From contig NZ_QWBU01000002.1 in the NCBI RefSeq assembly GCF_003432075.1, forward strand, positions 1-64,000: a stretch of 64,000 nt of DNA, given 5' to 3'. The position numbers were made by a program, and so were the translations under genes. The notes below the pieces were generated by a model, which made no database searches, was not told the DNA's origin, and saw nothing but the letters and a program-made list of their open reading frames with translations. Shown one piece after another: positions 1 to 64,000 of this stretch. The first letter of the stretch is position 1. Every line of letters starts with the position of its first letter. The stretch comes from Shinella sp. WSJ-2. GTDB lineage: Bacteria > Pseudomonadota > Alphaproteobacteria > Rhizobiales > Rhizobiaceae.

Positions 1-1
1 A

Positions 2-34
2 AAAGCCCCCGTCGCAGAAATGCACGGGGGCTTT
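2..34. terminator. Bidirectional hairpin terminator
   Basis: A perfect 11-bp inverted repeat, AAAGCCCCCGT paired with ACGGGGGCTTT across an 11-nt loop. The GC core with A and T flanks is typical of an intrinsic terminator and works on either strand. It lies beyond the 3' end of the minus-strand DUF2147-DUF1365 pair, but about 200 nt away, so it may instead serve a gene outside the window. Confidence 0.65.
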
Positions 35-228
35 CGACGTTCTATACCCGGAAAAAACAACATCGCTCCACAATACTAACAGCGGGAGCAATGCGATCCG
101 CAAGTCTCTTCGTCGATGCTCCTTGAACTATCCGATTAGAGCGTCGTGGGCCGCGACGCGGAGAAGCATAACATCCTCGAAGCAAGCCACCCTGTAGACG
201 CGCCCAGCTGTCGTGCGTTGGAAAGCAG

Positions 229-1077
229 TTATGTAGAATCTGTGTAACTTGCTGTTTCTGGCGGCGACGGACTTGTACGGAAACGCGCTCCCTTTAGCCA
301 CAGCTTGAAGGCCTCCCAATGGATGCCCGCCATTATCTTCATCGTCATGAAAGGGAACCTGATCAAGTAGCGCGCTAGAGTGGCGTCCGTCAGAGGCGCC
401 GCGTCTGCATTGAACGTGGCGGCCATGACGGGTTCCTTGCCGGCAGTTTCGTGAATTCGCACCCGCACGGTCTTGCCGGGCGGGAGGATGCGGAAATGGT
501 AACGCAGCCCCATGTCCATGAAGGGGGATACATGAAAGACCTTCGTCCGCGTCTGCCTGATGCCAGCGGGGGTAAGGTCGCCCGCAAGGACCGGGACCAC
601 GTAGTTGTGCCGTTCGCCGAAAGTATTCCTGACCGCGTAGATGACAGCAATCAACCGGTCATCATCGTCATAGGCGAAGTAGGTCGAAAGCGGGTTGAAG
701 ACATAACCAAACATACGCGGGTAGGCGAGCAGCAGGATACGGGCCGCGGGCCTTTCAAGACCGGCGCATGCCAGCAGACGATCGGCGTACTGTCGAAGCG
801 TCTCGCCGTCCTCCTCGACGTGATCGCGCTCGTGAAATGTCAGGATCCCCGCGCAGTTCACGGTCAGCAGACGGGTCATTCCGGCAAGGGTGACGAGCTG
901 GTCGACATCCACCAGAAGGGAAAAGACGCTATAGCTGAAGCGATGGCCGAAAGGGTGGAGCCTCTGATGCATGACCTTTCCAGGATAGAGCGTGCCGGCT
1001 GCAGCGGGCGGTGGACCGTTCTGAGCCATGCTGGTGATCCGGACCTGCTTCATGCCTTGCTTCTTCCCGGTCGTCAT
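229..1077 (-). CDS. DUF1365 family protein
   Basis: A 282-residue protein of the DUF1365 family. Family hallmarks are visible: a TLYPGKVMH start, an HRFSYSVF stretch and the FGYVFNPLSTYF segment. The biochemical role of the family is not established, but it recurs beside FAD-dependent amine-oxidase-like proteins and CFA-synthase-like methyltransferases in sigma/ChrR-controlled clusters, all of which are present here. An in-frame start 51 bases upstream exists. I prefer the ATG at 1077 because it overlaps the stop of the DUF2147 gene as ATGA, which implies translational coupling. It is the last gene of a two-gene unit. A part in oxidative modification of membrane lipids is an inference from context only. 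Confidence 0.85.
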   Translation of the reverse strand: MTTGKKQGMKQVRITSMAQNGPPPAAAGTLYPGKVMHQRLHPFGHRFSYSVFSLLVDVDQLVTLAGMTRLLTVNCAGILTFHERDHVEEDGETLRQYADRLLACAGLERPAARILLLAYPRMFGYVFNPLSTYFAYDDDDRLIAVIYAVRNTFGERHNYVVPVLAGDLTPAGIRQTRTKVFHVSPFMDMGLRYHFRILPPGKTVRVRIHETAGKEPVMAATFNADAAPLTDATLARYLIRFPFMTMKIMAGIHWEAFKLWLKGARFRTSPSPPETASYTDST

Positions 1078-1454
1078 CTGGCCGACTGCCAGCGCACGTT
1101 CTTGCAAAGGATACCGCCGAGGATACAACCACGCGTTAGAAGCGAATTGTCGGAAACTTGCACCGTGATCGAATAGGTTCGCTCACGTTTCGCGTCATAG
1201 GCGGTTCCAGACAACGTATCAGGAGACTTGGGTTGAAGCGACATGACGAGGCGGTCGCCGGCCTCTTCGCCCTTGCTGGTATCCCTGATCCAGAGATTGG
1301 TCGCACAAATATTGCGCCCGCATGGGGCGATGCGCACACGCGCATTTCCGTCGTCACGCAGCCAGACTCCACTTGGATCGGCCGATTGCTGCGCGTGAGA
1401 CGCCGCGGCAGTCATCATCAGGGCGGAAAATGCAGTCAGAACGGTTATCCTCAT
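1074..1454 (-). CDS. DUF2147 family exported protein
   Basis: A 126-residue protein with an N-terminal signal peptide: a hydrophobic stretch followed by a likely SHA|QQ cleavage site near residue 21. The mature part begins DPSGVWLRDDG, the opening of DUF2147 proteins, and has four cysteines suited to a periplasmic disulphide protein. The ATG is preceded by a purine-rich AAGGAGAAT site. About 30 nt upstream lies a promoter of the same form as that of the ChrR sigma operon. It is the first gene of a unit with the DUF1365 gene and diverges from the DUF2177 gene. Its exact function is unknown. Confidence 0.82.
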   Translation of the reverse strand: MRITVLTAFSALMMTAAASHAQQSADPSGVWLRDDGNARVRIAPCGRNICATNLWIRDTSKGEEAGDRLVMSLQPKSPDTLSGTAYDAKRERTYSITVQVSDNSLLTRGCILGGILCKNVRWQSAR

Positions 1455-1480
1455 TGCTCAATTCTCCTTCCTTGTCCTTG

Positions 1481-1508
1481 ACTACGCACCCGCGGGCGGA
1501 TCGGTTCA
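1481..1508 (-). promoter_or_regulatory. Predicted ChrR-sigma promoter of DUF2147-DUF1365
   Basis: On the minus strand: TGAACC (1503-1508), 16 bases, then CGTAGT (1481-1486). The three sister promoters in this region use TGATCC-N16-CGTA, so this one differs by one base in the -35 box. The DUF2147 ATG lies 26 bases below the -10 box. Confidence 0.55.
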
Positions 1509-1515
1509 CCCGAGG

Positions 1516-1543
1516 TGATCCGTCGCAGCAATAAAGGCGTAGA
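1516..1543 (+). promoter_or_regulatory. Predicted ChrR-sigma promoter of the DUF2177 gene
   Basis: TGATCC (1516-1521), a 16-base spacer and CGTAGA (1538-1543). Both boxes and the spacing are identical to the promoter upstream of the sigma gene itself. It lies 8 bp from the divergent promoter of the DUF2147 gene. Confidence 0.7.
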
Positions 1544-1574
1544 AATGTCGAGAAACGTCCTGGGAGACACCGGT

Positions 1575-1976
1575 ATGAAAACCATCGTCATCGCCTATCT
1601 GGCGACCGGAATCGCCTTTCTGATCGTCGACGCCATCTGGCTCTCGACGATGGCGGATATGCTGTATCGGCCGCTCCTGGGCGACAAGCTTGCACCACAG
1701 TTTCACATGGCGCCGGCCGTTGTCTTCTATCTGATCTATGTTGCCGGCATCGTGTTTTTTGCCGTGATGCCTGCGCTCGAGGGTGGGGGGCTCGGCAAGG
1801 CCGCCCTGAACGGGGCGATCCTTGGTCTTGTGGCATATGCGACCTATGACCTCACCAACCAGTCGACGCTCAAGGACTGGCCGCTTTCCGTTACGCTCGC
1901 CGATATTCCGTGGGGCGCTTTCGTCACCGCGGTTGGCGCATCAGTCGGGTTTCTTCTGGCTAGTCGCGTTGGCTGA
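1575..1976 (+). CDS. DUF2177 family membrane protein
   Basis: A 133-residue integral membrane protein with about four hydrophobic segments. It has the DUF2177 landmarks IVDAIWL near the N terminus and YDLTNQSTLKDWP in the second half. Upstream in-frame starts exist, but they fall inside or right after the predicted promoter. The ATG at 1575 has a GGGAG site eight bases before it and is the best start. The gene is monocistronic, diverges from the DUF2147 gene, and its 3' end overlaps the convergent membrane-protein gene by 36 bases. DUF2177 genes are frequent in CFA-synthase/ChrR-sigma clusters. Its function is unknown. Confidence 0.85.
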   Translation: MKTIVIAYLATGIAFLIVDAIWLSTMADMLYRPLLGDKLAPQFHMAPAVVFYLIYVAGIVFFAVMPALEGGGLGKAALNGAILGLVAYATYDLTNQSTLKDWPLSVTLADIPWGAFVTAVGASVGFLLASRVG

Positions 1977-2537
1977 CCGTTCGGTTTCAGCAAGAATCCC
2001 GGAAAACAGAATGGCTACGAAAGCGGTCAGCATGCCGGCGCTCATCACGTTTAACCGCGCTAGGGCAGTGTATTGCGCTGCATTGTACTGCGCGATCGGT
2101 AGAGCATAGACATCGTGCAATAGGAAAACGCCGAAGGCGAGCGCGGTAAGCGCAAGGGCCAAGATACGCTCCTGCGGGCGAAACAGCAGAAGCGCGATGG
2201 TCCCGCACGGAATAAGGAAAATTTCGACCGCTGAGGCCGTTCCCAAGAGCCATGATGAAAGCACGGTGTTGGCGATCCCCGCCAATGGCAGCAGCGCCCG
2301 TCCCACAACACTGTTCCAGCGCGCCACGGCAGGCACGGCGAGAAAGAGCGGCGTCGACAGAAACGTGAACAAGGCGGCTGTGACATCGGTGCTCACCAGC
2401 CAGTAAAGATAGAGCGGGTAAAAAGGTTGGTTGGACGCGACCAGCAAAGAAATCATATTCGCCGCAGCGACGCGTGGATCTGGGTGGTAAGTATAGGCCC
2501 GCACCATCACGGCCAGGCGTTTAAGGAGGTAGATCAC
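1941..2537 (-). CDS. Hypothetical multi-pass membrane protein
   Basis: A 198-residue protein with five or six hydrophobic helices; I do not recognise a named family. I chose a GTG start at 2537 because its GTGA overlaps the stop of the upstream methyltransferase gene, the same coupling seen between other genes of this operon. An ATG nine codons later is an alternative. It is the last gene of the sigma-chrR-DUF1295-methyltransferase operon, so it is presumably under the same stress control. A role in membrane-lipid remodelling is inferred from its neighbours. Confidence 0.7.
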   Translation of the reverse strand: MIYLLKRLAVMVRAYTYHPDPRVAAANMISLLVASNQPFYPLYLYWLVSTDVTAALFTFLSTPLFLAVPAVARWNSVVGRALLPLAGIANTVLSSWLLGTASAVEIFLIPCGTIALLLFRPQERILALALTALAFGVFLLHDVYALPIAQYNAAQYTALARLNVMSAGMLTAFVAILFSGILAETERSANATSQKKPD

Positions 2538-3571
2538 CGGTCTACGCCGGCAGGGCTGAGGCGGTAGTGGCTCACACCCCATTCTTCCCCATCGGCATGG
2601 CCGAAGAGCCCGGCCGTCGCCAGGAAAAACATCCGCCAGCGCCGCATCCAAACCGGTGCATTCCTGCCGTAGGTCGCTTCGAAGATGGCGCGTACCGCGT
2701 CGTGGTTTCGGTCGAAATTATAGAGCCAGTCCCGCGCGGTGCGTTCGTAGTGCTTGCCGTTCCAGCGCCAGTCACGCTCGACAATGAAACAGTCGTCGAA
2801 TTCGCGAATAAGTCCGTGGCTCGGCATGATACCGCCGGTGAAGAAGTACTGCGCAATCCAGTCCGCCTTGTCGGCATGGTCGAAGCGGTAGGCCGTCTTG
2901 CGATGCGAAAACACGTGCAGGAAAAGCTTGCCGTCATTGCTGATCCAGCCGCGTGCACGCTTGAGTAGGGAGTGCCAATTGGACATGTGCTCGAACATTT
3001 CCACCGACACGATGCGGTCGAAGGTGGCAACCGGTGAGAACGTATTCATGTCGGCGGTGATCACGGTCAGATTGCGAAGGCCGCGCCGCTTGGCCTCCGC
3101 CTCGATATAAGTCCGCTGCGACGATGAATTCGAAACGGAGACGATGCGACCCGACGGAAAGCGTTTCGCCATGAACAGCGAGAGGGAACCCCAGCCGCAG
3201 CCAAGCTCGAGAATGTTCTGCCCGTCGGCGAGGTCAGCGTGCAGGCACGTTTCCTCCAGGGCCGCAATTTCTGCTTCCTCGAGTGTCGTGGCGGACGAGG
3301 CATAGAAGCAGGACGAATATTTGCGGTGCGGGCCGAGCACAAGCGAGAAGAATGCCGCAGGAAGCTCGTAATGCTGGGCATTGGCGTCATCGGTGTGCAC
3401 GGCGATGGGCCATTCGCTCATGGAGCGCGAAAAGTCCTTGTCCGTCGGAGCGGTCCCATCTGAAAGCAGCCGGCATGTGCGGCCAACGAGCCGGCTAATA
3501 CCGAAGCGCAAGGCTTGATCTGGTAGCGGCAGGCGCTCCGCGGCGGCGATGGCGGTCACGGCAAGGTTCAT
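2534..3571 (-). CDS. CFA-synthase-like SAM-dependent methyltransferase
   Basis: A 345-residue protein of the cyclopropane-fatty-acyl-phospholipid synthase family. The SAM-binding motif I is seen as ILELGCGWGSLS, followed by SVSNSSSQ and the family segment IVSVEMFEHM. Members transfer a methylene or methyl group to the double bond of membrane phospholipid acyl chains. In ChrR-sigma regulons such as that of Rhodobacter sphaeroides, related enzymes belong to the singlet-oxygen response. It overlaps the upstream DUF1295 gene by 4 bases. The precise product (cyclopropane, methyl-branched or furan fatty acid) cannot be read from sequence. Confidence 0.88.
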   Translation of the reverse strand: MNLAVTAIAAAERLPLPDQALRFGISRLVGRTCRLLSDGTAPTDKDFSRSMSEWPIAVHTDDANAQHYELPAAFFSLVLGPHRKYSSCFYASSATTLEEAEIAALEETCLHADLADGQNILELGCGWGSLSLFMAKRFPSGRIVSVSNSSSQRTYIEAEAKRRGLRNLTVITADMNTFSPVATFDRIVSVEMFEHMSNWHSLLKRARGWISNDGKLFLHVFSHRKTAYRFDHADKADWIAQYFFTGGIMPSHGLIREFDDCFIVERDWRWNGKHYERTARDWLYNFDRNHDAVRAIFEATYGRNAPVWMRRWRMFFLATAGLFGHADGEEWGVSHYRLSPAGVDR

Positions 3572-4383
3572 GTCGTCTGCTCCCGTTTTTGCGGACCCGG
3601 CCAGAAGGCGTTGACACGCCTGGCATAGGCGGTGAAACCCACGCCGCGCGAACGCATCATGTGCGCTTCAAGCGGCGGAATCCCTGAAACATGCGCCAGC
3701 AGCCAATACATCAGGGTGGGGCCTGCAAGCGCCAGCCAGCCCCAGCCCCAATCGCCGGCCGGGCCGATAGCCACGGCCGCGTAACCAACCCATCCGAGCC
3801 ACTGAAAGAAATAGTTGGGATGGCGCGACAGGCCCCAGAGCCCGACATCGCAAACCTTGCCTCTGTTGGTGTCGTCGCTGCGAAACCGTGCCAGCTGCGC
3901 ATCGGCAGCGCCTTCCCCGACGACGGCGATGACAATGATCGCGATGCCGGCAATATCGCTCCACTGCCAACCCATGGCAGGGTTGCGTGCCGCGGCGAAG
4001 ATCGTCGTGCTCAAAAGAAGTGCTGCGGCAGCCTGGATCTGCAGAAACAGGAAGAGACGCCAGCGCCAGCGTTCGCCCCATTCCTCCTTAAGTTTCGCGT
4101 AGCGAGGATCCTCACCGCCCTTCAGCGTGCGCCGCAGGATATGCACACCAAGACGACACGACCAGAGCGCGGCCACCGCTGCCAGGAGAAGCCGTCGCTG
4201 CCAATCGCCCTCCCAGCCCGAAACCGGAAAAAGTGCAGCGGCCACACCGGCTGCACCCACCAGAAAGGACCATACGGTATCGACCCAACCGGATCCTGCG
4301 CCCTGTACCACCGCAAACCAGACGGCGGTCATGCCCAGTGAGATGGCGGTGGCCATAAGAAGGAAGAGCGCCGCCGCCGACAT
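3568..4383 (-). CDS. DUF1295 (steroid 5-alpha-reductase-like) membrane protein
   Basis: A 271-residue membrane protein with about six helices. The C-terminal half carries the DUF1295 signature GLWGLSRHPNYFFQWLGW and a late SRGVGFTAYARRV stretch, both characteristic of the 5-alpha-reductase/isoprenylcysteine-methyltransferase fold. Relatives are NAD(P)H-dependent reductases or methyltransferases acting in membranes, but DUF1295 itself is poorly characterised. It lies between chrR (4 bases away) and the CFA-like gene (4-base overlap), so the three are co-transcribed. Reduction or modification of unsaturated lipid intermediates is a reasonable inference only. Confidence 0.85.
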   Translation of the reverse strand: MSAAALFLLMATAISLGMTAVWFAVVQGAGSGWVDTVWSFLVGAAGVAAALFPVSGWEGDWQRRLLLAAVAALWSCRLGVHILRRTLKGGEDPRYAKLKEEWGERWRWRLFLFLQIQAAAALLLSTTIFAAARNPAMGWQWSDIAGIAIIVIAVVGEGAADAQLARFRSDDTNRGKVCDVGLWGLSRHPNYFFQWLGWVGYAAVAIGPAGDWGWGWLALAGPTLMYWLLAHVSGIPPLEAHMMRSRGVGFTAYARRVNAFWPGPQKREQTT

Positions 4384-4386
4384 GGT

Positions 4387-5037
4387 TCAAATCCTGAAGA
4401 TCGGCTGCAGCATGCGGCCCATGACGTTCTTGAAGCGCATCTTACCTTCTAGGGCGGCCAGGCAGATGCACTCGCCATCCTTGTCGACAACCGGCTGGTG
4501 CTCGACATCCTCGTCCATTTCAGCGAGATCTCCAGGGCTGAACCGGCCGAAGCGGTCGGAAAAGGATCCCGATACGATGTAGGTGAATTCGGTACCGACA
4601 TGCCCGTGGTCGGGAAGAGCTCGACCTGGGCCGACCTTGAGGAGGATGAGGTTAGCATCGGGGTCCTGTGGCACGCCAACCCGGCTCATCTTCATGCCGG
4701 GGCCGATCCAGCGCCAACGTCCGATATCGCAGCCGCGCAAGGCGTCGGGCAGGCGAATGCCTTCGATCTCCACCGGCGCCAGCGGCGGCGGGGTGAGGGG
4801 GGTGGCATCCTCGTCGTCGAGCATCGCAAGCACGTCGTTCAGTGTAGTTGCCGACATCTGCGTCGGTTCCGTTTCTTCCAAAAGCGCGCCGCCGAGGGCC
4901 TCGTATTGGCCGACACGGGCGCGACAGACCGGACAACTCGCCAGATGCGCCTTGACGACAATGGCGGGCGCGGCCGAAAGCGTGCCAGCGGCATAGCGCA
5001 TCAGGGTCTCGTCGGTTGCATGATGTGTGGTGGTCAT
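4387..5037 (-). CDS. chrR: Zinc anti-sigma factor ChrR
   Basis: A 216-residue ChrR-type anti-sigma factor. The N-terminal zinc-binding domain has His6, His31, Cys35 and Cys38, the positions I recall as the zinc ligands of R. sphaeroides ChrR. The C-terminal half is a cupin-like domain (DHGHVGTEFTYIVSG, then EHQPVVDKDGECICLAALEG), which in the family is needed to respond to singlet oxygen. It sequesters the cognate ECF sigma factor until stress breaks the complex. Its ATG overlaps the sigma stop codon (ATGA), the usual sigma/anti-sigma coupling. Confidence 0.95.
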   Translation of the reverse strand: MTTTHHATDETLMRYAAGTLSAAPAIVVKAHLASCPVCRARVGQYEALGGALLEETEPTQMSATTLNDVLAMLDDEDATPLTPPPLAPVEIEGIRLPDALRGCDIGRWRWIGPGMKMSRVGVPQDPDANLILLKVGPGRALPDHGHVGTEFTYIVSGSFSDRFGRFSPGDLAEMDEDVEHQPVVDKDGECICLAALEGKMRFKNVMGRMLQPIFRI

Positions 5038-5672
5038 GATTTGTCTTCCAGCAGCGCGCGCAGCCGGTTCATGGCCAGGCGTGTTCTAGATTTCACGGTG
5101 CCGAGCGGGATGCCCAGTACATCGGCGATTTCGGTCTGCGATTTCTCGCTGAAATACGCGAGGCGGATGATCGTTTGTTGCTCGGGTGAGAGCGCGGTCA
5201 GCGCGTTACGCACCGCAGCGTCCCGCTCGGCGCCGAGCATTCCATCCTCAACCGTATCCATCGCCTTCTCAGGATCCGGCGGCAGAGCCGATGGGTTCCT
5301 GTGTCGTCGCAGATGGTCGATGCGAATGTTGCGCGCGACCGTAAAGATCCAGGTCGCGACCCCAGCGCGTTCCGCATCGAAATAAGAGGCCTTGCGCCAA
5401 ACGGTCAGCATCGTCTCCTGCACGAGATCCTCCGCCGCGACGGAGGACATCGTCCAGCGAAGGAAGAAGGTCTTCAGCTTCGGTCCGAAATAGCGAAAGA
5501 GGAGGGCAAAAGCCTGACGGTCTCGATCCTGCGCCACCTGTCGCATCATTTCGACAAGCGCATCGGGCGAAGGCGTCTGTTGTTTGTCCCTTGAACTCAC
5601 CACGGCAAGCCGCCGGCCGGTCTGGAGACCGGGTTTGTGATTACTCTCAACGGGTTTCGATGCTTCATTCAT
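5034..5672 (-). CDS. rpoE: ECF sigma factor paired with ChrR (RpoE-like)
   Basis: A 212-residue ECF sigma factor. Region 2 is visible (FRYFGPKLKTFF, AAEDLVQETMLTVW) and region 4 (LSPEQQTIIRLAYF, then EIADVLGIPLGTVKSRTRLA). Group membership follows from the adjacent chrR. An in-frame start exists at 5708, but the operon's own promoter lies over it, so I choose the ATG at 5672. That ATG is only 7 bases below the predicted -10 box, so the message may be leaderless. The sigma factor should autoregulate this operon and drive the divergent oxidoreductase, DUF2177 and DUF2147 genes. Confidence 0.93.
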   Translation of the reverse strand: MNEASKPVESNHKPGLQTGRRLAVVSSRDKQQTPSPDALVEMMRQVAQDRDRQAFALLFRYFGPKLKTFFLRWTMSSVAAEDLVQETMLTVWRKASYFDAERAGVATWIFTVARNIRIDHLRRHRNPSALPPDPEKAMDTVEDGMLGAERDAAVRNALTALSPEQQTIIRLAYFSEKSQTEIADVLGIPLGTVKSRTRLAMNRLRALLEDKS

Positions 5673-5679
5673 GCATCCT

Positions 5680-5707
5680 TCTACGCGGTGCTCTCCGAAG
5701 CGGATCA
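5680..5707 (-). promoter_or_regulatory. Predicted autoregulated promoter of the rpoE-chrR operon
   Basis: On the minus strand: TGATCC (5702-5707), 16 bases, CGTAGA (5680-5685). It matches the promoter at 1516-1543 in both boxes and in spacing, and resembles published ChrR-sigma promoters (TGATCC at -35). Confidence 0.75.
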
Positions 5708-5732
5708 CACTATGCGATATCGTCCTTCGCAG

Positions 5733-5760
5733 TGATCCGTCAAAAGTCCCCGTCCGTAAA
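5733..5760 (+). promoter_or_regulatory. Predicted ChrR-sigma promoter of the FAD oxidoreductase gene
   Basis: TGATCC (5733-5738), 16 bases, CGTAAA (5755-5760). It lies back to back with the rpoE-chrR promoter; the two -35 boxes are 25 bp apart. The start codon is 46 bases downstream of the -10 box. Confidence 0.7.
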
Positions 5761-5806
5761 GGATACAGATAGTTGTCCAGAGTTCGAAAGCCGCAAAAGG
5801 ATCGTC

Positions 5807-7138
5807 ATGCGCCATTTTCCTCAATCGGATCGGCCACTCAAAATCGCGATTGTCGGCACGGGCATCGCCGGCCTTTCAGCGGCATGGTTACTATCGAAGC
5901 GCCACGAGGTCACCATTTTCGAGGCCGACGATCGTATAGGCGGCCATTCGCACACGGTGGACGCGGGCGGTGTCCCGGTCGACACTGGCTTCATCGTCTA
6001 TAACGAAGTGACCTATCCTAACCTCACCGCGCTGTTTACGCATCTCGACGTCCCGACCAGGGCGTCGGAAATGTCCTTCGCTGTTTCGATGGACGGTGGG
6101 AAGCTGGAATATGCCGGTACGAATCTCGCTGGTCTTTTCGCCCAGCGCAGCAACCTCGCCAGCCCGCGCTTCTGGTCCATGCTGCGCGACCTTGTGCGTT
6201 TTTACCGTCAGGCGCCGAGCGGCGTCCGCGATCTCGATCCCTCGGCGAGCCTTGACGACTATCTCGATAGCGCTGGCTTCGGACAGGCGTTTCGAGAAGA
6301 TCACCTCTATCCCATGGCGGCCGCAATCTGGTCGACGCCGGCGCTTGAGATCGGCAACTATCCGGCACTTTCCTTCGTGCGCTTCTGCGAGAACCACGGT
6401 TTGCTGAAATTCGTGAGCAGGCCCATCTGGCGAACGGTTGACGGTGGCAGCCGTGCCTATGTCGAGCGGCTGACGGCGCCATTCCGCGACAAAATCCGGA
6501 CCAATGCGCCGGTGAGGTCAATTCGCCGTGTCAACGGCGCAGTGGAAATCTCCGCGAACGGTGCGGAGGCCGAATGGTTCGACCATGTCGTGATCGGTGC
6601 TCATGCAGACCAGGCCCTGCAAATGCTTGCCGATCGTTCCCCACGTGAGCACGAGCTTTTGAGTGTATTCGCCTATGGCGACAACGAGACTGTGCTTCAC
6701 CGGGATGAAACCCTGATGCCAAGTCGCAGGCGTGTCTGGGCAAGCTGGAATTATCTCGCGCAATCTGGACGTGACGGTGCGGCATCGCGCAAGCCCTGTG
6801 TCACCTACTGGATGAATCGATTGCAAAGAATATCCGATCCTCGCCCCTGTTTCGTTACACTTAGCCCCTTACACGCTCCCGCCGAAGACAAGGTCATATG
6901 GCGGGGGCTCTACCAGCATCCTCTCTTCAATGCTGCAACGCTTGCCGCACAAAAGCAGCTATGGTCGCTGCAGGGCGAGGCAAGCACGTGGTTCTGCGGA
7001 TCATATTTCGGATCTGGTTTCCACGAGGATGCCATCCAGGCTGGCCTTGCTGTCGGCGAAACACTTGGTGGTGTCGAGCGGCCATGGTCGGTGCACGGGC
7101 AGTCGGATCGAATTTTCCGGACTTTTCAGACCACCTAG
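5807..7138 (+). CDS. FAD-dependent amine-oxidase-like oxidoreductase
   Basis: A 443-residue flavoprotein. The N-terminal dinucleotide-binding motif is GTGIAGLSAAWLLS, followed by the acidic strand end FEADDRIGGHSHTV, as in NAD(P)-binding/amine-oxidase-type proteins. Later segments (PMAAAIWSTP, TYWMNRLQ, GSYFGSGFHEDA) match the subgroup that accompanies DUF1365 and CFA-synthase-like genes. An earlier in-frame ATG at 5591 would run through the sigma gene and its promoter, so the ATG at 5807 is chosen. It has its own ChrR-sigma-type promoter. It probably oxidises a lipid intermediate in the same pathway; the substrate is unknown. Confidence 0.88.
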   Translation: MRHFPQSDRPLKIAIVGTGIAGLSAAWLLSKRHEVTIFEADDRIGGHSHTVDAGGVPVDTGFIVYNEVTYPNLTALFTHLDVPTRASEMSFAVSMDGGKLEYAGTNLAGLFAQRSNLASPRFWSMLRDLVRFYRQAPSGVRDLDPSASLDDYLDSAGFGQAFREDHLYPMAAAIWSTPALEIGNYPALSFVRFCENHGLLKFVSRPIWRTVDGGSRAYVERLTAPFRDKIRTNAPVRSIRRVNGAVEISANGAEAEWFDHVVIGAHADQALQMLADRSPREHELLSVFAYGDNETVLHRDETLMPSRRRVWASWNYLAQSGRDGAASRKPCVTYWMNRLQRISDPRPCFVTLSPLHAPAEDKVIWRGLYQHPLFNAATLAAQKQLWSLQGEASTWFCGSYFGSGFHEDAIQAGLAVGETLGGVERPWSVHGQSDRIFRTFQTT

Positions 7139-7274
7139 TACTCATCTGTTTATCACTAGATTGATTATAGATTTGGTGCCCAGTTGGTGTGTTCCTTATA
7201 GCATTTAGCGGAGATGATGGGGGCAGAACATAGGGGTAGATTTATCGTTGTCATCTTCCGCTTCGTGAAACGTT

Positions 7275-8566
7275 CTATTTAGGCGCGCTGACATTTCTCG
7301 TGCCGCACCAATCTGCGGTGAAAAGGGCTAGGGTCTTCGTGACACGCTTCAAGGAGGAGAGACTGACGCGCTCGTCGATGCCGTGGATATACTCCGTTAT
7401 GCGTCCATAGACGAGCGATGGGATATTCCCGTGGACGGAGAAGACGGCCGCATCGAGATAGCAGGCCATCACATAGGAATTAAGCTCGGCACCGGCATGC
7501 GTTTCGACATGCGCAGCACGCAGGGATTTCTCCGCTTCGGTACCCTCCGGCAGACCATAACTGGCATGCATGACGCCGATCCAGGTGAGCGAGACGAGGC
7601 CTTCACCGGCGAAGGCTTGGTCCTCCGATTGAATTTTCTCGACAAACGTCTCGACTTCAGCTGCGCGCAGCTTCGGATCGTCACCGGGATAGAAGCCAAT
7701 CCGTCCTTCCGCGACGCAATCGCTTGGGACGGAAGCGATCCAGTCGCCGCCGGAAATCGTGCCGATGGTCAAGGCAACAGGGTTGGTAATGTCCTTGAAC
7801 CAACGTCTCCCCTCTCGTTCTGCGATCCATTGCCGCTCGAGCACACGCGGATGGTCGATCAGGCGGATCATGAGATCGATAGCGCTCTGGCCGGAGACGG
7901 GACCGCGCGGGTGCGCCGGACGCCCTCTTGTTTCAAGTCTGAACTTAATGACGCCGGCATTTGCGTGCACAAGCTGCTCGTCGGTCGGCTCGGGGCTGAC
8001 GAGCGCATCGGCAGTGAAGCCGAGGGCAAAGGCAGTCGCCGCCCCGTTGTCTGTGATCTCTTCCTCCACAACGGACTGTATCTGCACGTCTGCGAGCAAA
8101 GACGGGCCGGCGGCGAGATAGCGTCGAGCGCGAAAATCGAGGCTGTCAACCCCGCCTTCATGTCGCCCGCACCGCGTCCGTAAAGCCAGTCGCCATCGCG
8201 GTGGGGCTCGAAGGGCGGAGATGTCCAGCGATGCGTACTTCCGGCGGGCACCACATCGACATGCGAGTTGAACGCCAGTGATCGCCCACCAAAGCCTGCC
8301 GCGTGCTTTCGGCCGACGACATTCCAGCTTTCATCATAGTCGACGGTTGCAGGTGAGAAAGCCGGATGTGTGCCGATTTGCGAGGCATCGGTGCGGAAAC
8401 GGCTGACATCGAATCCTCTTTCCTTTAGCGCTGTCTCGATGAAATCTTAAACGGCCACCTCCTCATTGCGCACCGATTTGAAGCGCACGAGCCGCTCCAG
8501 AAAAACGATCTGCTCGTCGAAAAGCCGGTCGACTGCGTTGAGGATACGATCATGCGTAGAAGTCAT
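7275..8566 (-). pseudogene. Broken M20-family peptidase/deacylase gene
   Basis: Reading from an ATG at 8566 gives the start of an M20 metallopeptidase (ArgE/DapE-like), but codon 40 is TAA (8447-8449) where the protein should continue into [12 protein letters not shown]. Beyond it the frame stays open through metal-site motifs FNSHVDVVP and [10 protein letters not shown]. Near 8100 the reading frame shifts, and the remaining 270 or so residues (QSVVEEE onward to the stop at 7275) lie in another frame. Two independent lesions make it a pseudogene unless they are sequencing errors. It lies 65 bases below doeD and was probably the last gene of the doeX-doeC-doeD unit, perhaps an accessory deacetylase now made redundant by doeB. 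Confidence 0.85.
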
Positions 8567-8631
8567 GGTGGGCCTTGAGATACGGATGCAGTTGCGAGGC
8601 AACGTAGCCGTTGCCTCGCGCGGTTCAAGCG

Positions 8632-10005
8632 TTAGCCGAGGACAGCCTTCACGGCCTCTGCTGTCGCCTTGAGGATTACATCGGCCTCTTGATACGTGAG
8701 GCAGAGAGGCGGGGCGAAGCCAAGGATGTCGCCCTGCGGCATGGCGCGGCCGATAACGCCGCGCTCGAGAAGAGCTGCGGAGATTTGCGGGCCGATCTTC
8801 CTAGCAGGGTCGAAAAAGGTGCGGTCGTCCTTGTCCTCGACGAACTCGATGGCCGCCATCAGGCCGTCGCCACGCACCTCGCCTACATGCTTGTGGTCGC
8901 CGACGGCCTTGGCAAGCTCGCTGCGGAAATAGGCGCCGGTGGCGCCGGCATTCTCGACCAGGCCGAGTTCGTCGATGAGTTCAAGATTGGCGACGCCTGC
9001 GGCCGCGCAGATCGGATGCGAGGAATAGGTCCAGCCATGGCCGATGGCGCCGAGTTCGTCCGAGCCCTTGACCAGCACGTCCCAGACCTTGTCGGAGACG
9101 ATGGTGCCGGACAGCGGGGCATAGGCGGAGGTAAGCCCCTTGGCGATGGTGATAAGGGCCGGCTTCATGCCGTAGTGGTCGGAGCCGAACATCGTGCCGA
9201 GGCGGCCGAAGCCGGTCACGACCTCGTCAGCGACGAGCAGGATGTCATATTTGTCGAGCACGGCCTGGATTTTCTGCCAGTAGCCCTTCGGCGGCGGCAC
9301 GATGCCGCCCGTGCCGAGGATCGGCTCGCCGATGAAGGCGGCGACGGTGTCCGGCCCCTCGGCCAGGATCATTTCCTCCAGCTTGTCGGCGCAATATTGC
9401 GAGAACTGCTCCTCGTTCATCGTGCGATCCGGGCGGCGGAAGAAATAGGGCGCTTCCGTGTGCAGGATCGGCGCACGCGGCAGGTCGAAGGCATTGTGGA
9501 AGAGGTGGAGGCCGGTCAGCGAGCCGGTCATGACGCCTGAGCCGTGATAGCCGCGCCAGCGCGAGATGATCTTCTTCTTCTCGGGGCGGCCGAGGATGTT
9601 GTTATAGTACCAGATGAGCTTGATGTTGGTCTCGTTGGCATCCGAGCCCGACAGCCCGAAATAGACGCGGCTCATGCCCTCGGGCGCGCGGTCGATGATC
9701 ATCTTGGAAAGCGTGATCGAGGCTTCCGTGCCATGGCCGACATAGGCGTGGTAATAGGCGAGGTTCTTCGCCTGTTGGGCGATCGCGTCGGCGATCTTCT
9801 TGCGGCCGTAGCCGACATTTACGCAATAGAGCCCGGCAAAGGCATCGAGGCTCGTCTTGCCCGCCGTGTCCGTGATGTAGACCCCTTCGCCGCCGCCGAT
9901 AACGCGCGTCGGCGTCTCGCCGCGGGCGTGCATGCCCATATGGGTCGAGGGATGGAAGAAGTGGTCGCGGTCCCAGGCGATTAGTTCGTTGTTTCCGTCG
10001 AGCAT
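8632..10005 (-). CDS. doeD: L-2,4-diaminobutyrate transaminase (DoeD)
   Basis: A 457-residue class III, PLP-dependent aminotransferase. The PLP lysine is Lys289 (ITIAKGLTSAY) and the ring-nitrogen aspartate is Asp260 (LLVADEVVTGFGR). In ectoine degradation it converts L-2,4-diaminobutyrate, released by DoeB, to aspartate semialdehyde. By sequence alone it resembles omega-amino acid:pyruvate transaminases; the specific assignment comes from its position beside doeC and the rest of the ectoine genes. It follows doeC by 46 bases on the same strand. Confidence 0.88.
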   Translation of the reverse strand: MLDGNNELIAWDRDHFFHPSTHMGMHARGETPTRVIGGGEGVYITDTAGKTSLDAFAGLYCVNVGYGRKKIADAIAQQAKNLAYYHAYVGHGTEASITLSKMIIDRAPEGMSRVYFGLSGSDANETNIKLIWYYNNILGRPEKKKIISRWRGYHGSGVMTGSLTGLHLFHNAFDLPRAPILHTEAPYFFRRPDRTMNEEQFSQYCADKLEEMILAEGPDTVAAFIGEPILGTGGIVPPPKGYWQKIQAVLDKYDILLVADEVVTGFGRLGTMFGSDHYGMKPALITIAKGLTSAYAPLSGTIVSDKVWDVLVKGSDELGAIGHGWTYSSHPICAAAGVANLELIDELGLVENAGATGAYFRSELAKAVGDHKHVGEVRGDGLMAAIEFVEDKDDRTFFDPARKIGPQISAALLERGVIGRAMPQGDILGFAPPLCLTYQEADVILKATAEAVKAVLG

Positions 10006-10051
10006 GGTTGGTCCTTTCGTATGATGCTTAGCGTCAGATCAGGCGCCGGGA

Positions 10052-11548
10052 TTAGGCAGCGGTGTCGATGCAGAGATATTTGAGTTCGGTGAAGGCCTCC
10101 ATGCCATGGCGCGAGCCCTCACGGCCAAGGCCGGATTGCTTCCAGCCGCCGAAAGGGATCGGCCCGCCGGTGATCTTCACGCGATTGACCGCCACCATGC
10201 CGTATTCCAGCGCGCGGGCAAGGCGCATCTGCCGCGCGCCGTTTCCGGTGACGAGATAGGCGACGAGGCCGTATTCGGTGTCGTTGGCGCGGGCGATCAC
10301 CTCCGCCTCACTATTGAAAGCCGCGACGGCGGCGACGGGGCCGAAGGTCTCCTCGCGCATGATGAGCGCGTCGTCCGGCACATCCGTCAGAAGCGTCGGC
10401 TCGTAGAACAGCGAGCCTGCCACATGACGCTTGCCGCCGGTCAGAAGCCTGGCGCCGTGTTTCAGCGCATCGGCCACCTGCTCTTCCACCTTGGCGATGG
10501 CGCGCTCGTGCATCAGCGGACCGATTTCGACGCCCGGTTCAAGCCCGCCGCCGACCTTCAGCGCATCGATTCGCGCCTTGAAAGCCTTGGTGAAGGCGGC
10601 GAGCACCGGGCGCTCGACATAGATGCGGTTGGCGGCAAGGCAGTCCTGGCCCGATGTGGCGAATTTGGCATTGACCGCGATCTCGGCGGCCTTGTCGATA
10701 TCGGCATCGGCGAAGACGATCAGCGGGGCGTGGCCGCCAAGCTCCATCACCAGCCGCTTCATGGTCTGCATACATTGGCCGGCGATCAGCTTGCCGATAT
10801 CCGTCGAGCCGGTGAAGCTCATCGCGCGAATGCGGGGATCGGCATTCATGCGGCCGACAATAGTGGCGGCATCGCCCGTCACCACGTTGAAGACGCCGGC
10901 TGGAAGGCCGGCGCGCTCGCCGAGTTCGGCCAACGCCAAAGCCGAAAGCGGCGTCTCGCTGGAGGGATGGGCGACCACGGTGCAGCCGGCGGCGAGTGCG
11001 GCGGCGGCCTTGCGGGTGATCATGGCGCAGGGGAAATTCCAGGGCGTGACGATGCCGACGACGCCGAGCGCTTCGCGGCGCACGATCATCTCCGCGCCGG
11101 GCAGGTGGCTCGTCACGCTCTCGGCGTTAAGGCGTTTGCCCTCTTCGGCATACCATTCGATGAACGAGGCGGCATAGTCGATCTCGCCGCGCGATTCCGC
11201 CAGCGGCTTGCCCTGTTCCAGTGTCATCAGCAGCGCAAGGTCCTCGCGCGCATCGAGGATCAGGCCGTGCCATCTACGCAGGATGGCGGCGCGCTGCTGG
11301 GGCAGCAGGTCCCGCCAGGCTGGGAAGGCTGACGTGGCCGCCGAAACGGCCTCCGCCGTCTGGTTGGCATCGAGGGATGCCACCCAGGCGAGCGTCGCGT
11401 TCGACGCGGGGTCCGTCACAGCGAAACTGCTGCCGTCACGGCCGGCAACCCAGCGACCGCTGACATAGGAGAGTTCGCGCAGCAGGTGAGGGTCGGCGAG
11501 GCGGGCGAGCGTGTCGTGAAACATAGTCCGGGCGAATTGGGCGGTCAT
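10052..11548 (-). CDS. doeC: Aldehyde dehydrogenase, aspartate-semialdehyde type (DoeC)
   Basis: A 498-residue NAD(P)-dependent aldehyde dehydrogenase. Catalytic residues are visible: Asn171 (TPWNFP), Glu269 (MELGGHAP) and Cys303 (SGQDCLAA), with the cofactor loop FTGSTDIG. It closely resembles succinate-semialdehyde dehydrogenases, but in ectoine clusters this gene oxidises aspartate semialdehyde to aspartate, the last step of degradation. The ATG follows a GAGGAGG ribosome site by 5 bases. It lies between doeX and doeD on the minus strand. Confidence 0.88.
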   Translation of the reverse strand: MTAQFARTMFHDTLARLADPHLLRELSYVSGRWVAGRDGSSFAVTDPASNATLAWVASLDANQTAEAVSAATSAFPAWRDLLPQQRAAILRRWHGLILDAREDLALLMTLEQGKPLAESRGEIDYAASFIEWYAEEGKRLNAESVTSHLPGAEMIVRREALGVVGIVTPWNFPCAMITRKAAAALAAGCTVVAHPSSETPLSALALAELGERAGLPAGVFNVVTGDAATIVGRMNADPRIRAMSFTGSTDIGKLIAGQCMQTMKRLVMELGGHAPLIVFADADIDKAAEIAVNAKFATSGQDCLAANRIYVERPVLAAFTKAFKARIDALKVGGGLEPGVEIGPLMHERAIAKVEEQVADALKHGARLLTGGKRHVAGSLFYEPTLLTDVPDDALIMREETFGPVAAVAAFNSEAEVIARANDTEYGLVAYLVTGNGARQMRLARALEYGMVAVNRVKITGGPIPFGGWKQSGLGREGSRHGMEAFTELKYLCIDTAA

Positions 11549-11677
11549 GGCGGCCTCCTCTGGCTGTGTGAGAGGAGTCTGCCAGAGGCCGGGCGGCAGA
11601 TTGTCTATAGCCGGGGCGGCAGGCAGAGACTTTGGCTAAATCGCCGGCCGGTCATAGACGATCTCTCTACAGCGGCC

Positions 11678-12160
11678 TCATCCGGAGGCCGGCAGAAGGG
11701 TGGCCAGCGGCAGCACTGTCTCCTCCTTCACCGTCTTGGTGACGATGTAGGTGAAGTAGCGGTCGATGCCGAGTTCGCGGTCGAGCAGGCTGTCGACGAG
11801 GCGCTGGTAGGCGTCGATGTCGGCCGCCATGATCTTCAGGATGTAATCGACCCCGCCGCCGACCGACCAGCAGGCGACGATCTCAGGTGTTGCCGCCACG
11901 GCCCGCTCGAAGCGCTCGAAATCGGCCTGCCGGTGGTTGGCGAGCGTCACCTCCATCATGACGCTGGCGACCGGTGCAACGCGCCGCACCGCCACCCGCG
12001 CGTGATAGCCGGACACGATGCCCGCCCTTTCGAGCTTGCGCAGCCTGAGCCAGCAGGGCGTCGGCGACAGCCCCGCCTTCTCCGCCAGCGCCAGCTTGGT
12101 GATGCGACCGTTCTCCTGGATCGCCTCCAGGATGCGCAGGTCGATGGCGTCAAGTTTCAT
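11678..12160 (-). CDS. doeX: Lrp/AsnC-family regulator of ectoine use (DoeX)
   Basis: A 160-residue Lrp/AsnC regulator. The N-terminal helix-turn-helix is seen in ILEAIQENGRITKLALAEKAGLSPTP, with the turn at about residues 20-45. It is followed by the RAM ligand-binding domain (EVTLANHRQADFERFERAV, then VGGGVDYILKIMAADI). In other ectoine clusters an AsnC regulator in this position responds to pathway amino acids such as diaminobutyrate. It diverges from enuR across a gap of about 100 bases and precedes doeC by 129 bases. Confidence 0.88.
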   Translation of the reverse strand: MKLDAIDLRILEAIQENGRITKLALAEKAGLSPTPCWLRLRKLERAGIVSGYHARVAVRRVAPVASVMMEVTLANHRQADFERFERAVAATPEIVACWSVGGGVDYILKIMAADIDAYQRLVDSLLDRELGIDRYFTYIVTKTVKEETVLPLATLLPASG

Positions 12161-12182
12161 GCGGTCGCCCTCCGGGCGGGGA

Positions 12183-12268
12183 TCATGTCAGAGCGGAGAA
12201 AAAGACAATGGAAAGGCATTTTGGCGTTGTCAATTGAACTGAATTTGAGCACTGTTTAAATCATGACA
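12183..12268 (+). promoter_or_regulatory. Candidate operator octamers between doeX and enuR
   Basis: TCATGTCA (12183-12190) and TCATGACA (12261-12268, over the enuR start codon). The same two octamers, in the same order but on the opposite strand, stand upstream of ehuA at 13685-13715. They are candidate EnuR or DoeX sites; this is inference from repetition alone. Confidence 0.4.
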
Positions 12269-13648
12269 AATTGGCGTCCCGATCCATCCCAATTGCGCCG
12301 GCCGGCCTACCTCTCTCTCGCCGAGCAGATCGCCCGCGCCATCCAGGAAGGACTGCTGCCGAACGGTACACGCCTTCTGCCCCATCGCAAGCTCGCCGAC
12401 GACCTGAAGCTCTCCGTCCAGACTGTCAGCCGCGCCTATGACGAGCTGATCCGCCGCGGCCTCATCTCCGGCGAGGTCGGCCGCGGTTCCTTCGTGCAGA
12501 CGCAGCCGAAGGAGCCGGAACCGCCCTATCTGCCGGAGCGGTTGGGCGAATTGGTCGACCTGTCCATTCTCAAGCCCGTCTGCGAGCAGCTCCATCTCGA
12601 GCGTATGCGGGAGGCTTTCGGCTGGCTTGCGGAAAACCTGCCATCGAGTTCTGCGCTGTCTTTCCGCCCAAACATGGTGTTCCCGCGCCACCGCGCCGTC
12701 GCCGCCGAATGGCTGGCCCGCTGCGGTCTTGAGGTCTCGCCGCTCAACATCAGCCTCACCAATGGCGCGACCTCGGGCATGACGGTCGCGCTGATGAGCG
12801 TCGCCCCGCCCGGCTCCACCGTCGCGACGGAGGCGATCAGCCACCACACGCTGGTGCCGCTTTCCACCTATCTCGGCCTGCATCTCGAAGGCCTGCCGAT
12901 CGACCGCGATGGCATGATCCCCGAGGCGCTGGATGAAGCCTGCCGGCGGGGCGTGATTCGCGCGGTCTTCCTGCAACCGTCCGTGATCAACCCGACGGCG
13001 ACGCTGATGAGCGCCGAGCGCCGGCAGGCGCTGGCCGACGTCGCGCGGCGCCATGACATCGCGATCATCGAGAACGATATCCTCGGTCCGCTCGTCGAGC
13101 ACAAGCCGCCACCGCTTGCCGCCTTTGCGCCGGAGCGTACGCTTTACGTCACCAGTTTCACCAAGATCACGGTGCCGGGCCTGCGCATCGGCTATCTCGC
13201 GGCGCCCGACCGCTATGTCGCCGCCGTCGCCAACCGGCACCTCGTCTCCAACTGGATGGCGACGCCGTCGATCGCCGAGATCGCCACCCGCTGGGTCGGC
13301 GACGGCACGGCCATGGAACTGGTCAACTGGCAGCGCCGTGCGCTGGCGGTTCGCCATGCCATCGCGGAAGAGGCCTTCGCGGGGCTGCCTTATCACGCCC
13401 ACCCGCAGAGCCTGCATGTCTGGCTGCCGTTGCCGGAAGGGCATACGGAGGAAGGCTTCGTCTCGCAGGCCCGCCTGCGCGGCGTCGCCATCGCGCCGGG
13501 CTCGTCCTTCCGTACTGTCGACCAGGGATGGCATCCGGCGGTGCGCATCTCGCTCGGCTCCACGACGGAGCAGGAACTTCGCACCGGTCTTGGCATTCTG
13601 GCTTCACTGGCCAGCGGAAACCCGGAGGCGTTGCTGCTCGCGATTTAG
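12263..13648 (+). CDS. enuR: MocR/GntR-type PLP-dependent regulator EnuR
   Basis: A 461-residue MocR-family regulator. Residues about 10-78 form a GntR winged helix-turn-helix (LSLAEQIARAIQEG, LPHRKLADDLKLSVQTVSRAYDEL, GEVGRGSFV). The rest is an aminotransferase-fold domain with the PLP-lysine segment SFTKITVPGLRIGY. EnuR proteins hold PLP and are thought to release DNA when a diaminobutyrate-type intermediate reacts with it, so the cluster is induced by ectoine breakdown. It heads the plus-strand half of the cluster, divergent from doeX. Confidence 0.9.
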   Translation: MTNWRPDPSQLRRPAYLSLAEQIARAIQEGLLPNGTRLLPHRKLADDLKLSVQTVSRAYDELIRRGLISGEVGRGSFVQTQPKEPEPPYLPERLGELVDLSILKPVCEQLHLERMREAFGWLAENLPSSSALSFRPNMVFPRHRAVAAEWLARCGLEVSPLNISLTNGATSGMTVALMSVAPPGSTVATEAISHHTLVPLSTYLGLHLEGLPIDRDGMIPEALDEACRRGVIRAVFLQPSVINPTATLMSAERRQALADVARRHDIAIIENDILGPLVEHKPPPLAAFAPERTLYVTSFTKITVPGLRIGYLAAPDRYVAAVANRHLVSNWMATPSIAEIATRWVGDGTAMELVNWQRRALAVRHAIAEEAFAGLPYHAHPQSLHVWLPLPEGHTEEGFVSQARLRGVAIAPGSSFRTVDQGWHPAVRISLGSTTEQELRTGLGILASLASGNPEALLLAI

Positions 13649-13684
13649 CGCCATTGCCCGCCAAACGCGCAATAAAACAATAAA

Positions 13685-13715
13685 TGTCATGAGATTATTA
13701 TTCGGATTGACATGA
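13685..13715 (+). promoter_or_regulatory. Candidate operator/promoter of the ehuABCD-eut-doe operon
   Basis: TGTCATGA (13685-13692) and TGACATGA (13708-13715), separated by about two helical turns. The second overlaps TTGACA (13707-13712), a possible -35 box; no strong -10 box is visible. Both octamers recur in the doeX-enuR gap. Confidence 0.4.
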
Positions 13716-13770
13716 TTTTGATCGCCGCGCATCGTTAGGCCATCACTTGTCCCCACAGGGAGAGACAGGC

Positions 13771-14556
13771 ATGGCCGCACCGATCATCCGCATCGACAAC
13801 ATTATTAAGCGCTACGGTCACTTGACCGTGCTCGATGGGTTGTCGATGGAGGTGCTGCCGGGCGAAAAGCTCGCCCTCATCGGTCCGTCCGGCTCCGGCA
13901 AGACGACGATCCTACGCATTCTCATGACGCTCGAAACGATCAGTGGCGGCCATATCGAGGTCGAGGGTGACCAGCTCTATCACATGCCGAAGAACGGCGT
14001 CCTCGTGCCGGCCGACGACCGTCACCTGCACCGGATGCGCGAGAAGATCGGCATGGTTTTCCAGCACTTCAACCTCTTCCCGCACAAATGCGTACTCGAC
14101 AATGTCACGCTCGCGCCGATGCTGACCAAGGGCGTTGCGAAGGCCGTGGCGGAGAAGCGGGCGATGGAGCTTCTCGACATGGTGGGCCTTGCCGACAAGG
14201 CGAAGAACATGCCCGCCCAATTGTCCGGCGGACAGAAGCAGCGTGTCGCCATCGCCCGTGCTCTCGCGCTCTCGCCCAAGATCATGCTGTTCGACGAAGT
14301 GACCTCGGCGCTCGACCCGGAGCTGGTCGAGGAGGTGCTGAACGTTATGCGCAAGCTCGCCGCCGAGACCGACATGACCATGCTGCTCGTCACCCACGAG
14401 ATGGGCTTCGCCCACGATTTCGCCGACCGGGTTCTGTTCTTCGATCGCGGCAAGATCGTCGAGGAAGGCAAGCCGGACGAGATTTTTCGCAATCCCAGGC
14501 AGGAACGCACACAGACCTTCCTGCGCAAGATCATCGCGGCAGGGCACCGCGTCTAA
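13771..14556 (+). CDS. ehuA: Ectoine/hydroxyectoine ABC transporter ATPase EhuA
   Basis: A 261-residue ABC ATPase of the polar-amino-acid family: Walker A GPSGSGKTT, signature LSGGQKQRVAIARAL, Walker B IMLFDEVTSALDPE and the switch histidine in LVTHEMGF. It powers the EhuBCD importer at the inner face of the membrane. The reading frame can begin with a TTG at 13747, but the ATG at 13771 has a GGGAGAG site seven bases upstream and gives the usual N terminus. It is the first gene of the importer operon. Confidence 0.93.
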   Translation: MAAPIIRIDNIIKRYGHLTVLDGLSMEVLPGEKLALIGPSGSGKTTILRILMTLETISGGHIEVEGDQLYHMPKNGVLVPADDRHLHRMREKIGMVFQHFNLFPHKCVLDNVTLAPMLTKGVAKAVAEKRAMELLDMVGLADKAKNMPAQLSGGQKQRVAIARALALSPKIMLFDEVTSALDPELVEEVLNVMRKLAAETDMTMLLVTHEMGFAHDFADRVLFFDRGKIVEEGKPDEIFRNPRQERTQTFLRKIIAAGHRV

Positions 14557-14616
14557 GGTCCGCCTCGGAATAAAGCCCCAAACAAACAACCAGAAACAGC
14601 CAGAGGAGTTCGCAAC

Positions 14617-15468
14617 ATGAGCATGAGGACGTTTTTGACCCTGGCCGCCGGCGCAAGCGCGCTGATGGCGGCCATCGTCGTCACCCCCGCTTTCGCCGAC
14701 GATGCCAAGCTGGAAGAGCTGAAGGCGCAGGGCTTCGCCCGCGTCGCCATCGCCAACGAGCCGCCGTTCACCGCGGTCGCCGCCGACGGCAAGGTTTCGG
14801 GTGCGGCCCCCGATGTCGCCCGCGAAGTCTTCAAGCGCCTTGGCGTCGCCGATATCGTCGCGTCGATCTCCGAATATGGCGCGATGATCCCCGGCCTCCA
14901 AGCGGGTCGCCACGATGTCATCACCGCCGGCCTCTTCATGAAGCCGGAGCGCTGCGCCGCCGTCGCCTATTCCGAGCCGATCCTGTGCGACGCCGAGGCC
15001 TTTGCGCTGAAGAAGGGTAATCCGCTCAAGCTGAAGAGCTACAAGGACATCGCCGACAATCCGGATGCCAGGATCGGTGCGCCGGGCGGCGGCACGGAAG
15101 AAAAGCTGGCGCTCGAAGCCGGCGTGCCGCGCGACCGCGTCATCGTCGTGCCGGATGGCCAGAGTGGCCTGAAGATGTTGCAGGACGGCCGCATCGACGT
15201 CTATTCGCTGCCGGTCCTATCGATCAACGATCTCGTCTCCAAGGCGAATGATCCCAGCATCGAGGTCGTCGCCCCGGTCGAAGGCGCGCCCGTTTATTGC
15301 GACGGCGCGGCCTTCAAAAAGGGCAATGAGGCCCTGCGCGATGCCTTCGACGTCGAGCTCGCCAAGCTGAAGGAAAGTGGCGAATTCGCCAAGATCATCG
15401 AGCCCTACGGCTTCTCGGCCGCGGCCGCGATGTCGACCACGCGCGACAAGCTCTGCGCGGCGAAGTAA
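14617..15468 (+). CDS. ehuB: Ectoine/hydroxyectoine-binding periplasmic protein EhuB
   Basis: A 283-residue family-3 solute-binding protein with a signal peptide cleaved after PAFA at residue 27. The mature start (LKAQGFARVAIANEPPFTAV) and the later segment GAPGGGTEEKLALEAG fit EhuB-type proteins. It captures ectoine and 5-hydroxyectoine in the periplasm and delivers them to EhuCD. The ATG is preceded by AGAGGAG. The gene is followed by a stable hairpin (15487-15509), commonly placed so that the binding protein is made in excess over the permeases. Confidence 0.92.
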   Translation: MSMRTFLTLAAGASALMAAIVVTPAFADDAKLEELKAQGFARVAIANEPPFTAVAADGKVSGAAPDVAREVFKRLGVADIVASISEYGAMIPGLQAGRHDVITAGLFMKPERCAAVAYSEPILCDAEAFALKKGNPLKLKSYKDIADNPDARIGAPGGGTEEKLALEAGVPRDRVIVVPDGQSGLKMLQDGRIDVYSLPVLSINDLVSKANDPSIEVVAPVEGAPVYCDGAAFKKGNEALRDAFDVELAKLKESGEFAKIIEPYGFSAAAAMSTTRDKLCAAK

Positions 15469-15486
15469 GCGCGGTCTCCATCTCGC

Positions 15487-15509
15487 CCTCTCCCTAACCA
15501 AGGGAGAGG
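15487..15509 (+). terminator. Intra-operon hairpin between ehuB and ehuC
   Basis: A perfect 9-bp stem, CCTCTCCCT and AGGGAGAGG, with a 5-nt loop and no downstream T tract. It probably stabilises the 3' end of the ehuB message or attenuates read-through rather than ending transcription. Confidence 0.5.
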
Positions 15510-15540
15510 ACACCTTGATCCACTCTTGAATGGGAAGACG

Positions 15541-16200
15541 ATGACCGACTGGTCCGGCTATATAGGGCTGATCCTGCAAGGCGCGCTCGTGACGCTTGAG
15601 CTCACCGTGATGGGTTCGGTGCTTGCCGTCATCATGGCGTTTCTTGCCGGCCTTGGCCGCGTCAGCCGCTTTATGGCTGTGCGTGCGCTTGCCACCACCT
15701 ATATCGAGTTCTTCCGCGGCACGTCGATCTTCGTCCAGCTGTTCTGGGTCTATTTCGTGCTGCCCTTCGCCGGCGTTACGCTGTCGCCGCTCCAGGCCGG
15801 GGTGCTGGCGCTCGGCCTCAATGTCGGCGCCTATGGCGCGGAGGTGGTGCGCGGCGCCGTCAAGGCGATCGGCCGCGAGCAGCGCGAGGCTTGCATCGCC
15901 CTCAACCTGACGCGTGGCCAGGCGATGCGCCATGTCATCCTGCCGCAGGCTTTGCCGCTCATGCTGCCGACCTTCGGCAACAATGCGATCGAGCTCCTGA
16001 AGGGCACCGCCGTCGTGTCGCTGATCTCGCTCACCGACATGACCTTCCAGGCACAGGTGGTGCGCTCTCAGACCGGCAGCACGCTGATCCCCTTCACGGT
16101 CATCCTCGTGCTCTATTTCCTGATGGCGCTGGCCATCTCCACCGGCATGCGCTGGCTGGAACGCCGCGTCACCCGTGGCCTCGACGGCGTGAGGACCTGA
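15541..16200 (+). CDS. ehuC: Ectoine ABC transporter permease EhuC
   Basis: A 219-residue permease of the HisM family with about five membrane helices and the ATPase-contact loop EVVRGAVKAIGREQREACIA. It forms the membrane channel with EhuD. A TTG start five codons upstream is possible, but the ATG at 15541 follows a GGGAAG site. It lies 2 bases from ehuD. Confidence 0.92.
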   Translation: MTDWSGYIGLILQGALVTLELTVMGSVLAVIMAFLAGLGRVSRFMAVRALATTYIEFFRGTSIFVQLFWVYFVLPFAGVTLSPLQAGVLALGLNVGAYGAEVVRGAVKAIGREQREACIALNLTRGQAMRHVILPQALPLMLPTFGNNAIELLKGTAVVSLISLTDMTFQAQVVRSQTGSTLIPFTVILVLYFLMALAISTGMRWLERRVTRGLDGVRT

Positions 16201-16202
16201 AG

Positions 16203-16865
16203 ATGGAATGGGATTGGGATTTCGTCTGGCAGATCCTGCCGACCCTCCTCGAGGGGCTGAAGATCACCCTTCTGGCGACCGTGCTCGGTGCCGCGGTCGC
16301 CGCCGTCGTCGGCCTTCTCTTCGCCATCCTGCGCATGACCGCGCCGAAGCCGATTGCGCGGACCACGGGTTTCATCGTCGAGTTCATCCGCGGCACGCCG
16401 CTGCTGGTGCAGCTCTACTTCATCTTTTATGTGCTGCCGGATATCGGCATCCGCCTGCCCGCGCTCTTGGCCGGTGTCATCGGGCTCGGCGTGCACTACG
16501 GCACCTATGCGGCGGAAGTCTATCGCGCGGGCATCGAGAACGTGCCGCGCGGACAGTGGGAGGCGGCCAAGGCGACGAACCTTTCCGGCCGCCAGACCTG
16601 GATCCATGTGATCCTGCCACAGGCCATCCCGCCGATGATCCCGGCGCTCGCCAACTATCTCATCGCCATGTTCAAGGAGACGCCCTTGCTCTCGGCCATC
16701 ACGGTGCTGGAACTGATGAACCAGGCGAAAAGCGTCGCCAACAGCAGCTACCGCTACATCGAGCCGATGACCATGGTGGGTGTCTTCTTCCTGATCATGA
16801 GCCTGATCTCCGTCGTCTTCCTGCGCTGGCTGGAAGAACGTTATGCCCGCGTGGAGGAACGCTGA
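16203..16865 (+). CDS. ehuD: Ectoine ABC transporter permease EhuD
   Basis: A 220-residue HisM-type permease, paralogous to EhuC, with about five helices and the loop EVYRAGIENVPRGQWEAA that docks on the ATPase. Its ATG is 2 bases after the ehuC stop, and its own stop overlaps the eutA start as TGATG, so transport and catabolic genes are translationally linked. With EhuA, EhuB and EhuC it completes the importer. Confidence 0.92.
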   Translation: MEWDWDFVWQILPTLLEGLKITLLATVLGAAVAAVVGLLFAILRMTAPKPIARTTGFIVEFIRGTPLLVQLYFIFYVLPDIGIRLPALLAGVIGLGVHYGTYAAEVYRAGIENVPRGQWEAAKATNLSGRQTWIHVILPQAIPPMIPALANYLIAMFKETPLLSAITVLELMNQAKSVANSSYRYIEPMTMVGVFFLIMSLISVVFLRWLEERYARVEER

Positions 16866-17647
16866 TGCAGACCCTCGATCTCACCCTCGCCACGCGTGGG
16901 CCGAAACTAGACGACCGCCCGCTGGACAAGCGCGTCGGCCTGATCATCCTGGCGACCGACCACACGACCGAGGTGGATTTCCAGCGCATGGTGGCAAGCG
17001 ACAGGATCGGCGTCTATGCGACCCGCATTCCCTACGCCAACCCGGTGACGCCGGAAAACCTGCGCGCCATGCAGCCCTCGCTGACGGCGGGTGCGGCGCT
17101 CATCCTGCCGGATGAGCCGCTCGACGTCGTCATGTATTCCTGCACGTCGGCGTCGGTCGTCATCGGCGATGCCGAGGTGGAGGCCGCGGTGAAGGCCGCC
17201 AAGCCGGAGGCCGCCGTCGTCACGCCCACGGCCGCGGCCGTATCCGGCCTCAAGGCCTTCGGCGCCAGGCGCATTTCGGTGCTCACGCCCTACACGCTGG
17301 AAACCAGCCGGCCGATGGCCGACTATTTCGCTGCACTCGGTTTCGACATCGCCCGCTTCACCTGCCTCGGCCTCACCGACGACCGGGACATGGCGCGGAT
17401 CGCGCCGGAGGAAATCGTCGCCTTCGCGAAGGAGGCCATGGCGCCCGATTCCGATGCGCTCTTCATCTCCTGCACGGCCGTCCGCGCCGCCGGCGTGGCG
17501 GCGCAGATCGAAGCCGCCATCGGCAAGCCCGTCGTCACCAGCAACCTTGCCACCGCCTGGGCCTGCCTGCGCCTCTGCGGCGACGAAGCGCTACGGCCGG
17601 AACTCGGCCGGCTGATGACGCTCGCCTATCCTGGCGCTGAACCATGA
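16865..17647 (+). CDS. eutA: EutA, Asp/Glu-racemase-family ectoine utilisation protein
   Basis: A 260-residue protein of the aspartate/glutamate racemase and arylmalonate decarboxylase fold. The paired catalytic cysteines are Cys93 (YSCTSAS) and Cys203 (ISCTAVRAAG). With EutB and EutC it forms the eutABC set, proposed to convert 5-hydroxyectoine to ectoine; the individual reactions have not been firmly shown to my knowledge. It overlaps ehuD by 1 base and eutB by 4 bases. Confidence 0.9.
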   Translation: MQTLDLTLATRGPKLDDRPLDKRVGLIILATDHTTEVDFQRMVASDRIGVYATRIPYANPVTPENLRAMQPSLTAGAALILPDEPLDVVMYSCTSASVVIGDAEVEAAVKAAKPEAAVVTPTAAAVSGLKAFGARRISVLTPYTLETSRPMADYFAALGFDIARFTCLGLTDDRDMARIAPEEIVAFAKEAMAPDSDALFISCTAVRAAGVAAQIEAAIGKPVVTSNLATAWACLRLCGDEALRPELGRLMTLAYPGAEP

Positions 17648-18633
17648 CGGATACCCGCCTTCCCGTAACAATCGCAGATATCGAGCAGGCGGCTCGCCGC
17701 ATCGAGGGCCGTGTCCTGCGCACGCCGTTCGTTCTCTCATCGGCATTGTCGGAGCGCCTGGGCGTGGTGGTCGGTCTGAAGCTCGAACATCACCAGGCGA
17801 CCGGCAGCTTCAAGCTGCGCGGCGCGACCAACGCAATGCTCTCCCTTTCGCCCGAACAGCGGGCGCGCGGTGTCGTGGCGGCCTCGACCGGCAATCACGG
17901 CCGCGCCCTTGCCCATGCGGCCAAGGCCGAAGGCTCCGTCGCGACGATCTGCATGTCCAATCTCGTGCCGGAAAACAAGGTCGCGGAAATCCGCCGGCTC
18001 GGCGCCGATGTCCGCATCGTCGGCCGGTCGCAGGACGAGGCGCAGTTGGAGGTGGACCGGCTGGTCGCCGAAGACGGCCTCGTCATGGTGCCACCCTTCG
18101 ATGACAAGGCGGTCGTTGCCGGGCAGGGTACGCTCGGACTGGAGATCGTGGACGCCTTGCCTGACGTCGCGACCGTGCTCGTGCCGCTGTCCGGCGGCGG
18201 GCTGGCGGCGGGCGTCGCCGCGGCGGTCAAGGGCCGCTCGCCGAAGACGCGCGTCATCGGCCTCACCATGGAACGTGGCGCGGCAATGAAGGCGAGTCTC
18301 GATGCGGGCCGGCCGGTGCAGGTCGAAGAGGTGGCGAGCCTGGCGGATTCGCTCGGCGGCGGCATCGGCCTCGACAATACAGTCACCTTCGCCATGTGTC
18401 GCGCTCTGCTTGACGATGTGATCCTGCTTTCCGAGGAAGAGATCGCCGCTGGCATGCGGCATGCCTATGCCGAGGAGCGCGAGGTGGTCGAAGGCGCGGG
18501 CGCGGTGGGTATCGCGGCTCTGCTTTCAGGGCGGCTCGGCCGGCTGGACGGCCCGGTGGCCATCGTCCTATCCGGCCGCAATGTGGATATGGGCCTGCAC
18601 CGGCGGGTCATGAATAGCGCGGAGGCAGCATGA
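17644..18633 (+). CDS. eutB: EutB, threonine-dehydratase-like ectoine utilisation protein
   Basis: A 329-residue fold-type II PLP enzyme resembling threonine/serine dehydratase. The PLP lysine is Lys58 (TGSFKLRGATNA), and the phosphate-binding glycine loop is LSGGGLAAG. In ectoine clusters it is assigned to removal of the hydroxyl group of 5-hydroxyectoine. It overlaps both eutA and eutC by four bases (ATGA). Confidence 0.9.
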   Translation: MTDTRLPVTIADIEQAARRIEGRVLRTPFVLSSALSERLGVVVGLKLEHHQATGSFKLRGATNAMLSLSPEQRARGVVAASTGNHGRALAHAAKAEGSVATICMSNLVPENKVAEIRRLGADVRIVGRSQDEAQLEVDRLVAEDGLVMVPPFDDKAVVAGQGTLGLEIVDALPDVATVLVPLSGGGLAAGVAAAVKGRSPKTRVIGLTMERGAAMKASLDAGRPVQVEEVASLADSLGGGIGLDNTVTFAMCRALLDDVILLSEEEIAAGMRHAYAEEREVVEGAGAVGIAALLSGRLGRLDGPVAIVLSGRNVDMGLHRRVMNSAEAA

Positions 18634-19622
18634 CCAAGATGAAGATCCTGACCGAAGCGGAGCTGCGGCGCATCGTGCCGCTCGATCTCGAAGCGATTGC
18701 CTGCGTCGAGGATGCCTTCCACGCGCTCGCCACCAAGGCCGTCGTCATGCCGCCGATCCTCCGGCTCGACATGCCGGAGCAGCGCGCAGAGGTGGACGTG
18801 AAAACCGCTTACGTTCCGGGCCTCGATGGTTTTGCCATCAAGATCAGCCCAGGCTTCTTCAACAACCCGGCCATCGGCCTGCCGAGCACGAACGGCCTGA
18901 TGGTGCTGTTCTCGACGAAGACCGGCCTCGTGCAGGCGGTGCTGCTCGACAATGGTTACCTGACGGATGTGCGGACAGCCGCCGCCGGTGCGGTTGCGGC
19001 GCGCCATCTCTCGCGCCAGGACGCCGGTGTGGCCGCCATCTTCGGCGCCGGCATGCAGGCGAAATTGCAACTGGAGGCGCTGAGCCTCGTGCGGCGGATC
19101 CGCGAGGCGCGCATCTGGGCGCGCGATACGGCAAAGGCCGAGGCGGTAGCCTCCGAATTGACGCTGAAGCTCGGCTTCCCCATCCATGCGAAAGTTGATG
19201 GCCGGGCGGCGGTCGATGGCGCCGATATCATCGTCACGACCACGCCGTCGGAAACGCCGTTGCTCAAGGCCGAATGGCTCCAGCCCGGCCAGCATGTCAC
19301 GGCCATGGGCTCGGATGCCGAGCACAAGAACGAGATCGAGCCAGCGGTTATCACCGGCGCCGGGCTCTATGTCGCCGACAGCCTGAAGCAAACCCGCCGT
19401 CTCGGCGAGCTGCATCATGCCATTGAAGCCGGCCTCGTAACGGAGGGTATGGGCTTCCCCGAACTCGGCGAGATCGTCGCCGGGCGAAAACCGGGCCGCA
19501 GCGGCCCCGAGCAGATTACCGTGGCGGATCTCACTGGCACGGGCATCCAGGACACGGCCATAGCAACACTCGCCGCCGCCCGAGCAGTAGCGGCCGGCGC
19601 CGGCACGACCTTCGAGAGTTGA
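18630..19622 (+). CDS. eutC: EutC, ornithine-cyclodeaminase-like ectoine utilisation protein
   Basis: A 330-residue member of the ornithine cyclodeaminase/mu-crystallin family, with the NAD(P)-binding motif IFGAGMQAKLQLEAL and the family segments KISPGFFNNP and LTDVRTAAAGAVAARH. It is expected to act as an NAD(P)-dependent reductase with EutB in the hydroxyectoine-to-ectoine conversion. It overlaps eutB by four bases and precedes doeA by 34 bases, a gap with a small hairpin (CCGGC/GCCGG, 19625-19639). Confidence 0.9.
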   Translation: MTKMKILTEAELRRIVPLDLEAIACVEDAFHALATKAVVMPPILRLDMPEQRAEVDVKTAYVPGLDGFAIKISPGFFNNPAIGLPSTNGLMVLFSTKTGLVQAVLLDNGYLTDVRTAAAGAVAARHLSRQDAGVAAIFGAGMQAKLQLEALSLVRRIREARIWARDTAKAEAVASELTLKLGFPIHAKVDGRAAVDGADIIVTTTPSETPLLKAEWLQPGQHVTAMGSDAEHKNEIEPAVITGAGLYVADSLKQTRRLGELHHAIEAGLVTEGMGFPELGEIVAGRKPGRSGPEQITVADLTGTGIQDTAIATLAAARAVAAGAGTTFES

Positions 19623-19656
19623 GACCGGCTTCTCGCCGGGTATAGAGGAAAAACCG

Positions 19657-20838
19657 ATGAAACAAGCGAACCTGAAGTTCTCACTTCCGGAATATGAAGC
19701 GCGTCTGCAAAAAACGCGGAAGGCCATGGAAGCCAAGGGCATCGACGTACTGATCGTCAGCGATCCGTCGAACATGAACTGGCTGACGGGCTATGACGGC
19801 TGGTCCTTCTATGTGCATCAATGTGTCGTGGTGCCGCCGACCGGCGAGCCGATCTGGTATGGTCGCGGACAGGATGCCAACGGCGCGAAGTTCACCGCCT
19901 ATCTGAAGCACGAGAACATCATCGGCTATCCCGATCACTACGTGCAGTCCACCGAACGCCACCCGATGGATTATCTCGCAGTCAAGCTCACGGAGCGCGG
20001 TCTCGACAAGCTGACGATCGGCGTTGAGATGGACAATTACTGGTTCTCGGCCGCCGCCTTCGCTTCGCTGATGAAGCACCTGCCGAACGCCCGCTTCGTC
20101 GATGCCACCGCGCTTGTCAACTGGCAGCGTGCGGTCAAGAGCGAGACGGAAATCACGTATATGCGCAATGCCGCGAGGATCGTCGAAAAGATGCACGCGC
20201 GCATCTTCGACAAGATCGAGGTCGGCATGCGCAAATGCGACCTGGTGGCGGAAATCTACGATGCCGGCACGCGCGGCGTCGACGGCATCGGCGGCGATTA
20301 TCCGGCGATTGTGCCGCTTCTGCCCTCCGGCGTCGAGGCCTCCGCGCCGCATCTCACCTGGGACGACCGGCCGATGAAATCCGGCGAGGGTACGTTCTTT
20401 GAGATCGCCGGCTGCTACCATCGCTACCACGTGCCGCTTTCGCGGACCGTCTTCCTCGGCAAGCCGACGCAGGCCTTCCTCGATGCGGAAAAAGCGACGC
20501 TGGAGGGCATGGAGGCGGGCCTTGCGGTCGCCAAACCCGGCAATACCTGCGAGGACATCGCCAACGCCTTCTTCGCGGTCCTCAAGAAATACGGCATCGT
20601 CAAGGACAACCGCACGGGCTACGGCATCGGCGTTTCCTATCCGCCGGACTGGGGCGAGCGCACGATGAGCCTGCGCCCCGGCGACACGAGCGAGCTGAAG
20701 CCCGGCATGACCTTCCACTTCATGACGGGGCTGTGGCTGGAAGACATGGGCTTCGAGACGACGGAAAGCATCCTGATCACCGAGACGGGCGTCGAATGCC
20801 TCGCCAATGTACCGCGCAAGCTTCTCGTGAAGGATTGA
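19657..20838 (+). CDS. doeA: Ectoine hydrolase DoeA (EutD)
   Basis: A 393-residue protein of the creatinase/M24 peptidase ('pita-bread') fold. An N-terminal domain (SDPSNMNWLTGYDGWSFY) precedes a C-terminal catalytic domain (GVEASAPHLTWDDRPM, EIAGCYHRYHVPLSRT, GIGVSYPPDWGE). It opens the ectoine ring to N-alpha-acetyl-L-2,4-diaminobutyrate. The family is called EutD in rhizobia and DoeA in Halomonas. It lies three bases upstream of doeB, with which it always acts. Confidence 0.93.
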   Translation: MKQANLKFSLPEYEARLQKTRKAMEAKGIDVLIVSDPSNMNWLTGYDGWSFYVHQCVVVPPTGEPIWYGRGQDANGAKFTAYLKHENIIGYPDHYVQSTERHPMDYLAVKLTERGLDKLTIGVEMDNYWFSAAAFASLMKHLPNARFVDATALVNWQRAVKSETEITYMRNAARIVEKMHARIFDKIEVGMRKCDLVAEIYDAGTRGVDGIGGDYPAIVPLLPSGVEASAPHLTWDDRPMKSGEGTFFEIAGCYHRYHVPLSRTVFLGKPTQAFLDAEKATLEGMEAGLAVAKPGNTCEDIANAFFAVLKKYGIVKDNRTGYGIGVSYPPDWGERTMSLRPGDTSELKPGMTFHFMTGLWLEDMGFETTESILITETGVECLANVPRKLLVKD

Positions 20839-20841
20839 GCC

Positions 20842-21852
20842 ATGGCAGACCGTAACCTTCGTCCGTCGCCGATCAGCGCCACGGTCGATTTTTCGGCCGA
20901 GGGCGTCCAGCACGGCTTCCTGCGGCTGCCCTATAGTCGGGACGATTCCGCCTGGGGCTCGGTGATGATCCCGCTGACGGTGGTGAAGAACGGGGCGGGG
21001 CCGACGGCCCTTCTCACCGGCGGCAACCACGGCGATGAATATGAGGGGCCGATCGCGCTCTTCGACCTCGCCCGCACATTGAAGGCCGAGGATGTGTCCG
21101 GCCGCGTCATCATCGTGCCGGCGATGAACTATCCGGCCTTCCTTGCCGGCACGCGCACCTCGCCGATCGACAAGGGCAATATGAATCGCAGCTTTCCGGG
21201 CGCGCCCGATGGCACGGTGACCCAGAAGATCGCCGACTATTTTCAGCGTACGCTGCTGCCGCTAGCCGATATCGTGCTGGATTTCCATTCGGGCGGGAAG
21301 ACGCTCGATTTCCTGCCATTCTGTGCTGCCCATATCCTGCCCGACAAGACGCAGGAGGCGAGGGCCTTCGATCTCGTCCAGGCCTTCGGCGCGCCCTGGT
21401 CGATGAAGATGCTGGAGATTGACGCGGTCGGCATGTACGACACCGCGGCGGAAGAAATGGGAAAAATCTTCATCACCACTGAACTCGGTGGCGGTGGAAC
21501 GTCGACGGCAAAGAGCGTTGGCATCGCCAAGGCGGGTGTCGCCAACGTGCTGAAAGCCGCCGGCATCCTGACGGGAACGGTCGAGGCCGCGCAGACCACC
21601 TGGCTCGACATGCCGGACGGCAACTGCTTCTCGTTTGCCGAGGATGGCGGGCTGATCGAGCCGCTGTTCGATCTGGGCGATCAGGTGAGGAATGGCGATG
21701 TCGTTGCCCTCATCTATCCAGTCGGACGTACCGGGGTTGAGCCACTTGAAATCAGTGCGAGAATGGATGGCGTTCTTGTCGCCCGCCATTTCTCAGGTCT
21801 CGTCAAATCTGGCGATTGCGTGAGCGTGCTTGCAGCAATTGTAACGACGTGA
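20842..21852 (+). CDS. doeB: N-acetyl-L-2,4-diaminobutyrate deacetylase DoeB (EutE)
   Basis: A 336-residue zinc enzyme of the succinylglutamate desuccinylase/aspartoacylase family. Zinc ligands are visible in GGNHGDEYEG (His, Glu) and in LDFHSGGKTLDF (His), and the substrate arginine in NRSFPG. It removes acetate from the DoeA product to give L-2,4-diaminobutyrate, the substrate of DoeD. It is the last gene of the operon that begins with ehuA. The intact doeB makes the broken M20 gene at the other end of the cluster dispensable. Confidence 0.92.
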   Translation: MADRNLRPSPISATVDFSAEGVQHGFLRLPYSRDDSAWGSVMIPLTVVKNGAGPTALLTGGNHGDEYEGPIALFDLARTLKAEDVSGRVIIVPAMNYPAFLAGTRTSPIDKGNMNRSFPGAPDGTVTQKIADYFQRTLLPLADIVLDFHSGGKTLDFLPFCAAHILPDKTQEARAFDLVQAFGAPWSMKMLEIDAVGMYDTAAEEMGKIFITTELGGGGTSTAKSVGIAKAGVANVLKAAGILTGTVEAAQTTWLDMPDGNCFSFAEDGGLIEPLFDLGDQVRNGDVVALIYPVGRTGVEPLEISARMDGVLVARHFSGLVKSGDCVSVLAAIVTT

Positions 21853-22166
21853 GCCTTATCGATTTTCAATGGGTTTTCGGCTCACAGTCGAATTTCGGCT
21901 GGCCGTATTACGGCCGGCGCACGGCCGTGTCGCTGAAGGCGAAATTCGCCGATTCTGCCTGGTGACGCAAAACGCGTTTCTCGTCGGCAATGCATTAGCG
22001 CAGGGGATCGTCGCAAGCGGGATCGCTACCGGGCTTAAAGAGTAATTCTATGTAAGAGCGGCGGCTTTAGGTGGCTGTCCCCGCATGTCAATTACATTCT
22101 CGACAAGCAGTTCTCTGTATCGGCTTTGCCAGATCAGGGCACGTCCATGTGAACATTGGAAGGAAA
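21853..22166. other. Intergenic stretch after doeB
   Basis: About 310 bases with no convincing gene. It contains short palindromes (for example GGCCGTATTACGGCC and CACGGCCGTG) but no clear doeB terminator with a T tract. I see no recognisable gene remnant. Confidence 0.4.
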
Positions 22167-22184
22167 GGGGCGTTGATTCGCCCC
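22167..22184 (-). terminator. Terminator of the small XRE gene
   Basis: GGGGCG/CGCCCC, a six-base-pair stem with a TTGATT loop. Read on the minus strand it is followed by TTTCCTT, and it lies 30 bases below the stop of the XRE gene. Confidence 0.5.
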
Positions 22185-22213
22185 CTCTCTGGTGTGCGTC
22201 AAACTCTCACTGG

Positions 22214-22396
22214 TTAAACCGATTTCACACCAACCGCTGCGAGGAGCCTTGTTAACTTCGCTGGATCCACGAGTGTGCCGTTCTCGAGCTTGGCTATTTC
22301 AAGTTCGGTGAGTCCGGAAATCAGCGAAAGCTGCTCGTTAGTGTAGCCTTTGGATTTCCGCAAATTTGCAATGGGGTTCGTCACGTTGATTGTCAC
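22214..22396 (-). CDS. Mini XRE-family helix-turn-helix protein
   Basis: A 60-residue protein that is almost entirely one Cro/CI-type helix-turn-helix: IANLRKSKGYTNEQLSLISG, then a recognition-helix region LTELEIAKLENG. A longer reading frame starts at 22573, but the GTG at 22396 has an AGGAGAG site five bases upstream and leaves a complete HTH. An 11-base palindrome (22413-22423) lies 16 bases upstream, suggesting autoregulation. Partners and targets are unknown; no toxin gene is adjacent. Confidence 0.65.
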   Translation of the reverse strand: MTINVTNPIANLRKSKGYTNEQLSLISGLTELEIAKLENGTLVDPAKLTRLLAAVGVKSV

Positions 22397-22412
22397 GGCT
22401 TCTCTCCTATTG

Positions 22413-22423
22413 TTGCATTGCAA
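22413..22423 (-). promoter_or_regulatory. Palindrome upstream of the XRE gene
   Basis: TTGCATTGCAA, a perfect 11-base palindrome beside an AT-rich run, directly above the ribosome site of the XRE gene. It is a candidate self-operator. Confidence 0.4.
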
Positions 22424-22737
22424 TATAGGTCTGCCGCAAAAGGTTCCAAGATGGTAGTTGCCGCAATGCGAAACGCCAATGGATTCTGGCTCACTTCCAG
22501 CAGGGTGTGAGTTTCTGCTTGAACGTCTTATTGCATAAGCACTCGCTAAACCTAGGGCTGATCCAAAATCCATTCGCCGGGAATCGGCGGGTCACAGAAG
22601 TCGTTGAGAGCGCATTAAAGGTCGACCTGGCGTCCTCATGCGCTGACAACCCATTTCTATATCCGTTCTCACATACATGGCGGTTCGCTCACAAGTCAGG
22701 ACATGCCATGGATGTGCACGTTTTCAATGCCAAATAC
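22424..22737. other. Intergenic stretch between XRE and the ku operon
   Basis: About 310 bases without a supported gene. A 91-codon plus-strand frame (22507-22782) crosses it, but it resembles no family I know and contains a predicted promoter in its 3' end. On the minus strand a GGAAC-N19-TT pattern occurs above the XRE gene. Confidence 0.4.
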
Positions 22738-22762
22738 GGAACAGAACGCCGCTTTGAGCCTT
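22738..22762 (+). promoter_or_regulatory. EcfG/RpoE2-type promoter of the ku operon
   Basis: GGAAC (22738-22742), 18 bases, TT (22761-22762), matching the GGAAC-N18/19-TT form described for Sinorhizobium RpoE2. It lies 24 bases above the GTG start of the DUF296 remnant. Confidence 0.5.
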
Positions 22763-22785
22763 TCACCCCGATCAGGGAGTAGAAG

Positions 22786-23078
22786 GTGAAGCACAGACTT
22801 CTGGCAGACGATGCGGGCGAGATTACATTCATTTTGGTCCTCGATGAAGGCGATGACTTTGAATGCATCACTGCCTTTGTCGAAAAAAAGGTGACCGCAG
22901 CATCAATCACCGCTATCGGCGCTTTCCGTGTTCCACGATCGCATTCTTCGATTTTCAGGCGAAGGGTGGCCAGGGAGGCTATCGCCCTACCCTGGAGGTT
23001 GTGCTGAGGGAAACGCCTGTCGGGTTGCTGCGTCGGAATCGAGTGGATCTTGGCATCGCTCTGATCGACGTTGGATAA
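22786..23078 (+). pseudogene. DUF296 (PPC/PCC domain) DNA-binding protein remnant
   Basis: The first frame from a GTG gives KHRLLADDAGEITFILVLDE and ends in AAS-ITAIGAF, the first half of a DUF296/PPC domain. A second frame then continues with IAFFDFQAKGG and RPTLEVVLRETP to GIALIDVG, the domain's C-terminal end. Besides this frameshift, about 50 central residues normally present between FDF and RPTLEVV are missing. It is therefore a pseudogene with a frameshift and an internal deletion. It lies first in the stress-promoter-driven unit that ends in ku. Confidence 0.75.
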
Positions 23079-23098
23079 GACACGTTTCGGAGGTTCCC

Positions 23099-23320
23099 AT
23101 GGACAATAAAGACAGATTGATCCTCGCGCTGGCGGCGTTGCTGCGGGCGGAACGCGAGACGCGCGGCGCTTTGATGGACGTATTGGAAGAGGATTCTATT
23201 TCGCGCGAAACGTTGCTCGCCATTCTCTCTGATCCCATCCCGATCGTCACGCAGGAGGACATTGCATTCGCCGAACGCTTTGCCTTGTCGAAACACCTGC
23301 CGCTCGAAAGGAAGGGATGA
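23099..23320 (+). CDS. Hypothetical 73-residue protein in the ku operon
   Basis: A small acidic, helix-rich protein (DNKDRLILALAALLRAERETRGALMDVLEED...) with no membrane segment and no family I recognise. The ATG follows a well-placed GGAGG site, and its stop codon overlaps the ku start as ATGATG, so the two are co-translated. That coupling supports it being real. A role in regulating or assisting Ku is inference. Confidence 0.6.
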   Translation: MDNKDRLILALAALLRAERETRGALMDVLEEDSISRETLLAILSDPIPIVTQEDIAFAERFALSKHLPLERKG

Positions 23321-24114
23321 TGGCGCCGCGTGCGTTCTGGAAGGGATATCTCAAGCTCTCGCTGGTGACCTGTCCGGTCGCCATGTCACCGGCGATATCG
23401 CAGGAGGATAAAGTGCGTTTCCGCACGCTCAACGGCAAGACGGGCAATCCCATCGTCAGCCGCTATGTCGATGCCGTCACGGGCAAGGCGGTGAGCGAGG
23501 ACGACGAGGTGAAGGGTTATCCACGCGGCGAAGATGACCATGTCGTGCTGGAGGAGGATGAGATCGAGGCGGTGGCGTTGGAAAGCACGCGCACCATCGA
23601 CATCGAGACCTTCGTGCCGCACGAAAGCATCGAATGGATTTGGTATGATTCCCCGCACTATCTCGTGCCGAACGATACAGTCGGGGAAGAGGCATTTTCC
23701 GTCATACGCGAGGCGATGGCCTCGACAGGTACCGTCGGCATCTCGCGTCTGGTTCTCTATCGCCGTGAGCGGGCGGTAATGCTGGAGCCGCGCGGCAACG
23801 GCATCGTGCTGTGGACGCTGCGTTACGGGGACGAGGTGCGTAGCGCGGAAGAATATTTCGCAGGCCTCAAACAAGCAAAACCGGATTCCAAGGCCATGGC
23901 GCTGGTCAAGACGTTGATTGAGGAACGCACGCGAAAATGGGATCCAAAGATGGCGGATGATCCTGTGCAGGATCGGCTGCTCGATATTATCGCTGCGAAG
24001 AAAAAAGGCCGCAAGCGCCCCGCAAAGGCCAAGACTCCGCCGCCGGCGGGCAATGTCATTAACATCATGGATGCCTTGCGCAGGAGCATCAAGGCGGAGG
24101 GGAAAGACAAATAG
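23317..24114 (+). CDS. ku: Ku homodimerising DNA end-binding protein
   Basis: A 265-residue bacterial Ku protein: APRAFWKGYLKLSLVTCPVAM at the N terminus, the core ring segment LVPNDTVGEEAFSVIREAM, and a lysine-rich tail (KKKGRKRPAKAKT) followed by NVINIMDALRRSI. It binds double-strand ends and recruits LigD for non-homologous end joining. Two consecutive ATGs (23317, 23320) are possible starts. It is convergent with ligD (1 base between stops), while a second ku gene lies upstream of ligD. Confidence 0.93.
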   Translation: MMAPRAFWKGYLKLSLVTCPVAMSPAISQEDKVRFRTLNGKTGNPIVSRYVDAVTGKAVSEDDEVKGYPRGEDDHVVLEEDEIEAVALESTRTIDIETFVPHESIEWIWYDSPHYLVPNDTVGEEAFSVIREAMASTGTVGISRLVLYRRERAVMLEPRGNGIVLWTLRYGDEVRSAEEYFAGLKQAKPDSKAMALVKTLIEERTRKWDPKMADDPVQDRLLDIIAAKKKGRKRPAKAKTPPPAGNVINIMDALRRSIKAEGKDK

Positions 24115-24115
24115 A

Positions 24116-26671
24116 TCAGCCTTTCGCCTTTCCGGCTTTCAGCGGCTGGGCTGACGTCGTGAAATCTGCCCAAGGGTCGGCGGTCAGCGTCCGAAGGCGC
24201 GTTGGCGCATTCTCCACGGTGAAGTAGGCAGGGCCGACATTTGCGCTGAGTTCGTCCCAGGCGAGCGGCATAGACACGGCTGCGCCTGGACGGGCGCGGG
24301 TGGAATAGGGCGCCACCGCTGTCATGCCGCGCTGGTTGCGCAGGTAGTCGATGAGGATCTTTCCGCGCCGCTTCGACTTGGTGATGGTCGAGACATATTT
24401 GTCCGGGTTGTCTTTCGCCATGGCATCGGCGATCGCCTTGCAGAAAGTTTTGATGGCTGGCCAGCGCGCCGAGGGTTTCAGCGGTGCGCACACATGCAGG
24501 CCCTTGCCGCCGGAGGTCTTGACGAATGTCGCGAGCCCGGCTGCTTCCAAGCGCATGCGGGTTTCCTCGGCCGCGTCTATTACGGCCTGCCATTCGACCC
24601 CCTCACCGGGATCGAGGTCCATGATGATGCGATCGGGCCGCTCCCAGTCGGCGAGCGTCGAGCCCCAGGGGTGGATTTCCAGAACGGCCGACTGCACAAG
24701 GCCCATCAGCCCGTCAAGATCCTCGATCGCGACATAGGGCTCCTCGTCTTTTTCCGCAGGGTCCCGCACCTCAATGATCTTGGCATTGATGCCTTTCCAG
24801 GCATGTTTCTGAAAAAAGGTCTGCCCCTCAATGCCGGTCGGCGCGCGCAGGAGGGCGAGGGGCCTGCCAACGATATGTGGCGCGATATAGCGCCAGACTT
24901 CGCAATAGTAGTCGGCAAGACCTTCCTTGGTGACACCCTCGTCTGGCCAATAGACCCGGTCGGGGTGGGTGAGACGCACGGTGCGGCGCGGCTGTTTTTC
25001 AGCTTTCGGCGCGGCGGCGGTCTTAGACTTCGGCATCTCGGCGACAACCTCCCTGGCAGGCTTGTCCTCCCGCAAGCCGCGGAAGGAAGCATGGCGCAAA
25101 TGCCCGTCACCCGTCCAGGCGCGGTATTCCACTTCGGCAACCAGTTCCGGCCGCACATAACGCACCTGCCGAGCTTCATCCGCGGTCAACTTGCGGCCAA
25201 AAGGGCTTTCGTCTGTGCGCATGCGCGAGAGGCGCTTGAAGAGATCGGCAGCGACAGCGGCAGAAAAACCGGTGCCGACACGCCCGACGGGCTCAAGCCT
25301 ATCGTTTTTGTGGACGCCGAGAACGAGTGAGCCGATGGCCTGACGCGAGACGGTGGACGGCACATAGCCACCGATGACGAACTCCTGCCGAGCCGAGCAT
25401 TTCGACTTTACCCAGCTCTTGCTACGGCCTTCGCGGTAGGGCGCGTCCCGCAGCTTGGAGACGACACCTTCAAGGCTGAGACGGCAGGCATGGCGCAGCA
25501 CGAGCGCTCCGTTCTCATCGAAATGGCCACTGTAACGAAGAATGCCGGATATTCCGGGCACCAGCTTTTCGAGAAGGGCCTTGCGTGTTTCCAACGGCAG
25601 GCGGGTCAGATCATAACCGTCGAGATGAAGGAGGTCGAAGAGATAGAAAGTGAAACGGTCGTCACGCCCGGCGCTGAGATCGGCCTGAAGAGCGGAAAAG
25701 TCGGATGCGCCAGCGCCGGTCTCCACCACGAGCTCGCCGTCAATGAGCGCGGAGCCAATCGGCAGCTCGGCAAGTGCCGACACCACGGTCTTGCCGAACT
25801 TCTTCGTCCAATCCAGTCCGCTGCGGGTTAGAAGTTTGACGCGCCCGGCCTCAATACGGGCCTGGAGGCGATAGCCGTCGAACTTGATTTCGTGCAGCCA
25901 GCGGTCGCCGGTCGGCGGCGCGGTGGCGAGCGTCGCCAATGTCGGCGGCAGGAAATCGGGCAGCCTGGCTTTGCGTGCACCCTTGATGCCGGAGGGATCG
26001 GGTGCCTTAACAGTAGCCTCTTCCTGCTTTTGCGCCGTCGGTTCGGCTTTTTTCTTCGAGGGTTTTCTGATGCGGCCCGTCTTTGAAGACCAGCCGGGCT
26101 CCTCCCCCGCGACGTCTTCGATGTCCCGCCCCGTCTTTACCGATTCAGGTCGCTCTTCAAGCAGGTTGTCTTCGCCCTCGACCGCGAATTCGTCGTCGCC
26201 CTTGATCAGCAGCCAATTTTCCCGCTTCTCGCCGGGCTTGCCCTGCATGCGCACGAGATGCCAGCGGCCGTGCAGCTTCTCGCCGTCGAGCGTAAATTCC
26301 AGATGTCCCTTGGCATAGGCCTTTCGCGCGTCGCCAATAGGCTTCCAGGTGCCGCGGTCCCAGACGATGACGGTGCCGCCGCCATATTCCCCTTTGGGTA
26401 TGGTGCCTTCGAAATCCCCATAGGCGAGCGGATGATCTTCGACATGCACAGCCAGCCGCTTTTCCGTCGGCGCGAGACTTGGGCCGCGCGTGACGGCCCA
26501 GCTCTTGAGAACGCCGTCCATTTCGAGACGGAAATCGTAGTGAAGACGCGTCGCGTCGTGCTTCTGGATAACGAAGCTTTGGCCGCTCTTGCGAGCCTTA
26601 CGGCCACGCGGCTCGGAGGTGGATTTAAAGTTCCGTTTCTGTCGGTAGGAGTCCAGGGTCGCCACGGTCAA
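24116..26671 (-). CDS. ligD: Multifunctional DNA ligase LigD
   Basis: An 851-residue LigD with domains in the order phosphoesterase, ligase, polymerase. The phosphoesterase (about residues 20-165) shows KHDATRLHYDFRLE and KGEYGGGTVIVWD. The ATP-dependent ligase (about 235-545) has the nucleotidyl lysine in EIKFDGYRLQ and the later KSKCSARQEFVIGG. The polymerase/primase (about 570-851) has LTHPDRVYWPDEG and the metal-binding DLDPGEGVEW. It processes and seals ends held by Ku. Its start overlaps the upstream ku stop by 4 bases. Confidence 0.95.
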   Translation of the reverse strand: MTVATLDSYRQKRNFKSTSEPRGRKARKSGQSFVIQKHDATRLHYDFRLEMDGVLKSWAVTRGPSLAPTEKRLAVHVEDHPLAYGDFEGTIPKGEYGGGTVIVWDRGTWKPIGDARKAYAKGHLEFTLDGEKLHGRWHLVRMQGKPGEKRENWLLIKGDDEFAVEGEDNLLEERPESVKTGRDIEDVAGEEPGWSSKTGRIRKPSKKKAEPTAQKQEEATVKAPDPSGIKGARKARLPDFLPPTLATLATAPPTGDRWLHEIKFDGYRLQARIEAGRVKLLTRSGLDWTKKFGKTVVSALAELPIGSALIDGELVVETGAGASDFSALQADLSAGRDDRFTFYLFDLLHLDGYDLTRLPLETRKALLEKLVPGISGILRYSGHFDENGALVLRHACRLSLEGVVSKLRDAPYREGRSKSWVKSKCSARQEFVIGGYVPSTVSRQAIGSLVLGVHKNDRLEPVGRVGTGFSAAVAADLFKRLSRMRTDESPFGRKLTADEARQVRYVRPELVAEVEYRAWTGDGHLRHASFRGLREDKPAREVVAEMPKSKTAAAPKAEKQPRRTVRLTHPDRVYWPDEGVTKEGLADYYCEVWRYIAPHIVGRPLALLRAPTGIEGQTFFQKHAWKGINAKIIEVRDPAEKDEEPYVAIEDLDGLMGLVQSAVLEIHPWGSTLADWERPDRIIMDLDPGEGVEWQAVIDAAEETRMRLEAAGLATFVKTSGGKGLHVCAPLKPSARWPAIKTFCKAIADAMAKDNPDKYVSTITKSKRRGKILIDYLRNQRGMTAVAPYSTRARPGAAVSMPLAWDELSANVGPAYFTVENAPTRLRTLTADPWADFTTSAQPLKAGKAKG

Positions 26672-27504
26672 CCTGCCTTGCGACGGCCCGCCGCCGCGGA
26701 TTTCTTCGTCTTGCCCCTGGCCGGTTTGCCATCCTTCGCAGCGCTTTGCCGCAGTGCTTCCATGAGGTCAATGACCTTGCCTTCGGCCTTGGGTTTGACG
26801 GGTTTGATCTTGCGGCCTTCGATTTTGGCTTTTACCACCTCTGCCAGCGCGGCATCGTAGCGGTCGTCGAATTTCTTCGGATCGAAACGACCACTCTTCG
26901 TTTTGATAATGTGTTCGGCAAGCTCTAGCATCTCGCCCTTGAGCTTGAGAGCAGGGATATCGGAAAAGGCCTCCTCAGCCGAACGGACCTCGTAATCATA
27001 ATTAAGCGTGGTTGCGATGAGGCCCTCGCCGTCGGGGCGTATGAGAAGGGTGCGGACCCGGCGGAAGAGAACGGTTTCGGCTACCGCTGCCACCTTCTTC
27101 GCCTTCATGCCTTCACGAATCAATGCAAAGGCTTCTGCTCCATGCGGGTCGGAAGGCGCCAGGTAATAGGGCTTGTCGAAATAGAGGTCGTCTATGTCGT
27201 TGCAGGCAATGAAGGCGTCGATCTCCAGCGTCTTGTCGCTCTCGGGAATCGCGGCGGCGATTTCCTGAGGATCAAGCGCGATATAGTCGTTCTCACCCGC
27301 TTCGTAGCCCTTCACCTGATCTTCTCGTTCCACCACTTTGCCCGTTTCGCTATCAACGAACTCCCGGTGCAGCCTGTGGCCGGTCTTTCGGTTGAGCATA
27401 TGAAAGGCGATACGGTCGCTGGTCGATGCCGCGGTATAGAGAGCAACCGGACACACCAGTTCGCCCACTTTCAGAAAGCCCTTCCAGTTCGCTCTCGGCG
27501 CCAA
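26668..27504 (-). CDS. ku: Second Ku protein, upstream of ligD
   Basis: A 278-residue Ku with the N-terminal APRANWKGFLKVGELVCPVAL, the core PYYLAPSDPHGAEAFALIREGM and the tail segment KVIDLMEALRQSAAK followed by a basic end. The start is a TTG at 27504, supported by a GGGAG site about seven bases upstream and by a stress promoter 28 bases above. It is co-transcribed with ligD. It differs clearly from the convergent ku copy; in Sinorhizobium, distinct Ku proteins work together under stress, and that may apply here. Confidence 0.93.
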   Translation of the reverse strand: MAPRANWKGFLKVGELVCPVALYTAASTSDRIAFHMLNRKTGHRLHREFVDSETGKVVEREDQVKGYEAGENDYIALDPQEIAAAIPESDKTLEIDAFIACNDIDDLYFDKPYYLAPSDPHGAEAFALIREGMKAKKVAAVAETVLFRRVRTLLIRPDGEGLIATTLNYDYEVRSAEEAFSDIPALKLKGEMLELAEHIIKTKSGRFDPKKFDDRYDAALAEVVKAKIEGRKIKPVKPKAEGKVIDLMEALRQSAAKDGKPARGKTKKSAAAGRRKAG

Positions 27505-27531
27505 GCTCGTTCTCCCGCTTCAAAACGAGGG

Positions 27532-27556
27532 AATGCCAGCGGGCACCAAATGTTCC
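27532..27556 (-). promoter_or_regulatory. EcfG/RpoE2-type promoter of ku-ligD
   Basis: On the minus strand: GGAAC (27552-27556), 18 bases, TT (27532-27533). It is back to back with a plus-strand element at 27574. Confidence 0.55.
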
Positions 27557-27573
27557 GATGCCGGCACACGACC

Positions 27574-27598
27574 GGAACCAAAGACGGTGCCGTGAATT
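27574..27598 (+). promoter_or_regulatory. EcfG/RpoE2-type promoter of the phospholipase D gene
   Basis: GGAAC (27574-27578), 18 bases, TT (27597-27598), 37 bases above the GTG start at 27635. Confidence 0.55.
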
Positions 27599-27634
27599 TC
27601 CGCGCTGTGGAAGCAAACAGACAGGCGGCAGACA

Positions 27635-29209
27635 GTGCGAAGCGAAGAGACCCCATTGCGCGTTCCAGAGGTCGGTACAAACCCTGCGATCATCCAACCC
27701 GGACAAAATGTCTGGCGCACAGCAAAAGCCGGGCGCCTTGACGTGCTCGTGGATGGGCAGGCTTATTTTCAAGCGCTTGAGGGTGTTCTGGCGCAGGCGC
27801 GCCGAGAGATATGGATCGTTGGCTGGGATTTCAATCCGGATATACCGATGCAGCCTGGCGTGCCGCAATCCCAGAAGCTCGGCGCCTTCCTGCTGAAGCT
27901 CGTGGAGGAGCGGCCGTCCCTGACGATCCGTGTGCTCGTGTGGGCTATGGGACCAATCTATTCCGGTAAGTCGCTGAAGATGTTCCGCAGGCGCCGCTGG
28001 TCGTCCCATCCGCGCATCGTGCTTACCTTCGATAGTCGCCATCCAATCCGTGGTTCTCATCACCAGAAGTTTGTCGTCGTGGACGACACGGTCGCCTTCG
28101 TTGGCGGCATCGATCTCACCGCCAAGCGTTGGGATACGAGCGAGCACCTTGTCGACGATCCCAGACGCAAACTTCCTTCCGGCACACCTTACGAACCGGT
28201 GCATGATATGCAGGTGGTGCTTGAGGGCGAAGCGGCGCGCCTTGCGGGGGATATAGCCCGCCGCCGCTGGCTTTTCGCCACGGATGAGGCCATTCCGCCA
28301 ATCGTGCCTGCGGCGCAAATCCGTCTGGATGGTGCAACGGAGATGATGACGAATGTGGAGGTCGCCTTCGCGCGCACGGAGCCTGCCATCCGCGGCCGCC
28401 CCCCCGTGACGGAGGCCATGGACCTCACCGTCGCGGCGCTCAAGGCTGCGCGACGCCATATCTATATCGAAAGCCAATATTTCGCGTCGAGCCGGGTCTG
28501 CGACGTGCTGTGTGAACGGCTTTCCGAACCGGATGGACCCGAGGTCGTCCTGGTCTCCACACTGAGTTCGCACGGCACGATCGAGCGCCTCGTGCTCGGC
28601 GCGAACCGCGATCGTTTCATCCGTCGCCTGAGCCAGTGCGATAAGTATGGCCGCATGCGAGCGTTCTACCCTGTCGTGCCGAAACCCGATGGCACGGAGC
28701 AGGAGATCGTCATTCACTCCAAGCTGGTGATCGTCGACGACACATTCCTGCGCATCGGCTCCTCCAATCTCAACCAGCGCAGCGAGGGATTGGATACCGA
28801 GCTCGACATCGCCGTCGAGGCGCGTACCGATGCCGAGCGCCATCGCATTCTTGCCCTGCGGAACCGTCTGCTCGCCGAACATCTCGACACGGATCCTGCT
28901 AGCTTTGCGGCTGCGGTTGGTGCGGAACAAGCGTTGGGCCGAACAATCGACGCGTTCAATACACGTCAGCGCGGGCTCAGGCCCTTTCGCGATGCGGCGG
29001 GCAAGGGCGCGGTTACTGCGGTCATGGGAACCGGCATCGTCGATCCTATCGGACCCTGGTGGCCGATTTCGGCCTGGACGGCCGCAACGCGAAGGTTTCT
29101 GAACCGTCAGCTTGCGCCCTTACGCAATCCTGCTTCGGCGTTCGGTGCCAACAAAGCCTCGCTGGCAAGCAGCAAAACGACCCCAAGCGGCAGCGGAATG
29201 AAGAAATAG
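27635..29209 (+). CDS. Phospholipase D / cardiolipin-synthase-like protein (ClsB/YbhO type)
   Basis: A 524-residue protein with two HKD motifs: HHQKFVVVDDTVAFVGGID in the first half and HSKLVIVDDTFLRIGSSNLNQRS in the second. Each is followed by a paired acidic/asparagine segment typical of phosphatidyl transferases. It has no obvious N-terminal membrane anchor, which fits ClsB/YbhO. The neighbouring YbhN- and YbhP-like genes reproduce the E. coli ybhN-ybhO-ybhP set. It starts at a GTG. Its last 103 bases overlap the 3' end of the convergent ybhN-like gene. Cardiolipin or phosphatidylglycerol synthesis under stress is the likely role. Confidence 0.88.
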   Translation: MRSEETPLRVPEVGTNPAIIQPGQNVWRTAKAGRLDVLVDGQAYFQALEGVLAQARREIWIVGWDFNPDIPMQPGVPQSQKLGAFLLKLVEERPSLTIRVLVWAMGPIYSGKSLKMFRRRRWSSHPRIVLTFDSRHPIRGSHHQKFVVVDDTVAFVGGIDLTAKRWDTSEHLVDDPRRKLPSGTPYEPVHDMQVVLEGEAARLAGDIARRRWLFATDEAIPPIVPAAQIRLDGATEMMTNVEVAFARTEPAIRGRPPVTEAMDLTVAALKAARRHIYIESQYFASSRVCDVLCERLSEPDGPEVVLVSTLSSHGTIERLVLGANRDRFIRRLSQCDKYGRMRAFYPVVPKPDGTEQEIVIHSKLVIVDDTFLRIGSSNLNQRSEGLDTELDIAVEARTDAERHRILALRNRLLAEHLDTDPASFAAAVGAEQALGRTIDAFNTRQRGLRPFRDAAGKGAVTAVMGTGIVDPIGPWWPISAWTAATRRFLNRQLAPLRNPASAFGANKASLASSKTTPSGSGMKK

Positions 29210-30039
29210 ACGACGCGGAAGGCGATCAGCGCGCCGATTGAGGCCGAACCGCCAAGCAGGAAGCCGATCGTCGCTTCCAGCACGCCAAGCCCACCGGGGA
29301 CATGGCTGACCAACGCGGTTAGATTGCCCACCACATAGGCGGCAGTCGTTTCCATGTAGCCAACCTCGCCGTTCAAAAGCTGATTCAGGCATGCGGCGAC
29401 GAAGGCGAAATTGACCGTACCGACCAGAATCTGCAAGACGGCAAGGCGCAGCGGCGGCAGCTTGAACCGCCAGCTGCGGACCTTCAGTTCGCCACGCAGG
29501 AATGCGGAGAGCGCCACATAGACAGCTCCGACCACCAGGCAGGCCACGCCGAGAGCGGCGGACGCGGTGGCTCCAAGCCCGGCGATCTTTCCCGCGGTGC
29601 CGGGAAGCAGGATGAGGCAAAGTCCGGCCAGGGTGATCAGCCCCAGCCCGACGGTCACGCCGCAAAAGACGATCAGCTTGGCGATCTCTTCGGAATCGAG
29701 GCCCCAGCGGGAATAGAACCGATACCGCACCGCGCCGCTGCTAAGCGCCGCGACCCCCACATTGTGGCCGATGGCAAGGCTTGTGAAGGAGGCCAGTGCC
29801 GCGCGCGGATAGGAAAGCGGCTTGCCGACATAGCGCAGCGCCAGAAAATCGAAGACTGTGAGGCAGAGATAGGAGCAGGCCGCGAAGCCGAGCGCCAAGG
29901 CGAAGTTCCCCTTGGGAATGGAAGCGACTGAGTTGCTGATATCCTCCCAGGAATATTGTGACAGCGTTCGATAGATCAGCCATCCTGCGACGAGAACCGC
30001 AAGGGCGATGAGCGCGTGGAGGATATGAGTTCGTTTCAT
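29107..30039 (-). CDS. YbhN/UPF0104 flippase-like membrane protein
   Basis: A 310-residue membrane protein with about eight helices, of the YbhN/lysylphosphatidylglycerol-synthetase transmembrane family. Landmarks are VFDFLALRYVGKPL, IGHNVGVAALSSGAVRYRFYS and ALVSHVPGGLGVLEATIGFL. Family members are thought to move lipids across or between membranes. It diverges from the YbhP-like gene across a compact bidirectional stress promoter. A function in lipid placement together with the PLD enzyme is inferred. Confidence 0.88.
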   Translation of the reverse strand: MKRTHILHALIALAVLVAGWLIYRTLSQYSWEDISNSVASIPKGNFALALGFAACSYLCLTVFDFLALRYVGKPLSYPRAALASFTSLAIGHNVGVAALSSGAVRYRFYSRWGLDSEEIAKLIVFCGVTVGLGLITLAGLCLILLPGTAGKIAGLGATASAALGVACLVVGAVYVALSAFLRGELKVRSWRFKLPPLRLAVLQILVGTVNFAFVAACLNQLLNGEVGYMETTAAYVVGNLTALVSHVPGGLGVLEATIGFLLGGSASIGALIAFRVVYFFIPLPLGVVLLLASEALLAPNAEAGLRKGAS

Positions 30040-30068
30040 GCGGCGGATCCTTACCGTTCTGTCGGTGC

Positions 30069-30095
30069 GGAACGAAAACCGGGCTTTTGTGTTCC
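30069..30095. promoter_or_regulatory. Bidirectional EcfG/RpoE2-type promoter element
   Basis: Plus strand: GGAAC (30069-30073), N18, TT (30092-30093). Minus strand: GGAAC (30091-30095), N18, TT (30071-30072). The -10 TT of each direction is part of the -35 box of the other. Start codons lie 31 bases away on both sides (30039 and 30125). Confidence 0.55.
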
Positions 30096-30124
30096 CGAGA
30101 CGTCAGAAACGACAAGAGGAAGGC

Positions 30125-30850
30125 ATGGGCAGGCGGCTGAGGATCATGACGTACAACGTGCACAGTTGCTTCGGCACGGACAGGAAGCTCGATCCCGGGC
30201 GCATCGCCGCGGTCATCGCCGAATGCGAGGCCGATATCGTCGCGTTGCAGGAGGTGGACGTCGCACGGGCGCGTAGCGGCGGCATCGACCAGGCGCAGAC
30301 CATTGCCAACCATCTCAGCATGGTTTCGCACTTCCACCCAGCCCTGCATCTTGAGGAGGAGCGTTATGGCGACGCGCTGTTGACGGCGCTGCCGACCCGG
30401 CTCGTCAAGGCCGATGGGCTTCCCTCGCGCGGCGAGCCGCGGGGTGCACTGTGGGTGGAGATTCCTGTCGATGATGTAAAGCTGCAGATCTTCGTCACCC
30501 ATCTCGGCCTGCTCGGCGCCGAGCGAGTGCGCCAGACCGAGGCTCTGATCGGGCCGGGATGGCTCACAGCGCCGATGCCTGACGATGCGCGCGTCATCCT
30601 CGCCGGCGATTTCAACGCGATTTCCCGCTCGCCGTCCTATCGCATGCTGTTACGACGCCTTCGGGATGCGCAGATCGATGCCGGCGGGCGGCCCGCCGCG
30701 ACTTTTCCCTCCCGCCTGCCTTTGCTGCGCATCGACCACATCTTCATCGGTGCAGGGGTTACCGCAAGCCGGACCTTCGTCCACAACACGCCGCTTGCCC
30801 GCCGGGCATCCGACCACCTGCCGCTTTGTGCCGACCTGGAGATCGGGTGA
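30125..30850 (+). CDS. Endonuclease/exonuclease/phosphatase family protein (YbhP-like)
   Basis: A 241-residue EEP-superfamily protein with the classical motifs RIMTYNVHSC, LQEVD, GDFNAISRSPSY, LLRIDHIF and ASDHLPL. Such enzymes hydrolyse phosphodiesters in nucleic acids, sphingolipids or inositol phosphates; the YbhP subgroup is not assigned. I chose the ATG at 30125, which has an AGAGGA site, over an in-frame ATG at 30038 that would place the promoter inside the gene. Its stop overlaps the DUF72 start (TGATG). Confidence 0.85.
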   Translation: MGRRLRIMTYNVHSCFGTDRKLDPGRIAAVIAECEADIVALQEVDVARARSGGIDQAQTIANHLSMVSHFHPALHLEEERYGDALLTALPTRLVKADGLPSRGEPRGALWVEIPVDDVKLQIFVTHLGLLGAERVRQTEALIGPGWLTAPMPDDARVILAGDFNAISRSPSYRMLLRRLRDAQIDAGGRPAATFPSRLPLLRIDHIFIGAGVTASRTFVHNTPLARRASDHLPLCADLEIG

Positions 30851-31572
30851 TGCGACAGACCGGTCCTTTCATCGCGACGGCGGCATGGTCGATCCCCAAG
30901 AAGGTCGCCAACCGCTTTCCCGAAACGGGCAGCGGCCTCGAACGCTATGCCGCTGTTTTCAATGGCGTAGAGATCAATTCCACCTTCTATCGCCATCACC
31001 AGAAGAAGACGTTCGAGCGTTGGGCAAGCGCGGTCCCGGAGCATTTCCGTTTCGCGGTGAAGATTTCGCGCGAAATCACGCATGAAGCGCGTCTGCGAAA
31101 CATTGGCCCGCTCTTCGATATCTTCGTGGACGAGGTGTTTATGCTGGAGGACAAGCTGGGTCCCTTGCTGTGTCAATTGCCACCAAGTCTCAGATTCGAC
31201 GCCGACGAAGTGGAGAAGGCCTTCTCGTCGATGCGCCGCATCTTCTCGGGCGCGCTGGTGATCGAGCCACGCCACAAGAGCTGGGCATCCCCTGCCGCAC
31301 ACACGCTTCTCCAGGAATACGCCATCGATCGCGTTCTGGCCGATCCGGCACCCGTCTGGCCGCTATCCGATTTTCGCGAGATGCCCGGATATGTCCGATT
31401 GCACGGCACCCCCCAAATTTATTATTCCAGCTACAGCGACGCAGAAATCGGCACTTTTGCAAAGCATCTCGGTGGTGAGACGTGGTGCGTCTTCGATAAC
31501 ACAGCCTCCGGCGCCGCCATCGAAAATGCACTGGCGATGCGGGATTATGTGACGGACCGGCAGGATGGATGA
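30850..31572 (+). CDS. DUF72 (YecE-like) protein
   Basis: A 240-residue DUF72 protein with a TIM-barrel-like pattern: ATAAWSIPKKVANRFPETGSG, FNGVEINSTFYRHHQKKTFERWA, FRFAVKISREITHE, LGPLLCQLPPS and GYVRLHGTP. The family is widespread and structurally related to xylose isomerase-like barrels, but its reaction is unknown. It overlaps the YbhP-like gene by one base and the glycosylase gene by eight, so it belongs to a stress-driven three-gene unit. Confidence 0.88.
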   Translation: MRQTGPFIATAAWSIPKKVANRFPETGSGLERYAAVFNGVEINSTFYRHHQKKTFERWASAVPEHFRFAVKISREITHEARLRNIGPLFDIFVDEVFMLEDKLGPLLCQLPPSLRFDADEVEKAFSSMRRIFSGALVIEPRHKSWASPAAHTLLQEYAIDRVLADPAPVWPLSDFREMPGYVRLHGTPQIYYSSYSDAEIGTFAKHLGGETWCVFDNTASGAAIENALAMRDYVTDRQDG

Positions 31573-32107
31573 GCATTTCTTCGCCCGCGACGTCGTCACC
31601 GTCGCTGCCGGTCTTCTCGGCGCCCGTATGCTGGTAAATGGCATCGGCGGGCTCATCGTGGAAACCGAGGCCTACCGGCAAGACGACGAGGCGTCGCACA
31701 GTTTTCGGGGGCAGACCGCCGGAAACGCGGCGATGTTCGGCGAACCGGGCCGGGTCTATATCTATCGATCCTATGGCCTGCATTGGTGCTTCAATATCGT
31801 GTGCGAACGCGGCAGCGCCGTTCTCATCCGCGCGCTGGAGCCGACGCATGGGCTTGAAACGATGATGGAGCGGCGGGCGATCGGCGAGCCGCGCAAACTC
31901 TGCGCCGGCCCAGGCAATCTGTGCAAGGCGCTCGCCATCAACAGGGAATTGAACGGATTGTCGGTTCTCGCCGATCCATTTTCTCTGACACCGCCGTCTG
32001 AACTGCCGGTATCGGCAAGCGGTAAGCGCATCGGCATCAGCAAGGCTGCCGAACGCCCGTGGCGCTTCGCCATCAAGGGATCCCGCTATCTAAGCCGGGC
32101 AATCTGA
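31565..32107 (+). CDS. DNA-3-methyladenine glycosylase (AAG/MPG family)
   Basis: A 180-residue enzyme of the alkyladenine DNA glycosylase family. The catalytic glutamate is in IVETEAYRQDDEASHSF, followed by the family segments FGEPGRVYIYRSYGLHWCFNIV and LCAGPGNLCKAL. It excises alkylated or deaminated purines, starting base-excision repair. Together with Ku/LigD nearby it adds DNA repair to this stress island. Slightly short for the family (often about 190-220) but all core motifs are present. Confidence 0.92.
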   Translation: MDEHFFARDVVTVAAGLLGARMLVNGIGGLIVETEAYRQDDEASHSFRGQTAGNAAMFGEPGRVYIYRSYGLHWCFNIVCERGSAVLIRALEPTHGLETMMERRAIGEPRKLCAGPGNLCKALAINRELNGLSVLADPFSLTPPSELPVSASGKRIGISKAAERPWRFAIKGSRYLSRAI

Positions 32108-32230
32108 CCCGCACCCCTTTGGTCCCTTGATCTCCGTTTCCGCGGTAAAGGTCGTTCCATCGCTCCCGGCCAAAGTATCCGCTGGTTTACGATACCCCGG
32201 ATCAGATGGTTTGCAGGGCGTGCTTACAGC

Positions 32231-32255
32231 GGAACGTTTGCCTGGCTTCGACATT
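32231..32255 (+). promoter_or_regulatory. EcfG/RpoE2-type promoter of the first DUF6894 gene
   Basis: GGAAC (32231-32235), 18 bases, TT (32254-32255), 24 bases above the ATG at 32280. Confidence 0.5.
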
Positions 32256-32279
32256 GTGCGCTCAAGTCGGGAGGCGACA

Positions 32280-32528
32280 ATGGAACGATACTATTTCAAG
32301 ATTCAGGATCAGGATGGTGTGTTGCAGCCCGATCGCGGCTTTGAGTTTGTGGATATCGAGAAGGCCAAAGAAGAAGCAAGGACGCTTCTGGCCGAGATGG
32401 CAGTCGATGGCCTGCCGAGCGAGCCGGTGGACAGTATCTCCGTCGAATTGCAGGACGCCAACCGTGTGCCCATCGTTACTTTCCGATTGGTTCTCGAGGC
32501 AATTCCGCATGGCTCACAGGAGCTGTGA
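32280..32528 (+). CDS. DUF6894 small protein (copy 1)
   Basis: An 82-residue protein of the DUF6894 type: an N-terminal RYYFKIQDQDGV with an aromatic pair, GFEFVDIEKAKEEARTLLAEM in the middle, and a C-terminal beta-rich VPIVTFRLVLE. These small proteins are abundant in rhizobia and have no known function. The ATG follows a GGGAGG site. A second member is encoded at 33475-33705. Its promoter suggests induction by general stress. Confidence 0.75.
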   Translation: MERYYFKIQDQDGVLQPDRGFEFVDIEKAKEEARTLLAEMAVDGLPSEPVDSISVELQDANRVPIVTFRLVLEAIPHGSQEL

Positions 32529-32750
32529 ACCGGAAGCAAGGCCTTACTGCCGGTGAGGCAGCAAAAAGCGGGCGAACCGGTGCGCCGGCCTTTTCGCTTG
32601 CGCATATTTTCATTTCCGTCCGCTTCCGTACCGACGCCACACGCCGGGTTGTGTCACCGATTTTATGGCCATAGATGGACAGCCATTGACTTTAGGAGAG
32701 ACCGAAGCCTTTGGCGGATATGCGGTCGCTGAACCGCATAGGATTGTTGG

Positions 32751-33482
32751 ATGGATGACATATGCCAGGGCAGGTTTCGAAACACCCTGCTAAGGCGTTT
32801 ACCGGTACCGAGCCAGCAACGGTTCGCCGTGCGGTTGGAGCGCGTGGGGCTTCCTCGTTCACATAAGCTTTCCTCGCCCCATCAGCCGATGGAACATGCC
32901 TATTTCTTCGAGAGCGGGATCGCATCGGTCGTCATCCGGTCTCCAGAGGGGCAGCATAGCGAAATCGGGATCATCGGACGCGATGGCATGTGCCCGGTAT
33001 CGGCTATCCTCGATGCCGACGCCGATCCCTTCTCGATCCATATGCAGATGCCGGGCGAGGCCTGCCGAATCTCTGTTGCGGACCTGAAAGCGATTCTGGC
33101 CGAGGATCGCGAGGTGCACAAGCTTCTTTCCCGCTACACGCAGGCACTGGCCGTACAGCAGGCCTACACGGCGCTTTCCAATGCCGTGCACCATATCGAC
33201 GAGCGACTCGCGCGATGGATATTGATGTGCCACGACCGGGTGGACGGTTCGAATATCAGCCTGACCCATGAATTCATGTCGATCATGCTCGCGGTGCGGC
33301 GCCCCAGCGTCACGACCGCCCTTCACGTGCTGGAAGGAAAGAAGCTCATCTATTCTGAGCGCGGTGTCGTCAGCGTGCGCAACAGGGCCGGCCTCGAGGC
33401 TTTTGCGCGAGATGCCTATGGCGAATGTGAGAGGGAATACGAGCGACTCATCGGAGCTGTTGTCTCGCGGCCCGCTAGTTGA
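32751..33482 (+). CDS. Crp/Fnr-family transcription regulator
   Basis: A 243-residue regulator with an N-terminal cyclic-nucleotide-binding-like beta-roll (AYFFESGIASVVIRSPEGQHSEIGIIGRDG) and a C-terminal winged helix whose recognition region is RRPSVTTALHVLEG. No FNR-type cysteine cluster is present, so an Fe-S oxygen sensor is unlikely. The start is uncertain because the ATG at 32751 lacks a strong ribosome site. A close paralogue is encoded at 36290-37015. Its 3' end overlaps the second DUF6894 gene by 8 bases. Ligand and targets are unknown. Confidence 0.85.
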   Translation: MDDICQGRFRNTLLRRLPVPSQQRFAVRLERVGLPRSHKLSSPHQPMEHAYFFESGIASVVIRSPEGQHSEIGIIGRDGMCPVSAILDADADPFSIHMQMPGEACRISVADLKAILAEDREVHKLLSRYTQALAVQQAYTALSNAVHHIDERLARWILMCHDRVDGSNISLTHEFMSIMLAVRRPSVTTALHVLEGKKLIYSERGVVSVRNRAGLEAFARDAYGECEREYERLIGAVVSRPAS

Positions 33483-33705
33483 TCGCCTCCTGAAAGGGTA
33501 GGCACGCCACCACTTGCCCCTCGTCATCGACAATCTCGAACAGGCGCGTTTTATCGACATGTCCCTTGCGCAACTCCTCGGCTAGAATCTCGCGGGCCGC
33601 AAAGTGGGCTTCGACGAGGGCCGCCTCCAGCGTGGTGAAATCCGCGCCTTCGCGATCCTCTATCCGTTCCGTGCGGCTGCAGATGTGAAAAAAGTAATGG
33701 GTCAT
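33475..33705 (-). CDS. DUF6894 small protein (copy 2)
   Basis: A 76-residue protein of the same type as the one at 32280: HYFFHICSRTERIEDREG, a central TLEAALVEAHFAAREILAEEL and a terminal GQVVACLPFQEA. It diverges from the ECF sigma gene across a gap that holds the palindrome at 33781. A near match to the stress promoter (GGAAC-N18-TC, 33737-33761) lies upstream. Function unknown. Confidence 0.72.
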   Translation of the reverse strand: MTHYFFHICSRTERIEDREGADFTTLEAALVEAHFAAREILAEELRKGHVDKTRLFEIVDDEGQVVACLPFQEAIN

Positions 33706-33780
33706 GGTCGCCTCGTAGCGTCATTGCTTTCATAGAGACCGGCGAAGCCGCCAAGTGTTCCATTTTCTTCCTCTGCATCT

Positions 33781-33794
33781 GTACGATATCGTAC
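33781..33794. promoter_or_regulatory. GTACGA-TA-TCGTAC palindrome upstream of the ECF gene
   Basis: GTACGATATCGTAC, a perfect 14-base palindrome 47 bases above the ECF sigma start, in the divergent gap with the DUF6894 gene. The same arms occur at 34431-34444. Confidence 0.5.
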
Positions 33795-33841
33795 CGCAAC
33801 CTCGATCACGCCGTCTCGTTTCCTTCGAAATGGAGGAATGA

Positions 33842-34351
33842 ATGGACGCGTTGGTTTCCGAGCCCGTTACCCAGACGGTTCACGATGGAATTGAATCTCA
33901 GTTGCCTGCGCTAAAGCGGTTTGCCCAGCAGCTCACCCGCTCTGCGACCGACCGCGAGGATTTGATTCAAGAAACAGTCATGCGCGCGCTTCGATCTGCA
34001 CACCAGTTTCATCCGGATACGAAGCTCCGTTCGTGGCTTTTTACGATCATGCGAAACAGCTTCAATACGGAGTATCGCCGGCGCTGCCGGGAGCCCGTGG
34101 GACTGGATGAAGGGATTTTCGAACGCGGCAGCATCACGGCCCCGCAGGAATGGGCAGTTCGCCGAAGTGAACTGCGCCGTGCCCTGAGCAGAATCCCGCC
34201 GCGTTCGCGCCGTACGTTGCTGCTCGTTGCGATGGGTGTCAGCTATATCGATGCGGCGCGACTGTGTGCCTGCGAGATCGGCACCGTGAAAAGCCGGGTA
34301 AACCGCGCACGCAAGATGCTTGAGGACGAGATTGGTCGCCCGGGTGCATAA
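33842..34351 (+). CDS. ECF sigma factor, stress-type
   Basis: A 169-residue ECF sigma factor. Region 2 is seen in RSATDREDLIQETVMRAL and FHPDTKLRSWLFTIMRNSF, and region 4 in RRALSRIPPRSRRTLLLVAMG followed by EIGTVKSRVNRARKM. Region 2 resembles the EcfG (general stress) group of alphaproteobacteria, but no nepR or phyR gene is nearby, so it may be a secondary EcfG-like sigma. The start has a GGAGG site. The many GGAAC-N18-TT promoters around it are candidate targets. There is no adjacent anti-sigma gene that I recognise. Confidence 0.87.
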   Translation: MDALVSEPVTQTVHDGIESQLPALKRFAQQLTRSATDREDLIQETVMRALRSAHQFHPDTKLRSWLFTIMRNSFNTEYRRRCREPVGLDEGIFERGSITAPQEWAVRRSELRRALSRIPPRSRRTLLLVAMGVSYIDAARLCACEIGTVKSRVNRARKMLEDEIGRPGA

Positions 34352-34430
34352 TCATGCTTTCGCTCCTGCAGGATCAATGTCATCGCGGGCGTTGGCGCGA
34401 TCTCGACCGCGAGGGGATGGATTAAGGGCC

Positions 34431-34444
34431 GTACGATTTCGTAC
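34431..34444. promoter_or_regulatory. GTACGA-TT-TCGTAC palindrome upstream of a small stress gene
   Basis: GTACGATTTCGTAC, differing only at one central base from the palindrome at 33781. It lies 67 bases above the GTG at 34512. Confidence 0.5.
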
Positions 34445-34511
34445 CATTTTCTCGCTTTGAATTGCGTCTGCCCGCTCTTAGACTCATGTCCGTCGCAAAG
34501 AGGAGGCGGGT

Positions 34512-34742
34512 GTGGGCAGCTACACTTCCAAGGGAACCTACGAACCTCACGAGTTGGGTGCATTGAAGTCAGTCTTTGACGAACTCACGTCGCAATCTTG
34601 GTTCGATTCATCGGCGGAGGCCAGAGAAAGTTTCGCCAAGTATCTTTTCGAGACTTTCCCGGCCGTCACTTTCGATCCACTCAAGCATCGGACGATCATA
34701 GAAGCGTCAGCCCGTATGTTCTATACAAGGGACGGCGTCTAG
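34512..34742 (+). CDS. Hypothetical 76-residue protein
   Basis: A small soluble protein that starts at a GTG with an AGGAGG site. It has an amphipathic central part (ELGALKSVFDELTSQSWF) and a C-terminal HRTIIEASARMFYT. I do not recognise a named family, though the composition and context are typical of short rhizobial stress proteins. It shares a palindromic upstream element with the ECF sigma gene, which suggests a common regulator. Confidence 0.6.
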   Translation: MGSYTSKGTYEPHELGALKSVFDELTSQSWFDSSAEARESFAKYLFETFPAVTFDPLKHRTIIEASARMFYTRDGV

Positions 34743-35116
34743 CCAAAGCCGGTTCGCCCTTTCAGCGTTGCAAACCTGATCGCTCGCGCCATTTAGCCTC
34801 TTTTGCAGCAATATTCTCAAGGTCGAATAAACTTCCGCTAGGTCGGCGCACAAATGTGATGGCGCAATAGATACTCGCGGAGCCGGAGCCTGAATCCGAT
34901 CGACCGCCGGGTAGGGAGCGCGACTCCAGTCCGGGCAAAACAACAATCCGCGCAAGCGAACCGAGCCGTTTAGACGTTAAATATTTTTGCGCTCGAGCGA
35001 AATAGGTCGATAGAGTCCCTTACGCGCGTTCGCAAGAATAGTGCGGCAGATGGTCGTTGCCGATTGAAAGATTCCAGCATCAGGCTGAATTTATTTTACA
35101 TTTCTAAACGTTCCGA
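34743..35116. other. Intergenic stretch before the PepSY gene
   Basis: About 370 bases without a supported gene. Short frames on both strands have no recognisable domain or good ribosome site. Nothing beyond the promoter at its end is recognised. Confidence 0.4.
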
Positions 35117-35141
35117 GGAACCAAACGCCCTTAGACTGGTT
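35117..35141 (+). promoter_or_regulatory. EcfG/RpoE2-type promoter of the PepSY-YflT unit
   Basis: GGAAC (35117-35121), 18 bases, TT (35140-35141), 38 bases above the ATG at 35180. Counting 16 bases from GGAAC gives GGTT, one base from the longer EcfG form CGTT. Confidence 0.6.
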
Positions 35142-35179
35142 TGCTCCTTGCCTTCAAAGGCTGAAAACGAGGAGACATC

Positions 35180-35497
35180 ATGAAAAAGCTATTGCTCGCC
35201 GCCGCATTTGTCGGCGCATCGACCCTTGGCGCCTTCGCGCAGACCTCCACGGCACCTGCCACCGACGGCGATACACCGGCGATTGCTACCCCTGACGACA
35301 AGAACGCTACCGCGCCGGTCGAAGGCGCAAACAGCTTCACTGAGGAACAGGCTAAGGAGCGCATCATCGAAGCGGGCTACGCCGACGTCACCGGCCTGAA
35401 GCTGGATGATAAGGGCGTCTGGCGCGGCACCGCGACCAAGGACGGAAAATCCATCAACGTCACGCTCGACTACCAAGGCAACATCGTTGCCAACTAA
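35180..35497 (+). CDS. Exported PepSY-domain protein
   Basis: A 105-residue exported protein. The signal peptide ends at GAFA|QT (residue 20), followed by a Thr/Ala/Pro-rich linker and a PepSY-like domain: FTEEQAKERIIEAGYADVTGLKLDDKGVWRGTATKDGK and a closing VTLDYQGNIVA. Such proteins are common periplasmic stress proteins in rhizobia; PepSY domains are thought to modulate proteases or bind other proteins. The ATG has a GAGGAG site. It is followed 12 bases later by the YflT-like gene. Confidence 0.82.
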   Translation: MKKLLLAAAFVGASTLGAFAQTSTAPATDGDTPAIATPDDKNATAPVEGANSFTEEQAKERIIEAGYADVTGLKLDDKGVWRGTATKDGKSINVTLDYQGNIVAN

Positions 35498-35509
35498 GAG
35501 GATATTCCC

Positions 35510-36106
35510 ATGAAGAAAACCGCTACTGGACTTTTTGACGATTACTCCGATGCGCGCGCTGCAGTCAGCGCTCTTGAAGCGCGGGGCATTCCTTCGGATG
35601 ATATAAGCATCGTTTCCAACAATGTGAACGACCGCTCGACTGGCGATACGAATGCCGCCGAAGGTGCCGGAACCGGCGCGGGCATTGGTGCAGCCGTCGG
35701 CGGCGTTGGCGGCCTCCTGACCGGTCTTGGTATCATGGCCATCCCGGGCGTCGGCCCCGTGGTCGCCGCCGGCTGGCTCGCCGCCACAGCGGCCGGTGCT
35801 GCCGCAGGGGCTGTCGCCGGTGGTGCGGCAGGCGGTCTCATCGGCGCTATGACTGAATCCGGCGTGCCGGAAGAGCACGCACATGTCTATGCCGAAGGCG
35901 TGCGCCGCGGTGGCACGCTAGTGACCGCCCGCGTGGAGGAAGCCCTCTATCCCGAAGCCGAAGCGGTCCTGCGCCAGTCCAATTGGGTCGATCCGACCGC
36001 GCGGCGCGCTGCCTATGCCGAACAGGGCTGGACGCGCTTCGATGAAACGCTCGACCCGTATGGTCCCGCTGAAATCGAGCAGGAGCGCCTGCGCTACCGG
36101 CGTTGA
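35510..36106 (+). CDS. General-stress-protein-17M/YflT-like glycine-zipper protein
   Basis: A 198-residue protein. The N-terminal part (TATGLFDDYSDARAAVSALEARGI and DISIVSNN) matches the general stress protein 17M/YflT domain. A glycine- and alanine-rich stretch at about residues 50-115 (GAGIGAAVGGVGGLLTG, GAAAGAVAGGAAGG) forms membrane glycine zippers. The C terminus repeats an ARVEEALYPEAEAVL module. It shares a stress promoter with the PepSY gene and is followed by a strong terminator. Function unknown; membrane protection is inference. Confidence 0.82.
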   Translation: MKKTATGLFDDYSDARAAVSALEARGIPSDDISIVSNNVNDRSTGDTNAAEGAGTGAGIGAAVGGVGGLLTGLGIMAIPGVGPVVAAGWLAATAAGAAAGAVAGGAAGGLIGAMTESGVPEEHAHVYAEGVRRGGTLVTARVEEALYPEAEAVLRQSNWVDPTARRAAYAEQGWTRFDETLDPYGPAEIEQERLRYRR

Positions 36107-36134
36107 CCGCCAAACAACTGCATTTTCAATAAAA

Positions 36135-36162
36135 GGCCGGCCCGCGATCAGACGGGCCGGCC
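36135..36162 (+). terminator. Terminator of the PepSY-YflT unit
   Basis: A 10-bp perfect stem, GGCCGGCCCG and CGGGCCGGCC, with an 8-nt loop, 29 bases below the YflT-like stop. AAAA precedes the stem, and CTCCTT follows rather than a pure T tract. Confidence 0.65.
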
Positions 36163-36289
36163 CTCCTTGCGTTCCGGCACACGTTTGCTACGGCTCTTTG
36201 CTCCCCGGGCAAGAAGGCGTAAGCTTGTTCTTTCATCATCCCTGGTGAGGGATACGCCGAAAGCTTCGGCCAAAAACGGAGGCGGGACC

Positions 36290-37015
36290 ATGACCGCATC
36301 GTTGCGCTCTGCACCCGCCAACAACCTGCTGCAGCTCTTGCCGGATATCGATTTCCAGATGTTGGCGCCTGACATAACGCACCATGTTTTCCCCAAGGGC
36401 ACACCTCTTGCATATCGCGACAAGCCGATCGACGCTGTTCATTTTCTCACATCGGGTATTGGGTCCGTAGTGATCATGACGCCGCAAGGTCGGCGCGCGG
36501 AAGCAGGCATATTCGGCTTCGACGGATATATCCCGACTGCTGCGGTGACAGGCGCACGGATCAGTTCCTACGACGTCACAATCCAGATCGATGCCGAAGG
36601 GTACAGCATGGAGTTCGACGATTTCCGTCGATGGATGGAACAGAGCAAGCCCTTCGTTCATATCATGAACAGATCGATGGAAGGTTTCGCCGTTCAACTG
36701 GCGCATACAGCGGTGTCGAACGCGGTGCACGAAGTCAACGAGCGCCTCGCCCGCTGGCTCCTCATGTGCCACGACCGCTCGAGAAGCGACGAGATGGCCG
36801 TCACGCACGAACTCCTCTCGGTTCTGCTTGGCGTGAGGCGACCTAGCGTAACGACGGCGCTGCATGTCTTAGAAGGTGAAGGCCTCATCCGTTCTCTCCG
36901 AGGCAGCGTCGTTATCCGCGATCGCGCGGCCCTCGAGGATTTCGCGCGTGACTGTTATGGCAGGCCAGAGGCGGAGTATAGGCGCTTGATGGGCGATCTT
37001 TTCAGAAGTTTTTGA
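36290..37015 (+). CDS. Crp/Fnr-family transcription regulator (paralogue)
   Basis: A 241-residue regulator with a sensory beta-roll (AVHFLTSGIGSVVIMTPQGRRAEAGIFG) and a C-terminal winged helix (RRPSVTTALHVLEGEGLI). The segment from SNAVHEVNERLARWLLMCHDRS onward is strikingly like the regulator at 32751, so the two are paralogues. An in-frame ATG lies further upstream, but the ATG at 36290 has a GGAGG site and gives the family length. No Fe-S cysteines are visible. Ligand unknown. Confidence 0.86.
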   Translation: MTASLRSAPANNLLQLLPDIDFQMLAPDITHHVFPKGTPLAYRDKPIDAVHFLTSGIGSVVIMTPQGRRAEAGIFGFDGYIPTAAVTGARISSYDVTIQIDAEGYSMEFDDFRRWMEQSKPFVHIMNRSMEGFAVQLAHTAVSNAVHEVNERLARWLLMCHDRSRSDEMAVTHELLSVLLGVRRPSVTTALHVLEGEGLIRSLRGSVVIRDRAALEDFARDCYGRPEAEYRRLMGDLFRSF

Positions 37016-37119
37016 AATTATTTGAATGAACCTCGCAGAAATACCGAGGCGAAGCGCGAGATCGAGACCTATCAACCTCAAAAAGAGGGCTGCTAAAGAT
37101 CCTTTCACATCGAGGTGCG

Positions 37120-37215
37120 GTGTTTCTGCAGCTGACGGCGGAGGAGATTGAGTATTTGTTCAATATTCGGCTGCTCTTCGAGCTGTATCTCTTCAGGCGG
37201 TCGGCACGCGTTTGA
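37120..37215 (+). pseudogene. Possible fragment of a GntR/FadR-type regulator
   Basis: Thirty-one codons (LTAEEIEYLFNIRLLFELYLFRRSA) resemble the first helices of an FCD ligand-binding domain from GntR regulators. There is no start, no DNA-binding half, and the frame closes at once. It lies in a 335-base gap between the Crp/Fnr gene and a terminator. If real, it is a small relic; the similarity is weak. Confidence 0.3.
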
Positions 37216-37294
37216 TGAACATGTCGGCTTTGTCGCCCTGCTCGTTCGCGAATTCCGCTCCGAAGACTGGGCCGGCCTTCTGAAACTAAACAAC

Positions 37295-37327
37295 AAAGCC
37301 CCGCTGACAGAAGTGTCGCGGGGCTTT
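37295..37327. terminator. Bidirectional terminator
   Basis: AAAGCCCCGC paired with GCGGGGCTTT, a 10-bp stem across a 13-nt loop, of the same style as the hairpin at 2-34. It lies 24 bases below the minus-strand FMN reductase gene. Confidence 0.75.
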
Positions 37328-37350
37328 CTACATTCGGAAACGCGATGATC

Positions 37351-37899
37351 TCATCGCGGCAAGTTGCGCGCAATATGCGCCTCAAACGCCTTCCCGAAAT
37401 TGACCAGGAAATCCCGCGTACCGTCGTTCGTCAGCTGGCCACCCTCGTCGAACAATCCGCCGCTGCCGCCGATATAAGCCTCGGGCTGTCCAAGCACCGG
37501 CATGTTCAGGAAGCTAAGCGATTGCCGCAGATGGTGATTGGCGCCGAAGCCGCCGATTGCGCCGATCGAGGTCGAGATGATTGCGGCCGGTTTGCCGGCC
37601 AGGGCGCCTTGGCCATAGGGCCGCGACGCGACGTCGATTGCGTTTTTCAACACGCCGGGGACCGAACGATTGTATTCGGCAGTGACAAAAAGCACGGCAT
37701 CTGCGGCCGAAATCGCATTGCGGAACGTCGTCCAGTCCGCAGGCGGGGACGCCTCGAGGTCCTGGTTGAAATACGAGACCGCGCCGATATCGAGAAAGTC
37801 GAAAGTCAGGCTGGGCGTCAGCGCGGCTAGGGCCTTGGCTATCTTGCGGCTGAAGGATTCCTTGCGGAGGCTGCCGACGAGAACTGCTACTGAGGTCAT
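37351..37899 (-). CDS. NADPH-dependent FMN reductase-like flavoprotein
   Basis: A 182-residue flavodoxin-fold reductase: VAVLVGSLRKESFSRKIAKAL binds the FMN phosphate, VTAEYNRSVPGVLKNAIDVAS is the conserved loop of this family, and GAIGGFGANHHLRQSL follows. Relatives reduce quinones, chromate or azo dyes. The start is the ATG at 37899 after GGAG; an upstream TTG in the same frame is less likely. It stands alone between the Crp/Fnr regulator and the RND pump. Confidence 0.87.
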   Translation of the reverse strand: MTSVAVLVGSLRKESFSRKIAKALAALTPSLTFDFLDIGAVSYFNQDLEASPPADWTTFRNAISAADAVLFVTAEYNRSVPGVLKNAIDVASRPYGQGALAGKPAAIISTSIGAIGGFGANHHLRQSLSFLNMPVLGQPEAYIGGSGGLFDEGGQLTNDGTRDFLVNFGKAFEAHIARNLPR

Positions 37900-38188
37900 G
37901 GGGAACTCCAAGCTGAATGGACAGCTGATCCTCGTCCTTCACCAGGGAAAACTCAACACTGAATATGCGGTTCTCGCGTAAGACCAAGGTGAACGGATGG
38001 ACCGCGATCCAAACCGGTGGCGCCGTCGTTGTGCGAAGGTGACGTGTGCGCTCGCCCGCCCGGCCATCCCCGTCTTCCGGTGTCGCCAACACCGAATATC
38101 AAAGATCCGGGAGCGCGTTTGCGACCCCGGACCGTTTCTGAGTGGATGTGGGCCTGCTCGATGACGCGTGCAGGCCATGCCGCTTTAC

Positions 38189-41100
38189 TCAGTGCTGCAC
38201 GGCCGGCACACCTTCCCCGTCGTCGGCCATGGTCGAGCGGCCGTGCTGGACCAGCGGGCGGTTGCCGGCAAGGCGACGCAGCAGGACGTAGAAGACCGGC
38301 GTCATGAAGATGCCGAAGAACGTGACGCCGATCATGCCGGAGAAGACGGCGAGACCCATGGCGGCGCGCATTTCGGAACCCGCCCCCGTCGAGAGCACCA
38401 GCGGCACGACGCCCATGATGAAGGCCATGGAGGTCATCAGGATCGGCCGCAGGCGCAGGCGGCTGGCCTCGATCGCCGCCTGCATCGGCGTGCGTCCCTC
38501 GAATTCCAGTTCGCGGGCGAACTCGACGATCAGGATCGCATTCTTCGCCGAGAGGCCCACAAGCACCACGAGGCCAATCTGGGTGAAGACGTTGTTGTCG
38601 CCCCCCGTGTACCAGACCCCGGCGAGTGCCGCGAGCACGCCCATCGGCACGATCATGATGATGGCGATCGGCAGCGTCAGGCTTTCATACTGGGCGGCCA
38701 GCACGAGATAGACCAGCAACAGCGCGAGCGGGAAGACGTATATGCTCGAATTGCCGGCGAGGATCTGCTGGTAGGTCAGGTCCGTCCACTCGAAATCGAT
38801 GCCGGCGGGCAGCGTCTCGGCGGCGATCTTTTCCACGGCGGCCTGGGCCTGGCCCGACGAGAAGCCCGGTGCCGGTCCGCCGTTGATGTCGGCGGCGAGG
38901 AAGCCGTTGTAGCGCGTGGTGCGCTCCGGGCCGGTCGTCGCGTCGACCTTCAGGAGGGCGGCGAGCGGGATCATCTCGCCGGACTGCGAGCGCACTTTCA
39001 GCTGGCCGATATCCTCCGGCTTCGCACGGAAGGCGGAATCGGCCTGGACGCGCACGCTGTAGGTCCTGCCGAAGGCGTTGAAGTCGTTGACATAGAGCGA
39101 GCCGAGATAGATCTGCAGCGTTTCGAATACATCCGTTACCCGCACGCCGAGCTGCTGGGCCTTGGCCCGGTCGAGATCGGCATAGAGCTGCGGCACGTTG
39201 ATCTGGAAGCTGGAGAACAGGCCGGCCAGTTCCGGCGTCTGGTAGGCTTTTCCGAGGAAGGCCTGCGTCGCCTCGTTGAGCGCGCCGTAGCCGAGGCCCG
39301 CACGGTCCTCGATCTGCAGCTTGAAACCACCCGTCGTGCCGAGACCGTTGACCGGCGGCGGCGGGAACATGGCGATAAAGGCATCCTGGATGCCGGCAAA
39401 CTTCTGGTTCAGCTGCATGGCGATCGCCCCGCCGGAGAGATCCGGCGTCTTACGCTCCTCGAAATCATCGAGCACGGCGAAGACGATGCCGGAATTCGAG
39501 CCGATGGTGAAACCATTGATCGACAGGCCAGGGAAGGCGATGGCGTGTGCCACGCCGGGCTGCGCCAGCGCGATATCGCTCATCTTCTTGATGACGTCTT
39601 CCGTGCGGTCGAGGGTGGCGCCGTCGGGCAGCTGGGCGAAGCCGACCAGATATTGTTTGTCCTGCGCCGGCACGAAGCCGCCGGGCACGGCGTTGAACAC
39701 CGTGTAGGTGGCGCCGACGAGGGCGAGATAAACGATCATGACCAGCGACTTGCGCGTGACGAGCCCGCCGATGGTGCGGCCATAGCCGTTGCCGGCGGCG
39801 TTGAAGACCCGGTTGAAGCCACGGAAGAACCAGCCGAACAGGCCGTCCATGAGGCGGGTCAGCCAATCCTTCGGTGCATGGTGATCCTTCAGAAGAAGGG
39901 CGGCCAGCGCCGGGGAAAGCGTCAGCGAGTTGATCGCCGAGATGACCGTCGAGATGGCGATGGTCAGGGCGAACTGGCGGTAGAACTGGCCGGAGAGGCC
40001 GCTGATGAAGGCGAGCGGCACGAAGACGGCGACGAGCACGAGCGCAATCGCGATGATCGGACCGGAGACTTCCCGCATGGCGCGGTAGGTCGCCTCGCGG
40101 GGGGAAAGGCCGTTCTCGATAGTGCGTTCGACGTTTTCGACGACGACGATCGCGTCGTCCACCACGATGCCGATGGCGAGCACGAGGCCGAACAGTGTCA
40201 GCGCATTCACCGAGAAGCCGAAGGCATACATGACGGCGAAGGTGCCGATGATCGAGACGGGCACGGCGAGCAGCGGAATGATCGAGGCGCGCCAGGTCTG
40301 CAGGAAGACGATGACGACGAGCACGACCAGCGCGATGGCTTCGAGCAAGGTATCGACGACCTTGTCGATGGAGGCGCGCACGAATTCCGTCGTGTCGTAG
40401 ACGATCTCGTATTTCACGCCGTCGGGCATGGCGAGCTGGAGCTGATCCATGGTGGCGCGCACATTGTCGGCGATCTCGATGGCGTTCGAGCCCGGCGCCT
40501 GAAGCACGGCGATGGCGACGGCGGGCTGGCCGTCGAGCAGCGAGCGCAGCGTGTAGTCGGCGGCCCCCAGCTCAACGCGGGCGACATCCCGCAGGCGGGT
40601 GATCTCGCCGGACGCGCCCGTCTTGACGATGATGTTGCCGAATTCTTCCGGCGTGCGCAGGCGGCCCTGGGCGTTGACGTTGAGCTGGAGGTTTACGTCG
40701 TTCGGCGTCGGGGAGGCGCCGATGATGCCGGCGGCGGCCTGCACGTTCTGTTCGCGGATCGCATTGCTGATGTCGCTGGCGGCCAGCGCATGTTCGGCCG
40801 CCTTCTGCGGATCGATCCACACGCGCATCGCATAGTCGCCGGCGCCGAAGACCTGAACCTGGCCGGCGCCTTCGATGCGGGCAAGCCGGTCCTTGATGTT
40901 GAGCGTCGCGTAGTTGCGCAGATAGGTGACGTCATAGCGGTCGGTCGTCGAGACGAGGTTGACCACCATGATGAAGTCGGGCGAGCTCTTGACGGTCGTC
41001 ACCCCAAGCGCACGCACCTCCGCCGGCAGACGCGGTTCGGCCTGCGACACGCGGTTCTGCACGAGCTGCTGGGCCTTGTCCGGGTCCGTGCCGAGCTTGA

Positions 41101-41386
41101 AGGTGACGGTCAGCGTCAGCACGCCGTCCGACGTCGCCTGGCTGTTCATGTAGAGCATGTCCTCGACGCCGTTGATCTGCTCTTCGAGCGGGGTCGCGAC
41201 GGTCTCGGAAATGACGACGGGATTGGCGCCGGGATAGACGGCGCGCACCACGATAGAGGGCGGCACGACCTCGGGATATTCGGAAATCGGCAGCGATCGC
41301 ATGCCGATCAGGCCGGCGACCACGATAAGGATCGACAGCACACCGGCAAAGACCGGGCGATCGATGAAGAAACGGGAGATGTTCAT
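38189..41386 (-). CDS. RND efflux pump inner-membrane transporter (AcrB/MexB type)
   Basis: A 1065-residue resistance-nodulation-division transporter with a 12-helix layout and two large periplasmic loops. Landmarks are the N-terminal NISRFFIDRPVFAGVLSI, the proton-relay helix GLVLAIGIVVDDAIVVVENVER in the middle, and GLSAKNAILIVEFARE in the second half. It exports hydrophobic compounds by proton antiport together with the adaptor gene upstream; no outer-membrane channel gene is in the window. Upstream in-frame ATGs exist, but the family N terminus starts at 41386. Related to rhizobial BepE/BepG pumps. Confidence 0.94.
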   Translation of the reverse strand: MNISRFFIDRPVFAGVLSILIVVAGLIGMRSLPISEYPEVVPPSIVVRAVYPGANPVVISETVATPLEEQINGVEDMLYMNSQATSDGVLTLTVTFKLGTDPDKAQQLVQNRVSQAEPRLPAEVRALGVTTVKSSPDFIMVVNLVSTTDRYDVTYLRNYATLNIKDRLARIEGAGQVQVFGAGDYAMRVWIDPQKAAEHALAASDISNAIREQNVQAAAGIIGASPTPNDVNLQLNVNAQGRLRTPEEFGNIIVKTGASGEITRLRDVARVELGAADYTLRSLLDGQPAVAIAVLQAPGSNAIEIADNVRATMDQLQLAMPDGVKYEIVYDTTEFVRASIDKVVDTLLEAIALVVLVVIVFLQTWRASIIPLLAVPVSIIGTFAVMYAFGFSVNALTLFGLVLAIGIVVDDAIVVVENVERTIENGLSPREATYRAMREVSGPIIAIALVLVAVFVPLAFISGLSGQFYRQFALTIAISTVISAINSLTLSPALAALLLKDHHAPKDWLTRLMDGLFGWFFRGFNRVFNAAGNGYGRTIGGLVTRKSLVMIVYLALVGATYTVFNAVPGGFVPAQDKQYLVGFAQLPDGATLDRTEDVIKKMSDIALAQPGVAHAIAFPGLSINGFTIGSNSGIVFAVLDDFEERKTPDLSGGAIAMQLNQKFAGIQDAFIAMFPPPPVNGLGTTGGFKLQIEDRAGLGYGALNEATQAFLGKAYQTPELAGLFSSFQINVPQLYADLDRAKAQQLGVRVTDVFETLQIYLGSLYVNDFNAFGRTYSVRVQADSAFRAKPEDIGQLKVRSQSGEMIPLAALLKVDATTGPERTTRYNGFLAADINGGPAPGFSSGQAQAAVEKIAAETLPAGIDFEWTDLTYQQILAGNSSIYVFPLALLLVYLVLAAQYESLTLPIAIIMIVPMGVLAALAGVWYTGGDNNVFTQIGLVVLVGLSAKNAILIVEFARELEFEGRTPMQAAIEASRLRLRPILMTSMAFIMGVVPLVLSTGAGSEMRAAMGLAVFSGMIGVTFFGIFMTPVFYVLLRRLAGNRPLVQHGRSTMADDGEGVPAVQH

Positions 41387-41508
41387 GTTAGCACCCTCTC
41401 CAGGATGAAATTCGGACGAACGGCCCTGTCCGGCGGGCAAGGCTCCGCCGGCGGACATTGATTTGCTGGGTTACGGGGCAGGGCGCGCCAGCGCCCCGCC
41501 GGCCGCCG

Positions 41509-42699
41509 TTACTTCACGGAGGCGACGCTTTCCTGTTCCTGCGGATCGACCACGACGCCCGGGCGCACGCGCTGCAGGCCGTTGACGACGACCTTGTCGC
41601 CGTTGGAGAGCCCGCTTTCGACGATGCGCTCGCCGCCCGAAAGGCTGCCGAGCACGATCGGCCGGTAGGTGACCTTGTTGTCCTTGTCGACGACGAAGAC
41701 GAACTTCTTGTCCTGGTCGGTGCCGACGGCCCTCTCGCTGACGAGGATCTTGCTCTCGGGCTTCGGCTCGCCCATGCGGATGCGCACGAACTGGCCGGGG
41801 ATCAGCCTGCCGCCGGGATTGTCGAAGACGGCGCGCACCGTGATGGTGCCGCTGGCGGCATCCACCTCGTTGCCGATGAGCTGGAGCTTGCCGCGGATCG
41901 GCGTCCCCTCGTCGGCGAGCGTGCCAACTTCGACCGGAATCTGCTCGATTGGCTGGAGCGCACCGTCGGAGGCGGGTAGCGCTGCGAGGGCTGCGGCGAC
42001 GATCTCCTCGCTGACATTGAAGCCGGCATAGATCGGATCGACGGACACCAGCGTCGTCAGCGCCGGGGAGGCCGAGCCGCCGGCGACGAGGTTGCCGGTG
42101 GTAATCTCCACCTTGCCGACACGGCCGGAGACCGGCGCGCGGACCTTGGTATAGCTCAATTCCAGCTTGGCGGCGTCGAGTGCGGCCTGCGCCGTCTTGA
42201 GGCTCGCCTGAGCCTCGGAGAGGGCGTTCTGGCGTTGGTCGATATCGCTCTGCGAGACGCTGTTGCTGTGGGCGAGGCGTTCGCCGCGCTCGAGCTGGGT
42301 CTTGGCAAGTTTGACGCGGGCCTCAGCCGAGGCATATTGCCCCTCGGCCTGGGTAACCGCGGTCTTGAAGGGCTGAGGATCGATCGTGAAGAGCAGGTCG
42401 CCGGCCTTCACCAGCGCACCCTCGCGAAAATCGACGGACTGGATGGCGCCGGCGACGCGCGAGCGGATCTGAACGCGGTCGATGGCTTCCAGGCGTCCGG
42501 AAAATTCCTGCCACGTCACGACATTCTTGTTTTCAACGACGGCCACGGTGACCGGCACGGCAGGCACTTCGGCCGTCGCCGCCGCTTCCGCCTTTGCGGG
42601 CTTGCTCGGGACCTGAACCATCAGGGCGGCGCCGAAAATGGACGCAGCCAAACCCAGGCCGGTGCCCGTGAGGGCCCAGCGTTTGCGCTTCGATAGCAT
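41509..42699 (-). CDS. RND pump periplasmic adaptor (membrane fusion protein)
   Basis: A 396-residue adaptor with an N-terminal membrane anchor/signal (LGLAASIFGAALMV), a lipoyl/barrel-sandwich motif (GRLEAIDRVQIRSRVAGAIQSVDF and APVSGRVGKVEITTGNLV), an alpha-helical hairpin of about residues 115-165 between the lipoyl halves, and a C-terminal beta-barrel. It bridges the RND transporter to an outer-membrane TolC-like channel. It lies 122 bases above the pump gene and 49 below the hydrolase gene, in one unit. Confidence 0.92.
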   Translation of the reverse strand: MLSKRKRWALTGTGLGLAASIFGAALMVQVPSKPAKAEAAATAEVPAVPVTVAVVENKNVVTWQEFSGRLEAIDRVQIRSRVAGAIQSVDFREGALVKAGDLLFTIDPQPFKTAVTQAEGQYASAEARVKLAKTQLERGERLAHSNSVSQSDIDQRQNALSEAQASLKTAQAALDAAKLELSYTKVRAPVSGRVGKVEITTGNLVAGGSASPALTTLVSVDPIYAGFNVSEEIVAAALAALPASDGALQPIEQIPVEVGTLADEGTPIRGKLQLIGNEVDAASGTITVRAVFDNPGGRLIPGQFVRIRMGEPKPESKILVSERAVGTDQDKKFVFVVDKDNKVTYRPIVLGSLSGGERIVESGLSNGDKVVVNGLQRVRPGVVVDPQEQESVASVK

Positions 42700-42748
42700 T
42701 GTTTTCTCCTTGTGGCCTCAGGCCACGCTATGCTTGGGTTCCGTAAAA

Positions 42749-43546
42749 TCAGTGAATTCTAATATTTTGAACAAAACCGGAAAACTGGCTGGCAAGGCTG
42801 CTGGCCCAGGGCCCGGTTCCATTGGATGTCCCGCTGTAAATTGTCGGCCAGCCTGTTCCTGCGGGAAGGACATGCTGCTGAACTTTGACGCCGGCCTGAG
42901 AGAGGCGATCGGCGTAACCCAGCGCCTCGTCGTGCAGCGGATCGTCCGCCGCCGTCAGGACGAGCGCCGGGGCAAGACCGGAAAGACGCGAACACAGGCA
43001 GGGCGCGGCATAGGGGTGGCACACACCGCCGCTGAGATAGTGACTCCAACCATCCGCCCAGCGCTGGCGCATGCCGATCGCGTCTGCCTCGCGGAAGGAG
43101 CGGCTGGCCATGAAGGGATCGAGCAGCGGCGAAAGCAGCACCTGGCCGTCGAGTTCGTCGGCGAAGTGGTCGCGCGCCTTCAGCGCCACGCCGGCCGCGA
43201 TATTGCCGCCCGCCTCCTCGCCGCCGATGAGGAGCGGCGATTTGCGATCTCCGAGGCCGGCGCGCTTTTTGGCGAGGTAGGAGAAGATCGAGAAACCGAC
43301 TTCCAGCGGTTTGGGGAAGATGCCGCCGCCGAGCGCATTGTAGTCAGGCACGGCGACGATGGCGCCGGTCGAGGCGATGCATTCGGCAAGCGGGCAATGT
43401 TTGAGCCCAGTTTCCGTGAAGGCGCCGCCGTGGAAATAGAGCAGGACGGGCGCGCCCTTGGCATATTCGGCGCCCTGATAGACGCGCACCGACACGGGGC
43501 CGATGGCCACCTTGTCGAACGTCATATCCTTGATCTCTACGGGCAT
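42749..43546 (-). CDS. Alpha/beta-hydrolase-fold protein with degenerate catalytic site
   Basis: A 265-residue protein of the hormone-sensitive-lipase-like alpha/beta hydrolase group. The oxyanion motif HGG is present at residues 39-41 (LLYFHGGAF), and the acid is in TAADDPLHDEA. The nucleophile motif, normally G-D-S-A-G-G-N, reads G-E-E-A-G-G-N (residues 109-115), so the serine is a glutamate (Glu111). The expected late His-Gly-Phe reads TGW. An esterase activity is therefore doubtful. It is first in the unit with the efflux adaptor and pump and diverges from the LysR gene. It may bind a pump substrate rather than hydrolyse it. Confidence 0.78.
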   Translation of the reverse strand: MPVEIKDMTFDKVAIGPVSVRVYQGAEYAKGAPVLLYFHGGAFTETGLKHCPLAECIASTGAIVAVPDYNALGGGIFPKPLEVGFSIFSYLAKKRAGLGDRKSPLLIGGEEAGGNIAAGVALKARDHFADELDGQVLLSPLLDPFMASRSFREADAIGMRQRWADGWSHYLSGGVCHPYAAPCLCSRLSGLAPALVLTAADDPLHDEALGYADRLSQAGVKVQQHVLPAGTGWPTIYSGTSNGTGPWASSLASQFSGFVQNIRIH

Positions 43547-43689
43547 CGATCTTGTCCTATGGACCGCTTGGAAATAAGCTGGTCCCTCACCATTTATATC
43601 GTCAGTCACTTTGCCCAGATAAGTGTGGTAAAACGGATTTCACTGTCCAAAATTTCGAACAATCATAGCTTCCAACGTGGGAATGTTCC

Positions 43690-44610
43690 ATGGATCAGCT
43701 TTCTGCGATGCGCGTCTTCCTCCGTGTGGTGGAGACGGGCAGCTTCACCGGCGCTTCCGCCGCGCTCGGCATGCCCAAGGCGACCGTCAGCAACCTGATT
43801 CAGAATCTCGAAACGCACCTTCAGACCAAACTGCTCAACCGCACCACGCGCCGCGTCATGGTCACGACGGACGGCGCGCTTTACTACGAGCGGGCAAATC
43901 AGATCGTCACCGAGATCGACGAGCTGGACGGCAGTCTTTCGCACTCCCGCATGAGCCCGAGCGGGCGCCTGCGCGTGGAAATGTCGGGGGCCTTCGCGGA
44001 TCTGCTGATCATTCCCGAACTCAATGATTTCCATGAGAAATATCCCGATATCAACGTCGATCTCGGGGTGGGCGACCGCACCGTGGATTATCTGGCGGAG
44101 AATGTCGACTGCGCGTTGCGCGCGGGCTCGCCGGGCAATGCCTCGCTGATTGCGCGTCGTGTTGGGGAGATGGGCCTGGTGGCCTGTGCTGCGCCCGCCT
44201 ATATCGAACGCTTCGGCATGCCCGAGCATCCCTCCGACCTGGAAGCGGCGCATCACTGCGTGAACTACTTCCTGGCTCAGATCAACCGCATCATGCCCTT
44301 CGAATTCACGCGGGATGGCGAGACGCTGGAAATCAACAGCCGCTACATTCTCTCGGTCAACGATGCGCGCAGCTATCTGGCCGCAGCGCTGTCGGGGCTT
44401 GGTGTCGCGCCGCTTGCCTGTTTCATGGCGCGCGAACCCATTGCAAGAGGACAGCTCGTCCCAGTGCTGGCCGACTGGCATATCGAGCCGGTCCCGCTCT
44501 ACATCGTCTATCCGCCGAACCGGCACCTCAGCAACAAGGTGCGCGTCTTTGTTGATTGGGTCGTGCGGCTTTTGGCGCGGACGGAGCTGACCGGCGTCGG
44601 CAAGCCCTGA
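43690..44610 (+). CDS. LysR-family transcription regulator
   Basis: A 306-residue LysR regulator. The N-terminal winged helix (MRVFLRVVETGSFTGASAALGMPKATVSNLIQNLE) is followed by the effector-binding domain (SGRLRVEMSG, VNDARSYLAAALSGLGVAPLACFM). It diverges from the hydrolase-adaptor-RND unit across a gap of about 140 bases, so it most likely controls that unit and itself. The inducer is unknown. It ends 4 bases before the convergent RuBisCO-like gene. Confidence 0.9.
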   Translation: MDQLSAMRVFLRVVETGSFTGASAALGMPKATVSNLIQNLETHLQTKLLNRTTRRVMVTTDGALYYERANQIVTEIDELDGSLSHSRMSPSGRLRVEMSGAFADLLIIPELNDFHEKYPDINVDLGVGDRTVDYLAENVDCALRAGSPGNASLIARRVGEMGLVACAAPAYIERFGMPEHPSDLEAAHHCVNYFLAQINRIMPFEFTRDGETLEINSRYILSVNDARSYLAAALSGLGVAPLACFMAREPIARGQLVPVLADWHIEPVPLYIVYPPNRHLSNKVRVFVDWVVRLLARTELTGVGKP

Positions 44611-44614
44611 CGCT

Positions 44615-45733
44615 TCAATCTTCGACGGCGGCGACCAGACGTTTGCAGGCGCCGACGAGGTCCGGTTCGGAGAGCAACGCACCGCCGACGAGATACATGA
44701 CGTCATTGCCATAGGCGTCACGCATCTCGGGGATGCGGGCAAAGGTCATGCCGCCGCCGGGGGCCGCGACGATGGCCTTCGGACCGCCCATATCCACGGC
44801 GCAGGCCTTTGCGATCGACTGGCATTCTTCACGCGTGAAGCCGAAGCGGCCACCGAAATTCGGATAGACCACGGCATCGGCGCCCATCAGGCGGTGCAGC
44901 GTGCCGAAGAAGGCGCGGTGCGAGAAGCCGCAATCGGGCGAGACGACATTGGCGCCGGAAAAAGCCGGGTGCGAGACGATCGGCAGGGAAAAATCCGGAT
45001 CGGTGGCGAGCGTGCGCACGATGTCGTAGCCGGCGAGCGCCGGTGCGATCATCACGCCGCCGGCGCCAAGCTCCTGCGCCTGCTTCGCACGCTCGATCAT
45101 GGCGGTGGCGGGGCCGGTGATGTTGGGCACGAAGCTCGTTTTGCCGCCGCTCTTCGCATTCGCTTCGCCGACCGCCTGGATGCAGGCCTTCAGCCGTTCG
45201 TCGAACGGCGCGGTCTTCTGGTCGACAAGGCCGTGGTCGTCCTTCACGAAATGCATGCCGCCGAGCGCGAAATCATGGGCGAGGCGTGCAAGCTGTGCGG
45301 TCGATAGGCCGACCGGCTTGATGGCCGACATCAGAAGCGGCTTTTCGCCGATGCCGGCGCGAGCGCGCAGGCCGGCAATGCCGTGGCGCGGCCCTTTGCA
45401 GAGATCAAGGAGACCGGGCGAGAGACCGATATCCTCGACCTTCAGGCCCGGCTTGATCGAGCTGTTGCCGAAGACAATATTGAGGAATTGCAGGAAATCG
45501 CCGCCGACATCGTCCTCCGAATAGGAGATCGCAGCGACAAAGCCTGGCCGGCCCTCGATATCCCTCTGCAGACTTTCCAGTCGGCCGAGGATTTCATCCT
45601 CGACATAGCCCTTTGGCACGACGTTGCGCGGGATTTCTACGGTCTGTTCCAGCGCGATGTCGAGCGCACGCGCCTTGGCCTCCGCCTCGTCGGCGGCGCG
45701 CACGAAATAGGTGACCGTGAAGCGCGGTGCCAT
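44615..45733 (-). CDS. RuBisCO-like protein (form IV)
   Basis: A 372-residue RuBisCO-like protein, shorter than true RuBisCO large chains. Lys139 (SAIKPVG) matches the catalytic Lys175 of spinach RuBisCO. Lys164-Asp165-Asp166 (HFVKDDH) keeps the carbamylated lysine and one metal aspartate, but His167 replaces Glu204. Loop 6 has Arg296 (YPNFGGRF) where Lys334 should be. Carbon fixation is therefore excluded. Known RuBisCO-like proteins enolise or isomerise methylthioribulose-1-phosphate or act on apionate-type sugars. It is last in an operon with mtnK and mtnA, so a 5-modified ribulose phosphate is the likely substrate. Its start overlaps the transketolase stop (TGATG). Confidence 0.9.
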   Translation of the reverse strand: MAPRFTVTYFVRAADEAEAKARALDIALEQTVEIPRNVVPKGYVEDEILGRLESLQRDIEGRPGFVAAISYSEDDVGGDFLQFLNIVFGNSSIKPGLKVEDIGLSPGLLDLCKGPRHGIAGLRARAGIGEKPLLMSAIKPVGLSTAQLARLAHDFALGGMHFVKDDHGLVDQKTAPFDERLKACIQAVGEANAKSGGKTSFVPNITGPATAMIERAKQAQELGAGGVMIAPALAGYDIVRTLATDPDFSLPIVSHPAFSGANVVSPDCGFSHRAFFGTLHRLMGADAVVYPNFGGRFGFTREECQSIAKACAVDMGGPKAIVAAPGGGMTFARIPEMRDAYGNDVMYLVGGALLSEPDLVGACKRLVAAVED

Positions 45734-46734
45734 CAGAGCGCCTCAGCCTTTTGGGCGGAATGCACGTGGTCGAGACGCACTTCCGCCAGCTCCTCCTCGC
45801 CGATGCCAAGGGGTTTGCCGACGAGGCTTTCGATGGCCGCGACCAGCGCGCCGGCGTCGAGGCCGTATTTCTTCATGAGATAGGGTTTCGAGGCTCCGTG
45901 CGCGAAGGTGTCGTTGAGGCCGAGGCGCTTCAGGCGAATGCCGAGTCCTTCCTCCGCGAGGATTTCCGCGACCAGCGAGCCGAGGCCACCGACGATCGTG
46001 TGGTTCTCCAGCGTGACCACGCCCTTCTTGCCACGCGCGGCTTTCAGGAGGCCGTCACGGTCGAAGGGTTTCAGCGTCGAGGCATGCAGATGGTGGACGC
46101 CGATGCCGCGCGCCGCGATTGGCCCGGTAGCGCGCAACGCCTCTTCCGTGCACACACCGGAGGAGACGACGAGGATGTCGTCGCCCTCAGAGAGTGTGCG
46201 CAGCTTGTTGAACTCGAAAGGCGTCGAGAACAGGCGTGGTACCTCGCCACGCAGGATGCGGACATAGACCGGACCGTCGATGCTGTCGGCGACCTCCAGC
46301 ACGGTCTCGACTTCGGTGGCATCGCCCGTTTCGAGGATCGTCATGTTCGGCACGGCGCGCAGCACCGCGATGTCCTCAATGGCCTGATGCGTGATGCCGC
46401 CCGGCGTGGTGATACCGGGCAGAAAGCCCATCAGCCGGACCTTGCGGTTGGAATAGGCGATCGAGTTGATCAGCTGGTCATAGGGCCGGCGGTAGAGGAA
46501 CACCGAGAAGGTGTGGATGAACGGCCGGAAGCCCTGCATGGCAAGCCCGCCGGCGAAGGACAGCATGTTCTGCTCGGCCATACCGAGCGACAGGAACTGG
46601 TCCGGATGCCGGTCACGAAAACCGTCGACCTCGCAGGAGGAGGTGAGATCGGCCGACAGGCAGAGGACTTCGGGACGTGCGGTGGCGAAGGCCTCGAAGG
46701 CTTTGGCGTAGGGGCGGTTGACGATTTCGACCAT
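45733..46734 (-). CDS. Transketolase-like enzyme, C-terminal subunit
   Basis: A 333-residue protein equal to the pyrimidine-binding and C-terminal domains of transketolase. Glu54 in LGMAEQNMLSFAGG activates thiamine diphosphate, and RPYDQLINSIAY follows. It must pair with the separately encoded N-terminal subunit, 2 bases upstream. Split transketolases of this kind are found in several sugar pathways. In this operon it could transfer or release a two-carbon unit from the RuBisCO-like protein's product, or act like a DXP-synthase-type enzyme; this is inference. Confidence 0.88.
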   Translation of the reverse strand: MVEIVNRPYAKAFEAFATARPEVLCLSADLTSSCEVDGFRDRHPDQFLSLGMAEQNMLSFAGGLAMQGFRPFIHTFSVFLYRRPYDQLINSIAYSNRKVRLMGFLPGITTPGGITHQAIEDIAVLRAVPNMTILETGDATEVETVLEVADSIDGPVYVRILRGEVPRLFSTPFEFNKLRTLSEGDDILVVSSGVCTEEALRATGPIAARGIGVHHLHASTLKPFDRDGLLKAARGKKGVVTLENHTIVGGLGSLVAEILAEEGLGIRLKRLGLNDTFAHGASKPYLMKKYGLDAGALVAAIESLVGKPLGIGEEELAEVRLDHVHSAQKAEAL

Positions 46735-46736
46735 GG

Positions 46737-47672
46737 TCAGGCCCCTTCCATCGCGGTGAGATCGATGCCGAGTTCGGCGGCCAGAGCGTCGCGCATTTCC
46801 AGCCGCTCCTCGGCGCTCTTGAAGCGCACATAGTGCAGGCGCGGAAAGCGTTTCTTCAGGAAGCCCATGCCCTGATAGGGCGAGGTGTTGGCGAGGATGA
46901 CGAGCGGCTTGCCGGGTTCGGCACTTTCAGCGGCTTCGCTGAGCGCGCCGAGATCATGGCCATCCACCGAGCGGCAGGTGACGCCGAACGCAGCGACGCG
47001 CGAGGCGAGATCGCCGAGATCGAGAACCGAGGACATGGCGCCGTCGCATTGCTGGCGATTCACGTCGACAATGACGCGGATATTGTCGATCCTGTGATAG
47101 CTCATCGCCGCAAGGCATTCCCAGGTCTGGCCCTCCTGGAATTCGCCGTCCGACATATAGACCCAGACCTTGCCGGGCTCCTTGTTGCGCAGCCGCGCCC
47201 AGGCGACGCCCGAGGCCATGGAGAGACCCTGCGCGAGCGAGCCCGTCGTCACTTCCATGCCCGGGCTGTGCTCGGCGCCGATCATCTCGACCGAGCCGCC
47301 GTCCTTGTTGAAATGGTCGAGCGCGTGTTCGTCCATGCGGCCGGTCTCGATCAGCGCGGAATAGATGACGAGCGCATAGTGGGCCGGCGAGATGAAGAAG
47401 CGGTCATAATCCGGGCCGACAGGGCCGTGGTAGCCGGCGCCGGTAAAGGCATCCGGATTGTGCGCCGATGGCACGCCGCGAAAGGGCAGCGGCACCTTCG
47501 GCAATGTCGGTTCGCCGAGCTTCAGCACCTCGTTATAGAGCAGCGCAAGGCTTTCGGCGGCCGAGCAGGCCTGGCTGAGATAGCCGCCATTGTGCTTCAT
47601 CGTGTGGAAGAACACGCGGCGGCGGATGCCGAGCGCGATCTCCTCGGTGGATTTCCGGTTGGGCAGGCTCAT
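46737..47672 (-). CDS. Transketolase-like enzyme, N-terminal (TPP-binding) subunit
   Basis: A 311-residue protein equal to the N-terminal diphosphate-binding domain of transketolase. The thiamine-diphosphate motif is SDGEFQEGQTWECLAAMSYH (from residue 174) ending with VDVNRQQ (Asn205), and substrate-side histidines are in HNGGYLSQA and SPAHYALV. It lies 2 bases upstream of the C-terminal subunit and 4 bases below mtnA. Confidence 0.88.
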   Translation of the reverse strand: MSLPNRKSTEEIALGIRRRVFFHTMKHNGGYLSQACSAAESLALLYNEVLKLGEPTLPKVPLPFRGVPSAHNPDAFTGAGYHGPVGPDYDRFFISPAHYALVIYSALIETGRMDEHALDHFNKDGGSVEMIGAEHSPGMEVTTGSLAQGLSMASGVAWARLRNKEPGKVWVYMSDGEFQEGQTWECLAAMSYHRIDNIRVIVDVNRQQCDGAMSSVLDLGDLASRVAAFGVTCRSVDGHDLGALSEAAESAEPGKPLVILANTSPYQGMGFLKKRFPRLHYVRFKSAEERLEMRDALAAELGIDLTAMEGA

Positions 47673-47676
47673 CGTC

Positions 47677-48771
47677 TCAGCTCCGTTCCGGGAAGAGCGC
47701 CTTCAGGCCCTCGGGCGAGGGCGTCGCGATGCCGCGCTCGGTGATGAGGCCGGTGATGAGGCGGGCGGGCGTGACGTCGAAGGCGGGGTTGGCGGCGGGG
47801 CTGCCCTCCGGCGAGATGCGCACGCTGGCAATTGAGCCATCGGCGGCGCGGCCCTGGACGAAGCTCACCTCGTCGGCGGTGCGCTCCTCGATCGGTATTT
47901 CCTTCACGCCGTCATGCACCGTCCAGTCGATGGTGGGCGAGGGCAGCGCGACGTAGAAGGGCACGTCGTTGTCGCGCGCGGCAAGCGCCTTCAGATAGGT
48001 GCCGATCTTGTTGCAGACGTCGCCGTTCGCCGTGGTGCGGTCGGTGCCGACGATCACCATGTCGATATCGCCGTGCTGCATCAGGTGGCCGCCGGCATTG
48101 TCGACGATCAGCGTGTGCGGCACGCCATGGCCGTTCATCTCCCAGGCGGTGAGATAGGCGCCCTGGTTGCGCGGACGCGTCTCGTCGACATAGATATGGA
48201 CGGGTATGCCCGCCTCGACCGCCATGTAGATCGGCGCGGTCGCGGTGCCGTAATCGACGGTCGCAAGCCAGCCGGCATTGCAATGGGTGAGGATGCGCAC
48301 GGGCTCGCCGGGCTTCTTCTTCGCGGCGATCTTGCGGATGACGTCGAGGCCGTTGGCGCCGATGGCACGGTTGAGCTCGACATCCTCTTCCGCGATCTCG
48401 GCGGCGCGCGCATAGGCGGCGGCAGCGCGTTCGCCTTCTGGCAACGGGCGAAGATGATCGCGCATCGCATTCAGCGCCCAGCGCAGGTTGATGGCGGTCG
48501 GGCGGGTCTCGTTCAGCTCTTCCCAGACGGCATCGAGATGGGCATCGGACGGGTCCTTGGCCATGGCAATGGCGATACCGTAAGCGGCAGTAACGCCGAT
48601 CAGCGGCGCGCCGCGCACCCACATGTCCCTGATGGCGACGGCGACATCGGCGACGGTCTTCAGCGTGACCACGCGGAATTCATGCGGCAGCCAGCGCTGG
48701 TCGATGATGTCGACGGCGCGGCCGTCCTCGTTCAGCCAGATCGTATGGTAGTGTCGTTCTCCGACTTTCAC
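47677..48771 (-). CDS. mtnA: 5-methylthioribose-1-phosphate isomerase MtnA
   Basis: A 364-residue MtnA/eIF2B-alpha-fold isomerase. The catalytic Cys164 is in [17 protein letters not shown] and Asp244 in [18 protein letters not shown]. It converts 5-methylthioribose-1-phosphate (or 5-deoxyribose-1-phosphate) to the ribulose-1-phosphate form. It overlaps mtnK by four bases. MtnB, MtnC, MtnD and MtnP are not in this window, so a complete methionine salvage pathway is not encoded here. Confidence 0.93.
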
Positions 48772-50039
48772 GCGAGGATCTCCTTTTCAAGCCGCTCCAC
48801 CGTCTCGCGGATATCGCGGAGGCTGTGGATGCGCTGCCGGTTGACGGCGAGGTGACGCCCGAACTTCAGCGCCTTGCTTTCGCAGGGCGCGCGGCGGTCG
48901 GGGTCGGCGATGGTTTCGAAATCGGCATTGTGGGCAAGGCCGAGAATGCGGCGATGGATCTCGATGCCGGCAAAGCCCAGCATCTCGCGCCAAATCTCGT
49001 CAATGACGATATTGAGCGCCTGCTCGGCGGCGAGGGGGTCGTTGCGGTCCTCGAAGAGGCTCGCCTGGTAGAGGATGCCCTTGCGCTCGGTGCGCCAGAG
49101 ATGGGAAAATTCCGCGCGGAACGTCTCCCAGAGCGTATCGATCGTGTCGAGCAGGTAGGCACGCATGCTGTCGCGCGCGCCGGGGGAGGTCTCGTGGCCG
49201 GCCTGCGAGAAATAGCTCATCCAGAAATTGGCGATCAGCATGCCGACGTCGAAGCTGATCGGGCCGTAGAAGGCGAATTCCGGGTCGATGACGCGGGTCT
49301 CGTCGTCGGTTACCATGACGGAGCCGGTGTGCAGGTCGCCGTGGCAGAGCGTTTCGGCCTTGGCGGAGAACAGGTGCTTCAGCCGCTGCGCCTCGACCTT
49401 GAGGTCGCGGTCGGCGCGCAGTTCGGCGACGATGGGATCGAGCTGCGGCGTGGTGTGGCGGTTGAGCGCGGCTTCGAAATAGGGATCGGAGAAAACGAGG
49501 TTTTCCGTGATGTCGCAGAGTTCGACATTGTCGGAGAACAGCGCGACATCGGCCTTTTTCTCGCGCGTCACCATGGAGAGGTCGGAGCCGCGGAACAGCG
49601 TGCGGGCGACGAAGAGGCCGAGATCGCGGCCGATCTTCGGCAACTCCCGGCCATCGATCAGCGCGCGGCGCAGGATGACATGCGGCGTCAGGAATTCCAT
49701 GACGATGATCGCCTGCGCCTCGTCGAAGAACAGGACCTCCGGCACCATGCCGGGATCGCGCGCGCCCTGGCGCTTCAGCGCGTGGTATTCGAAGAAGGAG
49801 CGCTTGAGCGGCAGCGGCCAGCTCTCGCCGACGAGGCGCACATAGGGCAGCGCCTGCTTGACGATAACGGCGCCCGTTTCGCCCGTGACGATAAAGACCA
49901 GATTGAGGTTTCCGTCACCGACTTCCTTGATTGTCCAGCGCGCCGAATCGCTTCCGATCCTCTCGGTGAGGGCGGCGTTGCCGCCAAGCCTTTCCGGCAA
50001 TGTCTCGGCGCTCAGCGCCTCGAAGACGGGACTGTTCAT
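48768..50039 (-). CDS. mtnK: 5-methylthioribose kinase MtnK
   Basis: A 423-residue kinase of the aminoglycoside-phosphotransferase fold. The catalytic loop is [13 protein letters not shown], the metal-binding motif [17 protein letters not shown], and an N-terminal lysine [11 protein letters not shown]. It phosphorylates methylthioribose at C1, giving the substrate of MtnA. It is the first gene of the mtnK-mtnA-transketolase-RuBisCO-like operon and diverges from a sugar ABC transporter across an operator-like inverted repeat. Confidence 0.93.
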
Positions 50040-50117
50040 GGTGTTCTCCTCCTGCGCACGGGGCTGCCTCCATTGCCTGCCGCCATGCCGTCTGTACCCA
50101 CAGCTAAGGCATCATTC

Positions 50118-50148
50118 TGTCAAATGTCAACGGCCTTGACATTTGATG
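50118..50148. promoter_or_regulatory. Paired operator in the mtnK/ABC transporter gap
   Basis: TGTCAAATGTCA (50118-50129) and TGACATTTGATG (50137-50148), starting 19 bases apart and forming a perfect 11-bp inverted repeat (TCAAATGTCAA/TTGACATTTGA, 50120-50146). The same two-box layout with 19-base spacing lies upstream of the SorC-type regulator (57056-57086). It is a candidate SorC operator for both divergent operons. Confidence 0.65.
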
Positions 50149-50185
50149 AGAGCCTATCCTAACGTGGCGTCATTGGGAGGATGGA

Positions 50186-51700
50186 ATGAGCGAACAGGCA
50201 GTGTTTCGCATTGAGGGCGTGCGCAAATCCTTTGGCCCGGTACCGGTGCTTCAGGGTGTGGACCTCGACCTCAAGGCAGGCGCAGTGACGGTTTTGATGG
50301 GCGCCAACGGCGCCGGCAAATCCACACTCGTGCGCATCCTTTCGGGCGTCTACACAAAGGACGCCGGCACAATCACGCTGGCGGGTACGCCCTTCGAGCC
50401 GACAACGCCGGCTGAGGCGATCCGCGCCGGCGTCGTCACCGTGCACCAGAACATCAATGACGGCGTCGTCGCCGACCTCGATGTCGCGACCAATCTGACG
50501 CTCGACCGGCTGAACGGGCGCGGTGCGCGGCTGTTCTTCAATCCGCGCCGGGTACGCCGCGAGGCTGCCGTCGTCGCCTCCCGCATGGGCCTGTCGATCG
50601 ATCTCACCGCCAATATCAACGACCTGACGCTGGCCGACCGCCAGATGGTGGCGATCGCGCGCGCCATGGCGCATGAGCCGAAGGTGCTGATCCTCGACGA
50701 GCCGACCTCGTCGCTGTCGAGCGCGGAGGCCGACCGTCTGTTCGATCTCGTCGACCGCCTGAAGGCGCGCGGCGTCGCCATTCTCTATATCTCGCACCGC
50801 ATGTCGGATATCCGCCGGCTTGCCGACAGCATCCTTGCTTTGCGCGATGGCCGCATCACCGGCCGTTTCGAGGGGCCGGAACTCGACTATGAAGGCGCGG
50901 TCAATGCCATGCTCGGCCGCAAGGTCTCGGCCGGTGCCGTCGCGGTGCGCGAGGCGGGCCGGCCCGTCTTCAGCGTGCGCGGGCTGAAACTCTCCGAACA
51001 GACGCGGCCCTTCGATTTCGATCTCGGCGATGGCGAGATCGTCGCCGTGACCGGCCTTGTCGGCGTCGGCAAGACGGCGCTTGCCGAAACGCTGTTTGGC
51101 GCCCGCGCGCCTGCGGCCGGCGAGATGACGCTGGACGGCAAGCGCTATGCGCCGAAGACGACGGGGCAGGCGATTGCACAGGGCGTCTTCCTCGTCGCCA
51201 AGGACCGCGCGATTAGCGGCATCGTGCCGGACTTCAATATCTACGAGAATATCAGCCTGCCGTTCCTGCGCCGTCTCTCGTCCGTCGGCATTGCCAGCCG
51301 CCGTGCTGAAAAGACCAAGGCCCGCCAGCAGATCTCGTCGCTCGGCGTCGTCTGCCGCAGCGAGCGCGACGAGATGCAGACGCTGTCGGGCGGCAACCAG
51401 CAGAAGGTCATGGTCGGCCGTTGGCTGTCTGAACCGTCGCGCCTGCTCATCCTCGACGAACCGTTCCAGGGCGTCGACATCGCCGCCCGCCGCGATATCG
51501 GCGAGAAGCTGCGCGCGTCCGCTGCCGGGCGCACCACCATTCTCTTCCTGACGGAACTCGACGAGGCCTTCGAGGTCGCTGACCGCATCCTGGTGATGTC
51601 GGAGCAGACCATCGTCGGCGAGCACCGCAATGCCGATATCGATGTCGAGCGGCTGCTCTCCGAGATCGCCGGGCAATTCTATCAACAGGTCAGTGCATGA
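50186..51700 (+). CDS. Sugar ABC transporter ATP-binding protein (RbsA-like)
   Basis: A 504-residue double ABC ATPase of the ribose/xylose type. The first half has Walker A GANGAGKST and the aspartate-glutamate box VLILDEPTSSL; the second has GLVGVGKTAL, the signature LSGGNQQKVMVGRWL and LLILDEPFQGVD. It energises import of a monosaccharide through the permease that follows (4-base overlap). Gene context with mtnK/mtnA suggests methylthioribose or 5-deoxyribose as cargo, which is inference. Confidence 0.92.
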   Translation: MSEQAVFRIEGVRKSFGPVPVLQGVDLDLKAGAVTVLMGANGAGKSTLVRILSGVYTKDAGTITLAGTPFEPTTPAEAIRAGVVTVHQNINDGVVADLDVATNLTLDRLNGRGARLFFNPRRVRREAAVVASRMGLSIDLTANINDLTLADRQMVAIARAMAHEPKVLILDEPTSSLSSAEADRLFDLVDRLKARGVAILYISHRMSDIRRLADSILALRDGRITGRFEGPELDYEGAVNAMLGRKVSAGAVAVREAGRPVFSVRGLKLSEQTRPFDFDLGDGEIVAVTGLVGVGKTALAETLFGARAPAAGEMTLDGKRYAPKTTGQAIAQGVFLVAKDRAISGIVPDFNIYENISLPFLRRLSSVGIASRRAEKTKARQQISSLGVVCRSERDEMQTLSGGNQQKVMVGRWLSEPSRLLILDEPFQGVDIAARRDIGEKLRASAAGRTTILFLTELDEAFEVADRILVMSEQTIVGEHRNADIDVERLLSEIAGQFYQQVSA

Positions 51701-52758
51701 TGACGAGCGAACAGAGCAACTCCGCCGCAAACGCAGCCACGGGCACCGTTCCGCCGGCCGTCTTCAACATCCGGGAAACCGCGATCAAATACGGCTTCCT
51801 CGTGCTGCTCGCCGGCATGGTGCTCTATTTCTCGGCGGTGACGGGCGGCTTCGCCTCGCCGCAGAGCGCCGTGTTCATCCTGCAGTCCGTGTCGATCACC
51901 GGCATTCTGGCGCTCGGCGTCACGGCGACGCTCGTCGTCGGCGGTTTCGACCTTTCCATCGGCTCCGTCGCCACCACGGCCATGATGGCCTCGTCCTATG
52001 TCATGGTGGTGATGGGCGGTGACGCGCTGACGGCGACGCTCGTCTGCCTCGCTGTTGGCGTGCTGGTCGGCCTGATCAACGGCATCATCATCGTCTATAT
52101 GCGCGTGCCGGATCTGCTCGCCACGCTCGGCATGATGTTCCTGCTGCTCGGCCTCCAGCGCATCCCGACCGAGGGGCGTTCGATTGCGACGGGCATGACG
52201 CTGCCCGATGGTTCGACGGCAACCGGCGCCTTCAGCCCGGCCTTCCTGGCACTTGGCCGCCACCGTTTCGATCTGATCCTGCCCAATCTCGTGCCGGTCT
52301 CGGTGGTCGTGCTGATCGTGCTCGCCATCGTCATCTGGTTCTTCCTCGAATACACCCGCTTCGGCCGCATGATGTATGCCGTCGGCTCCAACGAGCGCGC
52401 CGCAAGCCTCGCCGGCGCACCGGTCAATGCCTACAAGATCTCGGCCTATGTCATCTCCGGTGTCTTCGCCTCGATCGGCGGTATCCTGCTTGCCGCTCGC
52501 CTTGGGCGCGGCGATATCGCCTCCGGCAACAACCTGCTGCTCGATGCCGTCGCGGCAGCACTCATCGGCTTCGCCGTGCTCGGCGCCGCCAAGCCGAACG
52601 CCTTCGGCACGGCCGTGGGCGCGCTCTTCGTCGGCATCCTCCTGCAGGGCCTGACGATGATGAACGCGCCCTATTACACACAGGATTTCGTCAAGGGCGC
52701 CGTGCTCGTCATCGCCCTGATCTTCACCTTTGCGCTCTCGAAAAGAGGCAAACGCTGA
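51697..52758 (+). CDS. Sugar ABC transporter permease (RbsC-like)
   Basis: A 353-residue permease with about nine or ten helices of the ribose-type family: GVTATLVVGGFDLSIGSVATTAMM, LVGLINGIIIVYMRVPDLLATLGMM, YAVGSNERAASLAG and a C-terminal GKR end. It forms the channel for the ATPase upstream and the binding protein downstream. It overlaps the ATPase gene by four bases. Confidence 0.92.
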   Translation: MMTSEQSNSAANAATGTVPPAVFNIRETAIKYGFLVLLAGMVLYFSAVTGGFASPQSAVFILQSVSITGILALGVTATLVVGGFDLSIGSVATTAMMASSYVMVVMGGDALTATLVCLAVGVLVGLINGIIIVYMRVPDLLATLGMMFLLLGLQRIPTEGRSIATGMTLPDGSTATGAFSPAFLALGRHRFDLILPNLVPVSVVVLIVLAIVIWFFLEYTRFGRMMYAVGSNERAASLAGAPVNAYKISAYVISGVFASIGGILLAARLGRGDIASGNNLLLDAVAAALIGFAVLGAAKPNAFGTAVGALFVGILLQGLTMMNAPYYTQDFVKGAVLVIALIFTFALSKRGKR

Positions 52759-52806
52759 GGGGGAGCCTCGGCGGATAACCAAAGTTCACCAGTGGAGGAG
52801 ACTGAC

Positions 52807-53850
52807 ATGAATTTTACGCGTAGAACCCTGGGTAAGCTGACGCTGGGGCTGATGGCCGCGGCATCGTTTGCCGTGCCGTCCTTTGCGGCTGACATGCCCA
52901 AGCCGTTCGACAAGCCCGACGACGTGAAGATCGCGCTCGTGCGCTATCTCTCGACCGGCGACTTCTTCCAGTCCTACCTCGCCGGCGTGGAAGCGCAGGC
53001 CAAGGCGCTCGGCGTGCAGCTGCAGGTCTTCGACAGCCGTCAGGACGCAGCTCTCCAGGCCGACATGGTCGATCAGGCGATTGCGCTCGGCGTGCAGGGC
53101 ATCATCATCCAGCACGGCCTGACGGAATCCATGAAGGAAGCCGCCCAGCGTGCCGTCGATGCCGGCATCAAGGTCGTCGCCTTCGACGTCAATGTCGAAA
53201 ACGACAAGATCCCGCAGGTCGAGCAGTCCGACCGCGACCTCGCCCGCCTCGCGCTCGAGCAGGCGATCAAGGACAATGGCGAGAGCTTCAAGGCCGGTTA
53301 CGTCTATGTCGCAGGCATTGCGCCGCTTGACCGCCGCGACGAGACCTGGAAGGAATTCAAGAAGAAATATCCCGGTATCAACGAGGCTGCCCAGTTCGGC
53401 ACGATGGACAATCCGATCGCCAATTCGGTCGCCAACCAGGCGCGGTCGGTGATCTCCGCCAACCCCGACATCACCGTGATGTTCGCTCCCTATGACGAAT
53501 TCGCCAAGGGCGTGAAGATCGCCGTCGACGAAGCGGGCCTGTCCTCCAGCGTCAAGATCTACTCGGCCGACATCTCGACCTCCGACATTGCCGCGATGCG
53601 CGAATCCGGTTCGGCCTGGGCCGCGACGGCTGCGACGAACCCGGCCGTAGTCGGTCAGGTCTCGGTGCGCTCGCTTGCCATGCTGCTCGCCGGTGAAGAT
53701 CCGGGCAAGCAGGTCATCGTGCCGCCGACGCTGATCACCCAGAAGGACCTGAACGATCAGGACATCAAGAACATGGAAGAGCTCGGCACGAAGCTGCCGC
53801 AGTTCGCCCATGCCGATGTCGCCATGCCCGCATGGATGCCGAAGCCCTGA
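52807..53850 (+). CDS. Sugar ABC transporter periplasmic binding protein
   Basis: A 347-residue periplasmic binding protein of the ribose-binding (family 2/PBP1) type. The signal peptide carries a twin-arginine-like TRRTLGK start and is cleaved after PSFA (residue 27). The mature protein shows VRYLSTGDFFQSYLAGVEAQAKALG and DSRQDAALQADMVDQAIALGVQGIII. The ATG at 52807 follows GGAGGAG; an upstream GTG is less likely. It is followed by a strong terminator. Its ligand pocket probably sets which 5-modified ribose enters the pathway. Confidence 0.9.
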   Translation: MNFTRRTLGKLTLGLMAAASFAVPSFAADMPKPFDKPDDVKIALVRYLSTGDFFQSYLAGVEAQAKALGVQLQVFDSRQDAALQADMVDQAIALGVQGIIIQHGLTESMKEAAQRAVDAGIKVVAFDVNVENDKIPQVEQSDRDLARLALEQAIKDNGESFKAGYVYVAGIAPLDRRDETWKEFKKKYPGINEAAQFGTMDNPIANSVANQARSVISANPDITVMFAPYDEFAKGVKIAVDEAGLSSSVKIYSADISTSDIAAMRESGSAWAATAATNPAVVGQVSVRSLAMLLAGEDPGKQVIVPPTLITQKDLNDQDIKNMEELGTKLPQFAHADVAMPAWMPKP

Positions 53851-53872
53851 TTTCGACAGGATGGAATGAAGA

Positions 53873-53900
53873 AGGGGCGGTCCATCGGGCCGCCCCTTTT
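53873..53900 (+). terminator. Terminator of the sugar ABC operon
   Basis: AGGGGCGG and CCGCCCCT (8-bp stem, 53873-53880 with 53890-53897) ending in TTTT, 23 bases below the binding-protein stop. Confidence 0.8.
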
Positions 53901-53922
53901 GCATGTCCGGTCAAGACGAAAA

Positions 53923-53942
53923 CGGGGCAGTTGCCTGCCCCG
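53923..53942 (-). terminator. Terminator of the aldolase/dehydrogenase operon
   Basis: CGGGGCAG and CTGCCCCG with a 4-nt loop; read on the minus strand it is followed by TTTT. It lies 10 bases below the stop of the fused aldolase gene. Confidence 0.78.
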
Positions 53943-53951
53943 ATCCGGAAA

Positions 53952-56006
53952 TCAGCGCATCGCCGCTGCGATATTGCCGCCGTCGACGGTGGTGACGTCG
54001 GCGGTGGTGCGGTCGGCGAGGGCGTGGTGCACGAAGGCGCGGGCGACGTCTTCGGCAGTCACTTCAAGGCCAAGCAGGTTGCCGCCCATGTAGTCCTTGA
54101 CGGAGAGGCCGCGGGCGGCGGCGCGGTTGGCGATCATCTCGTCGTTGAGCAGGCCGGAGCGGATGCGGTCGGCATTGACGGCGTTGACGCGAATATTGTC
54201 GGCGCCGTGCTCCAGCGCGTATTGCCGCGACAGGAAGAGCGTCGCGGCCTTCGGCAGGCCATAGGCGCCGAATTTCGCGCCGGGATTGACCGCCTGCTTG
54301 GAGGCGTTGAACAGCAGCACGCCGCCGGTCTTCTGCGCCTTCATGATACGCACGGCATTCTGCGCCACTGTCTGATGGGCGAAGAAGTTCAGCTCGAAGC
54401 TCTTGCGCAGCAGCGCGTCGTCCATCGTGGCGATCGGGCTTTCCCAGGCGGCACCCGCATTGGAAACCACGATATCGACACCGCCAAAGGTAGCGATCGC
54501 CTTGTCGAAGGCGGTGCGGACGGAGACGGGATCTGTGATATCGCAGGCGATTCCGATGGAATTGTTGCCGGCCGCGTTGGCGACCGCCGCCGCCTTCTCG
54601 CCATCGAGATCGAGTGCTACTACATGGGCGCCCTCGGCGGCAAAGGCCTTGACGACGGCCGCGCCGATGGCGCCGGCCCCGCCGGTGACGATGGCGACCT
54701 GGCCGGTGAAGGGCTTCGGCTTGGCGCCGGCGAGCTTCGCCTGTTCCAGCGACCAATATTCGAGGTCGAAGAGATCGGGCCGGCTGACCGGCTCGAAGCG
54801 GCCGACGGATTCGGCATCGCGCGCCGCCTCGATCCACATCTCGCCGACATCGACGGCGATGGTTGCATCCTTGAAGGTCCGGCCGTGGCCGAACATGCCG
54901 AGGCCCGGCACCAGCGTCAGGCGCGGCATGGGATCGAGCATGATGCGCTTGACGTCGTCGCGGGCGTCGTTGCTGCTGAAATATTCGGTGTAGTCGTCGG
55001 CGAAGGCGGCGACGTGCTGGTCGATGACGGCGCGGTAGCCGTCAAGATCGTCGCTTGCCGGTGGCGGCAACACCATTGGGCCGGTCTTGATGCGGATGGA
55101 AAGGTCGGGCGTCGAGACGCCGCGCGCCGCCATGTCCCGGACTTCGGCGGCGTTGACGAAGTCGAGGATTGCCGGCGAGGCGCGGAAGACGCTGACCATG
55201 CGCTCATAGCGGCCCTCGCCCTTGTCGACTGCGACGGCGCCGCGCAGCATCGGGGCAATATCGGCGGGGCTTGCGAGCTTTGAGGGCAGAGCGGCTGGCG
55301 TGAATGGGTTGCGGCCGCTTTTCCTGACGTAATCCTCGGCGATCGTGACGTAGTGGATCATCCGGTCATAGGCTTCCTTGGCGGTGTCGCCGAAGGTGAA
55401 GATGCCGTGTTTGTCGAGGATCAGGCCCTCGACCGTCGGGTCCTGCTCGAACACTTCGGCAGCGGCCTTGGCGAGCGCGAAGCCGGGCATGATATAGGGC
55501 ACGAAACCCATCTTCGTGCCGAACAGTTCGGCGCTCATCTCGCGGCTCTTCGCCTGGTCGGCGATCGCAAGAATGGCAGTCGAGTGGGTGTGGTCGACGA
55601 ATTTGTGCGGCAGGAAGGCGTGCAGCAGCGCTTCAACAGAGGGGTTCGGGGATGCGGGATCGACAAGATTGGCGCGCAGCAGCGTTACCATGTCCTCGTC
55701 CGAGAGTTTGTCGAGCTTGCGGCTTTTCAGCAGTGCGCTGATCTTCACGGCAGGCAGGCCCGGCGGCTCGATTACGCCCATGTCCCAGCCGCTGCCCTTG
55801 ACGCAGAGCACGGCATGGGTGTCGCCGACGAGATCCGTCACTTCGGTTTTCACGGAGGTGTTGCCGCCGCCATGCAGCACGAGCCGTGGCTCGCCGCCGA
55901 GCAGGCGGGTCGTATAGGTGCGCAGCGCCAGATCGCGGTTGACGCCCTTTGCGGTATAGTTCGCGACGACCTTTTCCGCTTCGTCGTCGCGCCAGAGATT
56001 TTCCAT
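53952..56006 (-). CDS. Fused class II aldolase / short-chain dehydrogenase
   Basis: A 684-residue fusion. Residues about 1-400 form a class II (RhaD/AraD-type, zinc) aldolase: LVLHGGGNTSVK, metal histidines in FVDHTHSTAIL and LILDKHGIFTFGD. Residues about 425-684 form an SDR: AIVTGGAGAIGAAVVKAF, VSNAGAAWESP and the catalytic Tyr-Lys in AYGLPKAATLF. In rhizobial rhamnose use a similar fusion splits rhamnulose-1-phosphate and oxidises lactaldehyde. No rhamnose isomerase or kinase is present here, so I infer cleavage of the MtnA product to dihydroxyacetone phosphate and an aldehyde that the SDR converts. The ATG at 56006 follows GGGAGG. Confidence 0.88.
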   Translation of the reverse strand: MENLWRDDEAEKVVANYTAKGVNRDLALRTYTTRLLGGEPRLVLHGGGNTSVKTEVTDLVGDTHAVLCVKGSGWDMGVIEPPGLPAVKISALLKSRKLDKLSDEDMVTLLRANLVDPASPNPSVEALLHAFLPHKFVDHTHSTAILAIADQAKSREMSAELFGTKMGFVPYIMPGFALAKAAAEVFEQDPTVEGLILDKHGIFTFGDTAKEAYDRMIHYVTIAEDYVRKSGRNPFTPAALPSKLASPADIAPMLRGAVAVDKGEGRYERMVSVFRASPAILDFVNAAEVRDMAARGVSTPDLSIRIKTGPMVLPPPASDDLDGYRAVIDQHVAAFADDYTEYFSSNDARDDVKRIMLDPMPRLTLVPGLGMFGHGRTFKDATIAVDVGEMWIEAARDAESVGRFEPVSRPDLFDLEYWSLEQAKLAGAKPKPFTGQVAIVTGGAGAIGAAVVKAFAAEGAHVVALDLDGEKAAAVANAAGNNSIGIACDITDPVSVRTAFDKAIATFGGVDIVVSNAGAAWESPIATMDDALLRKSFELNFFAHQTVAQNAVRIMKAQKTGGVLLFNASKQAVNPGAKFGAYGLPKAATLFLSRQYALEHGADNIRVNAVNADRIRSGLLNDEMIANRAAARGLSVKDYMGGNLLGLEVTAEDVARAFVHHALADRTTADVTTVDGGNIAAAMR

Positions 56007-56066
56007 TGTGTCAGCCTCCCGATAAACCGGCCCGGCCGGCATCGGCGGACCCCAAACAGTCTTGGC

Positions 56067-57032
56067 TCAAGCTTTGCTCGAGCCGCCCTTTTCCCAACGC
56101 TCCAGAATGCGTCGCGCCATCGACGTGGTAACCACGAGATGCGAGACGAAGCCACCCTTCAGTGCCGCCATCAGCGGCTCGAACTTGTTGTCTTCCTGCA
56201 CGACGAGCATGCGCTTCTCGATCGCCCGGATAGAATCGAGATCGGCGGAAATGCAGCGCCGGTTGTGATTGCAGTCCATCCACTGGCCGTCGTGATCGAT
56301 CAGCTGGCCGGCGATGACGCCGGCCGCACCCTTTTCGCCCATGGCATGCATGTCGGCGGCCGAGAGTGCGCCGCATTTGACAAGGTGGCTGTCATCCTCG
56401 ATGCCGCCGACGGAATAGAGCGCGAGGTTGCAATCCGAGATCGTTGCAAGCTGCTCGCGGATGACGGGTTCGCCGCGCAGTTCCTCGGCGAGGCGCTCGG
56501 AGGAGAGCACGAGCGGTGCATAGAAATTGATGCCCTCGGCATTCAGCCGCCGAGCGATTTCCGTGGTGCATTGGTCGGGGCGGTAGGAATAGGGCGCGCC
56601 GAGATTGCCGCAGAGCTGCACGACGGTGACGCCGCGCAGATCGGCGAAGGGCATGACGTCGGCGATGTGATAGACCGTGCGGCCCCAGGCCACGCCGATC
56701 CGGTCGCCCTTGTTGATCAACTCGAGAAAGACTGAAGCCGCGACGACGGGCATTTCCGCCGCCGGGTCCATCGCCTGCCGGTCTTCCGGCACAAGCCAGG
56801 CCGTGGTCAGCCCCGTCGCGTCCTCCAGCTCGCGGGCCAGCACGTCGTCGGAAAACAGTTCCGAAGAAGTCGAGATCGTGACGATGCCCATCTCGCGCGC
56901 CTTGCGCAGATACATCGCGATCGAGGCGCGGGAGATACCGAGCCGCTGCGCGACCTCGTCTTGTCGCAGGCCATGCGTGTAGTAGAGCCAGGCGGCCTTG
57001 TGAATGATCTGGTCGTTCGGACGGACAGGCAT
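56067..57032 (-). CDS. SorC-family sugar-responsive regulator
   Basis: A 321-residue SorC-type regulator. The N-terminal helix-turn-helix is LRQDEVAQRLGISRASIAMYLRKARE, followed by the phosphosugar-binding domain (VVQLCGNLGAPYSYRPDQCTTEIARRL, YSVGGIEDDSHLVKCGAL). It lies 60 bases upstream of the fused aldolase gene in the same direction, so they form one unit. The ATG at 57032 is preferred; earlier in-frame starts overlap the operator boxes at 57056-57086. A phosphorylated pathway intermediate is the likely inducer. Confidence 0.88.
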   Translation of the reverse strand: MPVRPNDQIIHKAAWLYYTHGLRQDEVAQRLGISRASIAMYLRKAREMGIVTISTSSELFSDDVLARELEDATGLTTAWLVPEDRQAMDPAAEMPVVAASVFLELINKGDRIGVAWGRTVYHIADVMPFADLRGVTVVQLCGNLGAPYSYRPDQCTTEIARRLNAEGINFYAPLVLSSERLAEELRGEPVIREQLATISDCNLALYSVGGIEDDSHLVKCGALSAADMHAMGEKGAAGVIAGQLIDHDGQWMDCNHNRRCISADLDSIRAIEKRMLVVQEDNKFEPLMAALKGGFVSHLVVTTSMARRILERWEKGGSSKA

Positions 57033-57055
57033 TGCGGCTCTTTCGTTTGGTGTTC

Positions 57056-57086
57056 TGACATTAGTCATTAGCGCTGACAAAAGTCA
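57056..57086. promoter_or_regulatory. Paired operator upstream of the SorC regulator
   Basis: TGACATTAGTCA (57056-57067) and TGACAAAAGTCA (57075-57086): two perfect TGAC-N4-GTCA palindromes starting 19 bases apart, matching the layout at 50118-50148. Confidence 0.65.
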
Positions 57087-57270
57087 ACGCGCGCATTTTA
57101 TAAGGCTATCAGATTGATAAGCGTTTGCGGATATTCGCCAAGGCTCATCTCGACCGTCCCATCCCGCGCGCTCCGTCCGGAACGGCGTCCGTCGAATATC
57201 CCCGCTGATTTTCCCCGCTTTGCCGAAGCGCCCTAAAATCGTGCGAACGCAAACTGGAAACCGGACGATC

Positions 57271-58671
57271 ATGGACGCCACCGAAAATCTTGCCCTGCCC
57301 TACATTCTGCCCTCCCAGTCGCAGAAACATGTCACCCACAACGAGGCTATCAAGGCGCTGGACGCGGTCGTGCAGCTTGCCATGACGAGCCGGAGCGTCG
57401 CCACGCCACCGCCATCGCCTGCCGCGGGTGTCCGCTACATCGTGCCGGCGGGGGCGACGGGCGCATGGGCGGGCCGCGAAAAGCATGTCGCTGCCTGGCA
57501 GGATGGTGCCTGGGTGTTCTATATGCCGCGCATCGGCTGGCTTGCCCATGTCGTGGATGAAGGCGCTCTTCTTACCTTCGGCTCCAGCGACTGGGCGCTG
57601 TCGGCCTTTAACGTCGCCCTGCCGGACAGGCTCGGCCTCAATGCGACCGCGGCGGCACCAAACCGGCTCGCGCTCGCAGGCGACGCCTCGCTGTTCACCC
57701 ATGAGGGCGCGGGGCACCAGCTCAAGATCAACAAGGCGGCAGCCACGGACACCGCATCCATTCTCTTCCAGACAGCGTTTTCGGGCAGGGCTGAGATCGG
57801 TACGACTGGAAGCGACGATTTCCGCCTCAAGGTGAGCGCGAACGGCTCCACCTTTGTCGATGCCGTCACCGTCGACCGCAACTCCGGGCGTGTTTCCTTC
57901 CCCGCCGGTGCGACGGGCCTGCGCATCCAGCTCACCGCGGCACGCACCTATTTTGTCGCGACGACGGGCAGCGACAGTAATACCGGCCTCAGCGCGGGCG
58001 CCGCCTTTGCGACCCTGCAGAAGGCTATCGACGAGGCGCACAAGCTGGATTGCGCGAGTTTCGACGTGACGATCCAGCTGGCGAACGGCACCTATGCCGC
58101 CGGCGCCACCGTCGCCCGGCCGCTCATGGGCGGCGGCACGCTGATCATCAAGGGCAACGAGACGACGCCGGCTTCCGTCGTCCTGAGTTCGGGCCTGAGC
58201 TTTCGCAACGGCGCGCAGGTGCGCGTCGCCGGCCTGCGCTTCGTCATTGCCACGGATCTCATCCACGCGCTCTCCGTGGGCAACGGCGTCTATCTGCGCA
58301 CCGGTAAACTCGAATTCGGCGCGGTTGGCGCCAATGCGGATCATATCTTCGCGGACAATCCCTGCCATATCGCCATCGAGGAGGATTATACGATCTCCGG
58401 CGGCGGGCGACGGCACATGAATATCGGCATGGGCTATGTGGTCGGGGCAAACCGCACGATCACGCTGACGGGCACGCCCGCCTTCACGCATTTCCTTGCG
58501 GCGGCCAATTGCGCTTCGATCGCGCTGTCGAACCTGACAATCTCGGGTGCGGCGACGGGTAGCCGTTATATCGCCGAGACGAACGGCGTCATCAACACCT
58601 ATGGCAAGGCGACGACTTATCTTCCCGGCTCCACCGTCGGCACCAATCCGACGGGCGGCATCTACGCCTGA
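57271..58671 (+). CDS. Orphan DUF2793 / beta-helix tail-fibre-like protein
   Basis: A 466-residue protein. Residues about 1-120 are a DUF2793 domain (NLALPYILPSQSQKHVTHNEAIKALD, then EKHVAAWQDGAWVFYMPRIGW), a module seen in phage and gene-transfer-agent tail proteins. The C-terminal part (from TYFVATTGSDSNTGLSAGAAFATLQKA) looks like a right-handed beta-helix as in pectate lyases and tailspikes. No other phage gene is near. It could be a surface or adhesion protein descended from a tail fibre. The ATG at 57271 is chosen over an earlier in-frame ATG because it gives the family N terminus. Confidence 0.75.
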   Translation: MDATENLALPYILPSQSQKHVTHNEAIKALDAVVQLAMTSRSVATPPPSPAAGVRYIVPAGATGAWAGREKHVAAWQDGAWVFYMPRIGWLAHVVDEGALLTFGSSDWALSAFNVALPDRLGLNATAAAPNRLALAGDASLFTHEGAGHQLKINKAAATDTASILFQTAFSGRAEIGTTGSDDFRLKVSANGSTFVDAVTVDRNSGRVSFPAGATGLRIQLTAARTYFVATTGSDSNTGLSAGAAFATLQKAIDEAHKLDCASFDVTIQLANGTYAAGATVARPLMGGGTLIIKGNETTPASVVLSSGLSFRNGAQVRVAGLRFVIATDLIHALSVGNGVYLRTGKLEFGAVGANADHIFADNPCHIAIEEDYTISGGGRRHMNIGMGYVVGANRTITLTGTPAFTHFLAAANCASIALSNLTISGAATGSRYIAETNGVINTYGKATTYLPGSTVGTNPTGGIYA

Positions 58672-58740
58672 AGAAAGCATCGCATGCATTGCCTTCCGGC
58701 GGCCCTTGCATCGGGGCCGCCGGACTGGTTATGAAATGGC

Positions 58741-59199
58741 ATGTCTCTCGAATCCGTCCGCACCTTCTTCGCCGAAAACGCCCCCGACATCGACGTTCTC
58801 GTCACCGAGCAGAGCTCGGCGACTGTGACGCTCGCGGCTGAGGCGCATGGCGTGGCGCCCGAACAGATCGCCAAGACGATCTGCCTGCGGATCGGCGAGG
58901 AGATCGTGCTCCTGGTCGCGGCCGGCACGGCACGGCTTAGCAACCGGAAGTTCAAGGATCGTTTTGCCGCAAAGCCGCGCATGCTCGACGCCGAACAGGT
59001 GCTGGCCGTCACGTCGCATCCGGTGGGCGGCGTCTGCCCCTTCGGCCTTCCTGCACCGGTTCCGGTCTATTGCGACGTATCGCTGAAACCTTTCGACACG
59101 GTCGTTCCTGCGGCAGGTGCGACAAATGCGGCGGTGCGCATTGCGCCTGACCGCATGGCAAGCCTCGTCAAGGGCGAATGGGTTGATGTCTGCGAGTGA
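58741..59199 (+). CDS. YbaK/EbsC-family aminoacyl-tRNA deacylase
   Basis: A 152-residue protein of the YbaK/ProX editing family. Landmarks are EQIAKTICLRIGEEIVLLVAAG, RLSNRKFKDRF and the glycine-rich SHPVGGVCPFGLPAPVPVYCD. Members hydrolyse mischarged tRNAs such as Cys-tRNA(Pro) or Ala-tRNA(Pro). It is monocistronic; neighbours offer no functional clue. Confidence 0.9.
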   Translation: MSLESVRTFFAENAPDIDVLVTEQSSATVTLAAEAHGVAPEQIAKTICLRIGEEIVLLVAAGTARLSNRKFKDRFAAKPRMLDAEQVLAVTSHPVGGVCPFGLPAPVPVYCDVSLKPFDTVVPAAGATNAAVRIAPDRMASLVKGEWVDVCE

Positions 59200-59472
59200 C
59201 CTGATCTCGGTGCCGACGGGCTAATCGTGAAAGAGTTTCGCGCAAATCCGGGGAAATGCCCCGCTGGCAAAATTGTGCCCAAACAAGCAATATGACGAAA
59301 CTGTGATCAACCGCGGCCGGCTTCCGGCGGACAGCGGCGCGCGGACGCGGGGGTGTCCCGCGGGCAGGCGGTTCGCAGTCGCGAGGCGTCGGCATGGTTC
59401 CGGGCTGCTGGAGGAGCATTCGCCCGGAGGTTCAGCACGGTGCAGCCTCAGGCCGCGCCAGGGGGAGAAAAC
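59200..59472 (+). other. Leader region of the purine permease gene
   Basis: About 270 bases with no supported gene. It is GC-rich with several possible short stems and ends in a GGGGGAG ribosome site. It does not match the purine riboswitch consensus that I know. A long structured leader is possible but not shown. Confidence 0.35.
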
Positions 59473-60765
59473 ATGTTCGAGAAGCTTTTCAAGCTGAGTG
59501 AGCACGGCACGTCCGTGCGCACCGAGGTTCTGGCGGGTCTGACGACCTTCCTCACCATGTCCTATATCATCTTCGTCAATCCGGACATCCTGTCGACCAC
59601 GGGCATGGACCGGGATGCCGTCTTCGTCGCGACCTGTCTGGCGGCCGCGCTCGGTTCGCTCGTCATGGCGCTTGTGGCCAATTGGCCAATCGGCATGGCA
59701 CCCGGCATGGGCCTCAACGCCTTCTTCGCCTTCACCGTCGTCGCGGCGCTGGGCTTCACCTGGCAGCAGGCGCTGGGCGCGGTCTTCATCTCCGGTCTCA
59801 TCTTCGTGATCCTGACGGTCACTGGCGTACGCAGCTGGCTGATCGAAGGCATTCCGCATTCGCTGCGCAGCGCGATTGCCGCCGGTATCGGCCTGTTCCT
59901 CGGTATCATCGCGCTGAAGAACGCCGGCATCGTCGTTGACAATCCGGCGACCCTCGTCGGCCTCGGCAGCCTCAAGGCGACCGGTCCGCTGCTCGCCATC
60001 CTCGGCTTCTTCATCATCGCCGTGCTCGATGCGCTGCGCGTCAAGGGCGCGATCCTGATCGGCATTCTCGCCGTCACGATTCTCTCCTGGGTCACCGGCG
60101 TCAGCCAGTTCCAGGGCATCGTCTCGGCCCCGCCGTCGATCCTGCCGACCTTCCTGCAGCTCGACATCATGGGTGCGCTGCATGGCGGCCTGCTGCATGT
60201 CATCCTGGTCTTCGTTCTCGTCGAAGTGTTCGATGCGACCGGCACGCTGATCGGCGTCGCCAAGCGCGCCAACCTCATCCAGGAAGGCAAGAAGAGCCGC
60301 CTCGGCCGCGCCCTTCTCGCCGACAGCACGGCCATCGTCGCCGGCTCGCTGATGGGCACCAGCTCCACCACGGCTTACGTCGAAAGCGCCTCGGGCGTCC
60401 AGGCCGGTGGCCGCACGGGCCTCACCGCCTTGACCGTCGCCATCCTGTTCCTCGCCGCCCTCTTCATCTCGCCGCTTGCCGGCTCGGTGCCGAGTGTCGC
60501 GACGGCGCCGGCCCTGCTCTATGTCGCCGGCCTGATGATGCGCGAATTGACGGAAATCGAGTGGGAAGACCTGACGGAAGCCGCACCGGCTGCGCTGACC
60601 GCGCTCGCCATGCCCTTCACCTACTCGATCGCCAACGGCCTTGCCTTCGGCTTCATCAGCTATGTCGTCATGAAGCTCTTCACCGGCAAGTGGAAGGACA
60701 TCCACCCGGCAACGGCGATCGTCGCCGTCCTCTTCGTCATCCGCTTCGCCTTCTTCGCGGAGTAA
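59473..60765 (+). CDS. NCS2 (AzgA-like) purine permease
   Basis: A 430-residue membrane transporter with about 12-14 helices, of the AzgA/nucleobase-cation symporter-2 family: VRTEVLAGLTTFLTMSYIIFVNP, the substrate-site segment NWPIGMAPGMGLNAFFAFTVV and GTSSTTAYVESASGVQAGGRTG. It is expected to import adenine, guanine or hypoxanthine with protons. The ATG at 59473 follows GGGGGAG and gives the family N terminus, so a longer upstream frame is discarded. It faces the allantoin genes, consistent with purine use as nitrogen source. Confidence 0.92.
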   Translation: MFEKLFKLSEHGTSVRTEVLAGLTTFLTMSYIIFVNPDILSTTGMDRDAVFVATCLAAALGSLVMALVANWPIGMAPGMGLNAFFAFTVVAALGFTWQQALGAVFISGLIFVILTVTGVRSWLIEGIPHSLRSAIAAGIGLFLGIIALKNAGIVVDNPATLVGLGSLKATGPLLAILGFFIIAVLDALRVKGAILIGILAVTILSWVTGVSQFQGIVSAPPSILPTFLQLDIMGALHGGLLHVILVFVLVEVFDATGTLIGVAKRANLIQEGKKSRLGRALLADSTAIVAGSLMGTSSTTAYVESASGVQAGGRTGLTALTVAILFLAALFISPLAGSVPSVATAPALLYVAGLMMRELTEIEWEDLTEAAPAALTALAMPFTYSIANGLAFGFISYVVMKLFTGKWKDIHPATAIVAVLFVIRFAFFAE

Positions 60766-60790
60766 CCGGGACGACCCAAGCCAAAACAGA

Positions 60791-60817
60791 ACGGGCCGCG
60801 CGATCTGCGCGGCCCGT
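60791..60817 (+). terminator. Terminator of the purine permease gene
   Basis: ACGGGCCGCGC and GCGCGGCCCGT, an 11-bp perfect stem with a 5-nt loop followed by TT, 25 bases below the stop. Confidence 0.78.
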
Positions 60818-60853
60818 TTGCGTTTGGAGACTGGCAAAGCCGGATATGCAAAA

Positions 60854-60877
60854 GCCGGCCCGTGGAGGCGGGCCGGC
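60854..60877 (-). terminator. Terminator of the allantoin operon
   Basis: GCCGGCCCG and CGGGCCGGC with a 6-nt loop; on the minus strand it is followed by TTTT. It lies 25 bases below the allA stop. Confidence 0.78.
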
Positions 60878-60902
60878 GGATCCGCGTCTCCCCGGTGGTG
60901 GA

Positions 60903-61388
60903 TCAGCGGACCAGAAAGGTTTCCTGGTAGAAATGTTCCTCGAGGTTGACGCCCTCGCCGCCGCGGTCGACCACGGCGAAATCCGAGGTCTTGTCGAGCG
61001 GGGTCAGTATGCCGTGCCAGACATTGCGGCCGATATTGACGCCCTGGCCGGGGGCGGTGCGGAAGGCGATGGGCTCGGAAGGGCCGCTTTCCGTTTCTTC
61101 CGCCACGACGACCAGGAAGGTGGCGTCGCTGAGTGGAATGAAAGCCTGGCTGCCGAGCGGATGGCGCTCCACCATCTTCAGTTCCAGCGGCAGCGGATAA
61201 GGCTCGCCACGCAAGAGGCTGATCATCGGGCGGGCCTTCTCGCCCGTCGTCTCGATATTGGCGAGATCGTGGTAGCGCGTGCATTTGCCCGCATTGATCG
61301 GGAAATTGTGCGCGCCTTCCTGCTCGATGACTTGGCCGAAGGGCGCGAAGGCCTCGCGGGTCAGCTCTCTGATTTCGATGGTCTTCAT
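60903..61388 (-). CDS. allA: Ureidoglycolate lyase AllA
   Basis: A 161-residue cupin-fold ureidoglycolate lyase: EIRELTREAFAPFGQVIE, MISLLRGEPYPLPLELKMVERHP and NVWHGILTPLDKTSDFAVVDR. It splits ureidoglycolate into glyoxylate and urea, the last step of the allantoate route. The ATG at 61388 overlaps the allantoicase stop (ATGA); a longer upstream frame covers the allantoicase gene and is rejected. Confidence 0.93.
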   Translation of the reverse strand: MKTIEIRELTREAFAPFGQVIEQEGAHNFPINAGKCTRYHDLANIETTGEKARPMISLLRGEPYPLPLELKMVERHPLGSQAFIPLSDATFLVVVAEETESGPSEPIAFRTAPGQGVNIGRNVWHGILTPLDKTSDFAVVDRGGEGVNLEEHFYQETFLVR

Positions 61389-62392
61389 GTCTTTCCTCCC
61401 TCGGCCGTGTGGCCAAAAACCCTCAGACGGCTGATGCCACCGTCCGGATGAATGTTCAGGCGGACATGCGTCACGGCACCCGCCTGCTTCACGAGATGGC
61501 CATCGAACGTATGGATACGGTCGGCGGCCAGTTTCTGCTCGGGCAGGATTTCCTGCCAGAACATCGACGCGGCGGTGACAAGGGTGGGGAGGTCCCCCGT
61601 CGTGCCGGTCAGATCGGCGGCCTGCATGGAGCAGGCATCCGGGTAGTTGCCCTTGAAATGGGCGGTATCGACGACGATGCTTGCGACCGTCGCGCGTGCG
61701 GCAAGCTTGACCACGATCCACTCATGGCCCGGCTGCCGGCGTCGGCTGGTTTCCCAGCCATCGCCCATATTGACGCCACGGCCGGGCGCGAGCAAGCGCT
61801 GATGACCGTAGTGGCCGTTCGAGAAGGCGACGACCTGCCCGCCCGCGAGGGCGGAGGCGAGATCGATCGGCCCTTCGGCCAGCGCGAGCGCCGGAATACC
61901 ATAGACGCGAAGCCGCGCCACTCCGCCGTCGGGATAGATCCGCAGCCGGACATGACTGATGAGGACGTCCGCGGCGCAGTCGAAGAAGTGCTGGGCGCTT
62001 GGCCCGAGCGGGCTTGCCGAGAGGAGCTCGACCCACTGCGTCGCCTCGTCCGGGCCATCAGGGGCAAGACAGCCCTCGATGGCGCAGGCCGTCGGGTAGT
62101 TACCGGTGAAGAAGGCCGTATCGACATCGAAGCCGCGAATGCGGCCTGCGGTCGCCAACGCAATCACGGCGTAGTCATGCCCCGGCCCGCGCCGCCGCCG
62201 GGTTTCCCACCCATCCATCCATTTGCCATGCGCATCGTAGACGCCGGGGTGGTAGACGGCGGGCTCGTCGGCGAGCATGCGCGAGAGCGGACCGAAGAAC
62301 TCATCCGTCGCGCAAAGCCCCTTCGCCCCGAGACCAGCCGAGGCGAGGTTGATCGTTCCGCGCGCGAAGGCGGGCAGGGCGGCGGTCGACAT
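61385..62392 (-). CDS. alc: Allantoicase
   Basis: A 335-residue allantoicase built of two homologous beta-jelly-roll repeats: RRRGPGHDYAVIALATAGRI with DTAFFTGNYP in the first half, and SRRRQPGHEWIVVKLA with DTAHFKGNYPDA in the second. It hydrolyses allantoate to ureidoglycolate and urea. It lies 11 bases below the allantoinase fusion gene and overlaps allA, so the three enzymes are made together. Confidence 0.94.
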   Translation of the reverse strand: MSTAALPAFARGTINLASAGLGAKGLCATDEFFGPLSRMLADEPAVYHPGVYDAHGKWMDGWETRRRRGPGHDYAVIALATAGRIRGFDVDTAFFTGNYPTACAIEGCLAPDGPDEATQWVELLSASPLGPSAQHFFDCAADVLISHVRLRIYPDGGVARLRVYGIPALALAEGPIDLASALAGGQVVAFSNGHYGHQRLLAPGRGVNMGDGWETSRRRQPGHEWIVVKLAARATVASIVVDTAHFKGNYPDACSMQAADLTGTTGDLPTLVTAASMFWQEILPEQKLAADRIHTFDGHLVKQAGAVTHVRLNIHPDGGISRLRVFGHTAEGGKT

Positions 62393-62403
62393 GGCGGCGT
62401 CTC

Positions 62404-63822
62404 TCAGGCCGGCAGCAGCGCCTTGAGCCGCAGGTAGCCGATGCGTTCCACCTGCTTGCAGGCGGTGGCGAATTCGGCGTCGCGGTCATGGGCGATGCGT
62501 TTTTCGAAGGCGGCGAGGATGCTGGCCTTGGTGTTGTCGCGCACGGCGATGATGAAGGGGAAGCCGAACTTCGCAACATAACGCGCGTTGAGATCGGTGA
62601 AGCGCGCGCGCTCCTCGTCCGTCAGGGCATCGAGGCCGGCGGAGGCCTGCTCGTCCGTCGAGCTTGCCGTCAGGCGCTTGGCGGCTGCCAGCTTGCCGGC
62701 GAGATCCGGGTGGGCGACGAGCACGCCGAGGCGCTCCTCCTCACTTGCGGCGCGGAACTGGAAGGCGAGTGCTGCGGCAAGGCCAATGGCGGTGTCGTTG
62801 GCCGGCGAAAGCTCGCCCGCCCAGGCGCGCTCGGCGATCCAGGGCGAATGCTCGTAGATATCGCCGAAGCGTTTGACGAACGCCTCTTTCGGCATCTGCG
62901 AGGGGCGCTCGGCTTGCGGCTGCGTCGGATGGGTCTTCGCCCAGTGCTCGGCAATGTCGACGCGCCGGGGGATCCAGACCTTCTCATGGCTCTGGATGTA
63001 ATGGATGAAACGGGCAAGCGCCATGACGCGGCCGGGACGGCCCATCAGGCGGCAGTGCAGGCCGATGCTCATCATCTTGGGGCTACCGGCCTTGCCTTCG
63101 GCATAGAGCGCGTCGAACGAATCCTTCAGATAGGTGAAGAACTGGTCGCCGCTGTTGAAGCCCTGCGGCGTGGCGAAACGCATGTCGTTGGCGTCGAGCG
63201 TATAGGGAATGATCAGCTGCGGCTTGCCGTTGTGCTCATACCAGTAGGGCAGGTCGTCGGCATAGGTGTCGGAGATGTAGTCGAAGCCGCCGGCCTCGGC
63301 GACGAGATCCACCGTGTTGACCGAACAGCGGCCGGTATACCAGCCGCGCGGGCGCTCGCCGGTCACCAGTGTGTGCAGGCGGATCGCTTCGGCGATGGCC
63401 GCGCGCTCGTCCTCGGCGCTCATGTCCTTGTGCTCGACCCATTTCAGGCCGTGCGAGGCGATTTCCCAGCCGGCCTCGATCATCGCCGCGACCTGGGCGG
63501 GCGAGCGCTGCAACGCGGTCGCCACGCCATAGACCGTCACGGGCACGTTCTTTTCCGTCAGCAGGCGGTGCAGGCGCCAGAAGCCGGCGCGGGCGCCGTA
63601 TTCGTAGATCGATTCCATGTTCCAATGGCGCTGGCCCGGCCATTGCGCGGCGCCGACGATCTCCGACAGGAAGGCTTCGGAGGCCGCATCACCATGCAGC
63701 ACGCAGTTCTCGCCGCCCTCTTCATAGTTCAGGACGAACTGGACGGCGACACGGGCATCGCCGGGCCACTGAGCCTTCGGCGGGATCTGACCATATCCGT
63801 GCATGTCGCGGCAATATCGCAT
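62404..63822 (-). CDS. Fused allantoinase PuuE / OHCU decarboxylase UraD
   Basis: A 472-residue fusion. Residues about 1-310 are a polysaccharide-deacetylase-fold allantoinase of the PuuE type (VAVQFVLNYEEGGENCVLHGD, EIASHGLKWVEHKDMS, GLHCRLMGRPGRV). Residues about 315-472 are a UraD decarboxylase (FVKRFGDIYEHSPWIAERAW, AHPDLAGKLA, FPFIIAVRDNTKASILAAFEKR). UraD decarboxylates 2-oxo-4-hydroxy-4-carboxy-5-ureidoimidazoline to S-allantoin, which PuuE opens to allantoate, so the fusion joins consecutive steps. The ATG at 63822 has a GGAGGAG site. It is first in the puuE/uraD-alc-allA operon. Confidence 0.93.
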   Translation of the reverse strand: MRYCRDMHGYGQIPPKAQWPGDARVAVQFVLNYEEGGENCVLHGDAASEAFLSEIVGAAQWPGQRHWNMESIYEYGARAGFWRLHRLLTEKNVPVTVYGVATALQRSPAQVAAMIEAGWEIASHGLKWVEHKDMSAEDERAAIAEAIRLHTLVTGERPRGWYTGRCSVNTVDLVAEAGGFDYISDTYADDLPYWYEHNGKPQLIIPYTLDANDMRFATPQGFNSGDQFFTYLKDSFDALYAEGKAGSPKMMSIGLHCRLMGRPGRVMALARFIHYIQSHEKVWIPRRVDIAEHWAKTHPTQPQAERPSQMPKEAFVKRFGDIYEHSPWIAERAWAGELSPANDTAIGLAAALAFQFRAASEEERLGVLVAHPDLAGKLAAAKRLTASSTDEQASAGLDALTDEERARFTDLNARYVAKFGFPFIIAVRDNTKASILAAFEKRIAHDRDAEFATACKQVERIGYLRLKALLPA

Positions 63823-63982
63823 GGAACGCTCCTCCAAACGCTTTCGATTGCCAAATGCTAACCCGAAATTTGCGCGTGACATTCCTCAGGAAAATTTGAA
63901 AGTCTCGAACGATCTCACCGCTTTTCAGTGGATAAAGGGTGACGGATAGTGATGGCAGGCGTAGTGTGCTCGGGAGGAAAAC

Positions 63983-64000
63983 ATGCAGTCTCATAGCCAG
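63983..64000 (+). CDS. Start of a gene cut off by the window end
   Basis: An ATG at 63983 follows a GGGAGG ribosome site by 5 bases and opens MQSHSQ before the window ends. It diverges from the allantoin operon. Too little is visible to identify it. Confidence 0.4.

Follow-up and report, generated by a model that had tools for sequence, protein, structure and literature searches.

The window analysed here is a 64,000-nucleotide stretch of DNA from Shinella, a soil bacterium, and it carries the genes and predicted operators listed in Table 1. ORF calls and family models bore out the arrangement given in the first-pass annotation: mtnK, mtnA, the two halves of a split transketolase (TKN and TKC) and the gene for a RuBisCO-like protein (RLP) form an operon with gaps of 2–4 bp and overlaps of 1–4 bp (mtnK/mtnA, 4 bp overlap; mtnA/TKN, 4 bp gap; TKN/TKC, 2 bp gap; TKC/RLP, 1 bp overlap). 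The ABC transporter genes are divergent from this operon, and the genes for an aldolase-SDR fusion and a SorC-family regulator are convergent to the transporter. Since the gene set recurs in most relatives compared, it is more than a chance assembly. The called start of the SorC gene is probably too far upstream, and the real start may lie near 57032. A LysR gene (43690-44610) flanks the RLP gene, outside the range first annotated; we rejected it as a cluster member, its family being kept in just 3/34 host-family loci. A sigma-70 promoter scan found none.

Table 1 Genes and predicted operator sites of the cluster
Feature	Position	Strand	Basis of assignment
RuBisCO-like protein (RLP)	44615-45733	-	372 aa, DeepYkr-like; Pfam PF00016 RuBisCO_large 77 bits (cut-off 30)
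Transketolase C-half (TKC)	45733-46734	-	PF02779 Transket_pyr 101 bits (cut-off 27); PF02780 Transketolase_C 74 (26)
Transketolase N-half (TKN), TPP-binding	46737-47672	-	PF00456 Transketolase_N 60 bits (cut-off 22)
mtnA, 5-methylthioribose-1-phosphate isomerase	47677-48771	-	TIGR00512 441 bits (cut-off 279)
mtnK, 5-methylthioribose kinase	48768-50039	-	TIGR01767 494 bits (cut-off 275)
Palindromic operator (predicted)	50120-50146	strandless	11-bp arms, 5-bp spacer; mtnK/ABC divergent promoter region
Sugar ABC transporter ATPase	50186-51700	+	PF00005; sugar ABC ATPase models all below cut-off
Sugar ABC transporter permease	51697-52758	+	Ribose-type model NF007067 155 bits (below cut-off 398)
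Periplasmic binding protein, proposed MTR/5-deoxyribose binder	52792-53850	+	Fold and sequence nearest 4ry8 type
Class II aldolase fused to SDR	53952-56042	-	NF006192 1159 bits (cut-off 639); PF00596, PF00106
SorC-family regulator	56067-57080	-	Sugar-binding domain PF04198 168 bits (cut-off 27)
Second operator site (predicted)	57058-57084	strandless	Upstream of SorC-aldolase/SDR

Predicted operators and entry genes

A single operator family is predicted upstream of both the transporter/mtnK units and SorC-aldolase and, in relatives, also of separate transketolase and RLP units. For the site at 50120-50146, comparison of the window with 49 loci showed at least 20 of the 22 bases of the arms to be conserved. 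With a scoring matrix derived solely from relatives, the site upstream of SorC-aldolase reached 22.4, the second best score in the 64 kb; the third was 6.1, and 20 shuffles gave at most 12.7. Sites scoring at least 6 lie near the units in 13 of 18 host-family loci, a count in which the weakest site (L204, 6.7) is doubtful, the site in L205 is only the second best of its locus, and chance-like sites of up to 14.7 occur elsewhere in the same loci. No site scoring at least 6 was found near the units in L053, L061, L064, L065 or L202, and in 12 distant-phylum loci the tier-A matrix likewise yielded no site close to them.

The first-pass annotation had proposed that a 5-modified ribose is imported and enters via MtnK and MtnA, and both parts held up. 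In fold and sequence, the periplasmic binding protein comes closest to a structurally solved binding protein for 5-methylthioribose (MTR). The scores of MtnK and MtnA exceed the curated equivalog cut-offs. The mtnK of the cluster is the sole MtnK match in the genome, which also encodes an MTA/SAH nucleosidase.

The RuBisCO-like protein and its transketolase partner

In a quick tree, with the cupin group and the outgroup on long branches, the Shinella RLP clusters with 3qfw from R. palustris (which we infer to be RLP1) and with RLPs linked to a cupin; three MtnW-like rows fall outside this cluster. Shinella RLP and 3qfw have the active-site letters N90, P140, H167, N292, R296 and G327 in common; the letters at these six positions are K, G, E, S, S and A in 2oek and 2zvi, both MtnW rows. 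The 15 cupin-clade rows of this comparison were 13 cupin-linked RLPs, L179 and 3qfw, with L128 left out. Tree and active-site letters together place the RLP in the DeepYkr-type 5-methylthioribulose 1-phosphate (MTRu-1P) 1,3-isomerase group, in agreement with the isomerase type first annotated, and we propose that it is an isomerase of 5-substituted ribulose 1-phosphates. A fold search put 3qfw (44.8) level with a MtnW (44.4), which counts against the explanation we favour below. We rejected an MtnW-like enolase (TIGR03332, 162 against 513.6 bits; the active-site letters differ) and OiaX of the apiose pathway (NF042437, 62 against 700 bits); the second RuBisCO-family gene of the genome, 22% identical to the cluster RLP, was also set aside.

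The neighbourhood comparison recommended in the first-pass annotation confirmed the co-occurrence: the RLP's partner is a split transketolase in Shinella and, beside the RLP, in 73 of 80 named loci from relatives. Six of the 80 (L098, L127, L130, L132, L142 and L146) have an RLP with neither a transketolase in reach nor a cupin, and these argue against our preferred explanation. Among 297 host-family genomes, kinship ignored, 33 have transketolase and RLP, three transketolase alone, one RLP alone and 260 neither. For this count, only the 34 genomes with at least 43% identity over most of the length, out of 154 with a RuBisCO-type match, were taken to have the RLP; the next best match is 32% identical. 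A strict transketolase match meant E 1e-100 or 1e-90, depending on the search; weaker split transketolases were left uncounted (e.g. G419 and G527, at 208–264 bits), and G919 (42% identity), which passed 1e-90, was set aside as outside this family. Neighbours of distant RLPs (DhaK, FGGY-kinase, LsrF) gave no consistent additional step.

Among 50 RLP-bearing genomes, a cupin methylsulfurylase was found in 0/36 of the transketolase type versus 13/14 of the cupin type, although the cupin group of the class sample forms a single clade, and the exclusion there comes down largely to one contrast plus L128. The Shinella genome has no cupin methylsulfurylase match at E 1e-15; the MTA-isoprenoid shunt as described, and with it the exit towards isoprenoids as first worded, is therefore not supported. 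Judged by gene content, the new element is the RLP's partner, a split transketolase where shunt RLPs adjoin a cupin, and a dedicated two-part transketolase seems to replace the cupin known at that pathway point.

The nearest solved chains are 6yaj, a split transketolase C-half, for TKC and 6yak for TKN. In cross-phylum alignments, the Mg/TPP motif S174-D-G-E177 (alignment A8, TKN) and the TPP glutamate E54 (A7, TKC) are invariant, and these features, with the Pfam domains, identify the pair as a predicted TPP enzyme. A DXP synthase was rejected (TIGR00204, dxs, 165 against 466 bits on the C-half). Pocket residues usual in pentose-phosphate transketolases are replaced (His by Tyr31, His by Met130, Asp by Gly112, His by Phe104/Leu105), and this altered pocket is unusual yet conserved across relatives. 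We take the Asp at Gly112 to belong to the acceptor side and the His at Phe104/Leu105 to the phosphate side; their loss would make a poor fit to a glyceraldehyde-3-phosphate fragment, so that part of the pocket speaks against the simplest version of the reaction proposed below. Four family or phylum genomes have the transketolase without RLP, mtnK or mtnA, indicating that it is not bound to MTR alone.

A proposed pathway and its alternatives

We consider it somewhat probable that the genes form one SorC regulon for catabolism of MTR or 5-deoxyribose, in which the transketolase takes the cupin's place downstream of the RLP and an aldolase provides a further exit. The ABC transporter would bring in the sugar, or MTA/SAH nucleosidase would free MTR intracellularly; MtnK would then form the 1-phosphate and MtnA MTRu-1P, steps suggested by family membership and the solved relative. 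The RLP would convert MTRu-1P to 1-methylthio-xylulose 5-phosphate (DXP from 5-deoxyribose), as its grouping and active-site letters suggest, and the operator sites argue for the regulon. The split transketolase would cleave or transfer across C2–C3 of the RLP product, with glyceraldehyde 3-phosphate passing to central metabolism. A TPP enzyme after the RLP had been anticipated in the first-pass annotation: its tie to the RLP stood in many relatives, and its place in the order is deduced from linkage, replacement and the fusion of MtnA to the transketolase N-half in one genome (G498), and is well motivated by comparative genomics. In parallel, the aldolase-SDR would split MTRu-1P, giving DHAP together with 2-(methylthio)acetaldehyde (or acetaldehyde, where the sugar is 5-deoxyribose), and would oxidise or reduce the aldehyde. 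The class II aldolase domain and the predicted operator upstream are consistent with this exit, which had also been foreseen.

The same architecture would serve if the natural substrate were 5-deoxyribose or another 5-modified ribose rather than MTR, with the RLP forming DXP and the transketolase dismantling it, and we regard this as possible. According to the accessible text of PMC6079011, the kinase of a 5-deoxyribose cluster takes both 5-deoxyribose and MTR, and such clusters contain sugar transporters, one cluster having a homologue of fucose mutarotase as well; an RbsD/FucU-type gene occurs in nine of our host-family loci (L064 tested). However, the closest solved binding protein is titled an MTR transporter protein.

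We find it doubtful that the transketolase instead uses the aldolase product, taking a C2 unit off an ordinary ketose and adding it to 2-(methylthio)acetaldehyde or acetaldehyde, while the RLP acts elsewhere. The Tyr, Gly and Phe-Leu of the pocket, as for a small apolar aldehyde, stand where there would presumably be polar residues holding a phosphorylated, hydroxylated one. However, L125, L135, L141 and L143 (12.8 to 21.1 kb) carry TKN-TKC-RLP, mtnK and mtnA with no aldolase-SDR match, and the RLP is the transketolase's lasting partner.

It is similarly improbable that the transketolase is a methanethiol-releasing TPP lyase, turning 1-methylthio-xylulose 5-phosphate into glyceraldehyde 3-phosphate, methanethiol (from the TPP-bound C2 fragment) and acetate or acetyl phosphate. 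Phosphoketolase expels water, and sulfoacetaldehyde acetyltransferase expels sulfite, to which loss of methanethiol may be likened; M130 and C209, near C1, would suit a thioether there. If true, this route would convert MTR wholly to central metabolites and reusable sulfur without O2, and would be spread from Rhizobiaceae to Clostridia and Chloroflexota.

Direct action of the transketolase on the MtnA product, beside the RLP rather than after it, is rather unlikely. The MtnA-TKN fusion would fit, as would a methylthio end in the apolar distal pocket, and the accessible part of PMC8102628 suggests a transketolase reaction on 5-deoxyribulose-1-P in M. jannaschii; but the RLP, which would use the same compound, stays by the transketolase at nearly all named loci, and the cupin apparently replaced works on the RLP product. 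An ordinary DHAP shunt with RLP and transketolase as passengers is highly improbable: MtnK, MtnA and aldolase are enough for a full route in the accessible text of PMC5893883 and PMC6079011, but conservation and co-occurrence, the operator sites and the MtnA fusion all oppose it.

We conclude that the cluster, read as the RLP-transketolase pathway with an aldolase exit, probably represents a branch of sulfur-sugar salvage that has yet to be described. In the first-pass annotation the combination was not one known as characterised, and it was not found in the portions of the papers that our search covered; within the same portions, one paper joins transketolase and 5-deoxyribose. If true, the pathway would add to the O2-independent ways of breaking down MTR and 5-deoxyribose, both of them waste sugars derived from SAM. 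The cupin would no longer be the only partner of this RLP lineage, and a split transketolase family known only by a general name would gain a possible role. No acireductone dioxygenase was found in the Shinella genome, so recycling of MTA sulfur in this bacterium would require a route of this kind. Seventeen plasmid records, Shinella, Ensifer and Rhizobium among them, each cover 80% or more of the gene set, which points to MTR as a nutrient for bacteria of soil and roots. Five soluble enzymes would allow the question to be addressed directly.

Comparison with known systems

Canonical methionine salvage (MtnB, MtnW or MtnC, MtnD) has the MtnK and MtnA steps in common with Shinella, but the Shinella RLP is not MtnW-like and the genome gave no acireductone dioxygenase. 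The sulfo-transketolase of sulfoquinovose breakdown, compared by description only and from partial sources, is likewise a dedicated transketolase in a modified-sugar cluster. Apulose-4-phosphate transketolase is another split transketolase of modified-sugar catabolism; we know of no RLP or MtnK/MtnA beside either.

Formation of 7-deoxysedoheptulose in Synechococcus elongatus likewise uses a transketolase on a 5-deoxy sugar from SAM waste, but there a promiscuous enzyme acts on the free aldose, and neither RubisCO nor MtnK is a word in the main text of PMC8102628. The DHAP shunt or 5-deoxyribose salvage, as presented in the accessible sections of PMC6079011 and PMC5893883, comprises MtnK or DrdK, MtnA or DrdI, and a class II aldolase; kinase, isomerase, class II aldolase domain and transporter are common to it and the Shinella regulon, whereas the Shinella aldolase carries a fused SDR of the RhaD-like family, and RLP and transketolase are extra. 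The MTA-isoprenoid shunt of Rhodospirillum rubrum and Rhodopseudomonas palustris combines a DeepYkr RLP with a cupin methylsulfurylase (PMC4958253 and PMC5893883, accessible sections). Like Shinella, it places an RLP of the same group after MtnA; unlike it, Shinella is without the cupin, has a split transketolase by the RLP, and would enter through import and MtnK rather than MtnP.

Gene content and linkage of the cluster

ORF calls and profile matches recovered every gene named in the first-pass annotation, with the same coordinates and strands. The operon that it had described, encoding the 5-methylthioribose (MTR) kinase MtnK, the isomerase MtnA, the N- and C-halves of a split transketolase (TKN and TKC) and a RuBisCO-like protein (RLP), has neighbouring genes that overlap by up to 4 bp or are separated by no more than 4 bp. 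The ABC transporter genes are divergent from this operon, and genes for a fused class II aldolase/short-chain dehydrogenase (aldolase-SDR) and a SorC-family regulator are convergent on the ABC genes. The window covers positions 1–64000 of contig C12 in the source genome (5.14 Mb), which also has a second RuBisCO-family gene (243 bits; L001, L066) with a different sugar ABC transporter nearby.

Of 297 family genomes, 34 have the RLP (43–100% identity; next best 32%) and 36 have TKC, counting only strict matches (E 1e-100). Both were present in 33 genomes, transketolase alone in three, RLP alone in one and neither in 260 (Fisher p = 3e-39, uncorrected for kinship). The two adjoin in 31 of the 34 RLP-bearing genomes; in G233 and G173 they are on different contigs, and in G219 the RLP is shortened and the cluster absent. 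The neighbourhood comparison proposed with the first-pass annotation showed that family loci conserve three ABC genes, mtnK, mtnA, TKN, TKC, RLP, SorC and aldolase-SDR, with an additional RbsD/FucU-type protein in nine (tested in L064). Gene order varies among subgroups, indicating that the linkage withstands rearrangement. A transketolase half adjoins the RLP in 73 of 80 named loci, which are the best kept of 581 relatives and include some of the same species as the compared genomes: 54/55 in L068–L122 and 19/25 in L123–L147, the latter including Bacillota, Chloroflexota, Nitrospirae and Calditrichales records. We conclude that the mtnK-mtnA-transketolase-RLP cluster is real and widespread. 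Homology lends good support to the predicted steps of the transporter, kinase, isomerase and RLP.

Part of the cluster is matched by 192 plasmid records, 17 of which cover at least 80% of it; the matches listed include large plasmids of Ensifer, Rhizobium and Shinella. An unclassified bacterium (L140) has a near-complete set in which the binding protein is only 29% identical; the locus also encodes an LsrF-like thiolase/aldolase and a fucose-mutarotase-type protein. In two Chloroflexota records (L142, L143) the RLPs lie near DhaK-like proteins (tested in L143); in L142 a pentulose-kinase-like FGGY protein adjoins the RLP, and there is no transketolase.

Coordinates of sites, loci and other features
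Feature	Position	Context
Perfect palindromic operator, TCAAATGTCAA-CGGCC-TTGACATTTGA	50120-50146	Window, mtnK/ABC gap
Second operator site	57058	Window, precedes SorC-aldolase/SDR
EutA-type protein and ectoine hydrolase DoeA (both above cut-off)	16208-20838	Window, ectoine utilisation
ATP-dependent DNA ligase D	24116-26671	Window, non-homologous end joining
RND efflux permease and adaptor pair	38189-42699	Window
Second RuBisCO-family gene	G000:C24:249057-249872	Source genome
Near-complete set	2353-14176	L140
SorC-TKN-TKC-epimerase-FGGY kinase in a row	7133-12878	L202 (G186)

Operator sites and a candidate regulon

Across 49 compared loci and the window itself, the operator arms keep 20 or more of 22 bases, with a variable spacer. 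A matrix built from ten of the relatives' sites described below, excluding the window sequence, found two strong sites in the 64 kb (27.4 at the operator and 22.4 at the second site; third 6.1), against a maximum of 12.7 on 20 shuffles. A site of at least 11.8 stands ahead of SorC in 9/16 other loci scanned (two species twice). We also scanned 18 family loci with a detached transketolase or RLP unit. A related site lies closely upstream of the RLP or transketolase, or else between mtnK and the ABC genes, in 13 of them; these include G233 and G173, with related sites at both of their separate units. No such site was found near the units in 12 distant-phylum loci. Given these shared sites, transport, kinase operon and aldolase look like one putative regulon, which would most simply be controlled by the SorC protein.

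The transketolase pocket and its other settings

The TPP and Mg residues of the transketolase are conserved, and its pocket departs from ordinary transketolases in a uniform way across cross-phylum alignments. With residue roles and equivalences that we in part presume, Tyr31 of the N-half replaces the first His, Met130 replaces a His near the C1 hydroxyl, Cys209 lies near the Mg loop, Phe104-Leu105 replaces the phosphate-side His and Gly112 the acceptor-side Asp. G498 instead has Leu at the Met130 position, and G186, which lacks an RLP, has Val at the Cys209 position. The Met and Cys lying close to C1 would suit a substrate whose C1 is methylthio-substituted or deoxy, like that of the RLP product. 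The missing phosphate-side His and acceptor-side Asp do not fit well with a glyceraldehyde-3-phosphate fragment; Ser (S33) and Arg (R162) of the phosphate site are retained.

G498 encodes a SorC protein followed by a single 656-residue ORF joining MtnA (residues 2–346, 449 bits, above cut-off) to TKN (Pfam 441–626), then TKC and RLP. In L061, a purine nucleoside phosphorylase adjoins TKN-TKC-RLP and lies beside mtnA, and the 20-kb locus holds no mtnK or transporter match; its gene content suggests entry from nucleosides rather than free sugar.

Three RLP-less genomes (G085, L201; G208, L203; G976, L214) have a TKC 66–68% identical, with operator-like sites upstream of the transketolase. Nearby is a BisC-family molybdenum S/N-oxide reductase (G085 and G976, tested, below model cut-off; G208, by eye), and G085 and G976 also have a zinc dehydrogenase (tested). 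By profile, G085 encodes a xylulokinase-like FGGY kinase and an L-ribulose-5-phosphate 4-epimerase-family aldolase/epimerase; G208 has similar genes by eye, and G976 another sugar ABC importer. G186 (TKC 57%) has a xylulokinase-like kinase and an L-ribulose-5-phosphate 4-epimerase-like epimerase, without RLP or mtnK; its upstream site is at chance level only (11.7). These loci indicate that the transketolase is not tied to MTR. The pentulose kinase and epimerase would yield a xylulose-5-phosphate, and the S-oxide reductase hints at organosulfur; both features would be consistent with a 1-substituted xylulose-5-phosphate, supplied by a different route, as the transketolase substrate. L201, L203 and L214 may represent a sister pathway that handles a different sugar, possibly one bearing a sulfoxide.

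Cupin and transketolase as RLP partners

Besides the source genome, 16 genomes in a 385-genome sample of the class have an RLP at E 1e-50: a ~140-residue cupin is adjacent in 13, transketolase in two, and one has neither in a 2.6-kb locus. Strict TKC matches in this sample were confined to the source genome, G498 and G640. Across 50 genomes searched, the cupin was found in 13/14 with a cupin-type RLP and in none of the 36 with a transketolase-type RLP. Six of the named loci (L098, L127, L130, L132, L142 and L146) showed neither partner. In a Firmicutes record (L128), a cupin-linked RLP is nested among transketolase-linked RLPs. This nesting, together with the mutual exclusion, makes cupin and transketolase look like alternatives at one pathway point; for the cupin, that point is the RLP product. 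The putative transketolase step is the interesting part of the pathway. The cluster is best filed with known MTR/5-deoxyribose salvage, with the aldolase-SDR as a second exit and an RLP route that would end in a dedicated transketolase rather than the cupin.
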